Below are positions 1-55,293 of a DNA stretch of 55,293 nt, one piece after another; the first letter of the stretch is position 1, and every line of letters starts with the position of its first letter. The notes below the pieces were generated by a model, which saw only the letters and a list, made by a program, of their open reading frames with translations, was not told the origin of the DNA and did no database searches. The stretch spans positions 536-55,828 of the forward strand of contig MHZX01000147.1 of the NCBI GenBank assembly GCA_001828935.1, given 5' to 3'. The translations under genes were made by a program, and so were the position numbers. The stretch comes from Rhodocyclales bacterium RIFCSPLOWO2_02_FULL_63_24. GTDB lineage: Bacteria > Pseudomonadota > Gammaproteobacteria > Burkholderiales > Rhodocyclaceae.

Positions 1-1
1 C

Positions 2-268
2 GTGGTGCGGCTGGACGGTGTATCGCGCGAGATTATCGAGCAGCTTGACCTGGCGATCGAGAGCAACCAGAAGATCACGCTGCTGTACCGCGCATATATC
101 TCGACCGATCTGACGGCGCCGCAGAACACGCCGAAGAGCCTGGACCTGATTTATGTGCGCCCCGATGTGTTCAGCGTCGAGGCCCGCGCCGCGCTGCCGA
201 ACGCGGCGAACCGGCCATTTCCGTTCGAGGATTACACGGCGCGGCGCTTTCCGGGGCTGGCGGGATGA
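2..268 (+). CDS. Phage tail-assembly protein, DUF1833 family (5' partial)
   Basis: The reading frame is open from the left edge, so the N-terminus is missing. What remains (about 88 residues) includes IYVRPDVFSVEARAAL and ends RFPGLAG, a pattern typical of DUF1833 proteins found between the minor tail genes and the NlpC/P60-like gene of lambda-like siphophages. The stop overlaps the next start by 4 bp (ATGA), showing translational coupling in the tail operon. The role is probably tail-tip assembly, inferred from family and position; no catalytic motif is visible. The alternative is another minor tail protein with the same location. Confidence 0.6.
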   Translation: MVRLDGVSREIIEQLDLAIESNQKITLLYRAYISTDLTAPQNTPKSLDLIYVRPDVFSVEARAALPNAANRPFPFEDYTARRFPGLAG

Positions 269-702
269 GGCCGGCGCACGAAGTGCTTTCCCCGGCCCGC
301 ACAGCGCTGCCCGCGGTCGAGCATTGGGCGGTGCCCTACATTGGCACGCCCTGGGCGAAGACGGCCCACTGCTGGGCCTTCTTCCGCCGCGTGCAGGCCG
401 AGCGCTTCCGCGTCGAGACGCCGGAGATCCACATCGAGGCCTTCGACCTGCGCCACCTGATCAAGACGTTCCGCGGGCATCCCGAGCGCAGCAACTGGAC
501 GCGGATCGAGCGCGCCGATCTGCGTGAGGGCGACGCCGTGCTGATGGGGCAGCGCAAACTGCCCTGGCATATCGGCGTATGGGTTGATGTTGATGGCGGG
601 CGGGTGATGCACTGCCCGGAGGGCGGCGCGGTGCTGCAGCGGCTGTCTGACATCCGCCGCTGCGGCTGGGAAATGATCGAGTTCTACCGCTATTCCGCGT
701 AA
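265..702 (+). CDS. NlpC/P60-like (C40) tail-tip cysteine peptidase
   Basis: This 145-aa protein has the NlpC/P60 arrangement: a candidate catalytic cysteine in the segment AKTAHCWAFFRRVQ (about residue 36) and a candidate catalytic histidine in LPWHIGVWVDV (about residue 96). In lambda-like phages this domain belongs to the tail-tip complex (K-type protein) and is thought to cut peptidoglycan cross-links during DNA entry. The start overlaps the DUF1833 stop, and the J-like tail-tip gene begins 7 bp downstream, which fits a tail-tip operon. The sequence is short and has no separate JAB metalloprotease half, which some K proteins carry. Family assignment is fairly secure; substrate is inferred. 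Confidence 0.72.
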   Translation: MRPAHEVLSPARTALPAVEHWAVPYIGTPWAKTAHCWAFFRRVQAERFRVETPEIHIEAFDLRHLIKTFRGHPERSNWTRIERADLREGDAVLMGQRKLPWHIGVWVDVDGGRVMHCPEGGAVLQRLSDIRRCGWEMIEFYRYSA

Positions 703-708
703 CCCGCC

Positions 709-3708
709 ATGAACGTCATCTACGCCCTCAACCCGCTGTCGCCCGCACGCCGCGTGCTGCCGTTGTCGGGCGGCGAAACGCTGGCCCAGCTCGCGCCCCA
801 GGACTGCGCCTACCCGTTCTACTGCAAGGTCAATGATCTTTCCGTGCTGCGCGCGGATTGGCCGACCCGCGAAGTCGGCGCGGGTGATACGGTGGAGTTC
901 ATCGGCCTGCCGCCCGGCCTGCAGGGCGGCGGGGGCGGCGGCGGGGGCAAGAATCCGTTGGCCACGGTGGCGATGCTGGCGGTGATGGTGTTCAACCCTG
1001 GCGCGGCGCTGGCTGGCATGGCGGGCCTGAGCGGCACAATGGCGACGTTTGCCGGCGTGGCGATCAACATGGCGATCGGCATGGTGGTCACCAGCCTGAC
1101 GATGGAGCCGCCGCGGCCCACGGCGGCGCAGCAGATGCAAAGTCTGGCGGCGCCTTCGCCCACCTATACCTTGCAGGCGCAGGGCAACCAGGCGCGGCTG
1201 GGACAACCGATTCCCGAACACTTCGGGCGACACCGCAGCTTTCCCGATTTTGGCGCCGAGCCGTATGCCGAATACGTCGGCAACGAGCAGTTCCTCTATC
1301 AGCTCTTCACCATCGGCCAGGGGCAGTACGACATCGAGGCCATCCAGATCGAGGACACGCCGATCGCCAGCTTTCCCGATATCACTTACGAGGTGGTCGG
1401 GCCGGGCGCGGCGGTAACGCTGTTTCCGACGGCGGTAACGAGCAGCGACGAGGTGGCCAATCAGGAGCTGACCACCGGGACGTATATCGGCGGATTTATT
1501 GCCAATGCCAGCGGCACGTTGGCGAATGCCATCGGCGTTGATGTGGTGTTTCCAAAGGGCCTCTATTACGCCAACGCCAGCGGTGGCCTGGATCAGAAGA
1601 CCGGTACCGTGGTGGTTGAGGCGCGCACAGTGGATGGCAGCGGCACGCCGACCGGAAGTTGGGTTGAGCTGGGCACCATCACCACCACGGCGGCGACCAC
1701 CACGCCGCAGCGCATCAGCGCCCGTTATGCCGTTTCGGCGGCGCGTTATGAAGTTCGCGCCAAGCGCACCGACACCAAGGATACCGACGCCCGCGCCGGC
1801 CACGACATCTTGTGGACGGCCCTGCGCGCCTACCTGCCGGGCACACAGGACTACGGCGGTGTGACCATGCTGGCGATGCGCATGCAGGCGACCAACAGCC
1901 TGTCGGCGCAGTCCGCGCGCAAGGTGAATGTGATCGCCACGCGCATGTTGCCCACCTGGGATCCGATCACCGGCTGGGGCACGCCGGCCGCCACGCGCTC
2001 GATAGCCTGGGCCTTTGCCTACGTCGCCAGCTCGGCCAACGGCCTTAACTACGCCGATGACCGCATCCCGCTCGACGAGCTGGCCGCGCTCGATGCCACC
2101 TGGGCCGCGCGCGGCGACAAATTCGACGGCATCTTCGACAGCAAGGGTACGGCCTGGGAGGCGCTGACGCAGATCGCCCGCGCCGGCCGCGCCAAGCCCT
2201 ACCCGCAAGGCGGCATGTTGCGCATCGCGCGCGACGAGGCGCAGACGGTGCCTGCGGCCACATATTCCATGCGCAACATCATCCCCGGCAGCTTCAGCAT
2301 CGACTACACGCTGCCGAGCGAAGCCACCGCCGATTGCATCGACGTGGAATTCTTCAACGAGGCAACCTGGCGCCCGGACAACGTCCTGGCGGCGCTGCCG
2401 GGGTCTGCGGCTCTGAAGCCGGCCAAGATCAAGCTGTTCGGCGTGACACAGCGCGCGCAGGCCTGGCGCGAGGGCATGTTTCTCGCCGCGTGCAACACGT
2501 ATCGCCGTCGCGCGCCGAGCTTCCAGACCGAGCTGGAGGGCATGATCCCCAGCTATCTGGACCTGATCGCCGTGCAGCACGATCTGCCGAACTGGGGCCA
2601 GCAGGCCGAAGCGGTGAGCTGGGTGGCGGCGACCAAAACGCTGAGGGTGAGCGAACCGCTGACCTTTGGCGTTGGCGCCCACTATGTCGGCCTGCGCAAG
2701 CTGGACGGCAGCTTCAGCGGGCCGTGGGCGGTGAGCGCCGGTGCGGACGCCTACACCGTGGTGCTGGCCAGCCTGCCCGACATCACGCCCTACACCGGCA
2801 ACGACAAGGAACGCACGCATGTGCTGTTCGGGTTGGGCAGCGCCTATGCCAAGTACTGCCGCTTGCTCTCGGCCAAACACACGGGCGGGATGAAGATCGA
2901 GCTATCGGCGGTAACCGAAGACAGCCGCGTACATACCGCCGACGAGGGGACGCCGCCCGCCGCAGGGGCTGCCTGGACTCTGACTGCGATCCCCGACGCG
3001 CCCGTGGTGGCTGGGCTGTACTGGGTGGTGACCGGCCTCGACGAGGCGCCGCGTTGGAATGTGAGCTGGCGCGTGGCGCCGGGCGCGACACGCTACCTGG
3101 TGGAAGAAAGCCCCGACGGCCAATACTGGACGCGGGCGGCCGAGCCGGAGAGAAACAACTGCGGCTTCAGCCCGCAATGGCCGGGCGGCCGCCTGCGCGT
3201 GGCGGGCATGGGCAAGGTGCTGGGCGCATGGGTGACCAAGACGGCGCCGGACAAGACGCGCACCCTGGCCGTGAGTGGCGCGATGAATCACGACAGCGCC
3301 ACGCCAGGCCTCCTGGTGCCGACCGACAACCTCGGTTTGGAGGCGGCGACCTTCGTGCGCGAGGTGTGGGACACGACGGATTTCGGCGCGGGCACCACCT
3401 GGAACACGCTGGCCACGCTGAGCTTCACGGTGACGCAGCCGTGCAAGATCATCATCTTCGGCAAGGTGGCGGCCTATGGCTACACGCTGGGCACCCTGTG
3501 GTCCTACGGCCGGCGCATCACGCTGACGGCGAGCGGCGGCGGATCGGACACGCGCACCAGTGAATTCACCGGCTACGACATTCCGCCCGAAAGTTCCTAT
3601 GGCGCCTTCCCGGTCGAGGCCGGCGACATCACGATCGACCTGGAGGGGTACCTGAGTACCGGCCACCTGATCCACGGCCGCATCTTTGCGATGGTGAGCC
3701 TGCGATGA
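709..3708 (+). CDS. Phage tail-tip attachment / host-specificity protein J
   Basis: This 999-aa protein is the largest prophage gene and follows the NlpC/P60 gene, the usual place of lambda gene J. The first 80 residues have a small beta-rich domain, then a run of eight glycines (about residues 74-81) and a hydrophobic segment (about 85-135) resembling the start of TipJ/Phage_tail_3 proteins. The segment ARLGQPIPEHFGRHR is typical of J-like proteins just before the conserved core. The C-terminal third contains a fibronectin-like stretch and an adhesive tip domain that probably contacts the host receptor. No frameshift is seen. The stop overlaps the next gene by 4 bp. Confidence 0.85.
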   Translation: MNVIYALNPLSPARRVLPLSGGETLAQLAPQDCAYPFYCKVNDLSVLRADWPTREVGAGDTVEFIGLPPGLQGGGGGGGGKNPLATVAMLAVMVFNPGAALAGMAGLSGTMATFAGVAINMAIGMVVTSLTMEPPRPTAAQQMQSLAAPSPTYTLQAQGNQARLGQPIPEHFGRHRSFPDFGAEPYAEYVGNEQFLYQLFTIGQGQYDIEAIQIEDTPIASFPDITYEVVGPGAAVTLFPTAVTSSDEVANQELTTGTYIGGFIANASGTLANAIGVDVVFPKGLYYANASGGLDQKTGTVVVEARTVDGSGTPTGSWVELGTITTTAATTTPQRISARYAVSAARYEVRAKRTDTKDTDARAGHDILWTALRAYLPGTQDYGGVTMLAMRMQATNSLSAQSARKVNVIATRMLPTWDPITGWGTPAATRSIAWAFAYVASSANGLNYADDRIPLDELAALDATWAARGDKFDGIFDSKGTAWEALTQIARAGRAKPYPQGGMLRIARDEAQTVPAATYSMRNIIPGSFSIDYTLPSEATADCIDVEFFNEATWRPDNVLAALPGSAALKPAKIKLFGVTQRAQAWREGMFLAACNTYRRRAPSFQTELEGMIPSYLDLIAVQHDLPNWGQQAEAVSWVAATKTLRVSEPLTFGVGAHYVGLRKLDGSFSGPWAVSAGADAYTVVLASLPDITPYTGNDKERTHVLFGLGSAYAKYCRLLSAKHTGGMKIELSAVTEDSRVHTADEGTPPAAGAAWTLTAIPDAPVVAGLYWVVTGLDEAPRWNVSWRVAPGATRYLVEESPDGQYWTRAAEPERNNCGFSPQWPGGRLRVAGMGKVLGAWVTKTAPDKTRTLAVSGAMNHDSATPGLLVPTDNLGLEAATFVREVWDTTDFGAGTTWNTLATLSFTVTQPCKIIIFGKVAAYGYTLGTLWSYGRRITLTASGGGSDTRTSEFTGYDIPPESSYGAFPVEAGDITIDLEGYLSTGHLIHGRIFAMVSLR

Positions 3709-4073
3709 GCGCGGCGACCTACTACCTATGGTACGACGCGGCGGGGCGCATCGTGCGCCTGGCGTATTGCCTGCCGGCCGAGCGCGAGGCCAATGGCCGC
3801 GCCGATCTGCCGTATGTGGCGCACCCGATCGCCGCCGACCCGGAGCGGTATTGGGTGGAGGGCGGGGCGGTGGCGCTGCGGCCGATGCAGGTGACGGCGC
3901 TGAATGGCCTGACGCTGGCCAGCCTGCCGGACCCCTGCGAGATCGCGATCGACGGTGTGCGCTATCCCTGCACCGGCGGCACGGCGACGCTGAGCTTCGG
4001 CCAGCCGGGCACGCACCGGGTGCGCGTCGAGGCCTTCCCCTTCCTGCCGGCCGAGTTCGAGGTGACGACGTGA
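3705..4073 (+). CDS. Hypothetical phage protein downstream of J
   Basis: This 122-aa protein begins with an ATGA overlap on gene J and ends with a second overlap on the next small gene, so it is clearly part of the late operon. The N-terminal segment reads TYYLWYDAAGRIVRLAYC. The C-terminal half (about residues 65-120) looks like a small beta-sandwich, with CEIAIDGVRYPC and HRVRVEAFPF. Such proteins often accompany tail-tip or tail-fibre proteins in siphoviruses. I do not recognise a named family. A structural or tail-fibre accessory role is inferred only from position. Confidence 0.6.
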   Translation: MSAATYYLWYDAAGRIVRLAYCLPAEREANGRADLPYVAHPIAADPERYWVEGGAVALRPMQVTALNGLTLASLPDPCEIAIDGVRYPCTGGTATLSFGQPGTHRVRVEAFPFLPAEFEVTT

Positions 4074-4258
4074 AGATCCACCATGAAGGCGACTACCGTG
4101 CCCGGCGTGCGGCTGAATACCCGCCCGTAGCCGAGCAGCTCGATGCGCTGTGGCACGCGATGGATGCCGGCGTGCTGCCGAGGGTGCCGGCGTTTTATGA
4201 CCCGATCGCGGCGGTGAAGGCGCGGTTTCAAAAACCAACGGGGAAGGGAAAGCCATGA
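4070..4258 (+). CDS. Small phage protein with an EYPPVAEQLDALWHAMD motif
   Basis: This 62-aa protein starts at GTG 4070, overlapping the previous stop (GTGA). It reads KIHHEGDYRARRAAEYP and then PVAEQLDALWHAMDAG. The motif YPP(V/I)xxQLDALW recurs in small proteins encoded next to tail-fibre genes in many tailed phages. The function is unknown to me. Its stop overlaps the next lipoprotein start. Coding is supported by the two flanking overlaps and the recognisable motif. Confidence 0.6.
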   Translation: MKIHHEGDYRARRAAEYPPVAEQLDALWHAMDAGVLPRVPAFYDPIAAVKARFQKPTGKGKP

Positions 4259-4413
4259 TGCGATATGTGATGCGGGTTCTGGTATTCGCTGTGGTCGGCG
4301 TGGCGCTGGGTGGTTGCGTAACGCCCGGCGGGCCGACGCCGTTCGAGATCGGCGCCGAAGCGCCGCCGCCGGCGGGGTGTGTTGAAGGGAGGGCGCGCGG
4401 TGCGGACTGCTGA
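4255..4413 (+). CDS. Small phage lipoprotein
   Basis: This 52-aa product starts at ATG 4255 (or ATG 4258) in a 4-bp overlap with the preceding stop. It has a positively charged start (MMRYVMR), a hydrophobic stretch and a lipobox ending LGGC-V, followed by a Pro-rich tail. This is the layout of a lipid-modified outer-membrane anchored peptide such as an Rz1-type spanin or a superinfection-exclusion lipoprotein. A clearer spanin pair lies at 5967-6595, so a second role is more likely. The downstream gene's Shine-Dalgarno lies inside this gene. Confidence 0.5.
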   Translation: MMRYVMRVLVFAVVGVALGGCVTPGGPTPFEIGAEAPPPAGCVEGRARGADC

Positions 4414-4867
4414 CATATTCATCCCGACGCCGGATCAGGTCGCCGCCTTCTCCGATGCGCATCGGAGCGTGCATGAGGGCTTCGATTACACACCTGATCT
4501 TGAGCGCTGGCGCACGCCAGAGCACTGGCTCAGCGCCTGCGACATGTTGGCGATGGACGCGGCCGACGAGTATCGCGACGACTGCGACGGTCATGCACTG
4601 CTGGTCCGCCGCGAGTGCCGCAAGAGCGACCTGCCGAACCGCCTGGGCTTCTGCTGGGTGCCGCCGCGCGGGCAATTCGAGGGCGGATACCACCTGGGCA
4701 CCGAGTGCGGCGGCTGGTGGAGCTGCTGCAACCACGCGCACATCATCGAGCGCGAGCGCACGGGGTATGTATTCATCAGCCTGTCCGGCTACCAGCCCGG
4801 CGAGCCGTGGCACTACGTCAAAGGATTCGACCCGGCCGGGCTGTGGCCGCATCAGGTGGCGCCGTAG
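4400..4867 (+). CDS. Hypothetical phage protein, possible transglutaminase-like cysteine peptidase
   Basis: I place the start at GTG 4400 because a GGGAGG ribosome-binding site lies 7 bp upstream; an in-frame GTG at 4379 is possible. The product is about 155 aa. The segment YRDDCDGHALLVRREC resembles the cysteine-containing helix of bacterial transglutaminase-like cysteine peptidases, and GYHLGTECGG plus CCNHAHIIE follow at the right distance for a histidine partner. This similarity is weak. It lies between the tail genes and the lysis cassette. The activity is unproven and the protein may be structural. Confidence 0.5.
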   Translation: MRTADIFIPTPDQVAAFSDAHRSVHEGFDYTPDLERWRTPEHWLSACDMLAMDAADEYRDDCDGHALLVRRECRKSDLPNRLGFCWVPPRGQFEGGYHLGTECGGWWSCCNHAHIIERERTGYVFISLSGYQPGEPWHYVKGFDPAGLWPHQVAP

Positions 4868-4901
4868 AACAACGACAAAAAAAACCGAGAAAGGAAAGCG
4901 T

Positions 4902-5249
4902 ATGTCCGAACCACAAACTAGCGCAATAGGCGCCGTCGCCGGCCTGGGAACCGCCCTGCTTGGGGCGCAGGTCGACGCCCTGGTGCTGGGCCTGATGGCG
5001 GCTATCATGGTCAGCATCTGGATGGAGGCGATCGACGACAAGCTCAAGGCCGGCAGCGCGGCCTTGTTGTCCAGCCTGCTGGCCGGCTACGGCAGCCCGA
5101 AGGCCGCCGCTTTCGTCGCCGCCACCGTGCCGGCCATCGGCGTGGCCGACGACACGCTCCGCTTGCTGATGGCCGTCTGCATCGGCGCCGCGGCGCCGAC
5201 GGTGATCCCGCTGGCGGCCAAGTGGGCGAAGGGGAGGGCCGGGCAATGA
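4902..5249 (+). CDS. Putative phage holin (membrane protein)
   Basis: This 115-aa protein has three hydrophobic segments (about residues 9-25, 30-46 and 62-105) and a basic C-terminus, AAKWAKGRAGQ. The ATG at 4902 follows a purine-rich AAAGGAAAG ribosome site. It opens the lysis cassette, followed by a second small membrane protein, an M15 endolysin and spanins, which is the standard holin position. Holins oligomerise in the cytoplasmic membrane and time lysis. The assignment rests on context and topology rather than a family motif. Confidence 0.6.
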   Translation: MSEPQTSAIGAVAGLGTALLGAQVDALVLGLMAAIMVSIWMEAIDDKLKAGSAALLSSLLAGYGSPKAAAFVAATVPAIGVADDTLRLLMAVCIGAAAPTVIPLAAKWAKGRAGQ

Positions 5250-5488
5250 GCGACACACTGATGTTGGCGGCGATGGTGGTCATCCTGGCGCGCTGTATTT
5301 GTGTGGTGCCGCGCCTGGGACCGCGGCGCTGGACCGGGCACCGCGCGCACTTCCTCGCCTTAAGTGGCACCTACGCGCTGATGGGCGGCGGCGCCGTCGG
5401 CACTGCACTGCATCTGTCCTGGGGTCCGCTGCTGCTGATGCTGGCGGTGTCGGGGTGGGTGATCTTTGATCGGAGGAAGCCGCGATGA
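5246..5488 (+). CDS. Second small membrane protein of the lysis cassette (holin or antiholin-like)
   Basis: This 80-aa protein starts in an ATGA overlap with the first holin-like gene. Two hydrophobic helices are visible (about residues 5-22 and 42-72), separated by a basic loop (PRLGPRRWTGHR), with a basic tail, FDRRKPR. Paired holin-like proteins upstream of an endolysin are common in betaproteobacterial phages, where one can act as an antiholin or co-holin. The stop overlaps the endolysin start. The role is inferred from position. Confidence 0.55.
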   Translation: MSDTLMLAAMVVILARCICVVPRLGPRRWTGHRAHFLALSGTYALMGGGAVGTALHLSWGPLLLMLAVSGWVIFDRRKPR

Positions 5489-5970
5489 TTATCCTCTCCG
5501 ACTACCTGATGGGGCGAGACGCGCTTTACCCCGCCGCGCTGACCGAGGCCATCACCGAAAATGCCAAGGACCTGCTCGGGCGGGTCAATCTGTTGCTGAG
5601 CTGGGCCTACAAGGAGAATGTCCGGCCGGCGCTCGACAAGATCACCGGCACGCACGTGGCCAGCGGATGGAGGCCTCCCATGGTGAATGACGCAACGTCC
5701 AATGCCGCCGCGCACAGCTCGCATCTGGATGGCAACGGCATCGACCTGCGCGATAACGGCCTGCGCGATCTGGCGCGCTGGTGCCTGCGCAACCTCGATG
5801 CGCTGGATGAGATCGGCCTGTACATGGAAGACCCGCAATGGACGCCAACGTGGGTGCACCTGCAGCGTGTGCCGCCCAAGAGCCGCCGTCGCGTATATAT
5901 CCCGTCGAGCAAACCGCCGCTGGTGGCAATGCTGCCCGAGCAGGAGCAGGGCTTGGGGAACGTGGCATGA
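5485..5970 (+). CDS. Phage endolysin, peptidase M15 (VanY/DD-carboxypeptidase-like)
   Basis: The 161-aa protein carries M15 zinc-peptidase features: SGWRPPMVN (about residues 57-65), SSHLDGNGIDLRD with candidate zinc ligands His and Asp (about 76-89), and TPTWVHLQ with the third ligand His (about 120-127). M15 endolysins cleave peptide bonds in peptidoglycan stems. No signal peptide is seen, consistent with release through the adjacent holins. It overlaps the genes on both sides by 4 bp. Confidence 0.78.
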   Translation: MIILSDYLMGRDALYPAALTEAITENAKDLLGRVNLLLSWAYKENVRPALDKITGTHVASGWRPPMVNDATSNAAAHSSHLDGNGIDLRDNGLRDLARWCLRNLDALDEIGLYMEDPQWTPTWVHLQRVPPKSRRRVYIPSSKPPLVAMLPEQEQGLGNVA

Positions 5971-6323
5971 GCCCGCTGACCGTCGTCGGCCTGCTGTTGG
6001 CGCTGTCTGTTGCAGGCAACGCCTGGTTGTTCAACAGCCGCGACGTGGCGCTCGCCGAGCGTGCCACCTTCGAGCACGCCAGCAAAGACACCGCCGTTGC
6101 CGCGAAGGCATGTTCCGATGGCGTCGAGGGCCTGGCGGCCGACGGCAAAAAGCGCCACGCGGATCTGCTGACCAGGATCAAAGCACAGGCCGGCCAGGTG
6201 GCCGCCCTGGAGGGCGCTTCGATCGCCGCACTGAATGCCCGCCCGGCCGACCCCGGCGACCTCTGCAAGAGCCTGGCGCAGTATCTGGCCGGCGAGATCC
6301 GCAAGGAAAGGGGTGTGCGATGA
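5967..6323 (+). CDS. Inner-membrane spanin subunit (Rz-like)
   Basis: This 118-aa protein has an N-terminal membrane anchor (PLTVVGLLLALSVAGNAWLF, residues 3-22) followed by a charged, probably coiled-coil periplasmic region, as in Rz-type i-spanins. It follows the endolysin and its 3' end overlaps an outer-membrane lipoprotein gene. Together these would bridge the two membranes and fuse them in the last step of host lysis. Spanins are poorly conserved in sequence, so the call rests on topology and gene order. Confidence 0.65.
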   Translation: MSPLTVVGLLLALSVAGNAWLFNSRDVALAERATFEHASKDTAVAAKACSDGVEGLAADGKKRHADLLTRIKAQAGQVAALEGASIAALNARPADPGDLCKSLAQYLAGEIRKERGVR

Positions 6324-6595
6324 AAACACATAAATTAATGTGCCTCGCCGCCACGATCGCGCTGGCCGGTTGCGCGGCAGAGCCCACTGCGCCGGCTACC
6401 GTCAAGGTCGCCGTGACCACCCCCTGCGATGCCGACGTGCCGGCCGTGCCGGTGTTCCCGGTCGAGACGCTGAGCGGCGATGAGGACATCTTTACGGTGG
6501 GCAAGACGTTATGGGCCGATCGCAAAGCGCGGCAAGCCTACGAGCTGAAGGTGAGGACGGCGCTGGAAGGATGCACGGCAAGGTCTGCGCCGTGA
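6320..6595 (+). CDS. Outer-membrane spanin lipoprotein (Rz1-like)
   Basis: The 91-aa product starts in an ATGA overlap with the i-spanin gene. Residues 1-18 form a lipoprotein signal (KLMCLAATIALAGC) with the lipobox ALAGC, so Cys18 would be lipidated. The mature part is Pro/Ala-rich near the lipid anchor, then more charged (WADRKARQAYELKVRTALEGC). This is the overlapping i-spanin/o-spanin architecture. It is somewhat longer than classical Rz1 proteins. Lysis is the expected role, inferred from arrangement. Confidence 0.62.
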   Translation: MKTHKLMCLAATIALAGCAAEPTAPATVKVAVTTPCDADVPAVPVFPVETLSGDEDIFTVGKTLWADRKARQAYELKVRTALEGCTARSAP

Positions 6596-6716
6596 GATCG
6601 GGCGTTCTGCGCACGACGATCGCTACGCTGCGGCTACGGCACAATGCTCCGTTTCCGAGCCAGGTCCTGGCGCGGCAGCGGTATCGGATGAGGTTACTGC
6701 GCCGGGTCCGCTGATA

Positions 6717-7142
6717 TCAGGTTTCGCAGTTCAGATCGCCAGTTGCCCACCGGAGCCATCGGGCGCGTCTGGCGCCCTTTGTGCCAAATAGGCCAGGGCC
6801 ATCGAATGCATCGATTACGCCGGCTCTGACGGATGTAACACCTGGGCCAATTTCTTTCGCAAGAATGCGGCCTAGCACAGTGGGCGATTTCCCGACGTTG
6901 AACATGCCGGGAATGTAGACGTCGAATTCGCCGGTTTTGATGTCGTCGAACATGGTGGCTTCAGCATATTCGTCTGTGCAGCTTCTGAAGGCATCACGGA
7001 TGTTGCGGTAGGCCTGCTGGTAGCTCATCGAGAGCTGCTGTTCCTGCCAGATGTACTCGGATTCTTTGATTTGACCGATCGGTGTACAGCCCGACACGAA
7101 AACGGCGAGCCATGCGATAGCCATGATCCAACGTGCATTCAT
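6717..7142 (-). CDS. Prophage-borne lipoprotein of unknown function (antisense to the late operon)
   Basis: Read on the minus strand this is a 141-aa protein. I use the ATG at 7142 because it begins a clean lipoprotein signal, MNARWIMAIAWLAVFVSGC, with Cys19 as the lipidation site, and because AAGGA lies just upstream. The mature domain contains YQQAYRNIRDAFRSCTDEY and two further cysteines that could form disulfides. It is oriented opposite to all prophage late genes, which is typical of lysogenic-conversion (moron) genes expressed from the prophage. I do not recognise a specific function. Confidence 0.62.
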   Translation of the reverse strand: MNARWIMAIAWLAVFVSGCTPIGQIKESEYIWQEQQLSMSYQQAYRNIRDAFRSCTDEYAEATMFDDIKTGEFDVYIPGMFNVGKSPTVLGRILAKEIGPGVTSVRAGVIDAFDGPGLFGTKGARRARWLRWATGDLNCET

Positions 7143-7306
7143 GATCGTCCTTGAATTGATGTAGAGAAAGAGTAGGCGACCGGCAGGGTGCGCTAACACC
7201 CCGACGGCCGCCGTAACCCGCAGTTCATGCCTGCGAGCCTTGGCCAAGGCCTACCCACCACGCGCGTGGCGGGCCAAAGCCTACCAGAAACCTGAAAGGG
7301 CTCAGC

Positions 7307-8101
7307 ATGCTGGCATCACCCATCATCCCCTGGATTGGCGGCAAGCGTCGCCTGTCCGATCGCCTCATTCCCCTGTTTCCACCGCATGAGTGCTACGTCG
7401 AGCTGTTCTGCGGCGGCGCGGCGCTCTACTTTCTGCGGCCGGTGCCGGCGGCCTGCGAGATCCTCAACGACGTCAACGGCGAGCTGATCAACCTCTACCG
7501 CGTGGTGCAGCATCACCTGGAGGAGTTCGTGCGCCAGTTTAAGTGGGCGCTGACCAGCCGCCAGGTGTTTAAGTGGCTGCAGGACACCAAGCCCGAGACG
7601 CTCACCGACATCCAGCGCGCCGCGCGCTTCTACTACCTGCAGCACCACGCCTTCGGTGGCCGCGTCGAAAGCCAGTCCTTCGGTACCGCCACCACGGCGC
7701 CGGCCATCAACCTGCTGCGGATCGAGGAGAGCCTGTCGGCTGCGCACCTGCGCCTGGCCAACGGCACCACCGTCGAGAACCTGCCCTGGGCCGACTGCCT
7801 GGCGCGCTACGATCGCGCCCACACCTTCTTCTACGCCGACCCGCCCTATTGGCAGACCGAGGGCTATGGCGTGCCCTTTCCCTTCAGCGAGTACCAGGCG
7901 CTGGCCGGCGCCATGCGCAGCATCAAGGGCCGCATGATGGTCAGCATCAACGACCATCCGCAGATCCGCGAGGCCTTCGCCGGCCTGGTGATGCACGATC
8001 TGGAGATCACCTACTCGGTCGGCACCGCCGACGCGCGCCGCGCCAGCCGTGAGCTGGTGATTACCAACTGGGAGATATCGGACCTGGGGCAATTATTTTG
8101 A
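7307..8101 (+). CDS. DNA adenine methylase (Dam/D12-class N6-adenine methyltransferase)
   Basis: The 264-aa protein has the D12-class layout: IIPWIGGKRRL at residues 6-16 (S-adenosylmethionine-binding start), ECYVELFCGGAALYFLRP (motif I, about 28-45), and the catalytic DPPY motif in FFYADPPYWQTEGYG (about 184). It methylates the N6 position of adenine in a short target site, which cannot be deduced from sequence alone. It lies at the right end of the prophage. Phage-borne orphan methylases usually protect phage DNA from host restriction; no partner nuclease is adjacent. The PaeR7I system at 30 kb is unrelated in class. Confidence 0.88.
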   Translation: MLASPIIPWIGGKRRLSDRLIPLFPPHECYVELFCGGAALYFLRPVPAACEILNDVNGELINLYRVVQHHLEEFVRQFKWALTSRQVFKWLQDTKPETLTDIQRAARFYYLQHHAFGGRVESQSFGTATTAPAINLLRIEESLSAAHLRLANGTTVENLPWADCLARYDRAHTFFYADPPYWQTEGYGVPFPFSEYQALAGAMRSIKGRMMVSINDHPQIREAFAGLVMHDLEITYSVGTADARRASRELVITNWEISDLGQLF

Positions 8102-8171
8102 CCGGAACCGCTTGACTTGTGCCGGCACCAGAGCGTTACTGCCGGCGTCGCCAACGCACCCGGAGCCCAGC

Positions 8172-8343
8172 ATGGACCAGACCTTGACCCAGATCGCCCG
8201 CGCCGCCCTCGATCATCGAGACCCTGGAGACGCAGCGCTCCGACCGGCTGGATTTCCACGACGTGGCGGTCTGGCGCCTCAAGGCGGCCCTGGAGGCGGC
8301 TTACCAGGCTGGGCAACAAGCGGCTGGCGGGAACCGGCCATGA
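8172..8343 (+). pseudogene. DUF6900-like small protein interrupted by a +1 frameshift
   Basis: The frame starting at ATG 8172 reads MDQTLTQIARAALD. From about 8215 the next frame continues with IETLETQRSDRLDFHDVAVW and then RLKAALEAAYQAG, ending at TGA 8341-8343. Together these give a DUF6900-like protein of about 56 aa, a family common in phages and plasmids. The two halves are joined by one extra base in the stretch GATCATCGAG (8211-8220). The downstream half overlaps the next start (ATGA), as an intact gene would. It is either a recent inactivating insertion or a sequencing error. Confidence 0.65.
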
Positions 8344-8540
8344 GCGGCTACAGCAGCGGCAAATTCACGGTCGATGAGATCGGCTTCATTCAGCTCGCAG
8401 ACGTCGAAGTTTTGGCCGCCGTGGCACGCGGAGAGATCGACCTCAACCAGATCGCCCGCGAGGAGCTGGCCAGCCGGGGGCTGGATGATCGGGGGCGATG
8501 GGTTGGGTTTGAGCGGGCGCGGCCGGTGCTGGTCGGTTAG
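8340..8540 (+). CDS. Small mobile-element protein of unknown function
   Basis: The 66-aa product starts in an ATGA overlap with the DUF6900-like frame. It contains EVLAAVARGEIDLNQIAREE and then LASRGLDDRGRWVGFERA, a pattern seen in small proteins of phages, plasmids and integrative elements, often directly after DUF6900-like genes. I know of no established function. It is the last prophage-type gene before a strong terminator and the 36-bp repeats. Confidence 0.6.
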   Translation: MSGYSSGKFTVDEIGFIQLADVEVLAAVARGEIDLNQIAREELASRGLDDRGRWVGFERARPVLVG

Positions 8541-8631
8541 GCTGCTTTTCGGTTCCTCGGTGCCTGAAACGGCACCACCCCGCGCAAAGTGGGGATAGGA
8601 TCAGTTACCCGTGGGGACGCCAGCACAGGCA

Positions 8632-8670
8632 AAACGCCCGATTCCGCAAGGAGTCGGGCGTTTTTCTTTT
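8632..8670 (+). terminator. Rho-independent terminator at the prophage right end
   Basis: A 14-bp stem with a single G:T wobble pairs AAACGCCCGATTCC with GGAGTCGGGCGTTT across a GCAA tetraloop and runs into TTTTTCTTTT. It would end transcription of the last prophage genes before the chromosomal thioesterase gene. Confidence 0.85.
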
Positions 8671-8742
8671 ATGTCCGGCCCGAAGGGGCGGACGGTATCC
8701 AGAGGAATGTCCGGCCCGAAGGGGCGGACGGTATCCAGAGGA
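8671..8742. repeat. Two identical tandem copies of a 36-bp palindromic unit
   Basis: Positions 8671-8706 and 8707-8742 are identical head-to-tail. Each unit holds an imperfect hairpin, GTCCGgCCC-GAA-GGGgCGGAC, followed by GGTATCCAGAGGA. The pair sits between the prophage terminator and the first chromosomal gene. A similar 36-bp tandem pair, with the related tail GGCATGCAGAGCA, lies in the 3' end of draG at 38348. Confidence 0.8.
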
Positions 8743-8782
8743 CGGCTAGAATCGTCAATCTCTGCTTTTTTCCGATAGCGCC

Positions 8783-9217
8783 ATGGCCCGCATCAAGCTT
8801 CAGTTTCCCGACGACCAGTTCTTCTACACCACCGATCTCACGGTGCGGATCACCGATATCAACGGTGCCAACCATCTCGGCAACGATTCGATGATCTCGA
8901 TGATCTCCGAGGCGCGGGCGCGCTTCCTGTTCGATTTCGGCGTCGAGGAAACCACCGACGACCAGATTATCGTCACCGACCTGGCCACGACCTACCTGGC
9001 CGAGGCCTACACGCGCGACGAGTTGCGTTTCGAGGTCGGCGTCATGGATTTCAACAAGTATGGCGGCGACATCATCTTCCGCATCACGCGGCCGGCCGAT
9101 GGGACGCTGATCGCGATGGCCAAGTCGGGCTTCGTCTTCTTCGACTATCGGGCGAAGGAGGTAGTGCCGATGCCCGAGTTCTTCGCCGCCAGGTTTCCCC
9201 GGGTCAATCGGCTGTAG
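8783..9217 (+). CDS. Acyl-CoA thioesterase, hot-dog (4HBT) family
   Basis: The 144-aa protein has the hot-dog signature DINGANHLGNDSMISMISEA (about residues 25-44), with the Asp/Asn-rich turn and a long central helix typical of 4HBT thioesterases. It hydrolyses acyl-CoA thioesters in the cytoplasm; the acyl specificity is not readable. The next gene is also a hot-dog-fold enzyme and is followed by an acyl-CoA dehydrogenase remnant, suggesting a small CoA-ester locus. A tandem repeat and terminator separate it from the prophage. Confidence 0.75.
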   Translation: MARIKLQFPDDQFFYTTDLTVRITDINGANHLGNDSMISMISEARARFLFDFGVEETTDDQIIVTDLATTYLAEAYTRDELRFEVGVMDFNKYGGDIIFRITRPADGTLIAMAKSGFVFFDYRAKEVVPMPEFFAARFPRVNRL

Positions 9218-9284
9218 CGTTGCAAGCGGACGACGCTTCGTCTCGGGCTTTCAGAAAGTTCCGGCCATTGCATACGGAGAGCAC

Positions 9285-10220
9285 ATGGACCAGCAGACAC
9301 TCGATCACCTGCGCACCTGGGTCGGCCGGCGCGAGCAACTGGATGACCTGATCGCCCCGTCCAAGGTGGCCGCCCTGGCGGCGACCCTGGACCGCGACGA
9401 CCCGCTGCCGCTGACCGGCGATCCGCTGCCGCCGCCCTGGCATTGGACGCTGTGCGTGTCTGCGGCGCGCCAGTCGGCGATCGGCCTCGACGGCCATCCG
9501 GCGCGCGGCGGCTTCCTGCCGCCGGTGCCGCTGCCGCGTCGCATGTGGGCTGGCGGCCGGCTCAGCTTCCCGCAGCCCTTGCGCGTCGGCGAGACGGTGC
9601 AACGCCGCTCGCAGGTGATGTCGGTCGCGCACAAGAGTGGGCGCTCGGGTGGACTGGTCTTCGTCCTGGTGCGCCATGAATTCCATGGTGCGAACGGACT
9701 GGCGATCACCGAGGAGCACGACATCGTCTATCGCGATTTGCCGAGTGCCGTGGGCTCTGCCCCTGCGGCCGGCTTTGCACAACCGGCCGATTCCGCGGGC
9801 GCGGAGCAGTGCTCCGCGAAACCCGCGCTACACCCAGCGCCGACTCCTGTGGCCGCGCCCATGGACTGCGCCTGGCAGCGAACGATCGTGCCCGACGACG
9901 TGCTGCTGTTCCGCTATTCCGCGCTGACCTTCAACGGCCATCGCATCCATTACGACCGGCGCTATGTCACCGAGATCGAAGGCTATCCCGGCCTCATCGT
10001 GCACGGCCCGCTGATCGCGACCTTGCTGCTCGACCTGGTGCGACGGAACCTCCCCGACGCCGCCATCGCAGCCTTCGAATTCAAGGCCGTGAAGCCGCTG
10101 TTCGACATCGCGCCGTTCTCCGTCCATGGCCAGCCGCAGGCCGACGGCAAGTGCGTCAAGCTCTGGGCGCGCGATGCCGACGGCTGGCTGGCGATGAGCG
10201 CTACGGCCACCTTGAACTGA
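9285..10220 (+). CDS. Two-domain hot-dog dehydratase, mesaconyl-C4-CoA hydratase-like (HTD2/FAS1-like)
   Basis: The 311-aa protein resembles mesaconyl-C4-CoA/itaconyl-CoA hydratases and HTD2-type hydroxyacyl dehydratases. The N-terminal domain has PWHWTLCVSAARQSAIGLDG and GGFLPPVPLPRRMWAGGRL. The C-terminal MaoC-like domain has FRYSALTFNGHRIHYDRRYV (about 206-225), carrying the Asn-Gly-His-x-x-His-Tyr-Asp catalytic region, and IVHGPLIATLL. It adds or removes water across CoA-thioester double bonds. Residues of roughly 150-188, between the two domains, consist of an Ala/Pro-rich insert encoded by palindromic repeats and a copy of the window's dispersed repeat. The insert does not touch the catalytic motifs. 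Confidence 0.75.
   Translation: MDQQTLDHLRTWVGRREQLDDLIAPSKVAALAATLDRDDPLPLTGDPLPPPWHWTLCVSAARQSAIGLDGHPARGGFLPPVPLPRRMWAGGRLSFPQPLRVGETVQRRSQVMSVAHKSGRSGGLVFVLVRHEFHGANGLAITEEHDIVYRDLPSAVGSAPAAGFAQPADSAGAEQCSAKPALHPAPTPVAAPMDCAWQRTIVPDDVLLFRYSALTFNGHRIHYDRRYVTEIEGYPGLIVHGPLIATLLLDLVRRNLPDAAIAAFEFKAVKPLFDIAPFSVHGQPQADGKCVKLWARDADGWLAMSATATLN
9767..9849. repeat. In-frame palindromic insert plus dispersed-repeat core in the dehydratase linker
   Basis: Two stem-loops, GGCCGG/CCGGCC (9767-9788) and CGCGGAGCA-G-TGCTCCGCG (9800-9818), are followed by CCAGCGCCGACTCCTG (9834-9849). The last part is the core of the repeat found in nifA, cheA and elsewhere. The reading frame passes through without a stop and encodes an Ala/Pro-rich linker between two enzyme domains. 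Confidence 0.65.
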
Positions 10221-10254
10221 CAATCCGTCGCAGCCAATTCCTGCGAGGAGCGCC

Positions 10255-10517
10255 ATGCTGAAGGCAAGCGAACCATGCCAGGACAGCCGCGATGCGGTGG
10301 CGACCTTTGCGCGCAGTTCGAAGATCAAGACGACTGCCTTGAGAAGAGCGAGCGCTATGTGGTCAACGGCCAGAAGGTGTGGATCTCGCGCATCCGGCAT
10401 TCCGGCTTGATGATCCTGCTGGCGCGCACCACGCCGCTGGACCAGGTGAAGAAGAAGTCCGGGGGCATGTCGATTTTCATCTCGACCAGCCGAAGGGCGA
10501 TCCCGGCAATACCCTGA
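10255..10517 (+). pseudogene. Acyl-CoA dehydrogenase remnant
   Basis: The frame ending at 10517 contains ERYVVNGQKVWISRIRHSGL and then LARTTPLDQVKKKSGGMSIF, an internal segment of acyl-CoA dehydrogenases around the FAD/substrate loop (YxVNGxKxWIS). Everything upstream and downstream of this roughly 50-residue segment is missing, and the short stretch after ATG 10255 is out of frame with it. It is a deletion remnant of a gene of about 1.2 kb. Its position after a CoA-ester thioesterase and hydratase suggests it belonged to the same pathway. Confidence 0.7.
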
Positions 10518-10529
10518 GCCGCGCCGATC

Positions 10530-10554
10530 GCCGTCCTGCCAGCGCCGACTCCTG
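10530..10554 (+). repeat. Copy of the 24-bp dispersed repeat (intergenic)
   Basis: The site reads GCCGTCCTG directly followed by CCAGCGCCGACTCCTG. It matches the copies in nifA, cheA and the kinase at 52632 over the first 21 positions with one or two differences. Here it lies outside any intact gene, just after the acyl-CoA dehydrogenase remnant. Confidence 0.6.
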
Positions 10555-10594
10555 CGCGCGAGCGCAAGTACCGGATCGCGACGGAAGTTCGGGT

Positions 10595-10807
10595 CTATCG
10601 CCGGCGCAGCGGCGTCAGCAAGTCATTCAGTCCGTTGTGATCGATCTCCTGCATCAGCGCCAGCAGGCGGCCGATTTCCCCGGCCGGAAAGCCTTCGCGG
10701 GCGAACCAGTTCAGGTAGTTGCCCGGCAAATCCGCGATCAGGCGCCCCTGGTACTTGCCGAAGGGCATTTCACGGGTGACGAGCAGCTGCAGGTCTTCGG
10801 GCTGCAT
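10595..10807 (-). CDS. DUF3820 family protein
   Basis: The 70-aa protein (ATG at 10807) contains MPFGKYQGRLIADLPGNYLN and then WFAREGFPAGEIGRLLALMQ, the DUF3820 pattern. Proteins of this family have been called putative quorum-sensing-regulated virulence factors, but the biochemical role is not established. It lies 22 bp downstream of a chemoreceptor gene on the same strand, so the two are probably co-transcribed. The length matches the family. Confidence 0.75.
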   Translation of the reverse strand: MQPEDLQLLVTREMPFGKYQGRLIADLPGNYLNWFAREGFPAGEIGRLLALMQEIDHNGLNDLLTPLRRR

Positions 10808-10829
10808 TCGAATCGAAGCGGCGCGCCCG

Positions 10830-12461
10830 TCAGATTCTGAAGGAACCGATCGCGCGGCCAAGCCCTTCCGCCAGTTGCTCGAGCTGTTGGGCCGCTGTTG
10901 CGGCACTGGCTGCCGCGGCATTGTTCTCCTCGACCATCGAGGCGATGTGTTCGATATTGCGCGCAATCTCGTTGCTGGCCGCCGTCTGCTCCTTGAGCGA
11001 GTGGGTGATGTTGCTGACGACGCCGACGACGCGTTCGGCTTCGGATTCGATCTCGACAATGGAGGTTCCCGCCTGCTGTGCCAGTTCCGTGCCGGAACGG
11101 ACTTGGGCGACGCCCGCCACCATGCTTTGCACCGCGTCCTTGGTGCCGCTTTGGATCTTGTCGATGGTCGAGGCGATTTCCTGGGTTGACAGCGTGGTGC
11201 GTTCGGCGAGCTTGCGCACCTCGTCGGCCACCACCGCGAAGCCGCGTCCCTGCTCGCCGGCGCGTGCCGCCTCGATGGCGGCGTTGAGCGCGAGAAGATT
11301 GGTCTGGTCGGCGATTTCCTTGATGACATTGACCACGGCCGAGATTTCACTCGACTGCTGCTCAAGCGTGCTGATGATCGCCGAGGATGCTTCGACCGAG
11401 TCGGCAATCTTGCCCATTTCGGTGGCCGCGCCATGGATCACCGCGCTGCCCTTGCGCGACAATTCCTCGGAATGGACGGAAAGTTGGCTGGCCTCGTTCG
11501 CGTTTTCGGTGATCTGGCCGATGCCGACCGTCATTTCTTCGACCGCGGCGGCGGTGGCGCTGGTGGCTTCGCTTTGCTTGCGCGACGCCTCGGCCACCGA
11601 GTTCGACGCGAGCGCAAGTTCCCGCGCCGATTGGCCGACCTGCGCGGCGCTGTTGCCGATCTGCGCGACCATGTCCCGCAGTCGATCGCGCATCGCCTTC
11701 ATCGACGCCAGCAGGCTACTGGCGTCGCCCGCAGCCGTGCGCACCTCGATGGCGAGATTGCCGCCGGCGATCTCGCGGGCGATTTCGTTGGCGTACTGAA
11801 GTTCGCCGCCCAGCCCGTTGCCGATGACGCGAATGACGATGATGGCGGTGGCGAACGCAATCACGATGACCAGCACCGATAACAGCATGCTGATGCCGTT
11901 CAGGCTGGTCGCCGCTGCAACCGAATCCTTGCTCAGGTGTTCCAGCGCGCTCGACTGGTGGTCGATGAGCCCGGTGATCGCGTGGATATAGGCTTCGAGC
12001 TTGGTCTTCAGCGTGCCGGTGAGAAAGCGGTTCGCATCGTCCTTGCTGCCGGACTTGACCATCTCCAGGTACTGCTTGCGATGCTCCGTGTAGTCTGCGC
12101 GGGCCTTGAGCATGACGGCAAGCTGCTGTTTGCCTGCTTCGGCAGTGACCAGTTTCTGCAATTGTTCGAACTTCTCCGTGATCACCTTGCTGTTTGCCGT
12201 CATTTCCTCGGTGATGCGCTTGCTCTCCGCCGGGTCGTCGACCTGCAGCAGGAGCAGCGTATTGGTCCAGTTGCGCATCACGTTGAGACGCAGCAACGCC
12301 GCTGCCGTGGTCTTCGGATAGGCGTCCCGGTCGATCTCGGTGACCTGGCGGCTGACCGTGCCCGATTTCAGGAAAACCACCGCCGCCATGATCAGGATCA
12401 GCGCGATGATCAGGCCGAATCCGACCGACAGAAGGGTTCGTATTCTTGTATTTGCAAACAT
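10830..12461 (-). CDS. Methyl-accepting chemotaxis protein with a four-helix-bundle sensor
   Basis: This 543-aa chemoreceptor has TM1 at about residues 9-31, a periplasmic four-helix-bundle-type sensor (about 32-190), TM2 (about 192-214), a HAMP segment ([20 protein letters not shown]) and a long cytoplasmic signalling domain. The conserved hairpin tip [20 protein letters not shown] lies near residue 385. It would relay ligand or redox signals to CheA/CheW. There is no C-terminal pentapeptide tether. It diverges from an HD-GYP gene. Ligand specificity cannot be read from sequence. Confidence 0.9.
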
Positions 12462-12637
12462 ATCGCCTCCCTCGTATCAACTTGGCGCATCGAGCATGGC
12501 TGTCCATCTTAGGTGAAATCCCGAATTTTCGAACCGATACGGCATATGCCTGGGGCTGGCCTGTCCGCCGCGAGTGCGGTTGGGTACAGCGGGCACGGCA
12601 AGTCGGAGTACACTTTCGCCCGAGCCAATGCTGGCTG

Positions 12638-13891
12638 ATGAATCCATTTCTTGCCGTGTCCCTGTTCGTCAATTTTCGCAGCGTAGTCCATGCCCTCTCC
12701 GATTCCCTGGATCTTGTAGGTATCAACGACGTCCACCACGGCAAGCGCGTCGGCATCATGGCCGTCGAAATCGTCCGCCTCCTCGGCTGGCGGGGCGACG
12801 ACCTGGATCTGGTGCTCGATGCGGGGCTGCTGCACGACATCGGCGTGTCCTCGTCGGATCTCCACCATCAGCTGGTGGAAGAATTCGACTGGGAGGGCTC
12901 GCAAGGGCATGCCGAATTCGGCGCCTATCTGCTGTCGCAATTTCCGCCCCTGGCGCAACTGGCGGCACCGATCCGGCTGCATCACACCCACTGGTCGGAA
13001 ATGAAGGGCCGCTACGGCAGGACCGAACTCTTCGGCAACCTGCTGTTTCTGTCGGATCGCATTGACGTCCTGGCTGCCGTCGCCATGCTGAAGAACGAGT
13101 TGCTGGAGCAGGTGCCGGCGATTCGCGAAAAAATCGCCAGCCAAGCGGGCGAGATGTTCGATCCGGACCTGGTCAAGGCCTTTCTTGAGGTCTCCCGCAA
13201 GGACGCATTCTGGCTCATGCTGGAGGCCGATCCCGTCCGCGACTACATGGAGAAGATCTCCCGCAATGCGCGACCAGCGGAGACCAGCCTGGAAACGCTG
13301 CATGGCGTCGCGAGCCTGTTTTCCCATGTGGTCGACGCCAAGAGCCGCTTCACCGTGGAACACTCCGAGGGCGTTGCGCGCGTCGCCCGCTATCTTTGCA
13401 CGGCCCTCAAGCAGGGGCTCGATCTGGGGGATGAGGATTGTGCCAAGCTGGAACTGGCGGGTTACCTGCATGACTTGGGCAAGCTGCGGGTTCCGGATGC
13501 GATCCTCGACAAGCCGGGGCCGCTCGACGAGCGCGAACGACGACAGATCGCAAGCCATGCGTATGAAACCTATCGCATCCTGACGCGCATCCAGGGCTTC
13601 GAAGAAATCGCCCGCTGGGCCGCCTTCCACCACGAGATTCCGAATGGCGAAGGCTATCCGTTTCGCCTGCAAGGCGAAGAGATACCGCTACCGGCCCGGG
13701 TCTTGCGCGCCTCGGACATATTCCAGGCCTTGTCGCAGGACCGCCCCTACCGTGCGGCGTTGCCCGCCAAGGTCGTCCTCGAACACATGAAGCAGCTGAC
13801 CGAGAGCGGGCAACTGGACCGAATCATCTACGACATCATTGCCGCCAACCTGCAGGAAATCTATCGGCTGGCGCGACCCGGTTCGGAGTAA
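12638..13891 (+). CDS. HD-GYP domain protein (putative cyclic-di-GMP phosphodiesterase)
   Basis: I start at ATG 12638, giving 417 aa. The protein has two HD regions. The first has HHGKRVGIMA and LLHDIGVSSSDLHH (about residues 27-75); the second is a canonical HD-GYP core with EHSEGVARVARYLC, YLHDLGKLRVPDAIL, the histidine of IASHAYETYRIL, and HHEIPNGEGYPF. The last departs from the usual HHExxDGxGYP by Asn for Asp but keeps GYP. HD-GYP enzymes hydrolyse cyclic-di-GMP to pGpG or GMP. The divergent chemoreceptor shares the 176-bp promoter region, hinting at joint control of motility. Whether the N-terminal HD is catalytic is unclear. Confidence 0.82.
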   Translation: MNPFLAVSLFVNFRSVVHALSDSLDLVGINDVHHGKRVGIMAVEIVRLLGWRGDDLDLVLDAGLLHDIGVSSSDLHHQLVEEFDWEGSQGHAEFGAYLLSQFPPLAQLAAPIRLHHTHWSEMKGRYGRTELFGNLLFLSDRIDVLAAVAMLKNELLEQVPAIREKIASQAGEMFDPDLVKAFLEVSRKDAFWLMLEADPVRDYMEKISRNARPAETSLETLHGVASLFSHVVDAKSRFTVEHSEGVARVARYLCTALKQGLDLGDEDCAKLELAGYLHDLGKLRVPDAILDKPGPLDERERRQIASHAYETYRILTRIQGFEEIARWAAFHHEIPNGEGYPFRLQGEEIPLPARVLRASDIFQALSQDRPYRAALPAKVVLEHMKQLTESGQLDRIIYDIIAANLQEIYRLARPGSE

Positions 13892-13984
13892 GGCCCGATC
13901 GATCCATGTCGTTGGACGCGTCGCAAAGCCGACAATTCCCCGCGTCGTCTTTTTACCCCATTGATTTAGCGTGAGCTTTTAGTC

Positions 13985-13998
13985 GGCACCCAACTTGC
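13985..13998 (+). promoter_or_regulatory. Sigma-54 (-24/-12) promoter for nifV operon
   Basis: The sequence CGGCACCCAACTTGCT has the invariant GG (13985-13986) and GC (13997-13998) exactly 10 bp apart, close to the consensus TGGCAC-N5-TTGC. It lies 20 bp from the nifV ATG. No TGT-N10-ACA activator site was found in the 100 bp upstream, so the NifA dependence is inferred from the gene content. Confidence 0.72.
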
Positions 13999-14017
13999 TA
14001 GTCATGGTTTGACCACC

Positions 14018-15148
14018 ATGACCGACAAACGCCGACCCCACATCGTCATCAACGACACCACCCTGCGCGACGGCGAGCAGTCGGCGGGCGTGGCCTTCAG
14101 TCTCGACGAAAAGCTCGACATCGCGCGCGGCCTCGATACGCTGGGCGTGCCGGAACTGGAGATCGGCATTCCGGCCATGGGCGAGGCCGAGCGCGAGGGT
14201 ATACGCGCCGTCGCCGCGCTGGGCCTGAAGGCGCGGTTGATGGTCTGGAGCCGCATGCATCGCGACGACATTGCGCTGGCGGCGAATCTCGGTGCGCAGC
14301 TGATCGACATCTCGGTGCCGGCCTCGGACCAGCATCTGCGTTCCAAATTGCAGAAGGACCGGCCCTGGCTGCTGGCCGCGCTCGGCGCGCATGTCCGTTT
14401 CGCACGCGACCTGGGTTTCGAGGTCGGCGTCGGCGCCGAGGATGCCTCGCGCGGCGATCCCGCCCTGCTCGCGGCGATTGCCGAGGCGGCGCAGGCCGCC
14501 GGCGCGCGCCGCATCCGCTTCGCCGACACGCTGGGCGTGCTCGATCCCTTCAGCACTTTCGAACGCATCGCGGCGCTGCGTGCGGTCTGCGATCTCGAAA
14601 TCGAAATGCATGCGCACGACGACCTCGGCATGGCCACGGCGAATACACTGGCCGCCGCCAAGGCCGGCGCGACGCACCTGAACACGACGGTGAATGGCCT
14701 CGGCGAGCGTTCCGGCAACGCGCCGCTGGAGGAAGTGGTGCTCGGGCTGCATGTCTGTCACGACATCGCCACGGGAATCGACCTGAAGGGGTTTCCGCAG
14801 ATTTCGCAGCGCGTCGCGGTCGCCTCGGGACGTCCGCTGCCCTGGCAGAAGAGCATCGTCGGCGAGGGCGCGTTCACCCACGAGGCCGGCATCCATGTCG
14901 ACGGCCTGATCAAGGACCCGGCCAACTACCAGGGCTTCGATCCCGGCCTGGTGGGGCGGCGCCATCGCGTCGTGCTCGGCAAACATTCCGGGGCGCGCGC
15001 CGTGCAGCGCGTGATGGCGGAACTCGGCCATGCGCTGTCGGACAGCGCCGCGCGCGAACTGCTGCGCCGGGTGCGGGTTTTCGTCGCAGATGCCAAGCAT
15101 CCGCCCTCGGATGCCGATCTGCTTTCCTTGCTCGGAGCCGCTTCATGA
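14018..15148 (+). CDS. nifV: Homocitrate synthase NifV
   Basis: The product is 376 aa from ATG 14018. [20 protein letters not shown] (about residues 12-31) is the HMGL-like/TIM-barrel active site with metal-binding Asp, and [15 protein letters not shown] (about 197-211) supplies the metal-binding His-x-His. [15 protein letters not shown] (about 287-301) is the NifV/LeuA C-terminal motif. It condenses acetyl-CoA and 2-oxoglutarate to homocitrate, the organic ligand of FeMo-cofactor. The gene heads nifV-cysE-TPR-nifW-nifZ-nifM behind a sigma-54 promoter. The in-frame TTG at 14009 is a less likely start. LeuA is excluded by the nif context and NifV-like length. Confidence 0.93.
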
Positions 15149-15990
15149 GCCGCGATCTTGCCGCCGCGCTCGCGCTGGCCGCCGCCGATGCGCAATCGGA
15201 GCCGGGTCTGCCGGCCCTGGCGCGGGAAGACCTGGACTGCGTCTTCGGCCGCGATCCGGCGGCGCGCTCGCGCCTCGAAGTGCTGCTGACCTATCCGGGC
15301 CTTCATGCCCTCCTCATCCATCGCCTGGCGCACCTGCTGTGGCGCTCCGGTTGGCACTTCACGGCGCGCTGGCTGGGCTTCCTGGGGCGCTTCCTGACCA
15401 ATGTCGATATCCATCCGGGGGCTCGCATCGGCCGCCGCTTTTTCATCGATCACGGCGCCGGCGTGGTGATCGGCGAAACCGCCGAAATCGGCGACGACTG
15501 CACGCTCTACCACGGCGTCACGCTGGGTGGCACCACCTGGAACAAGGGCAAGCGCCACCCGACCCTGGGTGCGAACGTGGTGGTCGGCGCCGGGGCCAAG
15601 ATCCTCGGTGCGATCCGCATCGGCGACGGCGCGCGGATCGGCGCCAATTCGGTTGTCATTCGCGAAGTACCGGCCGGCCGCACCGCGATCGGCATCCCGG
15701 CGCGACTGGTCGGCGAACGTTCGCCCATAGTTCCCAACAGGACGCAGAGCGCTGGCGCAGGCGGCGCGGCGGTAGGCGCCAGCGTGGGAACTGCGGGCAT
15801 GCCGATCAATCTCGATCATCACCTGATTCCCGATCCGGTGGGCAAGGCGATCCAGTGCCTGCTCGATCGCATCGACACGCTCGAAGGGCAAGTACGCGCT
15901 CTGCGCGGCGAGCCTGTGCCGGAAGCGGCCGGCACCTGTGTCGCCTGCGCCGCGGGCGAACTGTGTTGCGCGGAGCATGGCCGTGGCTGA
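15145..15990 (+). CDS. cysE: Serine O-acetyltransferase (CysE/NifP type)
   Basis: The 281-aa enzyme starts in an ATGA overlap with nifV. The N-terminal helical domain is followed by the left-handed beta-helix with [40 protein letters not shown] and [20 protein letters not shown] (about residues 86-160). It makes O-acetylserine for cysteine synthesis; the nif-linked paralogue, NifP, raises cysteine supply for NifS-driven Fe-S cluster formation. After the hexapeptide core, residues about 195-217 are encoded by a nested palindrome and look inserted. The C-terminus is cysteine-rich ([11 protein letters not shown]), which is unusual for CysE and might bind metal. Confidence 0.88.
15729..15792. repeat. 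Nested palindromic element inserted in the cysE coding sequence
   Basis: AGTTCCCA (15729-15736) pairs with TGGGAACT (15785-15792) and, inside it, CGCTGGCGC (15750-15758) pairs with GCGCCAGCG (15776-15784). The 64-bp element lies between the hexapeptide core and the C-terminal tail of CysE. Translation continues through it as an Ala/Gly-rich linker. The inner arm resembles part of the window's dispersed repeat. Confidence 0.7.
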
Positions 15991-16537
15991 GGGCGTCGAT
16001 CTGCTGGAGCTGGGCGAGGAGGGCCTCTATTTCGACGAGCCCTGCCTGCCCGAGGTGGAGGCGCTGATCGCCCGTGCCGCACGCCACTACGGCGAGACGG
16101 ACGCCGAGCACAGCCTGCTGCGCGCCTATTTCCTGGCGCCCGAGCAGTTGTCGGTGCTGGTGGCGCTGTACCGCTATTACTTCTACCAGCATCGGCTGGA
16201 AGATGCGCTGATCGTGGCCGAACGCGCGCTCGACGTCACGGCACAACGCCTGCACCTGGTTGGCGGCTGGAGCAGCATCGGCCGCGTTGCGCTGGGCGAG
16301 GCGGTGATGTGCTCGATCGGCCTGTTGCGCTTTCACCTGTTGGCGCTGAAGGGTTCCGCGGTGATCCTGCTGCGCCTCGGGCACCTCGACCAAGCCCGCC
16401 TTCGGCTGGCCAAGATCGCCGAGGTGGATGAGCGTGACGCCCTGGGCGCCGCGCCGTTGCTGGCGGTCATCGCAGCGCGCCAGGAACAGTCCGCCGCGGA
16501 ACTTGGGCGCGAAGCCGCACACGCAATGACACATTGA
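15977..16537 (+). CDS. TPR-like protein of the nif cluster
   Basis: The 186-aa product (ATG 15977, overlapping the cysE end) is almost wholly helical. [20 protein letters not shown] (about residues 72-91) and [20 protein letters not shown] (about 133-152) look like tetratricopeptide repeats. Proteins of this kind occur between cysE and nifW in betaproteobacterial nif clusters. A chaperone or scaffold role in nitrogenase assembly is possible but not shown. It lies 12 bp before nifW and is presumably co-transcribed from the nifV promoter. Confidence 0.65.
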
Positions 16538-16549
16538 AAGGAGCCGACC

Positions 16550-16864
16550 ATGGGATGCGAAGCCGACAGTTTTGAAGACGATCTTGCCGACCTGGCCAGT
16601 GCCGAGGACTTTCTCGACTATTTCGGGATTGCCTTCGATGCGCGGGTGGTCCAGGTCAATCGCCTGCATATCCTGCAGCGCTACCACGACTACCTGGCCA
16701 AACAGGAAGCCGGGAGGGCGCCCGACTACGCCGCCTGGCGCGGCTGGCTGCTGCGCGCCTACGAGGACTTCGTCGGCTCCAGCGCACAACAGGAAAAGGT
16801 GTTCGCGGTATTCCAGAAGGCCGACGGTTCGTCCTTCGTACCGCTGTCCTCGCTCACGGGTTAG
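16550..16864 (+). CDS. nifW: Nitrogenase stabilising/protective protein NifW
   Basis: The 104-aa protein matches NifW in length and pattern: LASAEDFLDYFGIAFDARVV (about residues 15-34), VNRLHILQRYHDYL and DFVGSSAQQEKVFAVFQ. NifW associates with the MoFe protein, helping maturation and protecting it from oxygen. An AAAGGAG site precedes the ATG. The typical order nifV-cysE-nifW-nifZ-nifM is present, supporting the call. No unusual features were seen. Confidence 0.9.
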   Translation: MGCEADSFEDDLADLASAEDFLDYFGIAFDARVVQVNRLHILQRYHDYLAKQEAGRAPDYAAWRGWLLRAYEDFVGSSAQQEKVFAVFQKADGSSFVPLSSLTG

Positions 16865-16932
16865 GAGATGAAACAGCTCCCACGCTGCTCTGCATGCCTG
16901 GTATTCCGCTGCGCGGGCAGACAACATTGTTC

Positions 16933-16977
16933 GCTGCCCCCGGAGGGGGCGCAGGCTCCCTTTGGGGCGGCCCGGCA
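16933..16977. repeat. GC-rich palindromic repeat in the nifW-nifZ gap
   Basis: The segment starts GCTGCCCCCGGAGGGGGCGC and continues through GGCTCCC to GGGGCGGCCCGGCAGG. The pattern GCTGCCCC...GGGGCGGCCCGGC is a repeat often met between genes in betaproteobacteria. An inverted copy occurs in the nifL-nifA gap at 27520. It can fold into a strong stem-loop. Confidence 0.6.
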
Positions 16978-16989
16978 GGAGCCCTGAGC

Positions 16990-17448
16990 ATGCTGCCGCG
17001 CTGGGACTATGGCGATACCGTGCGCGTGACGCGCAACGTGCGCAACGATGGCACCTTCCCCGGCGTCAACACCGGCGAACTGCTGGTGCGGCGCGGCCGC
17101 GTCGGCCATGTGCGCAACGTCGGCACCTTCCTCCAGGACCAGGTCATCTACTCGGTGCATTTTCTCGACGAGGGGCGCGTGGTCGGCTGCCGCGAGGAAG
17201 AGCTGATCGGCATCGACGAGCCCTGGATCGAGAGCCGCTTCGAGGTGCGCCAGAAAATCCGCGCGGCGCGCGCGCTGGCGATCCGCGGCGAAGTCCGGGT
17301 GCCGGCCGGCAGCCGCGGCGAAATCCTCAACCTGGAACGCAATGAGGCGCAGGGCGTCATCTACCACGCGCATTTCGACTGCCTGCCGGGCAATCCGCTG
17401 CAGGTGCCGGAGTCCGCACTGGCCGAACTGGAGGCCAACGATGACTGA
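16990..17448 (+). CDS. nifZ: Nitrogen fixation protein NifZ
   Basis: The 152-aa product (ATG 16990, GGAG about 9 bp upstream) has the NifZ domain: DYGDTVRVTRNVRNDGTFPG (residues 6-25), RRGRVGHVRNVGTFLQDQVI, and SVHFLDEGRVVGCREEELIG. A second, weaker copy follows at about 90-150, as in longer NifZ proteins. NifZ acts as a chaperone in P-cluster formation in the second half of the MoFe protein. The stop overlaps nifM by 8 bp. A broken, shorter NifZ-like gene is present at 29747. Confidence 0.9.
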   Translation: MLPRWDYGDTVRVTRNVRNDGTFPGVNTGELLVRRGRVGHVRNVGTFLQDQVIYSVHFLDEGRVVGCREEELIGIDEPWIESRFEVRQKIRAARALAIRGEVRVPAGSRGEILNLERNEAQGVIYHAHFDCLPGNPLQVPESALAELEANDD

Positions 17449-18295
17449 GCCGGACGCCGTCTATCTCTCGCTCAAGCTGGCCGCGCAGTTGTTCGAGAAG
17501 CCGCTCGAAGCCCTCGCCGCCGACGAGCTGCGCCGCGTCAAGAACGTCGCGGCAAAGCAGCACGAGATCGAGGCGCTGATCCTGCAGACGCCGGAAGCGG
17601 CGCGGGTGATGCTGCCCGAGGCTTCGATCGAGGCCTGCTTGAAGGAGATTCGCGGCCGTTACGCCAGCGAAGAGGATTACCACGCCGACCTCGACCGCAT
17701 CGGCCTTGACGGCGCCGCGCTGCGCCAGGCCGTGCTGCGCGACCTGCGGGTCGAGGCGGTGCTGGAGAAAGTCGGCGCCCACGCCGCGGCGGTCAGCGAG
17801 ACCGAGGTCGAGATTTTCTGGTTCATGCACAAGGAGCGCTTCCGCCGCGTCGAGACGCGCGTGCTGCGCCACATCCTGGTCACCGTGAACGACGCGCTGC
17901 CCGGCAGCGAACGCGACACTGCGCGCGCCGCGATCGAGGCCATCCGCGCGCGTCTGCTGAAAAACCCCGAACGCTTCGCCGAACAGGCGCTCAAGCACTC
18001 CGAATGCCCCACCGCGATGCACGGCGGTCTGCTCGGCGCCGTGCCGCGCGGCCAGCTCTATGCCGAACTCGAAGCCGCCGCCTTCGCGCTGGCCGCCGGC
18101 GAACTCTCCATCGTGGTCGAATCCGAACTCGGCTTCCATCTCCTGCTCTGCGATGCCATCAACGAGGCGCGCACGCTGTCGCTGGCCGAGGCGCGGCCGA
18201 CCATCCGCGAGCACCTGGAGCAGCAGCGGCGCGGCATGTGCCAGAAGTCCTGGATCAACGCCCTGCGCCGTCAGGCGGTCGCCGACGCGGCCTGA
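17441..18295 (+). CDS. nifM: NifM, parvulin-type peptidyl-prolyl isomerase for nitrogenase Fe protein
   Basis: The 284-aa protein overlaps nifZ. Its N-terminal helical region (AVYLSLKLAAQLFEKPLEAL) is typical of NifM, and the C-terminal half is a rotamase domain with RVLRHILVTVND, ALKHSECPTAMHGGLLGAVP and VVESELGFHLLLCD. NifM is needed for maturation and activity of the Fe protein NifH. nifH itself is not in this window. A terminator-like hairpin follows. Confidence 0.9.
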   Translation: MTEPDAVYLSLKLAAQLFEKPLEALAADELRRVKNVAAKQHEIEALILQTPEAARVMLPEASIEACLKEIRGRYASEEDYHADLDRIGLDGAALRQAVLRDLRVEAVLEKVGAHAAAVSETEVEIFWFMHKERFRRVETRVLRHILVTVNDALPGSERDTARAAIEAIRARLLKNPERFAEQALKHSECPTAMHGGLLGAVPRGQLYAELEAAAFALAAGELSIVVESELGFHLLLCDAINEARTLSLAEARPTIREHLEQQRRGMCQKSWINALRRQAVADAA

Positions 18296-18310
18296 ACGGC
18301 CGGGCCGCGC

Positions 18311-18355
18311 AAGCCGTGCCGGTTTCCGCCGGCATACGGCTTTCGATATGCCGCT
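18311..18355 (+). terminator. Possible terminator after nifM
   Basis: AAGCCGT-GCCGG pairs with CCGGC-AT-ACGGCTT around a short loop, followed by TTTCG. The stem is strong but the T-run is short, so termination may be partial. It separates the nifV-nifM operon from the chemoreceptor gene. Confidence 0.45.
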
Positions 18356-18489
18356 ACACGAAAATTAAATAATCCCCCCTGTCGGCATTCGCTAGAGTGA
18401 CCTGTTCGACGCGACTCCAGGTCGTGTTCACGCATACGCTTTAAGGGCAGACGGCAGATTTGCCCGACAACGAGAGGGGAGACAGGCAA

Positions 18490-19710
18490 ATGAGCTTGCG
18501 CAGGCAACTGGTCCTGGTGCTGGCGGTCTTGGCCATCGCCACGCTGATCGCCAATGGCTTCAGCTTCTACATGTTTTCACGCCTCGGCGCCGAAGCGCAA
18601 CGGGTGGACGCGGGCCTTGGCGCCTATGCCGCCGAAGCACGCTGGTGGATGGGTGGCGTCACCGTGGTCGCCTCGGTCTGCGGCCTGGCCGCTTTCGTGG
18701 TGTTGATCCGCATGCTGCTGCGCCTGCTGGGCGGCGAACCCCAATACGTGGCGAGCGTGGTCGAGCGCATTTCGCAGGGCGACCTGGCCTTCCAGATCGA
18801 TGTCGCCGGCGATGGCCGGGGCAGCCTGCTGGGAGGGATCGCCGCGATGCAGGCCAGCCTGCGCGAGATGGCGACGCGGATTCGCAGCGCCGCGGAACAG
18901 CTCAACGGCGGCGCCGACCGCATGCGCGCGATCACCGGCAGCATCGGCCGCGGCAACGACCAGCAGTGCGCCACCGTGGCCGAGGCGAGCTCCGCCATCG
19001 CCAGCGCGGAAGGCATCGTGCGCCGCGTAGCCGACAGCGCGAGCGAGGTGCGCCAGATGTCCGCAGCAAGCATTTCCCGCATGCAGGATGGGAACGAAAG
19101 CCTGTCGCGCATGATCGGCGAAATCGGCAGCGTGGAAAACTCGGTCGATGAAATCTCTCGCACCGCCTCCGCCTTCATCGAGAGCACGCTGGCGATTGCG
19201 GGCATGACCCAGGAAGTGCGCGACATCGCCGACCAGACCAATCTCTTGGCCTTGAACGCCGCCATCGAAGCGGCGCGCGCCGGAGACCAGGGGCGTGGCT
19301 TCGCCGTGGTCGCCGACGAGGTGCGCAAACTGGCCGAGAAGTCGGCGCTGACGGCGGCGGAAATCAACAAGGTGACCAGCGCGCTGGGCGAGAAGTCGAC
19401 GGTCGTGGAACGCGCCATCGAGCAGGGCCGGGCGGCGCTGCGCTTGTCGCAGGATCACCTGGAAGCGGTTGCCGAGGGTTTGGGTGAGGCCAATAGCGCG
19501 GTACAGCTGACCACGCAGGGGATGGACGAGATTTCATCCTCGGCGGCGGAACAAACCGCGGCAAGTCGGGACATCGGCACCAGTGTCGAGCACATCGCCC
19601 GCGTGGCGAAGGAAATCGGCGTGCCGATCGGCCAGGCTGAACAAGAAGGCCAGCACTTGCAGGCGCTCGCCGCGGACCTGCATGGGATGCTCGACCGCTT
19701 CAAGCTTTAA
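18490..19710 (+). CDS. Chemoreceptor with minimal periplasmic domain, nif-adjacent
   Basis: This 406-aa methyl-accepting protein has two closely spaced membrane segments (about residues 5-28 and 52-75) with only about 22 periplasmic residues between them, so it lacks a normal ligand-binding domain. A HAMP-like segment ([20 protein letters not shown]) is followed by the signalling domain with the conserved tip [20 protein letters not shown] at about residue 245. It may sense internal redox or energy state, which would fit its place between nifM and the rnf operon; this is an inference. Its stop overlaps the convergent rnfH stop by 4 bp. Confidence 0.85.
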
Positions 19711-19991
19711 GAGTCGTCCTCGTCGCCCCCCGCGCCATCGCGGCGCGGCACGGTCTGCGGGTCGCAGGTGATGGGGCGGTAGATCTCGATGCGGTCGCCC
19801 GGTTTCAGCGGCGCGTCGAGCTTGACCAGCTTGCCGAAGACGCCGACTTTCTGGCGGTCCAGGTCGATGGTCGGGAACATGCGCAGGATGCCGGATTTCT
19901 CGATCCCGGTCTGCACCGTGCTGTCGTCGGGCACTTCGATGGTGAGCCAGATCTGGTTGGAAGGTTCGGAATAGGCGACGCCGATCTGCAT
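19707..19991 (-). CDS. rnfH: RnfH family protein
   Basis: The 94-aa protein (ATG at 19991) matches RnfH in size and sequence: [20 protein letters not shown] at the start, [20 protein letters not shown] and [20 protein letters not shown] near the end. RnfH has a ubiquitin/RnfH-like beta-grasp fold and accompanies rnf operons; its precise role is unclear. It is the last gene of the minus-strand Rnf operon, 11 bp after rnfD. Confidence 0.87.
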
Positions 19992-20002
19992 GGGGGTCTC
20001 CG

Positions 20003-21076
20003 CTATTTTCCAGGTTCCAGCGCGACGCCCTTGCGGTCGCGGCCGTAGATGCGCGGCTTGACGTAGCTGTCGATGATCGGCGTCAGCGAGTTCATCAGCA
20101 GCACGGCGAAGGCCACGCCTTCGGGGTAGCCGGCCCAGGTGCGGATGATCCAGGTCAGCAGGCCGCAGCCGGCGCCGAAGATCAGTTGTCCGCGCGGCGT
20201 ATTGGGCGAGGTGACGTAATCGGTGGCGATGAAGAAGGCGCCCAGCATCGCGCCGCCGGACAGCAGGTGGGTCGTGGCGTCCAGGTAGCGGGCCGGATCG
20301 ACGGCATGCAGGATTGCCGCCGGTAGTGCGATCCCGGCCAGCATCGCGAGCGGGATATGCCAACTGATGATGCGCAGGAACATCAGCGCCACGCCGCCGC
20401 CGGCGATCAGCCAGGCTGCGGTTTCGCCCAGGCTGCCGGGACGGCTGCCGTACCAGGCCTGGAGCGGCGCATGGGCCATGGCCTGCAGCAGGTCGATGCC
20501 GCGCGACATCTCGGTCTTGGCGAAACCGAGCAGGGAGGCGCTGGCGACCGCGTCGAAGGCCGGCGGCAGGCCCTTGAGCAGGATCAGCAGGCCGTCGATG
20601 GGTCCCGGCGCGGCGGCGCTGAAGATCGGCAGTGGCGCGATCCAGGCCGTCATCTGCACCGGGAAGGAAATCAGCAGGGCGACCCGCGCCACCATGGCGG
20701 GGTTGAACAGGTTCTGGCCGAGGCCGCCGAACACCTGTTTGCCCAGCACCGTGGCGAACAGGCCGCCGAAGGCGCCGATCCACCAGGGCGCCCAGGGCGG
20801 CAGGGAGAGCGCCAGCAGCCAGCCGGTAAGGGCTGCCGAGCCGTCGAACAGGACCGGCGAGGCCTGGCGGCCCATCAGGCGCAGGCAGAAGGCTTCGCCC
20901 AGCGTGGCGGCCGCCACCGTGACCAGCCAGAGGTAGATCGCCGGCCAGCCGTAAAGCCAGAAGCCGAACAGGGTGGCCGGCGCCAGGGCCGCCATGACGA
21001 TGGCCATGACTCGCCCGGCGCTGTTCGTCGTGCTCGCATGGGGTGCCGCGACCGGAATTCCAATGACATTGCTCAT
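20003..21076 (-). CDS. rnfD: Rnf electron transport complex subunit D
   Basis: The 357-aa integral membrane protein has about nine hydrophobic helices. Conserved NqrB/RnfD segments include GGLGQNLFNPAMVARVALLI and HLLSGGAMLGAFFIATDYVT, the region around the covalently bound FMN of the family. With RnfC, G, E, A and B it forms a membrane ion pump that drives electrons to ferredoxin at low potential, here most likely for nitrogenase. It overlaps rnfC by 4 bp. The start ATG at 21076 is set by this overlap. Confidence 0.92.
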   Translation of the reverse strand: MSNVIGIPVAAPHASTTNSAGRVMAIVMAALAPATLFGFWLYGWPAIYLWLVTVAAATLGEAFCLRLMGRQASPVLFDGSAALTGWLLALSLPPWAPWWIGAFGGLFATVLGKQVFGGLGQNLFNPAMVARVALLISFPVQMTAWIAPLPIFSAAAPGPIDGLLILLKGLPPAFDAVASASLLGFAKTEMSRGIDLLQAMAHAPLQAWYGSRPGSLGETAAWLIAGGGVALMFLRIISWHIPLAMLAGIALPAAILHAVDPARYLDATTHLLSGGAMLGAFFIATDYVTSPNTPRGQLIFGAGCGLLTWIIRTWAGYPEGVAFAVLLMNSLTPIIDSYVKPRIYGRDRKGVALEPGK

Positions 21077-22563
21077 GCCGGTGCTCCTTCGGCTCGGGCG
21101 GCTGCCTTGGCCTTGGCGGCGTCCCTTTCGGCCTTGCGCCGCGCGGCGGCAGCAGCCTTCTCCCGGCTCTCGCGTGCGAGGCGGGCCAGCCGCGCCTCGG
21201 CCAGGCGCTTGGCGGCCTCGGTGCGCAGGCGGGCGCGCTCGCGTGCGGCGAGCTCGCCCTTGGCGTGGCTGAAGTATTGCACCAGCGGGATGTGCGAGGG
21301 GCAGACATAGGCGCAGCAGCCGCAGGCGATGCAGTCGCTGAGGGCAAAATCGACGGCGCCGTCGAGGTCGCCGGCGCGGATGCGCGCCGCCATCTCCAGC
21401 GGCAGCAGGCCCATCGGGCAGGCCTGGGTGCAACTGCCGCAGCGGATGCAGGGGCCGGCCTTGGGCACGGCGGCTTCGCGCGCGTCGAAGGCCAGGATGC
21501 CGGAGGCGCCCTTGACCAGCGGCACCTTGCCGTGCAGCAGCGGTGTGCCCATCATCGGGCCGCCGAGGATCAGGCGCGCCGGGGTTTCCTTGAGGCCGCA
21601 GAAGGCCAGCAGTTCGTCGGCCAGGGTGCCCAGCGGGGCGAAGATGTTGCCGGGACGCGCCACGGCGCCGCCGTTGATGGTGACGATGCGCTCCACCAGC
21701 GGCCGGCCGAGGCGGATCGCCTGATGCACGGCGGCACAGGTGGAAACGTTATGCACCAGCACGCCGACTTCCGCGGCGCGGGCGTCGGCCGGCACTTCCT
21801 TGCCGGTCAGGGTCTGGATCAACTGTTTGTCCGAGCCCATCGGATAGCGCGCCGGCACCGGCCGGATCTTCACCTCCGGGTAGGCCGCGGCGGCCTTCTG
21901 CATCGCCGCGATGGCCTCCGGCTTGTTGTCCTCGATGCCGACCAGGGCCTCGCGCGCGCCGATCGCGTGCATCACGATGCGGGCGCCATCGACCACCTGA
22001 TCCGCGTGGTCGCGCATGATGCGGTCATCGGAAGAGAGATAGGGTTCGCATTCGCCGCCGTTCACGATCAGGGTGCTTACCGCGAGGCGCTTGCCCAGCG
22101 CGAACTTCACCGCGGCGGGAAAGGTGGCGCCGCCGAGGCCGACCACGCCGGCGGCGGCCGTGCGCCGGGCGATTTCCTCGGGCGCCAGGGCGAAGGGATC
22201 GAGCGCCGGCTCGGTCTCGATCCAGCGGCCTTCGCCGTCGGAATCGATGCTGATCGCGGCGAAGCCGAGCCCGGAGGGGTGCGGTGCGGTGACCTCGCCG
22301 ATGGCGGCGACGGTGCCCGACACCGGGGCATGGATCGGCGCCGAGATGTTGCCCTGGGCTTCGGCCAGCAGTTGTCCCTTGAGCACCTTCTGGCCGACCA
22401 GCACCACCGGCCGCGCGGCGCCGCCGACGTGCTGGTGCAGCGGCAGGTAGAGGCGGGCCGGCGGCGGCAGGACGCGCAGCGGCGCGTCGGCGGCCGGACG
22501 CTTGTGGTTGTCTGGGTGCACGCCCCAGCGCGGCTCCCTGAATATGCGTTCGAAGAATCCCAT
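21073..22563 (-). CDS. rnfC: Rnf complex iron-sulfur/NADH-binding subunit C
   Basis: The 496-aa protein has the RnfC layout: a biotin-like/SLBB-type start with SAPIHAPVSGTVAAIGEVTA, the Rossmann-like NADH/FMN domain with VVGLGGATFPAAVKF and IVNGGECEPYL, then two 4Fe-4S motifs, CIRCGSCTQACP and CIACGCCAYVCP (about residues 375-425). A long, charged Ala/Arg/Lys helix closes the protein, as in proteobacterial RnfC. It accepts electrons from NADH at the membrane surface. Two 4-bp junctions or short gaps tie it to rnfB and rnfD. Confidence 0.93.
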   Translation of the reverse strand: MGFFERIFREPRWGVHPDNHKRPAADAPLRVLPPPARLYLPLHQHVGGAARPVVLVGQKVLKGQLLAEAQGNISAPIHAPVSGTVAAIGEVTAPHPSGLGFAAISIDSDGEGRWIETEPALDPFALAPEEIARRTAAAGVVGLGGATFPAAVKFALGKRLAVSTLIVNGGECEPYLSSDDRIMRDHADQVVDGARIVMHAIGAREALVGIEDNKPEAIAAMQKAAAAYPEVKIRPVPARYPMGSDKQLIQTLTGKEVPADARAAEVGVLVHNVSTCAAVHQAIRLGRPLVERIVTINGGAVARPGNIFAPLGTLADELLAFCGLKETPARLILGGPMMGTPLLHGKVPLVKGASGILAFDAREAAVPKAGPCIRCGSCTQACPMGLLPLEMAARIRAGDLDGAVDFALSDCIACGCCAYVCPSHIPLVQYFSHAKGELAARERARLRTEAAKRLAEARLARLARESREKAAAAARRKAERDAAKAKAAARAEGAPA

Positions 22564-22573
22564 GGTGTTTTCC

Positions 22574-23101
22574 TCAGGCGGGCGCAGGTTTGGGCCAGAC
22601 CCAGTGCTGCAGGCTGACCGGCACCGGCACCAGCGACATGGCTGCGGTCGGGCAGCGGTCGACGCAGGCGGCGCAGCCGGTGCAGGCCTCGCGGATCACG
22701 TTGTGGATCTGCTTGGCGGCGCCGACGATGGCGTCGGTCGGGCAGGCCTTGAGGCAGCGGCAGCAGCCGATGCAGATTTCCTCGGCGACCAGGGCCAGTT
22801 GCGGGCCGTTGTCGGCCACGGCGGAAAGATCGACCTTGACCCCCAGTTTGGCCGCCAGCGCCTCGGCCACCGCCTTGCCGCCCGGTGGGCACAGGGTCGG
22901 TGCCGCTTCGCCCTTGGCCAGTGCGGCCGCCGCCTGGGCGCAGCCGACATAGCCGCATTGGCCGCACTGCGAGCCGGGCAGCATGTCCTTGAGTTCGGCT
23001 TCGATGGCGTTTCCCTCGACCGCCAGGTAGCGCGCCGCGGTGCCCAGCACGGCGCCCAGCGCAAGGCCCATGAGGGCGAGACTTCCGATGGCGATCAGCA
23101 T
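22574..23101 (-). CDS. rnfB: Rnf complex ferredoxin-like subunit B
   Basis: The 175-aa protein has an N-terminal membrane helix, an Fe-S domain with [15 protein letters not shown] (about residues 40-54), and two ferredoxin-type motifs, [12 protein letters not shown] and [12 protein letters not shown]. RnfB passes electrons to soluble ferredoxin. The start at ATG 23101 follows a 197-bp gap from rnfA that is filled by tandem stem-loop repeats. Such a gap is unusual inside an rnf operon. Confidence 0.92.
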
Positions 23102-23180
23102 GTTGCTGCTCCCTTCAGACGTGGCTGGAGTGGTAACCCAACACGGGTGCTCCGTAAGGCCAGGAAAAGCATGAGTACGA

Positions 23181-23250
23181 ACAAGGGGAGACCCTCCCCT
23201 TGTATATCCCCCGTATGGGAACAAGGGGGCCCGCCCCCTTGTAAATCCCC
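23181..23250. repeat. Two tandem stem-loop repeats in the rnfA-rnfB gap
   Basis: ACAAGGGGA/TCCCCTTGT (23181-23203) and ACAAGGGGG/CCCCCTTGT (23221-23242) are perfect 9-bp hairpins with the same flanks (GA before, TATCCCC or AAATCCCC after) repeated every 40 bp. They lie between co-directional rnf genes and could pause transcription, stabilise mRNA or be copies of a REP-like element. Confidence 0.75.
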
Positions 23251-23298
23251 GGAAGCGTGGCACTTCGCAACAATCGTGAAGAGTTGAGACATAGCGTG

Positions 23299-23880
23299 CT
23301 AACCGGTGCTGATGCCGGAAAAGCCCATGAAGGCCATTGCCAGCAGGCTGGCGACGATGAAGGCGATCGGCGGCCCGGCGAACAGGCGCGGCACCTGGAC
23401 CAGCGCCAGGCGCTCGCGCAGGCCGGCGAAGATCACCATGACCAGGCTGTAGCCGAGCGAGGAGGCAAAGGCGAACAGCGTCGCGCCGATGAAGCTCAGG
23501 TGGCCTTCGACCAGCAGCAGGGCGACGCCGAGCACGGCGCAGTTGGTGGTGATCAGCGGCAGGTAGATGCCGAGCATCTGGAACAGGGTCGGCGAGACTT
23601 TCTTGATGGTCATTTCGGTGAACTGCACCGCGCTGGCGATCACCAGGATGAAGGTCACGGTGCGCAGGTAGCCCAGCCCGTAGGCGTCGAGCAGGTAGTG
23701 CTGGACCGCCCAGTCGGCCATCGACGAGACGGTGATGACGAAGGTGGTCGCCAGGCCCATGCCGGCCGCCGTGTCGATCCGCGTGGTGACGCCCATGAAC
23801 GAGCAGAGGCCGAGGAAGCGGGCCAGGATCACGTTGTTGACCAGGGCCGCACCGATCATCATCAAGACGAAATCTTTCAT
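23299..23880 (-). CDS. rnfA: Rnf complex membrane subunit A
   Basis: The 193-aa protein is six-helix Rnf[21 protein letters not shown] near the N-terminus, and the mirror-related [20 protein letters not shown]. These carry the two cysteines (about residues 26 and 114) that hold the intramembrane Fe-S cluster with RnfE. It overlaps the rseC-like gene by 4 bp. Length and motifs match the family closely. Confidence 0.93.
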
Positions 23881-24365
23881 GGCCTATCCGTCCCACAGGT
23901 TTCGCCGGGCCGGGCGCGACGCAGGAAGCGCGGCGCCAACTCGCCTCGCGCGGACAGGCGGCGCGCGCCGACGTGTGCCGCGAGCAGGCCCGCGCCGAGG
24001 CCGGCCGCCATCGCGGCGAGGGTGGCGAGGTCGTTGCCCCAGGCGCTTTCGGCCAGGCCGGCGGCGGTGAAGGCGGCGACCAGGGGCAGGGCGTAGGCGG
24101 TCAGCGAGGCCTTGATCAGCGCCCGGTCATCGACACCGACCACGACGCGCTCGCCGACGCCGAGACCGGCGCCGTTGTCCATGGGAAAGCGCCGCGCGGC
24201 GTTGCGGCTGGCGATGGTGCCGATGCCGGTGGCGCTTGCGCCGCACTGTGCGGCGGAAGCGCAACTGCCGCAACTGCTGGTCTGCTCCGGTTCGAGCCAG
24301 GCCACGGCGCCGCTGACGCTGACGACGCGGGCGATGCCTTCGATGGTGTGCGAGGGAGCGCTCAT
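23877..24365 (-). CDS. rseC: RseC-like (SoxR-reducing system) membrane protein
   Basis: The 162-aa protein has the RseC/MucC pattern: a soluble beta-rich start with [20 protein letters not shown], a cysteine cluster [11 protein letters not shown] (about residues 32-42), then two membrane helices (about 85-130). RseC works with Rsx/Rnf proteins in reducing SoxR in E. coli. Here it is embedded between rnfE and rnfA, so a role in assembly or redox control of the Rnf complex is likely. The stop overlaps rnfA. Confidence 0.82.
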
Positions 24366-24374
24366 GATCTTTCC

Positions 24375-25052
24375 TCAGGCCACGCTGTGGGCGCCGGCCA
24401 TCTGGATCTCCTTGCCGGCGCGCAGATCGAGCAGGCGCTTGACCACCACCAGCAGGCCGGTGACGAGGAAGCCGCCGGGCGGCAGGATCATCATCAGCAC
24501 GCCCATGTCGGCCGGCACCAGGCGCAGTTCGATGACCTTGAAGGCCGGGCCGAAGAGCAGGGAGGCGTCGGCGAACAGGGTGCCGGCGCCGACGATTTCG
24601 CGCACCGCGCCGATCGCGGTCAGCGCGAGGGTGAAGCCGAGCCCCATGAACAGGCCGTCGAGCAGGGAAGGCAAGGCCGGCTGGCGGGCGGCGAAGGATT
24701 CCAGCCGGGCCAGCGGCAGGCAGTTGGACACGATCAGCGGAATGAACAGGCCCAGCACCTTGTACAACTCGTGCAGCCAGGCGTTCATCGCCAGGTCGAC
24801 CAGGGTCACCATGGCGGCGACGATCAGGATGTAGACGGGAATCCGCACTTCCTGGGTGATGCGGTTGCGGAACACGGCGACCAGGAAACTCGACACCGCC
24901 ATTACCGCGGCGGTGGCCAGCCCCATGCCGAAGCCGTTGGTGGCGCTGGTGGTCATCGCCATCGCCGGGCACATGCCGAGCAGCATGCTGAACACGCCGT
25001 TGTTGTCCCAGAGGCCATCCTTGACGATGGTGGTGTAGTTGTTGTTGCTCAT
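24375..25052 (-). CDS. rnfE: Rnf complex membrane subunit E
   Basis: The 225-aa protein is a six-helix RnfE: LGMCPAMAMTTSATNGFGMG (about residues 25-44) and IPLIVSNCLPLARLESFAAR (about 100-119) contain the paired cysteines that match RnfA. Together RnfA and RnfE form the core with the transmembrane 2Fe-2S cluster. It overlaps rnfG by 4 bp and is followed by rseC. Confidence 0.92.
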   Translation of the reverse strand: MSNNNYTTIVKDGLWDNNGVFSMLLGMCPAMAMTTSATNGFGMGLATAAVMAVSSFLVAVFRNRITQEVRIPVYILIVAAMVTLVDLAMNAWLHELYKVLGLFIPLIVSNCLPLARLESFAARQPALPSLLDGLFMGLGFTLALTAIGAVREIVGAGTLFADASLLFGPAFKVIELRLVPADMGVLMMILPPGGFLVTGLLVVVKRLLDLRAGKEIQMAGAHSVA

Positions 25053-25687
25053 TTCGCTTCCAGCAAAGTTGCCTTGTTCGCGGCGAAGAATTCCAGGCCG
25101 TCGCGGATCGCGCCGAGCACGCCGCGCGGCGTGATCGTGGCGCCGGCGAATTGGTCGAACTGGCCGCCGTCCTTCTTCACCTTCCAGCGCTCGGCCGGCG
25201 GGTTGCCCAGCGCCAGGCCGTCGAAGCGCAGGATCCAGTCGCCCTTCTTGACCTCGATCTTGTCGCCCAGCCCCGGCGTTTCCTTGTGCGCCAGCACGCG
25301 CACGCCGAGCACCTTGCCGTCGGCGGACAGCCCCAGCATCAGCTTCATCTCGCCGGCATAGCCGGTGCCGAAGATCTCGTAGGCGACGCCGGTCACCTTG
25401 CCGCCCTTGCGGGCGCGGTAGACGGTGATTTCGCGGCCGTGGCCATTCTTCATCGGCAAGCTGTCGCTGACCGGATCGTTGTCGTGGAGGCTGCGCGGAA
25501 TCACCTGGCTCAAGGAGTTCTGCCTATCCTCCAGCGCGCGCGCCGCGATGTCGGCGGCCGTGATGCGGGCGGTGACGGCGAGCACCATGCCGAAGCCGAG
25601 GCAGAAGGCGCCGAGAATCACGCCGTGCATCAGGGTCCGCGGCTTGATTGCGACGGCATCGGCAGGAAGGGTTTGCGGGACGTTCAT
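25049..25687 (-). CDS. rnfG: Rnf complex flavoprotein subunit G
   Basis: The 212-aa protein (ATG 25687) has an N-terminal membrane anchor (about residues 18-42) and a periplasmic FMN-binding domain. HKETPGLGDKI and the flavinylation motif AGATITP, with the acceptor threonine, are present near residues 135-185. It is the first gene of the operon, rnfG-E-rseC-A-B-C-D-H, a permuted order compared with the common rnfABCDGE(H). Transcription probably starts from the -24/-12 promoter at 25721-25734. Confidence 0.91.
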   Translation of the reverse strand: MNVPQTLPADAVAIKPRTLMHGVILGAFCLGFGMVLAVTARITAADIAARALEDRQNSLSQVIPRSLHDNDPVSDSLPMKNGHGREITVYRARKGGKVTGVAYEIFGTGYAGEMKLMLGLSADGKVLGVRVLAHKETPGLGDKIEVKKGDWILRFDGLALGNPPAERWKVKKDGGQFDQFAGATITPRGVLGAIRDGLEFFAANKATLLEAK

Positions 25688-25720
25688 GATCGGGTGAATG
25701 ACCTGTTTGAGGCATGCTTC

Positions 25721-25734
25721 GCATGTTCTGTGCC
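25721..25734 (-). promoter_or_regulatory. Sigma-54 promoter for the rnf operon
   Basis: On the minus strand the sequence reads TGGCACAGAACATGCG, with GG and GC separated by 10 bp. It is a near-perfect -24 element. It lies 34 bp upstream of the rnfG start. The NifA-type site at 25850-25865 is about 115 bp further upstream, a normal activator distance. Confidence 0.78.
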
Positions 25735-25849
25735 ACCGCGTGTTGCAGTGCACACCAAAGCCGTGCATGCGCATCCAACCCCGCACCAGCATGGGGGTTT
25801 TTCTTCCCATGGCGATCGTCGGCGTGTCGCCGGCGCCGACTCCCGGCTG

Positions 25850-25865
25850 TGTCGCAAGTCCTACA
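25850..25865. promoter_or_regulatory. NifA upstream activator sequence between rnfG and nifL
   Basis: TGT-CGCAAGTCCT-ACA fits the TGT-N10-ACA consensus exactly. It lies between the divergent -24/-12 promoters of rnf (25721) and nifL (25908), so one site could serve both. A site only about 42 bp upstream of the nifL -24 element is close for an enhancer, so rnf may be the main target. Confidence 0.7.
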
Positions 25866-25907
25866 AACACTACAAAGTCGTGGAAAAGCCGACGTCAAAT
25901 CAAGGGC

Positions 25908-25921
25908 GGCACGGAACCTGC
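25908..25921 (+). promoter_or_regulatory. Sigma-54-type promoter for nifLA
   Basis: CGGCACGGAACCTGCT has GG (25908-25909) and GC (25920-25921) at the required spacing, 40 bp before the nifL ATG. It matches the -24 box well; the -12 box is CTGC rather than TTGC. Confidence 0.6.
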
Positions 25922-25960
25922 TCAAGACCCTGGAAGCGTTTGATTCAGGGACGGTGCGAG

Positions 25961-27511
25961 ATGACGAAGAAACAATTCCAGGGCGAGCCGCCGCTTGCCG
26001 ATGCGGTGTCGCCGGGCATCCACCCGCGGGTGTTCCTGCATACCGTGGACCAGGCCGACACGGCGATCTCGATCACCGACGTGCACGGCAACATCCTCTA
26101 CGTCAATCCGGCCTTCACCCGCGTCACCGGCTACGGCGCCGAGGAGGCCATCGGCAGGAACGAATCCATCCTCTCCAACAAGACCACGCCGCCCGAGGTG
26201 TACAAGTCGCTGTGGCACAACATCTCGCGCGGCGAGGCCTGGAGCGGGCGCCTGATCAACCGCCGGCGCGATGGCAGCAAATACCTCGCCGAGCTGAGCA
26301 TCTCGCCGGTGGTGGATGCCGGCGGCGAGATCCTCAATTACCTCGGCATGCATCGCGACATCACCGCCATGCATCGCCTCGAATGCCAGGTGAAGAACCA
26401 GAAGGCGCTGATCGAATCGGTGGTCGACGCGGCGCCGATGGTGATCGCGCTGCTTGACGTCGATGACCGCGTGGTGCTCGACAACCAGGAATACAAGAAG
26501 CTGCAGGCCGACCTGGGCATGGCCGAGCCGGCGCCGATGCTGATGACGGCGATCCGCGCCGGGCTGGAAACCGAGGCGGCGAACGGCCGCCGCAGTTCCG
26601 GCTACGCCTTCCTCGACCGCGAGGTGCGGCTCGACCTGCCGGGCGGCAAGCCGCCGCGCTGGTACTCCTGCTCCGGCAGCCGGGTGCGCGAGGACGACAG
26701 CGCCGCCGACGCATTTTTCGCCGGCGGCGGGCGCGATTACCTGTTGCTGGTGGCCAAGGAAATCACCGGGCTGCGGGCGCAGCAGGAAAAGGCCCGGGTG
26801 GCCGCGTTGCAGGCCGTGATGGCCGAGGAGGACCGCGTCTCGGCGCTGCGCGAAAGCCTCTCGGCGGCGACCTTCCGCCTGGAGGGGCCGCTCAACATGA
26901 TGGCCTCGGTGGTCGGCATGCTGGCGCGGCGCAACGGTGAGGGCGACCCGATGGCGGTGGCGCTGGCCGACGCCATGGCCACCGGCCAGCAGGCCCTGGC
27001 CGAGTTGCGTGCCATGATCCCGGCCGAAACGCGCGAGGCGGAAGGTGTCATCAACGTCAACGAACTGCTGCGCGACGTGCTCGATCTCGCTACCGTCCGC
27101 CTGCTCGCCGCCGGCATCCGCGTCGGCTGGAAGCCGCAGGCCATGCTGCCCGCGCTGCAGGGCTATCCGAATAAGCTGCGCTCGCTGTTCAAGGCGCTGA
27201 TCGACAATGCCATCGAGGCCATGAGCGCGCGCGGCTGGCGCGAACGCGAGCTGGCGGTGATCACCCGGGCGCAACTGGGCAGCATCGAGATCGCCATCGA
27301 AGACAGCGGTCCCGGAATTCCGCCGGCGCAGCAGCTCAAGGTCTTCGAGCCCTTCTACACCACCAAGCGCGAGGGCCACCGCCACCTCGGTACCGGCCTC
27401 GCCGTGGCCCAGCAGGTCGCCGCCGACCATGGCGGCACGGTGGCGATCGACCCCGAAAAGTCCGCCGGCTGCCGGGTGCGCGTGGTACTGCCGGTGAAGC
27501 GACACGTATGA
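25961..27511 (+). CDS. nifL: NifL, redox-sensing anti-activator of NifA
   Basis: The 516-aa protein begins with a FAD-type PAS domain, ISITDVHGNILYVNPAFTRV to LGMHRDIT (about residues 27-145), that senses oxygen/redox state. A second PAS-like region follows (about 150-270), then a degenerate dimerisation domain (SAATFRLEGPLNMMA, with no phosphoacceptor histidine) and a GHKL ATPase domain with N-box FKALIDNAIEAM and DSGPGIP. NifL inhibits NifA when oxygen or fixed nitrogen is present, by protein contact rather than phosphotransfer, consistent with the missing histidine. A 111-bp gap with strong hairpins separates it from nifA. Confidence 0.92.
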   Translation: MTKKQFQGEPPLADAVSPGIHPRVFLHTVDQADTAISITDVHGNILYVNPAFTRVTGYGAEEAIGRNESILSNKTTPPEVYKSLWHNISRGEAWSGRLINRRRDGSKYLAELSISPVVDAGGEILNYLGMHRDITAMHRLECQVKNQKALIESVVDAAPMVIALLDVDDRVVLDNQEYKKLQADLGMAEPAPMLMTAIRAGLETEAANGRRSSGYAFLDREVRLDLPGGKPPRWYSCSGSRVREDDSAADAFFAGGGRDYLLLVAKEITGLRAQQEKARVAALQAVMAEEDRVSALRESLSAATFRLEGPLNMMASVVGMLARRNGEGDPMAVALADAMATGQQALAELRAMIPAETREAEGVINVNELLRDVLDLATVRLLAAGIRVGWKPQAMLPALQGYPNKLRSLFKALIDNAIEAMSARGWRERELAVITRAQLGSIEIAIEDSGPGIPPAQQLKVFEPFYTTKREGHRHLGTGLAVAQQVAADHGGTVAIDPEKSAGCRVRVVLPVKRHV

Positions 27512-27519
27512 GCGCCCCA

Positions 27520-27603
27520 CGCCGGGCCGCCCCCAGGGGGCGCAGCCAAACCACGGAGCCGCGTAGCGGCGAACCATCGTCACCCCCGCCCGCGGGGCGG
27601 GGG
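27520..27603. repeat. GC-rich stem-loops in the nifL-nifA gap
   Basis: Positions 27520-27547 hold an inverted copy of the palindromic repeat seen at 16933 (GGGCCGCCCCCAGGGGGCGC). Positions 27583-27603 form a CCCCCGCC/GGCGGGGG hairpin ending about 20 bp before the nifA GTG. The structures could attenuate or set the ratio of NifL to NifA. No T-run follows. Confidence 0.65.
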
Positions 27604-27622
27604 TTGGGGGGAGGGCTGTTCG

Positions 27623-29205
<1,583 letters not shown>

Positions 29206-29206
<1 letters not shown>

Positions 29207-29742
29207 TGAATGCGAAGATCGGCATCTATTTCGGCACCGACACCGGCCGCACCCGGCGCGTCGCCAAGCAGATCGCGCAGAAGCTCGGCGAGCGGGCGGC
29301 GACGCCGCTCAACATCAACCGCGTCAGTGTCGAGCAGTTCCTCGCCCACGAGGTCCTGATCCTCGGCACGCCGACCTACGGCGACGGCGAACTGCCCGGC
29401 CTCTCGGCGGGGCTCGCACTGGAGAGCTGGGAGGAGTTCCTGCCGCGTCTTCAGGGCCGCGACATGGCGGGCAAGACCGTCGCCCTGTTCGGTCTCGGCG
29501 AGCAGGAGAAGTACGGCGGCGAGTTCGTCGATGGACTGATCCTGCTTCATGACGCGGTACTCGCCTGCGGCGCCCGCGTGATCGGCGCCTGGCCGGCCGA
29601 AGGCTACCGCTTCAAGGCCTCGCAGGCACTGATCGACGGCCGCTTCGTCGGCCTCGCGCTGGACCAGGTCAGCCAGACGGCGCTGAGCGAAGACCGCATC
29701 GACGCCTGGCTGGCGCAGCTGGACGGCGAACTGAAGTCCTGA
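29206..29742 (+). CDS. nifF: Flavodoxin NifF
   Basis: The 178-aa protein overlaps the nifA stop. The FMN phosphate loop IYFGTDTGRTRRVAKQ (about residues 5-20) is at the N-terminus. LGTPTYGDGELPG (about 53-65) and ALFGLGEQEKYGGEFVDGL (about 94-112) form the other FMN-binding loops. It is a long-chain flavodoxin of the kind that donates electrons to nitrogenase Fe protein. The loop residues are intact. Rnf in the same locus would reduce ferredoxins or this flavodoxin. Confidence 0.9.
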
Positions 29743-29746
29743 GGAA

Positions 29747-29892
29747 ATGTAGCGCGGCAACGAGCCAGCGCTACGAAATCGGTGAGGTCGTCTTCAGCGG
29801 CGAATTGCGGATGAACGACGAGGGCGCTCCCGGTCTGGCGCCGGATGTCGTGTTGGCTAGCCCCGGCCGGCGCGGCGTAGTGGTCACCCGAG
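29747..29892 (+). pseudogene. Truncated, frameshifted short NifZ-like gene at the edge of a restriction-modification insert
   Basis: Directly after nifF, GAGGA and ATG (29747) are followed by one extra base (T29750). If it is skipped, the frame reads MSAATSQRYEIGEVVFSGEL then RMNDEGAPGLAPDVVLASPG and RRGVVVTR. This resembles short NifZ-like proteins with NDGxxPG and LAxPGxRGVVVN. Homology stops at about 29890, exactly where the convergent restriction gene ends (29884). The gene is thus damaged twice: by a frameshift at codon 2 and by loss of its 3' half. The family call rests on pattern memory and is moderate. Confidence 0.45.
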
Positions 29893-30624
29893 TCGCGCGG
29901 CCTCGGCAGCCACGTGGCCAGCCAGCGCGGTAACGAATGTCCTGAGCCCTGTCATGGACGACATCTCGGAAAACTCACCAGCTCCGCTGGAATCGCGTTT
30001 CGACGTGATGAGGGCCGCGGTTGTGTAGAGTTGTTCTTGCACAAGTTTTTGGCACAACAGGTCATATCGTTCGAGGTAAGACGCGTTCTTGAATTCCTCG
30101 AAAACCGGGAAGTGCGGTGACGCGTCCCGAACCGGCGATCTGGATTTGGCGGCATTTTCGACCATCATCAGCCATCCGACAAAGGGGCGCGGCTGTTTTC
30201 CGAAAGCCTCTTCACGGTAGGCTGTCCACAGATCATGGGCAGTGCCGATGGCCTCCTCGGTACGATTGTTGAAGTTGTTGCCAAAAGAGGGGCCGACCTG
30301 GCTCTTCAATTCAATTGCGGCGATCAGTTCACCCTTGTGGATGACGAGAAGATCCCATAGTTTGGTCGGTCTGAAGTAACCCGGTAGTGTCAGCACGGCC
30401 CGCTTCTGATGAATCTGAGCACGGGCCAGTCCGTTTGCCCGCACGATATCTACGACGAGGGCAACGAATCCATCCATATTCTTGCCGCTAGTTACGCCTG
30501 CGCGTTCGCCTTGGTCCGCCTTACCGGATTCGATCTGTTTTTGTGTTGCGGCTTTACGCTTTATCCAGAAAGTCTTTACCGCCTTGCGCGCCTTTTTTTC
30601 GTAATCAACGAGATCGAGAGCCAT
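29884..30624 (-). CDS. Type II restriction endonuclease, PaeR7I-like
   Basis: The 246-aa protein resembles PaeR7I/XhoI-type enzymes, which cut CTCGAG. The region [20 protein letters not shown] (about residues 89-108) carries a PD-(D/E)xK-type active site (Asp, then Glu-x-Lys), followed by [19 protein letters not shown]. It is encoded directly after its methyltransferase with no gap. Base composition is visibly lower in GC than the nif genes on either side, a sign of horizontal acquisition. The recognition site is inferred from the family only. Confidence 0.8.
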
Positions 30625-32364
30625 CTAGTCTCCATTGCCTCCAAGGCTGGATCTTTCTTCGTGGTTCAGACCGTACAGCGCGAACGCTGCACGGTCGCAC
30701 GCCGGCAAGTCTCTTTTCACAGCGGCATCGACCAACTCTAGCCGTAACGATGAGGGAACGCTTTGCCAGTGCGGTAGTCGAATGCGTCTGAGATATTGCG
30801 CCTGAAATCGGAGAAAGCCGCCTCGCATCTTGGTTGAGTACGTCGCCACGAATAGACGGGTGATTGCTGAGAGCATCACGGCTTGCAGCGCCCGCAAGTC
30901 CCATGTTTCGGACGTAACGTAGTAAAGATTGTGATGCGGGTACAGATTTCCTTCCTCGAAAACTACATGGGCTTTGCCCTTGATGTCGGGGATCAAGAGC
31001 TTGGGCTTCTTCGCAAGGGACGGAGTAATTCGGTCGATGGTGCGATACCAGTTGGTCGGCGATTTCTGGGCGCAGTGGCGGCCAGCAATCACCTCCTGCC
31101 GCGCCTCAAGGTAACGATGGAGACGCGGGTATTCCTTCAGATTTACAAGGCCGCCAGCGTCGGCGAATGTATTTACCACGCCTTGGCCTCGCCATTTCAC
31201 TTCTCCGGAAAGGATGTCGCGAGTCGTCACCAAGGGAAGCTTGCGATCCGGTTCGACATCAAGGGTGTCGAACTCGCCGATGAAGGCTTGGTCCGCTCCG
31301 GTCGCCACACCGATACCCACCAAGCAGCCTGCCTCTTCCAGTGTCGGAAACTGCCGCTCAAGCCGTCTGATCAGCGCCATCTGATCTGAAGATTCGAGCA
31401 ACCACGGTTCCGCGCCGTTGGGAACTTGGGCCAGTTCGCGGACCGAGGTGGTGTCTTTCGGCAGTGATCGCCTGCGCAGGGCTTCGGCCAGTTTGGTTAA
31501 CGTGGCCCGGTCGATGGCTGGCCGATGGGCGATGCGTGTCGCGCCTGGAGCCTCCCTGCTAATGATGGTGATGGCGGGATAAGCAATTACTTCGGAGTGG
31601 AAGGCCGGCGTATCGACCATATCGACATAGACTTTCAAATGGAACTGCTCGGCGACAAGACTGCGTAACGGTCCGCCATAGCGGTTTTTCATCCAGCGAT
31701 CGGCGCAGATGAAACCCAGGCTGCCCTCCTTCGAGAGAGCAGAAAGCGACCGCTCGATGAACGGGATATAGAGATCGGCCCTGTCATACATCGTTTGATA
31801 GCGGCCGCGGTACTCTGCCAGCAAGGGGGCCGGAATCAGTTCCTGGCGCACGTAGGGTGGATTCCCAACGACGAAGTCGAACTGGCCATTGAGGGCAGTC
31901 AGCAGAAAATCACCTTGCACCAGCCAGCGGTCAGCGAGATCGACAGCAGTTTGCTGCGTCAAGCCCTCTTGCTCCAGCATGGCCATCACTGCCGCGCGCG
32001 TGGATTTGAAGGTTTCACGGTGCAACTCTACGGCCCGGATTGCCTCGCCCAGATCATCTAGCGCAGATCCCGACGTTTTCCTGGCTCGCCACGCTCTTAC
32101 TAAGCGGCCCACGGCAGGCAGGAGAAAGTCTCCTCCACCGAATGAAGGCTCCAGCAGTCGGAGCTTTGCCAAGGGCAGATCCTCTGTGTATCCGACCAGG
32201 TCGAGAACAAAATCAACAACTTCAGGTCGGGTGAAGATTGCACCGCGAGATTCCGTTCCGGATGCCGCGGACAATTTCTCAATCGCCGCAGTCACCTTAG
32301 ATGAATAAAAATCGCCCAACCCGCCATTCAAATCAAGATTGAACTGCCTGGATACCAAGTTCAT
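30625..32364 (-). CDS. Type II DNA adenine methyltransferase of the PaeR7I-like system
   Basis: The protein is 579 aa from ATG 32364 (an in-frame ATG at 32388 is also possible). [16 protein letters not shown] and [14 protein letters not shown] (about residues 70-83) form motif I for S-adenosylmethionine, and the catalytic NPPY motif lies in [15 protein letters not shown] (about 163-177). The C-terminal half is the target-recognition domain. It would methylate adenine in the site cut by the adjacent nuclease. Like the nuclease it is AT-richer than its surroundings and oriented against the nif genes. Confidence 0.85.
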
Positions 32365-32590
32365 GACCTTTCCTGAATTGCGCCCCATGTGCTACAAGCC
32401 AATAGCTTGTTTGCGCGGGAATTGCCGTTCGACTGCAGATGGCAAAATTTGTGAGCCATTATGCCTGCGGACAGGCGTGCACTGTCTTGATATCTTGATG
32501 CGTCACGCTTCGCCTGTTGATTGATGTGAATTCCGGCTGAAACCTCACCGGGCTCCAGCTACCGGCGATAGGCGCCCCCTGTCGAGACAG

Positions 32591-32941
32591 TCAGTTGCCG
32601 CGCTGCTGCTTGTCCTCGGCGACCGCGCCGGTAATCGCGGCGCGCAGCATCTCGTAGGCCTGGCGCGCGTGCATGCTCGCCGCGTCAAATTGCCGCAGTT
32701 GCGCGGCCTGTTCCGACTGGGCGATCAGGCGGCGGACCTGGTCCATGTCCACCGCACGCAGACCGGCATAGCGCTCGGCCCTGACTTCCACAGTCTTGGC
32801 GAAAGCGAGCGCGCTGTCGTGCAGGCGCAGGTACTCGGCTTCGCGCGAAACGCTGTTCTCGTCGGCCTTTGCGACGTTCGCGACAGCGGCGATCAAGGTC
32901 GCGGCGACAAGTGCGTGCAGATGGCGACAGGCAGGATTCAT
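32591..32941 (-). CDS. Small exported protein of unknown function
   Basis: The 116-aa product has a signal peptide (HALVAATLIAAVANVAKADE, cleavage likely after the AKA at about residue 26). The mature part is helical: RLHDSALAFAKTVEVRAERY and AAQLRQFDAASMHARQAYEM. It has no cysteine in the mature part and no catalytic motif. It lies between the restriction-modification island and a Crp/Fnr-type regulator. I do not recognise the family. Confidence 0.6.
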   Translation of the reverse strand: MNPACRHLHALVAATLIAAVANVAKADENSVSREAEYLRLHDSALAFAKTVEVRAERYAGLRAVDMDQVRRLIAQSEQAAQLRQFDAASMHARQAYEMLRAAITGAVAEDKQQRGN

Positions 32942-33017
32942 GGTGTCTCCCCGGATCAGGTTCCGGCGGCGGGCCGGTCCGAATATTTATAGCATCGCCG
33001 ACGCCGCTTGATCCAGA

Positions 33018-33034
33018 ATTAAGCAGCGCTTAAT
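33018..33034. promoter_or_regulatory. Palindrome upstream of the Crp/Fnr-type gene
   Basis: ATTAAGC-AGC-GCTTAAT is a perfect 7-bp inverted repeat. It lies in the divergent gap between the exported protein and the Crp/Fnr-type regulator gene and could be an operator, possibly autoregulatory. Confidence 0.4.
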
Positions 33035-33162
33035 CCGCGCGGTGCACAATTATTCAATTCGGGAGGACAATTGCGCCGTCGCGAGTCGCGTCCCGCTGCG
33101 CGGCGTCGAGTCCGGAATCCGATTTTCCGCCTGCGTTCGGCTGCACTGGAAAGGGCCAAGAG

Positions 33163-33762
33163 ATGAATTCCTCGAACACGTTCACTCCAATCAAGTTATC
33201 CGACTTGCGCCGTTCGCTGGCCTTCGAGCCCGGCAAGGGTCTCTGGCGCAGTGGCGACGCAGGCCGGGCATGGCGGGTGCGACAGGGGGTCGTCCGGCTC
33301 GACTCGACGACGTCGGCCGGGCATTCCGTATTCGGCAGCCTGGCGATTGCCGGCGACATCGTCGGCTGCGAAACCTTGCTGTTCGGCGCCTATACCTTCA
33401 ACGCGACGGCGCTGACCCAGTGCGAGCTGTCGCCCTGGCCCGAGGGCGACGCCGCTGCGGCCAGCGCGTCGCTGCTCGAATCGTTGGCCAAGGCGCAAAG
33501 GCGCGCCGCCGACCTGGTGGCGCTGCGCGGGGGCCAGGCCGTCGACCGGGTGCTCGGCCTGGTCCGGCTGCTGGCCGATGGCGCCGGCCGGGTGGTGCTG
33601 CCCGCGCGCCAGGACATTGCCGACATCACCGACCTGCGCTTCGAGACCATTTCGCGCATCATCAAGACCCTGGAACGCGCCGGCGTGCTGGCGGCGGTGC
33701 ATATCGACGGCGTGCGCGCCTCGCGCGGCTACGCGGTCGATCTTTCGGCCATGCCGGCATGA
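33163..33762 (+). CDS. Crp/Fnr-family transcriptional regulator
   Basis: The 199-aa protein has a reduced cyclic-nucleotide-like beta-roll (SLAFEPGKGLWRSGDAGRAW, GHSVFGSLAIAGDIVGCETL) and a C-terminal winged helix with LPARQDIADITDLRFETISR and IIKTLERAGVLAAV (about residues 145-180). The DNA-recognition helix is normal for the family. The N-terminal cysteines that hold the 4Fe-4S cluster of FNR are absent, so it is not an FNR-type oxygen sensor; its ligand is unknown. It overlaps a dead SDR gene by 4 bp. Confidence 0.82.
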   Translation: MNSSNTFTPIKLSDLRRSLAFEPGKGLWRSGDAGRAWRVRQGVVRLDSTTSAGHSVFGSLAIAGDIVGCETLLFGAYTFNATALTQCELSPWPEGDAAAASASLLESLAKAQRRAADLVALRGGQAVDRVLGLVRLLADGAGRVVLPARQDIADITDLRFETISRIIKTLERAGVLAAVHIDGVRASRGYAVDLSAMPA

Positions 33763-34253
33763 GCGAGGTGCTGGTCGTCACCGGCGGCTCGCGCGGCATC
33801 GGCGCCGCCGTCGCCCGCCTGGCGGCGCAGCGCGGCTACGCCGTTTGCATCAGTTACCTGAGCCAGCGGGAAGCCGTACGCCGCATGTCGACCCGGCATG
33901 GCGGCTCGGGCGGCGCCATCGTCAATCTCTCGTCGCGAGCCTCCCGTCTCGGCTCGCCCAACGAGTAGGTCGACTACGCGGCGTCGAAGGCGGCGATCGA
34001 TACCTTGACCATCGGCCTGGCGAAGGAAGTGGCCGCGGAGGGCATCCGCGTCAATGCCGTCAGCCCCGGCCTGATCTACACCGAGATCCATGCCCGCGGC
34101 GGCGACCCCGATCGCGTCGACCGGGTCAAGAGCGCGGTACCGATGCAGCGCGGCGGCACCGCCGAAGAGGTGGCCCGTGCCGTGCTCTGGCTGTTGTCGG
34201 ACGAGGCGTCCTATACGACGGGCGCCACGATCGACGTCGCGGGCGGCCGCTAG
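33759..34253 (+). pseudogene. Short-chain dehydrogenase/reductase (SDR) pseudogene
   Basis: The start reads VVTGGSRGIGAAVARLAAQR, an intact SDR cofactor loop. After SYLSQREA about 70 residues are missing; the frame resumes near the catalytic serine region (GGAIVNLSSRASRLGSPNE). There a TAG at 33966-33968 replaces the expected tyrosine in NEY-VDYAASKAAIDT, just before the YxxxK motif. The remainder, ending YTTGATIDVAGGR, is normal. Deletion plus a nonsense codon mean it is inactive. It was probably coupled to the Crp/Fnr gene. Confidence 0.88.
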
Positions 34254-34322
34254 CCCGAACGCCCAGCCGTTGCCGGTTCGCGCTCGCCGTGCGCTGCGGT
34301 CGCGGCGTCGGCATCGTGCCAA

Positions 34323-34338
34323 TGTCGCGTTTGCGACA
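34323..34338. promoter_or_regulatory. NifA upstream activator sequence for nifB
   Basis: TGT-CGCGTTTGCG-ACA is an exact TGT-N10-ACA site with dyad symmetry. It lies 59 bp upstream of the nifB -24 element. It closely resembles the site at 54760 (TGT-CGGACTTGCG-ACA). Confidence 0.82.
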
Positions 34339-34396
34339 TCTTTGTCTGGCTGAAAAAATCCATTTATTTCAGTGCGTTGATGGAATCTCGCGGCAT

Positions 34397-34410
34397 GGCA
34401 TGGCGGTTGC
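34397..34410 (+). promoter_or_regulatory. Sigma-54 promoter of the nifB operon
   Basis: TGGCATGGCGGTTGCT shows GG (34397-34398), GC (34409-34410) and a good -24/-12 consensus. It lies 49 bp before the nifB ATG and downstream of a NifA site. Confidence 0.82.
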
Positions 34411-34458
34411 TGAACAGCGAGTACCCCACCCCCGAGGGAAGCTCAAGGGAAGCCCGCC

Positions 34459-35997
34459 ATGGATCTGCCTGTCATCGAATCCCCTTCGCCCAAGGCCGGC
34501 GGCTGCAGCGCCGGCAGCTGCGGCTCCACTGCCGACCAGATGGGCGGCATGTCGGACGCAATCCGCGCCAAGGTGCAGGACCATCCCTGCTATTCCGAAG
34601 ACGCCCACCACTACTTCGCCCGCATGCACGTCGCGGTGGCGCCGGCCTGCAACATCCAGTGCCACTACTGCAACCGCAAGTACGACTGCGCCAACGAGTC
34701 GCGCCCCGGCGTCGTCTCCGAACTGCTGACGCCCGATCAGGCGGTGAAGAAAACCCTTGCCGTCGCCGCCACGATTCCGCAGATGACGGTGCTCGGCATC
34801 GCCGGCCCCGGCGATCCCCTGGCCAATCCCGAGCGCACCTTCGAAACCTTCCGCCAACTGGCGGCGAAGGCACCCGACATCAAGCTCTGCGTCTCCACCA
34901 ACGGCCTTTCGCTGCCGCAGCATGTCGAGGAATTATCGAAGCACAACATCGACCACGTGACGATCACCATCAACTGCGTCGATCCGGACGTCGGCGCCAA
35001 GATCTATCCGTGGATCTTCTGGAACAACAAACGCATCCACGGCCGCGAGGCCGCCGCGATCCTCATCGCGCAGCAGCAGAAGGGGCTGGAGATGCTCACC
35101 GCGAAGGGCATCCTGGTCAAGGTCAACTCGGTGCTGATCCCCGGCGTCAATGACGAGCACCTGAAGGAGGTGTCGAAGATCGTCAAGGCCAAGGGCGCCT
35201 TCCTGCACAACGTCATGCCGCTGATCGCCGAGGCCGAGCACGGCACCTTCTACGGCGTGATGGGGCAGCGCAGCCCGCGCCCGGCCGAACTCAAGGCGCT
35301 GCAGGACGCCTGCGAAGGCGACATGAACATGATGCGCCACTGCCGCCAGTGCCGCGCCGACGCGGTGGGCCTGCTCGGCGAGGACCGCGGCGACGAATTC
35401 ACCCTGGACAAGATCGAGGCCATGGAGATCGATTACGAAGCCGCGATGGCCGTGCGCGCCGAGCTGCGCGCCAAGGTCACGGCGGAACTGGAGGCCAAGC
35501 GCGCCAAGGCGCATGCACCTGCGGCGCCGCAGGTGGTGCAGTTCATGCCGCGCGCGACGAAGGCACTTCGAGAGTTCCCGGAGGGACGCACCGCGCTGGC
35601 GCCGGTGGGACGGCGCGTGTTGATGGCCGTGGCAGCGAAGGGCGGCCTGGTCGCGGTGCATTTCGGCCACGCCAAGGAATTCCTGGTCTATGAAGCTTCC
35701 GCCGAGGGCGCCAAGTTCGTCGGCCACCGCAAGGCCGAGCAGTACTGCGCCGGCGACGAAACTTGCGGTGACGGCGAATCGGTGCTCGACAAGACCATCA
35801 AGGCCCTGGTCGACTGCGAAGTGGTGCTCTGCTCCAAGATCGGTTACGAGCCCTGGGGCAGCCTCGAAGCCGCCGGCATCCAGCCCAACGGCGAGCATGC
35901 CCTGGAGCCGATCGAGGAAGCCGTGATGGCGGTCTGGCAGGAAATGCTGGCGGCGGGGAAACTCGACGCCCCTCCCGTCGCGGCCAAGCGCGCCTGA
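34459..35997 (+). CDS. nifB: NifB, FeMo-cofactor biosynthesis radical SAM protein
   Basis: The 512-aa protein has the radical SAM motif C64-x3-C68-x2-C71 (ACNIQCHYC) after an N-terminal Cys-rich stretch (GGCSAGSCGS). It includes GIAGPGDPLANPE and the NifB motif HCRQCRADAVGLLGEDRG (about 294-311). The C-terminal 110 residues form a NifX/NafY-type cofactor-binding domain (VHFGHAKEFLVYE). NifB builds the Fe8S9C cluster (NifB-co) from two 4Fe-4S units and S-adenosylmethionine. It heads a six-gene operon with a NifA/sigma-54 promoter. Confidence 0.95.
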   Translation: MDLPVIESPSPKAGGCSAGSCGSTADQMGGMSDAIRAKVQDHPCYSEDAHHYFARMHVAVAPACNIQCHYCNRKYDCANESRPGVVSELLTPDQAVKKTLAVAATIPQMTVLGIAGPGDPLANPERTFETFRQLAAKAPDIKLCVSTNGLSLPQHVEELSKHNIDHVTITINCVDPDVGAKIYPWIFWNNKRIHGREAAAILIAQQQKGLEMLTAKGILVKVNSVLIPGVNDEHLKEVSKIVKAKGAFLHNVMPLIAEAEHGTFYGVMGQRSPRPAELKALQDACEGDMNMMRHCRQCRADAVGLLGEDRGDEFTLDKIEAMEIDYEAAMAVRAELRAKVTAELEAKRAKAHAPAAPQVVQFMPRATKALREFPEGRTALAPVGRRVLMAVAAKGGLVAVHFGHAKEFLVYEASAEGAKFVGHRKAEQYCAGDETCGDGESVLDKTIKALVDCEVVLCSKIGYEPWGSLEAAGIQPNGEHALEPIEEAVMAVWQEMLAAGKLDAPPVAAKRA

Positions 35998-36007
35998 GGA
36001 CATCACC

Positions 36008-36286
36008 ATGGCCCTTGAAATCATCGAAAGCTGCGTCAACTGTTTTGCCTGCGCGCCGCTATGCCCGAACCAGGCGATCTACGAAGCCAAGCCGCACTTC
36101 CTGATCGACGCCGACAAATGCACCGAATGCCTCGGTGATTTCGCCGATGCGCAGTGCGTGGCGATCTGCCCGATCGAAGGCGCGATCCTCGACGAACTCG
36201 GCACGGAAATGAATCCGCCCGGCTCGCTGACCGGCATCCCGCCCGAGCGCTGGGCGGCGGCGCAAGCCGAAATCGCGGCGCGCTGA
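36008..36286 (+). CDS. fdxN: 4Fe-4S ferredoxin of the nifB operon (FdxN-like)
   Basis: The 92-aa protein has two cluster motifs: C9-x2-C12-x2-C15-x3-C19 (CVNCFACAPLCP) and a second with CTECLGDFADAQCVAICP, where a longer insertion between cysteines is characteristic of nif-type ferredoxins. FdxN supplies electrons for NifB reactions or nitrogenase. It lies 10 bp behind nifB. The C-terminal tail is normal for this group. Confidence 0.88.
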   Translation: MALEIIESCVNCFACAPLCPNQAIYEAKPHFLIDADKCTECLGDFADAQCVAICPIEGAILDELGTEMNPPGSLTGIPPERWAAAQAEIAAR

Positions 36287-36288
36287 GC

Positions 36289-36711
36289 ATGGCCACCATC
36301 ACCTTCTTCGAAAAGACCGGCTGTTCGGGCAATGCACGGCAGAAGGCGCTGCTGGCCGCTTCGGGCCATCGGGTGCAGGCACGCGATCTGCGCCACACGC
36401 CCTGGAGCAACCTGGCGCTGCTCAAGTTTTTTGGTGGGCTGCCGGTTGCGCAGTGGTTCAACCGCGCCGCGCCGGCGATCAAGTCCGGCGAGATCGTGCC
36501 CGAAGAACTCGACGAGCCGACCGCGCTGGCCCTGCTGCGCGACAACCCGCTGCTGATCCGCCGGCCGCTGCTGCAAGTCGGCGAGGAACGCAGAGTCGGC
36601 TTTGACGCCACGGCGGTGCACGCCTGGATCGGGCTCAAGGACGTGCCCGACGAGAACCTCGAAGCCTGCCGTCATGGCGCAGATCCCCGTGCTTGCGGCT
36701 GCACGCCCTGA
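36289..36711 (+). CDS. nifO: NifO-like ArsC/Spx-family protein
   Basis: The 140-aa protein begins 2 bp after the ferredoxin. It has the ArsC/Spx thioredoxin-like fold: ITFFEKTGCSGNARQKALLA with a single catalytic-position Cys12, RDLRHTPWSNLALLKFFGGL, and RDNPLLIRRPLLQVGEERRV. Nitrogenase-associated NifO proteins have this pattern and sit after nifB-fdxN in Azotobacter-type clusters, where NifO affects molybdenum or nitrate use. The exact biochemical role is unresolved. Three cysteines near the C-terminus (CRHGADPRACGC) stand out. Confidence 0.8.
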   Translation: MATITFFEKTGCSGNARQKALLAASGHRVQARDLRHTPWSNLALLKFFGGLPVAQWFNRAAPAIKSGEIVPEELDEPTALALLRDNPLLIRRPLLQVGEERRVGFDATAVHAWIGLKDVPDENLEACRHGADPRACGCTP

Positions 36712-36763
36712 GGTTGCGGGGCCCGGTTGCCGCTGACCCGCTTTCAATCTACCGAGAATCCTC

Positions 36764-37051
36764 ATGCCCAAAGCCACCGTCACCTTCCAGGATATCGGCA
36801 TCACCCTCACCGTGCCCGCCGGCACCCGTCTGATCGAAGTATCGGAAAAAGTCGGCGCCGGCATCACCTACGGCTGCCGCGAGGGCGAATGCTGTACCTG
36901 CCTGACCAAGATCGTCTCCGGCCACGAGCACCTGGCCGCGCCCTCGGTGCTGGAGGAGCAGGTGCTGAAGGACAACCTGGCGCCGCGCCACCATCGCCTC
37001 GCCTGCCAGGCCCAGGTGCTGGGCGGCACCATCGTCGTCAAGCCGGCCTGA
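36764..37051 (+). CDS. 2Fe-2S ferredoxin
   Basis: The 95-aa protein is a plant-type 2Fe-2S ferredoxin with ligands C38, C43, C46 and C81 (YGCREGECCTC and RLACQAQV). An additional Cys44 sits between the ligands. It lies in the nifB operon and probably donates electrons to nitrogenase or its assembly proteins. It is related to, but clearly distinct from, the next gene, which has an inserted loop. Confidence 0.88.
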   Translation: MPKATVTFQDIGITLTVPAGTRLIEVSEKVGAGITYGCREGECCTCLTKIVSGHEHLAAPSVLEEQVLKDNLAPRHHRLACQAQVLGGTIVVKPA

Positions 37052-37076
37052 CCCATTTTTTCCACCGGAGCCCACC

Positions 37077-37451
37077 ATGGCCAACGTCACTTTTTCCAGC
37101 CCCCTGCACAAGGACAAGACCGTCTATGCCGTCGCCGGCAGCCACAAGAAGACCATACTTGAACTGGCCAAGGAGAACCACATCCCGATCGACTTCTCCT
37201 GCGGCGACGGCGAATGCGGCACCTGCCTGGTCAAGGTCAGCAGCATCGATCCGGCCAGCCGCAACAAGTACGGCCACATGGGCGGCCCGCTCAACGCCCG
37301 CGAGGTCACGGTGTTGAAGGGCCTGGGCAAGATCTCGCAGGCCCAGATCGACCAGATGTACGTGGACGACCTGCCGCCCACCGAATGGCGCCTGGCCTGC
37401 CAGTACATCGTGCGCGACGAAGACATCGTGGTCGCTTACCCGAGCCGGTGA
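37077..37451 (+). CDS. FeSII (Shethna protein II)-like 2Fe-2S protein
   Basis: The 124-aa protein matches the FeSII/Shethna pattern rather than a simple ferredoxin. It starts VTFSSPL and AVAGSHKKTILELAKENHIP, then has C42, C47, C50 (SCGDGECGTCLVK). A long loop of about 50 residues (SRNKYGHMGGPLNAREVTVL, GLGKISQAQIDQMYVDD) leads to LPPTEWRLACQYIVRDEDIV with C108. FeSII from Azotobacter binds both nitrogenase components under oxygen stress and holds them in an inactive, protected complex. A role in conformational protection is inferred from this similarity. Confidence 0.78.
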   Translation: MANVTFSSPLHKDKTVYAVAGSHKKTILELAKENHIPIDFSCGDGECGTCLVKVSSIDPASRNKYGHMGGPLNAREVTVLKGLGKISQAQIDQMYVDDLPPTEWRLACQYIVRDEDIVVAYPSR

Positions 37452-38482
37452 GCCCGGACCCGGCCGCGGTCCTGGCGCGGGCCGAGGCCGCCTACCTTGG
37501 CCTCGCGCTGGGCGATGCGCTCGGCGCCACGGTCGAATTCATGACGCCGCGCGAGATCGCCCATCACCACGGCGTGCATCGCGAGATCGGCGGCGGCGGC
37601 TGGCTGCGGTTGGCGCCCGGCCAGGTCACCGACGACACCGGCATGGCGCTGGCGCTGGGTCAGGCGATTCTCGCCCATGACGGCAGGATCGAAGCGCTGG
37701 CCTGCGCCCGCGCCTTCGATGCCTGGATGCGCGCCAGGCCGGTCGATATCGGCAACACCGTGCGGCGCAACCTGATCCGCTTCCGCAACACCGGCGAGCC
37801 CGAGGCGCCGGCCTCCGACCATGACGCCGGCAACGGCGCTGCGATGCGCGTGCTGCCGGTGGCCCTGGCCACCTTCGGCCGGCCCGAAGCCGAGGTGCGC
37901 GCCGCCTGTCGCGCCCAGGCCCATGTCACCCACCACAACGCGATGTCCGACGCCGCCTGCGAATTCCTCGCGCTCTCGGTGCAGGATTTCCTGCGTGGCG
38001 ATTCGCTGCAACAGGTGTTTCGCCAGCGCATCCGGCCGCTGGTCGCCGCCCATCCCGCCTACGCCTTCCGCGACCGGCCGCGGCGCGAAAACCCCAGCGG
38101 CTGGGTGGTGGAAACCATGCAGGCGGTGCTGCAGGCGGTGGTCGATGTCGGCGGCTTCGAGCACTGCCTGGTCGACGTCGTCAATCGCGGCGGCGACGCC
38201 GACACCACCGGCGCCATCGCCGGCATGCTGGCCGGCGCCCTCTACGGTCGCGAGGCCCTGCCCGCGCGCTGGCTCAAGGCGCTCGATCCGGCCGTGCGCG
38301 AGGCCTGCATGGCACAGGCGCGCGGCCTGATCGCCCAGCCGTCGTTGCCTGCCCGCGAAGCGGCGTCCCAGGCATGCAGAGCACCTGCCCGCGAAGCGGC
38401 GTCCCAGGCATGCAGAGCACCTGCCCGCGAAGCGGAAACCCAGACAGGCACCTCGGCCGATCTCGTGCCTGGGAAGTCGTAG
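37448..38482 (+). CDS. draG: DraG, ADP-ribosyl-[dinitrogen reductase] hydrolase
   Basis: The product (344 aa) starts at GTG 37448, overlapping the FeSII-like stop. It has the dinuclear-metal motifs of DraG: GLALGDALGATVEFM (about residues 18-32), VTDDTGMALALGQAIL (about 60-75), SDHDAGNGAAMRVLP and RGGDADTTGAIAGMLAGALYG. DraG removes ADP-ribose from the arginine of NifH and so reactivates nitrogenase; its partner DraT is not in the window. The C-terminal 45 residues are an added tail made of two and a half copies of a 12-aa repeat (PAREAASQACRA) encoded by 36-bp DNA repeats, not part of the catalytic core. Confidence 0.9.
   Translation: MSPDPAAVLARAEAAYLGLALGDALGATVEFMTPREIAHHHGVHREIGGGGWLRLAPGQVTDDTGMALALGQAILAHDGRIEALACARAFDAWMRARPVDIGNTVRRNLIRFRNTGEPEAPASDHDAGNGAAMRVLPVALATFGRPEAEVRAACRAQAHVTHHNAMSDAACEFLALSVQDFLRGDSLQQVFRQRIRPLVAAHPAYAFRDRPRRENPSGWVVETMQAVLQAVVDVGGFEHCLVDVVNRGGDADTTGAIAGMLAGALYGREALPARWLKALDPAVREACMAQARGLIAQPSLPAREAASQACRAPAREAASQACRAPAREAETQTGTSADLVPGKS
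38348..38435. repeat. 36-bp tandem repeat in the 3' end of draG
   Basis: Units at 38348-38383 and 38384-38419 are identical, with a third partial copy from 38420. Each unit starts CCTGCCCGCGAAGCGGCGTC and ends CCCAGGCATGCAGAGCA. TGCCTG and CAGGCA form a stem. The unit length and the tail (GGCATGCAGAGCA) resemble the 8671-8742 repeat. Confidence 0.8.
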
Positions 38483-38519
38483 CACTGTTCCAGGCCTCCC
38501 GACGGGCATCGCCGCGTTG

Positions 38520-38747
38520 ATGATGCATCTCATGCCCCGCAGCGTGGACGCGACGTCCTTGTTCGGTACATGGTCGTCCTTGTCGCCGCTGCGGGTTCTG
38601 CTCGCGCCGCTGTTTGCCATCGGTTTCCTGCTGGCTGTCATCTTCGCGCCCACCCGCGTAACCCGGGCCGCGCTGCTGGGCGCGACGGTCAGCGAGGTGG
38701 TGGTCTTTGTCTGTGTGGTTCTGATCTGGACGGAAGCATTTCGATAG
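38520..38747 (+). CDS. Small two-helix membrane protein, unknown function
   Basis: This possible 75-aa product has two hydrophobic helices, LLAPLFAIGFLLAVIFAP (about residues 27-44) and ALLGATVSEVVVFVCVVLIW (about 51-70). Codon third positions are GC-rich as in neighbouring genes. It lies between draG and the fliA-type gene. There is no strong ribosome-binding site, so the start (ATG 38520 or 38523) is uncertain. I do not recognise the family. Confidence 0.45.
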   Translation: MMHLMPRSVDATSLFGTWSSLSPLRVLLAPLFAIGFLLAVIFAPTRVTRAALLGATVSEVVVFVCVVLIWTEAFR

Positions 38748-38823
38748 TCCGCGGCATTCGGCGCGGACAATGCGGCGCTCGGCACGCTATCCCCGTTCGG
38801 CCGCCCAGAAGTTAGACTGCGCT

Positions 38824-39585
38824 ATGGCTGCGAAACCCCTTTCCGCGGAAGAATGCGAACAGCTCATCGAACGCTACGGGCCCCTGGTGCGTTCCGTGGC
38901 GCTTTCGCTGGTGCGCAAGCTGCCTCCTTCCGTCGAACTCGACGACTTGTTGCAGGAGGGGTATCTCGGCCTGCTCTCCGCCTTGCTCCAGGCCTCGCAC
39001 CAGGACGCCCAGGGCCAGTTCCGCAGTTACCTGGCGCAGCGCGTGCGCGGCGCCATGATCGACAGCCTGCGCCGGCAGGACCCAGGCAGCCGTCGCGTGC
39101 GCCACGATATGCGGCGGGTGGAAGGCGCCATCGGTGAGCTGTGCCATGCGCTGGGACGCCAGCCGGGAGAAAACGAGGTGGCGCTGCGGCTGGGCATGTC
39201 CCTGACGGACTACCAGGCGCTGCTGCAGGAAGCGCACGACTACTCGCTGCTGTCGCTGGAGGATTTCGACACCGGCGACGAGGGCCGCGATTTCATCGGC
39301 TGGTGCGCGGCGAGCGGTTCCGACCCGGTCGCCGCCTTGCAGCGGCGCGGACTGCAACGGCGCCTGCTGCGCGCGATCAGCGATCTCAGCGCGCGGGAGA
39401 GCGAGGTATTGAGCGCCTATTACGTCGAAGAAATGACTCTGAGCCAGATCGGCATCCGCTTCGGGCTGAGCGAGGGACGGATCAGCCAGATTCGCGCCCA
39501 GGCCGTCGCCCGCCTGCGCGCCGCCGTGCTCGACGAGCACGCCGAACCGCATCTGCTCAAGCCGCGCTGGCGCGTTGCCGGCTAG
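38824..39585 (+). CDS. fliA: FliA-type (sigma-28) RNA polymerase sigma factor
   Basis: The 253-aa protein has sigma-70 regions 2 (LVRSVALSLVRKLPPSVELD, DLLQEGYLGLLSALLQA, FRSYLAQRVRGAMIDSLRRQ), 3 and 4 (LSARESEVLSAYYVEEMTLS, FGLSEGRISQIRAQAVARL). This is the FliA/WhiG arrangement controlling motility and chemotaxis genes. It is followed by cheR, not flagellar genes, so it may serve the chemosensory cluster. Start ATG 38824 is chosen because homology begins there. Confidence 0.82.
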   Translation: MAAKPLSAEECEQLIERYGPLVRSVALSLVRKLPPSVELDDLLQEGYLGLLSALLQASHQDAQGQFRSYLAQRVRGAMIDSLRRQDPGSRRVRHDMRRVEGAIGELCHALGRQPGENEVALRLGMSLTDYQALLQEAHDYSLLSLEDFDTGDEGRDFIGWCAASGSDPVAALQRRGLQRRLLRAISDLSARESEVLSAYYVEEMTLSQIGIRFGLSEGRISQIRAQAVARLRAAVLDEHAEPHLLKPRWRVAG

Positions 39586-39659
39586 TCCGGGCGGAAAAGC
39601 AAGGCGGCCCCTTTCGGTTCGCCAGCCCGCGGGCGTTTGCCCCTGGCTGCCGTGGTGGC

Positions 39660-39745
39660 AGCACCGACTTTCGCCGTGGCGCATCGAGGGCAGTGAATCG
39701 CCTTCGCCATCGCGGCGCCTGCTGCGCACGATGCCTGTCGCCCGC
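39660..39745 (-). pseudogene. Remnant of a CheW-like gene 3' end
   Basis: Read on the minus strand, this stretch encodes TGIVRSRRRDGEGDSLPS. It is strikingly like the C-terminal region TGIVRNMRRDGEGDSLLSVL of the CheW-like gene at 52700-53722. The DNA match (39679-39738 against about 52768-52827) is roughly 80-85% by eye. Upstream of this the frame has a stop and no homology. It appears to be the leftover of a deleted or rearranged CheW-like gene. Confidence 0.65.
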
Positions 39746-39860
39746 CGAGGTCAACGGCGGCGCTATGCCGTCGTTCTTGAAATATTGCCGACACGGGCTA
39801 TTATCTGTCCATAAGAACGGCATACGCGCGCGGCATTTCTTGTCCGACTTCTGGGAGGTA

Positions 39861-41141
39861 ATGTGGAGGTTCCAGGCACCAACGGCTCGTTTCAATCGAC
39901 GAATCAACGCGCTACCGTGCCGGGCGCGGCGTCCATTCTGCGCGCCGTCGCCGGGATATATCGTGCCAGCGAAGCCGCGCATCACTGATGCGCCGCCGCG
40001 CGTCAGCGGCGAGACCTATTTTTTTCGCGACCACGGCCAGTTCGATCTGCTGCGCCTGCGGCTGCTGCCGGAACTGATCGAGCGTCGTCGCGCCAGCAAG
40101 ACGCTGCGCCTGTGGAGCGCTGGTTGTGCCAGCGGCGAGGAGGCCTATTCGCTGGCCATGCTGGTCGATCTGCTGCTGCCGCGACGCGATGGCTGGGAAA
40201 TACTCGTCCTCGGCGTCGATATCGACGCAGCGGCACTGGCCAAGGCGGTGCGGGGACGTTACGGGCAATGGTCGTTTCGCATGACGCCGCCGCAACTGCA
40301 ACAGCGCTATTTCCGTCGGATCAAGGACGAATGGGCTATCGACGAGGGCATCCGCCGCATGGTGCGCTTCCGCGCTGTGGACCTGGTCGGCGAGCCCTTG
40401 TCGACCGTGGAATTCCGCGACATGGACCTGGTCCTGTGCCGCAACGTGTTCATCTACTTCGATGCGGGGCGCGTCGCCGCTGTCGCCGCAAAACTGGCGG
40501 CGAGCCTGGCCGAGGGCGGTTACCTGATGGCCGGCCACACCGAACTGATCGGCCACGCCATGGCGAATGTGCGAAGCCGACTGTTTGCCGAGGGCGTGGT
40601 GTATCAACGGACCGCTACGCCGCCCCCTGCCAGCGTGGCCGCTGCCGCGTCGGTTGCACGTCCGCCACGCGGCGCGATGTCGAAACTGAAGCGAGCGCAG
40701 GCTTCGCCGCGGGCGGCGACCGAGCGGGTATCGGTGCCCGCAATCGCTGCACCCGCGACGCAGGGCAGCGGCGATTTGCTGGCGGCAGCACGGCAGTTGG
40801 CCGATCGCGGCGAATACAGCCAGGCCGGGCAGGCCTGCCGGCAGGCGCTGGCTATCGATCCGCTCGCTGCCGAGGCGCATTTCCTGCTTGCGCAGCTCGC
40901 CCAGCTCGACGGCGATTTCGAGCAGGCCGGACAGCTGCTGGAAAAAACCATTTATCTCGATCCCGGCGACGTCGCGGCCTACCTCGAACTGGCCGCCCTC
41001 TGCGAGCGTGCCGAGAATCTGTCGCGTGCGCAGGGCCTGCGCCAGGCGGCGCTCGATATCGTCCGCCGCATGCCCGCCGCAACCGTCGTCAAGCCCTACG
41101 ACGCGACCGCTGGTGAGCTGGCGCAATGGCTCGCGCAATAG
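39861..41141 (+). CDS. cheR: CheR-type chemoreceptor methyltransferase with TPR tail, N-terminal domain missing
   Basis: From ATG 39861 the product is 426 aa. It has the CheR catalytic core: VSGETYFFRDHGQFDLLRLR, LRLWSAGCASGEEAYSLAML (S-adenosylmethionine-binding motif, about residues 83-102), and DMDLVLCRNVFIYFD. The C-terminal part after about residue 310 contains TPR repeats (AARQLADRGEYSQAGQACRQ). The normal helical N-terminal CheR domain (about 70 residues) is absent: the first 50 residues are an unrelated Arg/Pro-rich sequence. A CheW-like remnant lies just upstream. The methyltransferase may still be active but receptor binding may be impaired. Confidence 0.8.
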   Translation: MWRFQAPTARFNRRINALPCRARRPFCAPSPGYIVPAKPRITDAPPRVSGETYFFRDHGQFDLLRLRLLPELIERRRASKTLRLWSAGCASGEEAYSLAMLVDLLLPRRDGWEILVLGVDIDAAALAKAVRGRYGQWSFRMTPPQLQQRYFRRIKDEWAIDEGIRRMVRFRAVDLVGEPLSTVEFRDMDLVLCRNVFIYFDAGRVAAVAAKLAASLAEGGYLMAGHTELIGHAMANVRSRLFAEGVVYQRTATPPPASVAAAASVARPPRGAMSKLKRAQASPRAATERVSVPAIAAPATQGSGDLLAAARQLADRGEYSQAGQACRQALAIDPLAAEAHFLLAQLAQLDGDFEQAGQLLEKTIYLDPGDVAAYLELAALCERAENLSRAQGLRQAALDIVRRMPAATVVKPYDATAGELAQWLAQ

Positions 41142-41168
41142 GCCGGCATCGCCACGGTGTCGTCATAC

Positions 41169-41182
41169 TTGACATAGGTCAA
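41169..41182. promoter_or_regulatory. FNR/DNR-type binding site upstream of the cheW operon
   Basis: TTGAC-ATAG-GTCAA is a perfect dyad matching the FNR/Anr/Dnr consensus (TTGAT-N4-ATCAA) except for the inner pair. It is about 105 bp before the double-CheW gene start and could tie chemotaxis gene expression to oxygen or nitrogen oxides. Confidence 0.5.
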
Positions 41183-41196
41183 TGTTTTGCCCGACC

Positions 41197-41215
41197 TACT
41201 ACCGTCCCGGTAGTA
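41197..41215. promoter_or_regulatory. Perfect palindrome upstream of the cheW operon
   Basis: TACTACCG-TCC-CGGTAGTA is a perfect 8-bp inverted repeat centred 14 bp after the FNR-like site. The surrounding sequence is AT-rich, unlike most of the window, as expected for a promoter region. No T-run follows, so an operator is more likely than a terminator. Confidence 0.45.
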
Positions 41216-41286
41216 TATCCATTGTAATGACATTGTTTTATTCTTAGTCAAAAGTACTACTATGGCCTGTCTGGGGGAGTCGCAGA

Positions 41287-42312
41287 ATGGATGCACAGGC
41301 TTTGTTGATTTTCGACCTCGACGGTGCGCGCTTTGCAGTCGATGCGACGTGCGTGCTGGAATCGATCTGGCTACCCGAGCTGACGCCCGTCGAGCAGGCG
41401 CCGTCGTGGATCGTCGGCGTGTTCAGCTTGCGCGGGCGCATCGTGCCGGTGATCGACCTCCGTCTGCGCTTCGGGCATCCGGCGCGGCCCTACAGCCTTG
41501 GCGATCGGGTGGTGGTGCTGGCGACCGACCGGGTGCCGGTAGGGATAATCGTCAGCGACGTGATCGAGGTTGTCGATCTGCCGCGGGCCGCCATCCAGGC
41601 TCCGCCGCAGTTCGATGGCAGCGTGCCGGGCTCGGCGCATCTCCTGGCCGGCGAGGCGCGCGTCGGCGACGGACTGGTGAGTCTGCTCGATGTCGCGCGC
41701 CTGACCTGCATTCCCGAAGCGCGGGCGATTGCCGATGCGGCGCAAGCGGCCGGGCAACAAGAACCTGCATCCGAGCGTCAGTTCTGCGCCGAAGCCACGG
41801 CGGACGCGCGCGCCCTGTTCCGCGTCCGCGCCCAGGCACTGCGGGATGCTGCCGTCGCCGAGGAGGGCGACCGGCTGGGGCTGGCGGTGATCGAAGTGGG
41901 CGGCGAGAAATTCGGCGTCGAGCTGGCGAGCGTGCGGGAATTCTGCAACGTCGTCCAGATCAGCCCCATCCCCTGCTGCCCGCCGCATATTCGCGGCGCC
42001 ATCAACCTGCGCGGCGACCTCGTCATCCTGATCGACCCGCGTGCCGCGCTCAACCTGCCGACGGCCGATGTCGGCGGCAACAAGGCCGTGATCGGCACGC
42101 GCGGCGAACAGCCGGTGGGGATCGTGGTGGACGATGTGCATGACGTCGTCTATTTGCGCGCCGAGGAACTGCGGGCGCCGCCGCCTGCGCTGCGCGAGAG
42201 TGGCGGCGCGGAAATCAAGGGCGCTGCACGCTATGCCGAAGGGATGATGACGGTACTGGACCTGCCGGCGCTGCTGGCACGGGAGGAATGGGTTGTCGAT
42301 GAGAAGGTGTGA
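41287..42312 (+). CDS. cheW: Protein with two CheW domains
   Basis: The 341-aa protein has two CheW coupling domains. The first (about residues 5-140) has APSWIVGVFSLRGRIVPVID and the second (about 190-335) has CCPPHIRGAINLRGDLVILI. Both are SH3-like domains that link chemoreceptors to CheA. A GGGGGAG ribosome site lies 8 bp upstream. It opens the operon cheW-mcp-cheA-cheB-hybrid kinase-response regulator/kinase. Twin CheW domains are less common than single ones and suggest scaffolding of an alternative chemosensory array. Confidence 0.88.
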   Translation: MDAQALLIFDLDGARFAVDATCVLESIWLPELTPVEQAPSWIVGVFSLRGRIVPVIDLRLRFGHPARPYSLGDRVVVLATDRVPVGIIVSDVIEVVDLPRAAIQAPPQFDGSVPGSAHLLAGEARVGDGLVSLLDVARLTCIPEARAIADAAQAAGQQEPASERQFCAEATADARALFRVRAQALRDAAVAEEGDRLGLAVIEVGGEKFGVELASVREFCNVVQISPIPCCPPHIRGAINLRGDLVILIDPRAALNLPTADVGGNKAVIGTRGEQPVGIVVDDVHDVVYLRAEELRAPPPALRESGGAEIKGAARYAEGMMTVLDLPALLAREEWVVDEKV

Positions 42313-42339
42313 AGAGCAACGTGATCGAGGGGAAATGCC

Positions 42340-43791
42340 ATGTTCGCGAAAATGAAACTGCGCCAACGCATCCTGCTGGGCTACCTGGCTCCGCTGCTGC
42401 TGCTGCTGGGCGCCATGGGGATCGTGTTCGTCAACCTGCAGGAGGCGACGCACGCATCGATGGCGATGAAGAATTCGCAGTTGGTATTGGACGAAGCCAA
42501 CGACCTTGCCTATAGCCTGGCCAAGATGCAACGCGCCGCGCGCGGCTATCTGCTGATGAAGAATCCGGACTCGCGCCAGACCCTCCTGGACAGCGAAAAG
42601 GACTTCAGGGATTCAGGTGAAAAGCTTAGTCGCCTGGTCAAGGATTCACAGCAGCAGGAGATTCTGCGCAAGCTGTTGGCCGTGGGGCAAGACCTGTCCA
42701 AACTGGACGAGCAGTTCATGTCCATGGTGGACGCGGGCAAGCAGACAGAAGGCTTGGCCCGGTTCCGTAGCGGAGAAGGCTTGAAGGCATCAAAGGAATT
42801 GGACGCGCTCTGGCACCGATTCAAGCAGCGCGAGGAAGACATCGTGACGGAGCGCCAGGAGGCCTACGATACGGCGATGCGCGCCGTCGCCAACTCGATC
42901 ATCTACGGCATGCTGGGCGCCGTCGGCCTGGCGATCGGGATCGCGGTCTGGCTGGCGGCCGCAGTGAGCAGCAAGATTACCGCCAATGCCGCGCAGCTTT
43001 CCGCCGCGGCCAGCGAAATCGCCGCCACCATCGTCCAGCACGAGCGCACCGCCAGCCAGCAGGCGGCGGCGGCCAACGAGACCTCCGCCACCATCGAGGA
43101 ATTGTCCGTGTCGTCGAGCCGTTCGGCGGAGCAGGCGGCAAACGCGGCTGCGCTGGCTGAAAAATCCGGTGCCGTCACCGTCCAGGGTGGCGAGGCCATC
43201 CGTGCCGCACTGACGTCGATGAACAGCCTCAAGGACAGGATCGGCGCCATGGCCGAGCAGATCCTGCACCTCGGCGAGCAGACCGGGCAGATCGGCAACA
43301 TCACGGTTCTGGTCAAGGACCTCTCGGCGCAGATCAACATGTTGGCCTTGAATGCCGCGGTCGAAGCCGCGCGCGCCGGCGAGCACGGCAAGGGATTCGC
43401 CGTGGTGGCCAGCGAGGTGCGCAAGCTGGCCGACGAAAGCAAGAAATCGGCAGAGCAGGCCAATCTGCTGGTGAGCGACATCCAGAAGGCCGCCAACTCG
43501 TCCGTCATGATGACCGAGGAAGGCGCCCGGACCGTGGCCGAAGTGACCGAGGTGGCCGCCAGGGTCGCCGAGTTGTTCGACAGCCTGGCCGGGATGGCCG
43601 GCAGCGTCAATGAGAACGCGCAGCAGGTCATGCTCAACGCCAAGCAGCAGTCGGCTGCGTTCGTCCAGGTCGTGGAGGCGACCAACAGCATTGCGTCCGG
43701 CGCCAGGGAAACCGCAGCCGGCATCAGCCAGACCAAGATCGGCGTGCAGAGCCTGAACGAGGCGGCGGAGAACCTCAAGGCCATCGCTTGA
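42340..43791 (+). CDS. Chemoreceptor of the chemosensory operon
   Basis: The 483-aa methyl-accepting protein has TM1 (about residues 11-30), a periplasmic helical bundle (about 32-185, with [20 protein letters not shown]) and TM2 (about 190-212). The signalling domain follows directly with no clear HAMP. The conserved tip is [20 protein letters not shown] (about residue 327). Missing HAMP and the DLSAQIN variant place it among receptors of alternative (non-flagellar) Che systems. It lies between double-CheW and CheA, so it is probably the dedicated input of this pathway. Confidence 0.87.
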
Positions 43792-43825
43792 GCCGTAGGC
43801 CGGGCACGGGCAAGGGAGCGCGGAC

Positions 43826-46144
43826 ATGATCGAAGATGCTGAATTGCAACGCTTGTTCAGGGCGGAAAGCGAGGAGCATCTGGCGCGCCTCGACGACAGC
43901 CTGTTGCGCCTGGAGCGGGCACCCGCCGACCAGGCCTTGCTGGAAGAGACGTTCCGCGAAGCCCACAGCCTGAAGGGCGCCGCCAGCATGCTCGGCCTGC
44001 ATCGGGTCGAGAGTACCGCCCATGGCCTGGAAGGCATCCTCAGCGCGGCGCGCAAGGGTACGGTGCCGTTGACGCCCGATACCATCGAGCGCATGAACGT
44101 CGCGCTGGGCGCGCTGCGCCAGCGGGTGCTGGAAGCGCTGGGCGAGGCATCGGCGGCGACGGCAGCGGATTCAGGCGCCGTGCCGCCAGCGCCGACTGTT
44201 GCGCCTGACGCCGCAACCGCCAGCGCGGCACCCGACCTGGCGGCGCCGTCCCCCGCATTCCCTGCCTCTCCCGCACCGCCTGCCGCGGAAACGGCGCCGA
44301 CGACGGAGCCCGTGCCGATGGCAGCGCCTGCCGCGAACGCCAAGGCTGCGGCGCCGCCTGCCGCCGGCGAGCCGTTCCGCATCGAAACCGTGCGCGTCGA
44401 GACCCGCAAACTGGACGATCTGCTGACCCAGGTGGGCGAGCTGTCGGTGATCCAGGGGCGGACCCAGCATCGGCGGGCGCTGCTGGACGAGTTGCTCGAC
44501 CTTTGGGCGGCGCTGGGCCGCCGTCGCCGCATCCCCAATCGTCCCGTGCGCCATGGCGCAGGCAGCGTCGGCGATGCGGCGGAACTGCGAGCGGCGGCTA
44601 CGACGCAGCGTTTCGGCGCCCTGCTCAAGCAGGCGCGCGATGCGCTGGTCGACGACGGCATGCGCCTGGAATCCACGGTCGGCTTGCTCGAAGACCAGGT
44701 GCATGGCATTCGCCTGCTGCCCTTGGCCACGGTGTTCTCGCTGTTTCCGCGCATGGCGCGCGACCTCGCCAAGGAGCAGGGCAAGGAGGTTGACGTGGTG
44801 CTCGATGGCGGCGATATCACGGTCGACAAGCGCATCCTGGAAGAAGTGAAGGACCCGCTGATGCACCTGATCCGCAATGCCATCGACCACGGCGTCGAAG
44901 CGCCGGGCGAGCGCACGCGCCTGGGCAAGGCCAGTCGCGCCACGGTGCGTCTGTGCGCCGTGCGCGAGGATGCCGGGGTGATGCTGGAGGTGCGCGATGA
45001 CGGTCGCGGACTGGATCCGGCGGCGATCCGGCAGGAGGCGGGCCGGCGCGGTCTTGCCGACGAGGCGGCGCTCGCCGCGATGACGCCGTTCCAGTTGCAG
45101 CAGTTGATTTTCACCGCCGGATTTTCCACCAGCCGTTATGTCACCGAACTGTCCGGGCGCGGCGTCGGGCTGGACGTGGTGCGCGTCAATGTCGAGCGGC
45201 TGAAGGGCAGCATCCGCCTGGAATCGCAGCCGGGGCGGGGGCTCGCGGTGCAATTGCGCCTGCCCTTGAGCCTGGCCACCACCCGGCTGCTGCTGGCGAG
45301 CGTCGGCGATCGGCGGTACGGGCTGCCGGTCGAATGCGTGCTGACCTCGCGGCGCGTGCGTGCGGAGGAGATTTTCACGCTCGAAGGCCGTCCCGCCGTG
45401 ATGCTGGACGACGAACCGGTGATCGTCGCGCGCCTGGCGGACCTGCTGGAGTTGTCGGCGGTGGCGGAAAAAAATGCTCGCGCAGCGGCGGCGCAAGCGG
45501 AAGTGCTGGCCTGCGTCGTGCTTCAGGTCGGCGAAGACCGGATGGGGCGCCTGGGCCTGCTGGTGGACGATCTGCTCGACGAGGAAGAGGTGGTGCCCAA
45601 GCCGCTCGGCGCGCCCCTCAAGCGCGTGCGCAACGTCGCCGCGCTGACCATGCTGGGCAGCGGTGAAATCTGTGCGGTGTTGAACCCCGCCGACCTGCTG
45701 CGTTCGGCGCACAAGACGGCCATCGTCCAGCGCACTGCGGACCGCGAAAGCCGCCAGATTCGTCGCGACACAGCGCGGCCGGCCGTGCTGCTGGCCGAGG
45801 ATTCGGCCCTGATCCGCGCCATGGAGAAACGCATTCTCGAAGACGGCGGCTACGAAGTGGTTACCGCAGTGGACGGCGTGGACGCCATCAACATTCTCGG
45901 CAACCGCGCCTTCGCCGCGGTGGTGTCGGACATCGTGATGCCCAACATGGACGGCCTCGCGCTTACTCGACGGATTCGCACCGAGCCGCGCTACAAGGAA
46001 ATGCCGGTGATCCTGGTGACGACGCTGGCGTCGGACGACGACAAGCGGCGCGGACTCGACGCCGGGGCCAATGCCTACATCCCCAAACCGTCCTTCGACC
46101 AGCGCGTGTTGCTGGACACCCTGAAACGGCTGATCGCGCCATGA
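43826..46144 (+). CDS. cheA: CheA histidine kinase with C-terminal receiver
   Basis: The 772-aa protein has an HPt domain with phosphoacceptor His about residue 47 (REAHSLKGAASMLGL), a long Ala/Pro linker (about 108-185), dimerisation, and ATPase domains with N-box LMHLIRNAIDHGVE and SGRGVGLDVVR. A CheW-like domain (about 470-610) and a receiver domain with Asp about 700 (VVSDIVMPNMDG) follow. The linker contains the dispersed repeat encoding AVPPAPTVAP. The hybrid layout with its own receiver is typical of non-flagellar chemosensory pathways. The stop overlaps cheB. Confidence 0.92.
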   Translation: MIEDAELQRLFRAESEEHLARLDDSLLRLERAPADQALLEETFREAHSLKGAASMLGLHRVESTAHGLEGILSAARKGTVPLTPDTIERMNVALGALRQRVLEALGEASAATAADSGAVPPAPTVAPDAATASAAPDLAAPSPAFPASPAPPAAETAPTTEPVPMAAPAANAKAAAPPAAGEPFRIETVRVETRKLDDLLTQVGELSVIQGRTQHRRALLDELLDLWAALGRRRRIPNRPVRHGAGSVGDAAELRAAATTQRFGALLKQARDALVDDGMRLESTVGLLEDQVHGIRLLPLATVFSLFPRMARDLAKEQGKEVDVVLDGGDITVDKRILEEVKDPLMHLIRNAIDHGVEAPGERTRLGKASRATVRLCAVREDAGVMLEVRDDGRGLDPAAIRQEAGRRGLADEAALAAMTPFQLQQLIFTAGFSTSRYVTELSGRGVGLDVVRVNVERLKGSIRLESQPGRGLAVQLRLPLSLATTRLLLASVGDRRYGLPVECVLTSRRVRAEEIFTLEGRPAVMLDDEPVIVARLADLLELSAVAEKNARAAAAQAEVLACVVLQVGEDRMGRLGLLVDDLLDEEEVVPKPLGAPLKRVRNVAALTMLGSGEICAVLNPADLLRSAHKTAIVQRTADRESRQIRRDTARPAVLLAEDSALIRAMEKRILEDGGYEVVTAVDGVDAINILGNRAFAAVVSDIVMPNMDGLALTRRIRTEPRYKEMPVILVTTLASDDDKRRGLDAGANAYIPKPSFDQRVLLDTLKRLIAP
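44177..44200 (+). repeat. Dispersed 24-bp repeat inside the cheA linker
   Basis: GCCGTGCCG followed by CCAGCGCCGACTGTT. It encodes AVPPAPTV in the flexible linker after the HPt domain. It differs by one base from the copy in nifA at 28985 and by one from the copy at 52632. Confidence 0.7.
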
Positions 46145-47217
46145 TCCGCGTGCTGCTGGTCGATGACTCTCCCATCGCGCTGCACATCCTGCAACGTCTG
46201 TTGTCCAGTGCGTCCGACGTCCAGGTGGTGGGCACCGCCAGCGACGGCAGGGAGGCGCTCGACCTGCTGCCGGCACTCAATCCGGACGTGATTTGCACCG
46301 ACCTGCACATGCGCGGCATGGATGGGCTGGAGTTCACCCGCGCAGTGATGAACAAGTATCCGCGTCCGATCCTGGTGGTGAGCGTGTCGGTGGAGCCGGA
46401 TTCGCCCAATGTCTTCCGGCTGCTGGAGGCGGGTGCGGTGGACGTCTATCCGAAACCGCGTGCCATCCTCGACGCGGACCAGGAGCGGTTGAGCCGGGAA
46501 CTGGTCAGCAAGATCCGCATCGTCGCAGGGGTCCATGTTTTCCGTCGCAGCGGGGCGCCGCCGCGCGTGCCGCAGCTTTCCCCGGCCGTTTCGTTGCCGC
46601 CGCATGTGCCGCTCAAGATGGTGGCGATCGGCGCATCCACCGGCGGCCCGCAGGCGCTGCGCAGCATTCTTTCCGCTTTGCCGGTGGCTTTTCCGGCGCC
46701 GCTGGTGTGCGTCCAGCATATCGGCGACGATTTCCTGGCCGGCTTGGTGGCGTGGCTGGCCGAAGTCAGTCCGCTCGCCGTGCGCCTGGCGACTGCAGGC
46801 GAGCTGCCGCACGCCGGGGTGGCCTATTTCGCGCCCCCCGACGCCCATTTGGAATTCGACGAACGCGGCCGATTTGCTTTCTCCGACGGGCCGCCCTGCG
46901 ACGGCCACCGCCCCTCGGTGACCGTCACCCTGCGCGCGGCGGCCCACCGCTTTGGCGGCGGCACCGTGGGGGTTCTGCTGACCGGCATGGGCCGCGACGG
47001 CGCCGAAGGCATGGCGGACATCGCCGCGGCCGGCGGCGTCACCCTTGGCCAGGACGAAGCGAGCAGCGTGGTCTACGGCATGCCCAGGGAAGCGCTGGCG
47101 CTGGGCGCGGTGCAGCACGTGCTGCCACTGGAACAGATCGCCCCTGCCCTGGTCGCGCTGGCAAAGAGCCGCATCGGCAGCGAAGCGACGCGCAACGCGA
47201 GGAGCCCACATGAATGA
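46141..47217 (+). CDS. cheB: CheB-type chemoreceptor methylesterase
   Basis: The 358-aa protein has an N-terminal receiver ([17 protein letters not shown]; Asp about residue 52 in [13 protein letters not shown]) and a C-terminal methylesterase with catalytic Ser in [14 protein letters not shown] (about 163), His in [12 protein letters not shown] and Asp in [11 protein letters not shown] (about 285). It removes methyl groups from receptors and is activated by CheA. It overlaps cheA (ATGA) and the following kinase by 8 bp. Confidence 0.92.
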
Positions 47218-50200
47218 GCAAGCGCCCGGCGCCGCGCCGGAAATCCTGATCGTCGAGGACAGCCCGGTCGAGGCGGAGCTGCTGCGCCGCACCCTGGTGC
47301 GGGCCGGCTTTGCGGCGAGCGTCGCGCGCAACGGCGAGGAGGGCCTGCAGGCGGCGCGCGCACGCCGTCCGGCACTGGTCATGAGCGACATCAAGATGCC
47401 GGTCATGGACGGCTACCAGTTGTGCCGTGCGATCAAGTTCGACGATGAACTGTGGAACATTCCGCTGATCCTGCTGACGGTGCTGTCGGAACCGGAAGAC
47501 ATCATCGAGGCCATCAATTGCGGCGCCGACGCCTACATCATCAAGCCCTTCGCCGAGGCGAGCCTGGCGGTCCGCGTCCGATCCCTGCTCGATGCGCCGA
47601 TCGAGCGGCGGCGGGCGGACGAGCGGCGCGAGGAAATGGTGGGCTACGGCGACCGGCGCTATTCCATCGTCGGCGGCGGGCAGCAGATCCTCAACCTGCT
47701 GCTGTCGCTGTACGAAAACACGCTCAACCAGAATCGCGAATTGATGCTGATCCAGTCCCAGCTCAACGAACTCAACGACAGCCTCGACCAGCAGGTGCGC
47801 GAGCGCACTGCGACGCTGGCCCGCGTCAATCGGGCACTGCTGACGCTGTCGGCCGGCAACCAGGCGCTGGTGCGGGCGAGCAGCGAGAAGGAATTGCTGC
47901 AGACTGCCGTGCACAATGTCGTCGACAACGGCGGCTACTGTCTGGCCACGATCGCCTATGCCGAGGACACTGCGGAACAGAGCATCACGCCGGTGGCCTG
48001 GGCGGGGGCCGAGGAAGGCTATTACGCGCAAACGCATCCCACCTGGGCGGATACGGAAAACGGCCAGGTGCCGGTGGCGCGCGCCATCCGCAGCGGTTTG
48101 CCGCAGATTTGCCGCGATATCGCCGTCGATCCCGCATTTGCTCCCTGGCGGGAGTCGGCGCTGGCGCGCGGCTATGCCGCGAACATCGCCCTGCCCCTGG
48201 CCGACGGCAGCAAGGTTTTCGGCGTCCTGAGCATTTATTCCTGCGAGAAGAACACCTTCGACGAACAGGAAGCCCGCCTGCTGACGGAACTCGCCGACGA
48301 CATTGCCTACGGCATAGTCAATCTGCGCGCCAAGGCCAATTTGCAGGCCGCCGAGCAGGCGCTGCGCCACAGCGAAGTCCAGTATCGCGCGCTGTTCGAC
48401 AACAGCCTGGATGCGATCTTGCTGACCACCCCGGAGGACGGCATCCTTGCGGCGAATCCCGAGGCCCGGCGCCTGTTCGGGCTCGACGAACCGACGCTGC
48501 GCCAACGGGGCCGGCAAGCGGTGGTCGATCCCGGCGACCCGCGCCTGGCGGCCGCCCTGGCGGAGCGCGACCGGACTGGCCGCTTCCGCGGCGAGTTGAC
48601 GCTGGTGGGCCGGAACCAGGTCAAGTTCCCCGCCGAACTGCTGTCGCAAATATTCGAAGGTGCGGACGGGCGCTTGCTGACGAGCATGATCGTGCGCGAC
48701 ATCACCGAGCGCAAGGCCGCCGAGGATCGGGTTCGCAAGCTGTCGCTGGCAGTGGAACAGAGTCCGGCGAGCATCGTCATCACCGATCTCGATGCCACCA
48801 TCGAATACGTTAACGAAGCCTTCGTCCAGGTCACCGGCTACGGCCGCGAGGAAGCGCTCGGGCAAAACCCGCGCCTCCTGCATTCCGGCAAGACGCCGCC
48901 CGAAACCTACCAGGCGATGTGGTCGACGCTCGGCCTCGGGCGGACCTGGAAAGGCGAATTCATCAACCGGCGCAAGGACGGCAGCGAATACGCCGAGTCC
49001 GCCAGCATTTCGCCGATCCACCAGGCCGACGGGCGCGTCACCCACTATCTGGCGGTCAAGGAGGACATCTCCGAGCGCAAGCGCGATGCCGCGGAACTTG
49101 ACCGGCATCGCCACCACCTGGAGGAACTGGTCGAGACCCGCACCGTGGAACTGGAGAAGGCCAAGCGCGCGGCCGAGGTGGCAAACGCCGCCAAGAGCGC
49201 CTTCGTCGCCAACATGAGCCACGAAATCCGCACGCCCCTGAACGCCATCGTCGGCCTCACTCACCTGCTGCGGCGAGGCAGCAGTGATCCGGCGCAGAAA
49301 AAGAAGCTGGAGAAAATCGTCGATGCCTCGCGCCACCTGCTGTCGGTAATCAACGACATCCTCGACTTCTCCAAGATCGAGGCGGGCAAGCTGGCGCTCA
49401 ATAGCACCGACTTCGCCTTCGATCGCATGCTCGATAACGTCATTTCCATGATTGGCCCCAGGCTGCGCGCCAAGGGGTTGGAGATACTCGTCGAGCGGGA
49501 TGCGATTCCGCCCGTGCTGGTCGGCGATTCGACCCGTCTGGCGCAGGCCTTGCTGAACTATCTGTCGAATGCCGTCAAATTCACCGAGCAGGGCCGGATT
49601 ACCGTGCGCCTGTCCAAGGCGGATGAATCGAGCACGGAACTGCTGGTGCGCTTCGAGGTGACGGACGCCGGCATCGGCATTCCGCGGGAGCGGCTCGTCG
49701 GTCTGTTCGCCGCCTTCGAGCAGGTTGATGCCACCATCGCGCGCCGTTACGGCGGTACCGGCCTCGGGCTCGCCATCACCAAGCGATTGGCGCAGCTGAT
49801 GGGCGGCGAGGTCGGCGCCCAGAGCACGCCGGGGCAGGGCAGCACGTTCTGGTTCACGGCCCGCCTGGGCAAGAGCGGACTTGGCCTTGGCGACCTGTCC
49901 GAGGTGCCGGCCATCGCCGAGAAGAGCCTGCAGGCGATGCCGGCCGGCACCCGCGTGTTGCTGGCCGAGGACAACCGCATCAACCAGGAGGTCGCGGTGG
50001 AACTGCTGAAGGAGGCCGGGCTCGCGGTGGATGTCGCCAACGACGGCTTCGAGGCGGTGGAGATGGCGCGCGGCTGTCGCTACGACCTGATCCTGATGGA
50101 CATGCAGATGCCCGGCATGGACGGGCTGGAGGCGACGCGTGCCATCCGTGCCCTGCCCGGCTGCGCGACGCTGCCGATTCTGGCCATGACCGCCAATGCC

Positions 50201-50971
50201 TTCGACGAAGATCGCCAGCACTGCTATGATGCAGGCATGAACGACTTCGTGGCCAAGCCGGTGGATCCCGATCAGCTGTACGGCACGCTGCTGCGCTGGC
50301 TGCCGGTCGAGACCTTCCTTGCTCCCGCTCCTGCCGCGGCAATCGAGGGACTGGCGGCCGGATTGGCGGCCATTCCGGGGCTGGATGTCGCGGCGGGGCT
50401 CAAGGTGCTGAACGGTAACCAGGTCGCCTACCAGCGCCTGTTGCGCAGCTATGCCGTCGGCCACGCGGACGACATGACCCGGCTGCTGGCCCGCCTCGGT
50501 GAGCGGATGTCGGCGGCGGACTACGACGAGGCGAGGCGGCTGGCGCATACGCTGAAGGGGAGTTCCGGCAACATGGGCGCGACCGCGGCGCAGCGCCTGG
50601 CGGCCGAACTGGAGGCGGCGCTGAAGGAGGGCGGCACTGTGGTGCGGATCAAGGCGCAGGCCGAGGCGCTGGCGGCCGAACTGAAGACCCTGACGGCGGC
50701 GATTCTCGCCGTGCTGCCCGCGGAAACCTGCGCCGCGCCGGTCGAAGTGGACTGGGCGGCGGTACGGCAACTGCTTGACGATCTCGAACCGATGCTGCTG
50801 GTTTCCAGCATGCGGGCCAATACCCTTGTCGCGGAAAACGCCGCGCTGCTCAAGGCGGCGCTCGGCCCGACGGGCGCGAAGCTGGAAGCGAACATCGCCG
50901 GCTTTCTCTACCCGGAGGCGCTGGCAGCGTTGCGGCAGGCACGCGCCGAGCATGCAGAACTGGATGGGTGA
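47210..50971 (+). CDS. Multidomain hybrid histidine kinase (REC-GAF-PAS-PAS-HisKA-HATPase-REC-HPt)
   Basis: The 1253-aa protein overlaps cheB by 8 bp. It has a receiver (Asp about 61, [11 protein letters not shown]), a GAF domain (about 225-380), a PAS domain (about 395-515), and a second PAS (about 520-640) that closely resembles the redox PAS of NifL ([42 protein letters not shown]). HisKA follows with His about 672 ([16 protein letters not shown]), then the ATPase, a second receiver ([10 protein letters not shown], about 961) and an HPt domain ([13 protein letters not shown], about 1112). A phosphorelay kinase fed by the Che operon is likely; FAD binding is inferred. Confidence 0.88.
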
Positions 50972-50975
50972 CACG

Positions 50976-52661
50976 ATGGCTGCCGACGACACAGCGCCAA
51001 TGCCGCTGCCGACGATCCTGGCGGTGGACGACGATCCGGGCAACCTGGGTGTGCTCGGCAGGTTGCTGCACCGCGATTACGACGTCCTCGCCGCGCCCTC
51101 GGGCGAGCGCGCCTTGCAGATCGCCGCGGGCGTGCCGAAACCGGACCTGATCCTGCTCGACGTGATGATGCCGGGAATGGACGGCTATGCCGTGCTGGCG
51201 GCCCTGCGCGACAATCCGGCAACCCGTGATATTCCGGTGATTTTCGTCACCGGGCTGAATTCGCCCGAGGACGAAGCGCGCGGCCTGGAGCTTGGCGCGG
51301 TGGATTACATTGCCAAACCCTATAACCCGGCCATCGTCCTGGCGCGCGTGCGCACCCACCTCGAACTCAAGCATGCCCGCGACTGGCTGGCGAACCAGAA
51401 TGTCTATCTCGAAACCGAGCTGGCACGGCGCGAAGCCACCCTGCATTCGGTTACCGGCGCCGCCAGGGATGCAATCATCATGATCGACGACCAGGGCCGG
51501 ATTGCCTTCTGGAACCCGGCGGCGGAGAGCATGTTCGGCTATCCGGCGGCAGAAGCGCTGGGTCGGGAACTGCACCCCCTGCTGGCACCCGCCCATTACC
51601 AGGCGGCCGCCGCCCAGGGCTTGGCGCAGTTTCGCCGCAGCGGTACCGGCGCCGCGGTCGGCAAGACGCTGGAACTGGAGGCCTTGCACAAGGACGGCAA
51701 GGAGTTTCCCGTGGAAATTTCGTTCGCCGCGATCCGCCGCGCGGAGAGCTGGTGGGGTGTCGCCATCGTGCGCGACATCACCGCGCGCAAGGCCGTCGAC
51801 GAGCAGCTCGCGCAGGCGCAATCCCAGTTGCTGCAAGCCGACAAGCTTGCCGCGATCGGCCAGCTGGCGGCGGGCGTGGCGCACGAGATCAACAATCCGA
51901 TCGGTTTCGTCAGTTCCAACATGACGTCGCTGGAAAGCTACGTGGCGGATATTCTGGCGTTATTGGACGCCTTCGAAGCGGCCGCGACGGCCGGGCCGAC
52001 CGGGCCGACCAGTGCGGCGGCGCTCGCAAAGGCGCAGGCGATGAAGCAGGAAAAGGATCTCGGCTTCCTGCGCGCCGACCTCGGCCAGCTGATTGCCGAA
52101 TCGCATGACGGCCTGCAGCGCGTGCGCAAGATAGTCGAGGATCTCAAGGGCTTTGCCCATGCCGAGGACGCCAGCTGGAAATGGGCCGATCTGCACAGCG
52201 GCCTGGAATCCACGCTCAACATGGTCAAGAACGAGCTTAAATACCACTGCACCGTGCACAAGGAGTACGGCGAGATGCCTCAGGTCTGGTGCGTGCCGGC
52301 GCAGCTCAACCAGGTGTTCATGAACCTGCTGGTCAATGCCGGCCAGGCCATCGAGGGCAAGGGCAACATACACCTCACCACCGGCCAGCAAGGAAAAGAG
52401 GTTTTCATCGCCATCGCCGACACCGGCATCGGCATCCCGCCGCAAATCCAGCAGCGCCTGTTCGATCCCTTCTTTACCACCAAGCCGGTCGGCAAGGGCA
52501 CCGGGCTGGGACTCTCGGTATCCAACAGCATCGTGCAAAAGCATCACGGGCGCATCGAGCTGCACAGCGAAGTCGGCAAGGGCACTACCTTCACCGTCTG
52601 GCTGCCGATCACCCAGGAGCAGGTGCAGGACGCCGTCCCGCCAGCGCCGACTGTTCCCTGA
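50976..52661 (+). CDS. Response regulator-PAS-histidine kinase
   Basis: I start at ATG 50976, 4 bp after the hybrid kinase stop; ATGs at 50952 and 50964 overlap it and are possible. The product is 561 aa. It has a receiver (Asp about 58, LLDVMMPGMDGYAV), a PAS domain (about 165-275, DQGRIAFWNPAAESMFGYPA), HisKA with His about 301 (LAAGVAHEINNPIGFVSSNM) and a HATPase domain (IADTGIGIPP, GKGTGLGLSVSNSIVQKHHG). It likely receives phosphate from the preceding kinase or CheA and has its own activity. The last residues, AVPPAPTVP, are encoded by the dispersed repeat. Confidence 0.87.
   Translation: MAADDTAPMPLPTILAVDDDPGNLGVLGRLLHRDYDVLAAPSGERALQIAAGVPKPDLILLDVMMPGMDGYAVLAALRDNPATRDIPVIFVTGLNSPEDEARGLELGAVDYIAKPYNPAIVLARVRTHLELKHARDWLANQNVYLETELARREATLHSVTGAARDAIIMIDDQGRIAFWNPAAESMFGYPAAEALGRELHPLLAPAHYQAAAAQGLAQFRRSGTGAAVGKTLELEALHKDGKEFPVEISFAAIRRAESWWGVAIVRDITARKAVDEQLAQAQSQLLQADKLAAIGQLAAGVAHEINNPIGFVSSNMTSLESYVADILALLDAFEAAATAGPTGPTSAAALAKAQAMKQEKDLGFLRADLGQLIAESHDGLQRVRKIVEDLKGFAHAEDASWKWADLHSGLESTLNMVKNELKYHCTVHKEYGEMPQVWCVPAQLNQVFMNLLVNAGQAIEGKGNIHLTTGQQGKEVFIAIADTGIGIPPQIQQRLFDPFFTTKPVGKGTGLGLSVSNSIVQKHHGRIELHSEVGKGTTFTVWLPITQEQVQDAVPPAPTVP
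52632..52655 (+). repeat. Dispersed 24-bp repeat at the 3' end of the kinase gene
   Basis: GCCGTCCCG followed by CCAGCGCCGACTGTT. It supplies the last codons (AVPPAPTV-P-stop) of the kinase at 50976-52661. Confidence 0.7.
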
Positions 52662-52699
52662 CCGCGCGCCGTTTTGCGATGCGGTCGTGCGTCAGGTCG

Positions 52700-53722
52700 T
52701 CAGGCCGCGGCGGTCTGTTCCTGGCAGCCGCGGCAGCCGAGGCGGCCGCACAGGCGTTCGACGTCGAGCACCGACAGCAGCGAGTCGCCTTCGCCGTCGC
52801 GCCGCATGTTGCGCACGATGCCGGTCACCAGCACGCCGGGCGCGGCATTCATTTCCAGCGTGCCCTGGATGTCGTCGCGGGCGACATCGGAAATTTCGCC
52901 GAGGGCATCCACGAGAAGGCCGAGGCAGTGCTTGTTGTGGGTGCGTACCACCACGATCTGCTGTTCCGCGATGTCCGATTCGCGGGTGCCGGCGATCAGG
53001 CGATCCAGGCGCAGCACGGTGATCAGTTTGTCGCGGAACAGGCGGAAGCCGGCCACCACGTCGCCTTCGGCGCCGGTGGGCGGGGTCAGGCCGCTGCTGT
53101 CGACGGCTTCGAGCACATGCGTGGTCGGCACCGCCAGCCAGCGCTGGCCGATGTGGAAGGTGGCCAGTTCGGCGCCGCCGTCCCCCGAGCGCCGACTGTT
53201 GCTGCTGGCGACTGCGGCCCGTGGCGCGGCCGGCAGTGCAGCGCCGGCGTCGCCCAGGGGAAAGCCGCAGAGCGCTGTCACGTGGTTGCGGTAGCCGTCG
53301 CTGCACTTGAATTCCCGATAGCCCGCCGAGTGCGCGGCGCCGACCGCATAGTGGCGGCCCGCGATGGCCAGGATGCGGGTGCCGCCGCCGGCACCCGCGC
53401 CGGCGGCGACCGGAAAGGCAGCGCCGATGGCGAAGGCTTCGCTCGACGAGGCCAGCACGCGGCTGGCGGCGTCGATGAAGACGGCGAAGGAGTTTTCCAC
53501 TACCTGGCCGGCGTCGTCGCGTGGCAGGGCGTCGGTTAGCATCGCGGCGAATTGCGGCGCGGCGTCGAACACGATGGCGATGCCGCCGACGGCCGCCGCA
53601 CCCGCCGGGTCGCGCACTGCGGCAGCATAGACGTAGGTGGGGCGGCCGCCATACAAACGGGTCGGGACAAAGTCGGACACCACATAGCCTTGGGAGGAGT
53701 CGAGGGCCAGCGTGCGCGCCAC
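52700..53722 (-). CDS. CheW-like domain protein with truncated N-terminal sensor
   Basis: The open frame continues upstream of 53722 as far as the SIR2-like gene with readable sequence (DVNPARHGLVGQRLDEEW) but no ATG; GTG 53722 is the first plausible start, giving 340 aa. The N-terminal half (about 1-165) resembles the end of a sensor domain, YVVSDFVPTRLYGGRPTYVY and GGIAIVFDAAPQFAAMLTDA. The C-terminal half is a CheW domain with THVLEAVDSSGLTPPTGA and RLFRDKLITVLRLDRLIAGT. It ends in a cysteine motif, CGRLGCRGC. It is probably the 5'-truncated copy of a longer chemosensory protein. It could be expressed from the upstream NifA-type promoter. The linker carries a repeat copy. Confidence 0.65.
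   Translation of the reverse strand: MARTLALDSSQGYVVSDFVPTRLYGGRPTYVYAAAVRDPAGAAAVGGIAIVFDAAPQFAAMLTDALPRDDAGQVVENSFAVFIDAASRVLASSSEAFAIGAAFPVAAGAGAGGGTRILAIAGRHYAVGAAHSAGYREFKCSDGYRNHVTALCGFPLGDAGAALPAAPRAAVASSNSRRSGDGGAELATFHIGQRWLAVPTTHVLEAVDSSGLTPPTGAEGDVVAGFRLFRDKLITVLRLDRLIAGTRESDIAEQQIVVVRTHNKHCLGLLVDALGEISDVARDDIQGTLEMNAAPGVLVTGIVRNMRRDGEGDSLLSVLDVERLCGRLGCRGCQEQTAAA
53177..53200 (+). repeat. Dispersed 24-bp repeat in the CheW-like gene linker
   Basis: GCCGTCCCC followed by CGAGCGCCGACTGTT on the plus strand, antisense to the gene. It lies between the sensor remnant and the CheW domain, again a linker. Confidence 0.6.
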
Positions 53723-53798
53723 CCATTCCTCGTCCAGGCGCTGGCCGACCAGGCCGTGCCTGGCCGGGTTTACGTCGCCTTGCGTGGAACGCGTTGCG

Positions 53799-54671
53799 TC
53801 AGGCTGGTGCCAGGTTGTCCGCCAGTTCGCCGGCCAGGTCCCTGCATCCGCCTTCGACGATCTGTATTCCCTGTCGCGCGCAGAAGCGCCGCTCCTTGTC
53901 GGTCGGCTCGGCGATCAGGGCCCAGCCGGTGGGTTGCGTCGCCGCGTCGTAGATCAGGTCGGAGAACACCATGCGTTCGGAATCGCGGTTGAGGCGCAGG
54001 CCCAGCAGCAGGTAACGCTTGCCGCGGCGGCGGGCCTTGACGAAGGAAGGCACGGCGAAGCCGCCCATCAGCTCGGTGATGTAATCGACATAATCGGCGT
54101 CGGACGCGATGTAGCTCGGCTGCGGCAGCGGCGCGCCCATCGGCTTGAACAGGACCGGCAGGCTCGGGTCGGCCTGGGCCGGGTCGATCTCGGCATAGCT
54201 GTCGCCGTCGTGGGCGAACAGCTTGAAGCGGTAGTCGGTGCCGCTGCGGTTGCCAACCACGCGTGCGCAGCCGAGGATCAGCAGGTGCGGGACATGGGCG
54301 TAGCTGTCCAGCAGTTGCGTGTCGCGGTTGATGTCGATCACGTAGGGTGGGGCGATCGCCGCCAGCCAGTCGTGGAGCGACGCACGCGTCCATTTGCGGG
54401 TGCCGTAGGTGGCGTCGAGGAAGCGGGTGACGGCGCTGCGGCCGCGTTTGAGTTCGACGTTCATCGCCGCGCGCGGGAATTCGTACATCAGCTTGGGCGC
54501 CATCGGCTGGCCGTTGTTCATGGCCAGGATCAGTTGTTCGCTGGTGGCCGGCATCGATCGGCCGTCGAGCGTCGATGTCACGTCGGCCAGCGCGCCGGGG
54601 CCGAGATAGGGAACGATGCTGCCATCGGCGAGGCCGGCCCGCCATTGCTCCACAAGTGCGATGGGTAACAT
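53799..54671 (-). CDS. SIR2-like protein under NifA/sigma-54-type control
   Basis: The start at ATG 54671 gives 290 aa and is preceded by GGAG; an in-frame ATG at 54797 lies upstream of the promoter and is rejected. The N-terminus LVEQWRAGLADGSIVPYLGP and GALADVT resembles the nucleotide-binding glycine loop of SIR2_2-type domains (usually GxVPFLGAGAS). PPYVIDINRDTQLLDS (about 127-142) resembles the later YDxNxDxL-like motif of such proteins. I recall SIR2-like genes near nif genes in related bacteria, but no function is established to my knowledge. Upstream lie a GG-N10-GC promoter and an exact TGT-N10-ACA site. Confidence 0.68.
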   Translation of the reverse strand: MLPIALVEQWRAGLADGSIVPYLGPGALADVTSTLDGRSMPATSEQLILAMNNGQPMAPKLMYEFPRAAMNVELKRGRSAVTRFLDATYGTRKWTRASLHDWLAAIAPPYVIDINRDTQLLDSYAHVPHLLILGCARVVGNRSGTDYRFKLFAHDGDSYAEIDPAQADPSLPVLFKPMGAPLPQPSYIASDADYVDYITELMGGFAVPSFVKARRRGKRYLLLGLRLNRDSERMVFSDLIYDAATQPTGWALIAEPTDKERRFCARQGIQIVEGGCRDLAGELADNLAPA

Positions 54672-54705
54672 TTCAATGTTCTCCGAGTGAAATGTTTTCC
54701 CTCTC

Positions 54706-54719
54706 GCAAGAAGCGCACC
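54706..54719 (-). promoter_or_regulatory. Sigma-54 promoter of the SIR2-like gene
   Basis: On the minus strand GGGTGCGCTTCTTGCGA has GG and GC exactly 10 bp apart and a perfect TTGC -12 box; the -24 box is weaker. It lies 35 bp upstream of the ATG, with a NifA-type site 41 bp further upstream. Confidence 0.65.
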
Positions 54720-54759
54720 CGCCCCGCAAGCCTTGTCCGCCAAGGGCGATGCCGCGGAT

Positions 54760-54775
54760 TGTCGGACTTGCGACA
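54760..54775. promoter_or_regulatory. NifA upstream activator sequence for the SIR2-like gene
   Basis: TGT-CGGACTTGCG-ACA fits the NifA consensus exactly and shares the inner TTGCG with the nifB site (TGT-CGCGTTTGCG-ACA). Spacing to the -24/-12 element is similar to that at nifB. Confidence 0.75.
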
Positions 54776-54987
54776 AGGACTTGTGGAACTGCGCCATGCC
54801 AAGAGTCGGCGCTGGTGTTGCGGCGGATTGCCTTTGTTATCTCAGGCCACGAGGCTTTTCGTACTCGTGGAGGATGTCATAGCTTTCAAAGCATCATCCA
54901 GCTTGAAGATTTAAGCCAATCGCTCGGTATGGGCACAGTCAGTCAAGCCTGCAACTGTTTGCTGTCCGTCGGTTCCTACTTCAAACC

Positions 54988-55002
54988 GTGACAATATGTC
55001 AC
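54988..55002. other. Palindrome between the SIR2-like gene and the right-edge gene
   Basis: GTGACA-ATA-TGTCAC is a perfect 6-bp inverted repeat 5 bp after the stop of the partial right-edge gene. The surrounding 54780-55006 stretch also has CCACGAG/CTCGTGG (about 54850-54875), which may be a weak terminator. I see no coding sequence in this stretch that I trust. Confidence 0.35.
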
Positions 55003-55006
55003 GCTT

Positions 55007-55293
55007 TCATGCGGCACGCCCGAAACGTTCTAGCCACTGCTTGCGGTGGCTAAACAGCAAGACAGAGGTGGTTACACTGAGGAAGGTAATTGCCTTGCCA
55101 AGTTCTTCGTCGCCTGGAATATCTTCAACAACGACAATGCGCTGGTCTTCGTCGGAGCCCGCCGACTTGAGGTCAAGCATTTTACCGCCGGCTTTATAGA
55201 CGTTTCCCCAGTCGATATGCTCGTCACCGCTTGCAACCGGCTGTATGAACTGCCGACCGCCAGTGGGCAAATCGATAACAAAGGGAAATTCAA
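55007..55293 (-). CDS. C-terminal part of a membrane-anchored protein (partial)
   Basis: The frame is open to the right edge. The visible 94 residues read FVIDLPTGGRQFIQPVASGD, then DWGNVYKAGGKMLDLKSAGS, and end with a single hydrophobic helix (AITFLSVTTSVLLF) followed by a basic tail, SHRKQWLERFGRAA. This is like the anchor-plus-Arg/Lys ending of surface proteins sorted at the cell envelope, though no PEP-CTERM or GlyGly motif is present. The N-terminal domain needed to name it is outside the window. Codon use is less GC-rich than in the nif genes. Confidence 0.5.
   Translation of the reverse strand, partial: EFPFVIDLPTGGRQFIQPVASGDEHIDWGNVYKAGGKMLDLKSAGSDEDQRIVVVEDIPGDEELGKAITFLSVTTSVLLFSHRKQWLERFGRAA

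Follow-up and report, generated by a model that had tools for sequence, protein, structure and literature searches.

A SIR2-like gene in the window, the 55,293-nucleotide stretch of DNA analysed here, is most likely the already described pnfA, a NifA-controlled accessory nif gene. A sequence-only reading had presented it as an unnamed nitrogen-fixation gene, a claim to novelty that falls away because pnfA was described in 2010 (PMC2820453). On balance, the evidence favours pnfA as a diazotroph-specific accessory nif gene with its own NifA/sigma-54 promoter, whose product would be a SIR2-fold pseudoenzyme supporting nitrogenase post-transcriptionally during respiration. The predicted loss of active-site residues in nif-linked SIR2 proteins is new here, and the analysis assigns a specific fold and a clear, testable active-site loss to a nif gene that has received little study but whose mutant phenotype is published.

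The gene and its promoter

The features of the window on which the analysis draws are as follows.

53799..54671, minus strand: pnfA-type gene, subfamily A, SIR2-like fold; 290 aa, 31.9 kDa; Met178 at the position of the catalytic His, Asn115 kept
54705..54720, minus strand: sigma-54 -24/-12 promoter, GGGTGCGCTTCTTGCG; 8/12 consensus positions, GG-N10-GC at 54706-54719
54760..54775, minus strand: NifA-type site (UAS), TGTCGCAAGTCCGACA, TGT-N10-ACA; upstream of the pnfA-type gene, conserved among homologous loci
27623..29206, plus strand: nifA, 69% to a TIGR01817 member
34323..34411, plus strand: nifB UAS (34323-34338) and -24/-12 promoter (34396-34411), for comparison with the pnfA-type gene
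34459..35997, plus strand: nifB, 72% to a NifB reference
37529..38335, plus strand: draG (matched part), 69% to a TIGR02662 member

The probable start of the gene is the ATG at 54671, where the conserved protein begins. An ATG at 54797, which opens a mechanical 332-aa open reading frame, was rejected as the start because it would place the promoter inside the frame and because conservation starts at 54671. The protein scores 27.4 bits against PF13289 (SIR2_2), above the gathering score of 24.5, and is thus a member of that Pfam family; together with the fold matches described below, this bears out its description as SIR2-like. The glycine-loop segment IVPYLGPGAL pointed out in the sequence-only reading is present in the protein.

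That reading had also proposed an exact TGT-N10-ACA site and a GG-N10-GC promoter upstream of the gene, arranged much as at nifB, and both elements, as well as the comparable nifB pair, were found at the positions given above. Taken alone, TGT-N10-ACA occurs four times in the window against 3.85 expected, which equals chance, and the match of the pnfA promoter to the sigma-54 consensus is modest. Pairs of site and promoter number six in the window, compared with a mean of 1.55 and a maximum of 5 in 60 shuffles; two of the six use the pnfA UAS (one of them in the opposite orientation) and two use a UAS at 25850. The decisive evidence for the UAS and promoter is their conservation across homologues. 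Pattern matching gave 485 matches, 449 of them encoding a relative, and the best 80 of the 449 were analysed as loci, a sample that leans to close relatives since it holds the best-scoring ones. Of 80 homologous regions (the window plus 79 of the 80 loci, L063 being left out with only 15 nt upstream), 67 have both the UAS and the promoter ahead of the pnfA-type gene, whereas random 300-nt segments drawn 200 times from these loci averaged 1.6 and never exceeded 6; as the loci are mutually related, these counts are not independent events. The full pair is missing from 13 of the 80 (L029, L045, L049, L056, L057, L061, L067, L068, L069, L071, L074, L080 and L090). Among homologues, the start is most often preceded by the promoter at about 45-55 nt and by the UAS at about 100-130 nt. 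Where draT lies less than 500 nt upstream (30 loci), the pair is found in 26 and the UAS falls within the draT-pnfA gap in 27, so the pnfA promoter is not simply the nifH promoter viewed from behind.

A third TGT-N10-ACA of the window, at 25850-25865, has sigma-54-like sites on both sides and lies between nifA and an rnf operon on the minus strand (rnfC at about 21241-22530).

Probable identity with published pnfA

In Pseudomonas stutzeri A1501, pnfA (PST1325) is divergent from nifHDK, has a UAS and a -24/-12 promoter, and was NifA- and RpoN-dependent by RT-PCR (PMC2820453). This published dependence, together with the two elements conserved in 67 of the 80 regions, upholds membership of the NifA/sigma-54 regulon. 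The A1501 gene and the window family thus have in common their NifA/sigma-54 dependence, TGT-N10-ACA plus -24/-12 elements, an orientation divergent from nifHDK and restriction to diazotrophs, and the proteins are of similar size (31.7 kDa for A1501 PnfA and 31.9 kDa for the window protein). We infer orthology to A1501 PnfA, which was compared by description only. The two differ in that A1501 is reported to lack DraT and DraG (PMC2820453), whereas the genome of the window has draT, and draG in the locus.

A non-polar pnfA mutant of A1501 showed 23% nitrogenase activity at 0.5% O2, a defect that was complemented, and its nifH transcript was unchanged (PMC2820453). Under anaerobiosis the mutant was wild-type-like without nitrate but lost activity with nitrate, and it still grew on nitrogen-free medium (PMC2820453). 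The authors saw a resemblance between part of PnfA and UspA or ETF-alpha, with no mention of SIR2 in sections 7-9 of the paper, and the role proposed there lies in electron transfer or in protection from oxygen rather than in binding a nucleotide (PMC2820453). PST_1325 has been termed a SIR2 family protein elsewhere (PMC11332353), and the passages concerned in PMC9412634, PMC6053447 and PMC5923616 hold mentions only. Among open-licence PMC papers, none was found with both words PnfA and SIR2.

Azoarcus and Dechloromonas belong to the Rhodocyclales, as do several of the loci closest to the window. Homologues of PnfA at 54-55% were reported from both genera, and two PnfA subfamilies were distinguished, the second at about 20% identity (PMC2820453); these probably correspond to subfamilies A and B of the present analysis.

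Fold and active site

The structure prediction and fold search called for by the sequence-only reading gave a SIR2 fold with SIR2 proteins as the best PDB matches. The AlphaFold model has a mean pLDDT of 93.4 and a pTM of 0.92, and among the best 50 of 316 Foldseek matches in the PDB, DSR2 and KomC come top, with ThsA lower and one AVAST5 entry (E from 3.5e-9, probability 1.00, TM about 0.6, 11-16% identity). We take all four to be SIR2-type defence proteins. By sequence, the single protein had no match in the PDB at E up to 1, and a profile search gave weak KomC matches alone (best E 0.067).

The fold shared with the defence NADases DSR2, ThsA and KomC is what would be expected of a SIR2 anti-phage defence gene that came to lie in nif islands by chance. 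Such an origin is strongly disfavoured, to the point of being hardly credible, given the NifA/sigma-54 promoter, the near-confinement of the gene to nif-positive genomes in two samples (see below) and the broken catalytic dyad. A search of the PADLOC families found no match to the window protein at E up to 1, and the defence-gene reading was rejected on this result. Whereas SIR2_2 proteins and the window protein have a common G-loop, Asn-Asp motif and K-x-x-G motif, the window protein differs from DSR2, ThsA and KomC in being too small to hold the effector regions that the larger of them carry, in the replaced catalytic His and in its NifA-regulated nif surroundings.

Catalysis in SIR2 NADases and sirtuins is performed by a His residue. 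As read from the titles of PDB entries, the variants H171A and H146N mark this residue, which in KomC lies within the motif KFHG. Profile alignment (hhalign) to non-nif SIR2_2 proteins places the His opposite Met178 and an Asn opposite Asn115. The window protein therefore lacks the His-Asn combination of a catalytic sirtuin or SIR2 NADase, Met178 replacing the His while Asn115 is present. Across the 87 rows of subfamily A (86 distinct sequences), Asn is kept in all 87, and the His position holds Met in 82, Leu in 4 and Thr in 1. Asn and His occur together in none of 107 nif-linked rows, although both are present in the two nearest non-nif relatives. These counts omit 14 repeats of counted loci as well as L001-L010, of which eight are identical to counted rows, L001 is the window gene and L002 is from an extra genome; L002 also carries the FKPMG and DINRD motifs. 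The pocket motif columns are near-invariant and among the best conserved of the alignment (A3).

These residues suggest that PnfA is a SIR2-fold pseudoenzyme that has lost activity. With the catalytic residue lost, it is more likely that the window protein senses or holds a nucleotide than that it deacetylates, and the idea of an NAD-consuming enzyme loses ground, as the catalytic His is replaced.

A deacetylase has been proposed for ZMO1821 of Zymomonas mobilis, a protein reported in PMC8600466 and PMC8594446, the former of which offers deacetylation as a guess. The SIR2-like domain, and the acetylated forms of NifA, NifH and NifK that were reported from Z. mobilis (PMC8600466), would accord with an active lysine deacetylase of the sirtuin type that has nitrogenase or NifA as its substrate. 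For PnfA this is very improbable, since the His is replaced in 87/87 subfamily-A rows, Asn and His never coincide in the 107 rows, and no deacetylase description occurs among the best 50 of 316 fold matches, KomC bearing that name elsewhere. The deacetylase label for nif-linked SIR2 proteins is thus unlikely to apply in subfamily A.

Subfamily B and other nif-linked SIR2 proteins

The alignable nif-linked SIR2 proteins of subfamily B, about 25-29% identical to the window type in those aligned, mostly have Trp in place of the Asn, unlike subfamily A. Of the 20 rows (19 distinct sequences), 18 carry Trp at the Asn position, one retains Asn, and one truncated row has a gap there. The His is retained in six rows (L106, L107, L108, L109, L110 and L111), all with Trp at the Asn position, so inactivity in subfamily B would rest on another residue. 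The member tested, L012, has the SIR2_2 domain. A tree built from 41 rows joins A and B at 100/99 support, with long branches leading to the outgroup; such a clade is likely, although its rooting is unsure.

Flanking sequence was inspected for 14 subfamily-B loci, and nifB or nifH lies close by in every one; in the three plasmid cases inspected out of 70 records the gene follows nifB, nifZ and nifT, nifB being present in 3/3. In Rhodobacter capsulatus, the SIR2 family protein Rcc03262 is encoded at the end of the nifB1-nifZT operon and is listed as NF in a nifA double mutant (PMC6925177); we read NF as "not found", which would make the protein NifA-dependent by proteome. The sirtuin-like msi351 of Mesorhizobium loti belongs to a nifB operon, and its mutant was fully effective in nodules (PMC3538637), which argues against a general requirement. 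Such genes from alphaproteobacteria and others, namely those for Rcc03262, ZMO1821, msi351 and the SIR2 protein of R. etli p42d, lie in nif clusters, like the window family; the likeness of ZMO1821, msi351 and Rcc03262 is by description only.

Distribution and neighbourhood

The gene was sought in a family sample of 150 genomes and a phylum sample of 349, both of which contain the window's own genome; the search profile (alignment A3) includes rows from some sampled genomes. Matches were found in 60 of the 150 family-sample genomes, 58 of them strong after two weak ones (G097 and G155) were dropped, and 57 of these 58 are nif-positive, the sample having 65 genomes with a nifD-profile match. 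In the single exception, G118, draG adjoins the pnfA-type gene. The phylum sample has 16 matches, all 16 among 42 genomes that are nif-positive at a nifD-profile cut of about E 1e-80 or better, which was chosen by the analyst; at E 0.001 the tally rises to 60, with 18 further genomes between 1e-4 and 1e-9. Thus, G118 excepted, the pnfA-type gene was found only in diazotrophs. A strong match is absent in 8 of the 65 nif-positive genomes of the family sample and 26 of the 42 of the phylum sample, which indicates that the gene is dispensable.

Of the 80 loci, 54 contain nifH, 48 nifD and 39 nifK, always upstream of pnfA and on the opposite strand, so that pnfA is divergent from and linked to nifHDK in the family; in the genome from which the window comes, a contig other than that of pnfA carries nifHDK and draT. 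Downstream, and always on the opposite strand, are draG (49/80) and nifB (39/80). At least one of nifH, nifD, nifK, nifB, nifA, draG and draT is present in 72 loci, and none of them in 8, within the stretch available. Far from being scattered without nif genes or NifA sites, the homologues have nif neighbours and a conserved promoter, in keeping with the link to nitrogen fixation drawn in the sequence-only reading.

In the window, a chemotaxis-type region (38770-53726), the last member of which is a CheW-domain gene at 52700-53722, sits between draG and pnfA. On the other contig (L095, G000:C29), draT contains an assembly gap, and open reading frames named from their translations as DNA methyltransferase-like and Vsr-type endonuclease-like lie between draT and nifH (1615-4556).

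The sequence-only reading had noted DraG in the locus, which the match at 37529-38335 (69% identity) corroborates, and had suggested a part for the SIR2-like protein in the ADP-ribosylation switch of nitrogenase. The pnfA product might, for instance, buffer NAD for DraT or bind ADP-ribosylated NifH. The neighbourhood lends this some colour: draT precedes the gene on its strand in 55/80 loci (at less than 500 nt in 30), draG follows it in 49 and both are present in 37, and 53 of the 65 nif-positive family-sample genomes have both the gene and a DRAT match. In the phylum sample, however, 12 of the 16 gene-positive genomes have no DRAT match, so the gene does not occur only with DraT, and a role limited to the DraT/DraG system was rejected; DRAT is matched in 4 of these 16 against 22 of the 26 nif-positive genomes that lack the gene. 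Moreover, the pnfA-type gene retains its own promoter, and the pnfA mutant of A1501 is defective in a strain reported without DraT/DraG (PMC2820453). The linkage to draT and draG therefore stands, whereas a role in the switch is weakened and now appears quite improbable.

A hemerythrin-type gene follows pnfA on the same strand within 0.75 kb in 24/80 loci (e.g. L066:11130-11537), at 6-30 nt in eight of these, and is PF01814 in the two members tested. It was not found in the other 56 loci, nor in the window.

Two further associations were considered and set aside. Dependence on Rnf was rejected: of 56 nif-positive genomes chosen by hand, 40 have an rnfC match that passes the cut-off, and 10 of 11 phylum-sample subfamily-B genomes have none that does. 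An association with respiration, judged by ccoN, gave no discrimination, ccoN passing the cut-off in 49 of 56.

Proposed function

PnfA keeps the motifs of a nucleotide pocket and has Met in place of the catalytic His, a combination that suggests binding without turnover. The likeliest mechanism is that it would hold NAD(H), or an adenine nucleotide related to it, uncleaved, act as a redox- or oxygen-responsive adaptor, and so keep nitrogenase or its electron supply active, after transcription, in a respiring cell. The ligand and the target are guesses. A redox- or oxygen-linked role fits best, in view of the published defect in respiring cells and the hemerythrin gene in 24/80 loci. Counting against the proposed function are the effective msi351 mutant, the growth of the pnfA mutant without fixed nitrogen, the dispensability of the gene, the different role proposed in PMC2820453, the His kept in six subfamily-B rows, the lack of discrimination by ccoN and the failure to find a hemerythrin-type gene beside pnfA in 56/80 loci.

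PnfA could instead be a chaperone-like factor, as NifW is held to be, that helps NifH or NifDK to assemble or stay stable, with the SIR2 fold as a mere scaffold. Its linkage to nifHDK, the nifB-nifZ-nifT operons beside which subfamily B is found (in those annotated cases that were examined and in R. capsulatus), and the drop in activity with an unchanged nifH transcript (PMC2820453) all agree with this. It is nonetheless unlikely: a pure scaffold would have no need of the pocket motifs, which are among the best-conserved columns, and the published defect depends on respiration conditions (PMC2820453).

Extended to both subfamilies, the preferred reading of PnfA as a non-catalytic SIR2 protein becomes more speculative. 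Subfamilies A and B might form a nif-dedicated clade of dead sirtuins, in which the dyad was lost through different residues and which would serve as a non-catalytic sensor of NAD(H) or oxygen state, keeping nitrogenase running on O2 or nitrate respiration independently of DraT/DraG, and made in some lineages together with an oxygen-binding hemerythrin; we regard this as possible but doubtful. The analysis sets pnfA apart from the ADP-ribosylation switch and suggests that it might couple nitrogenase activity to respiration or redox state, a coupling that bears on moving nitrogen fixation into other hosts.
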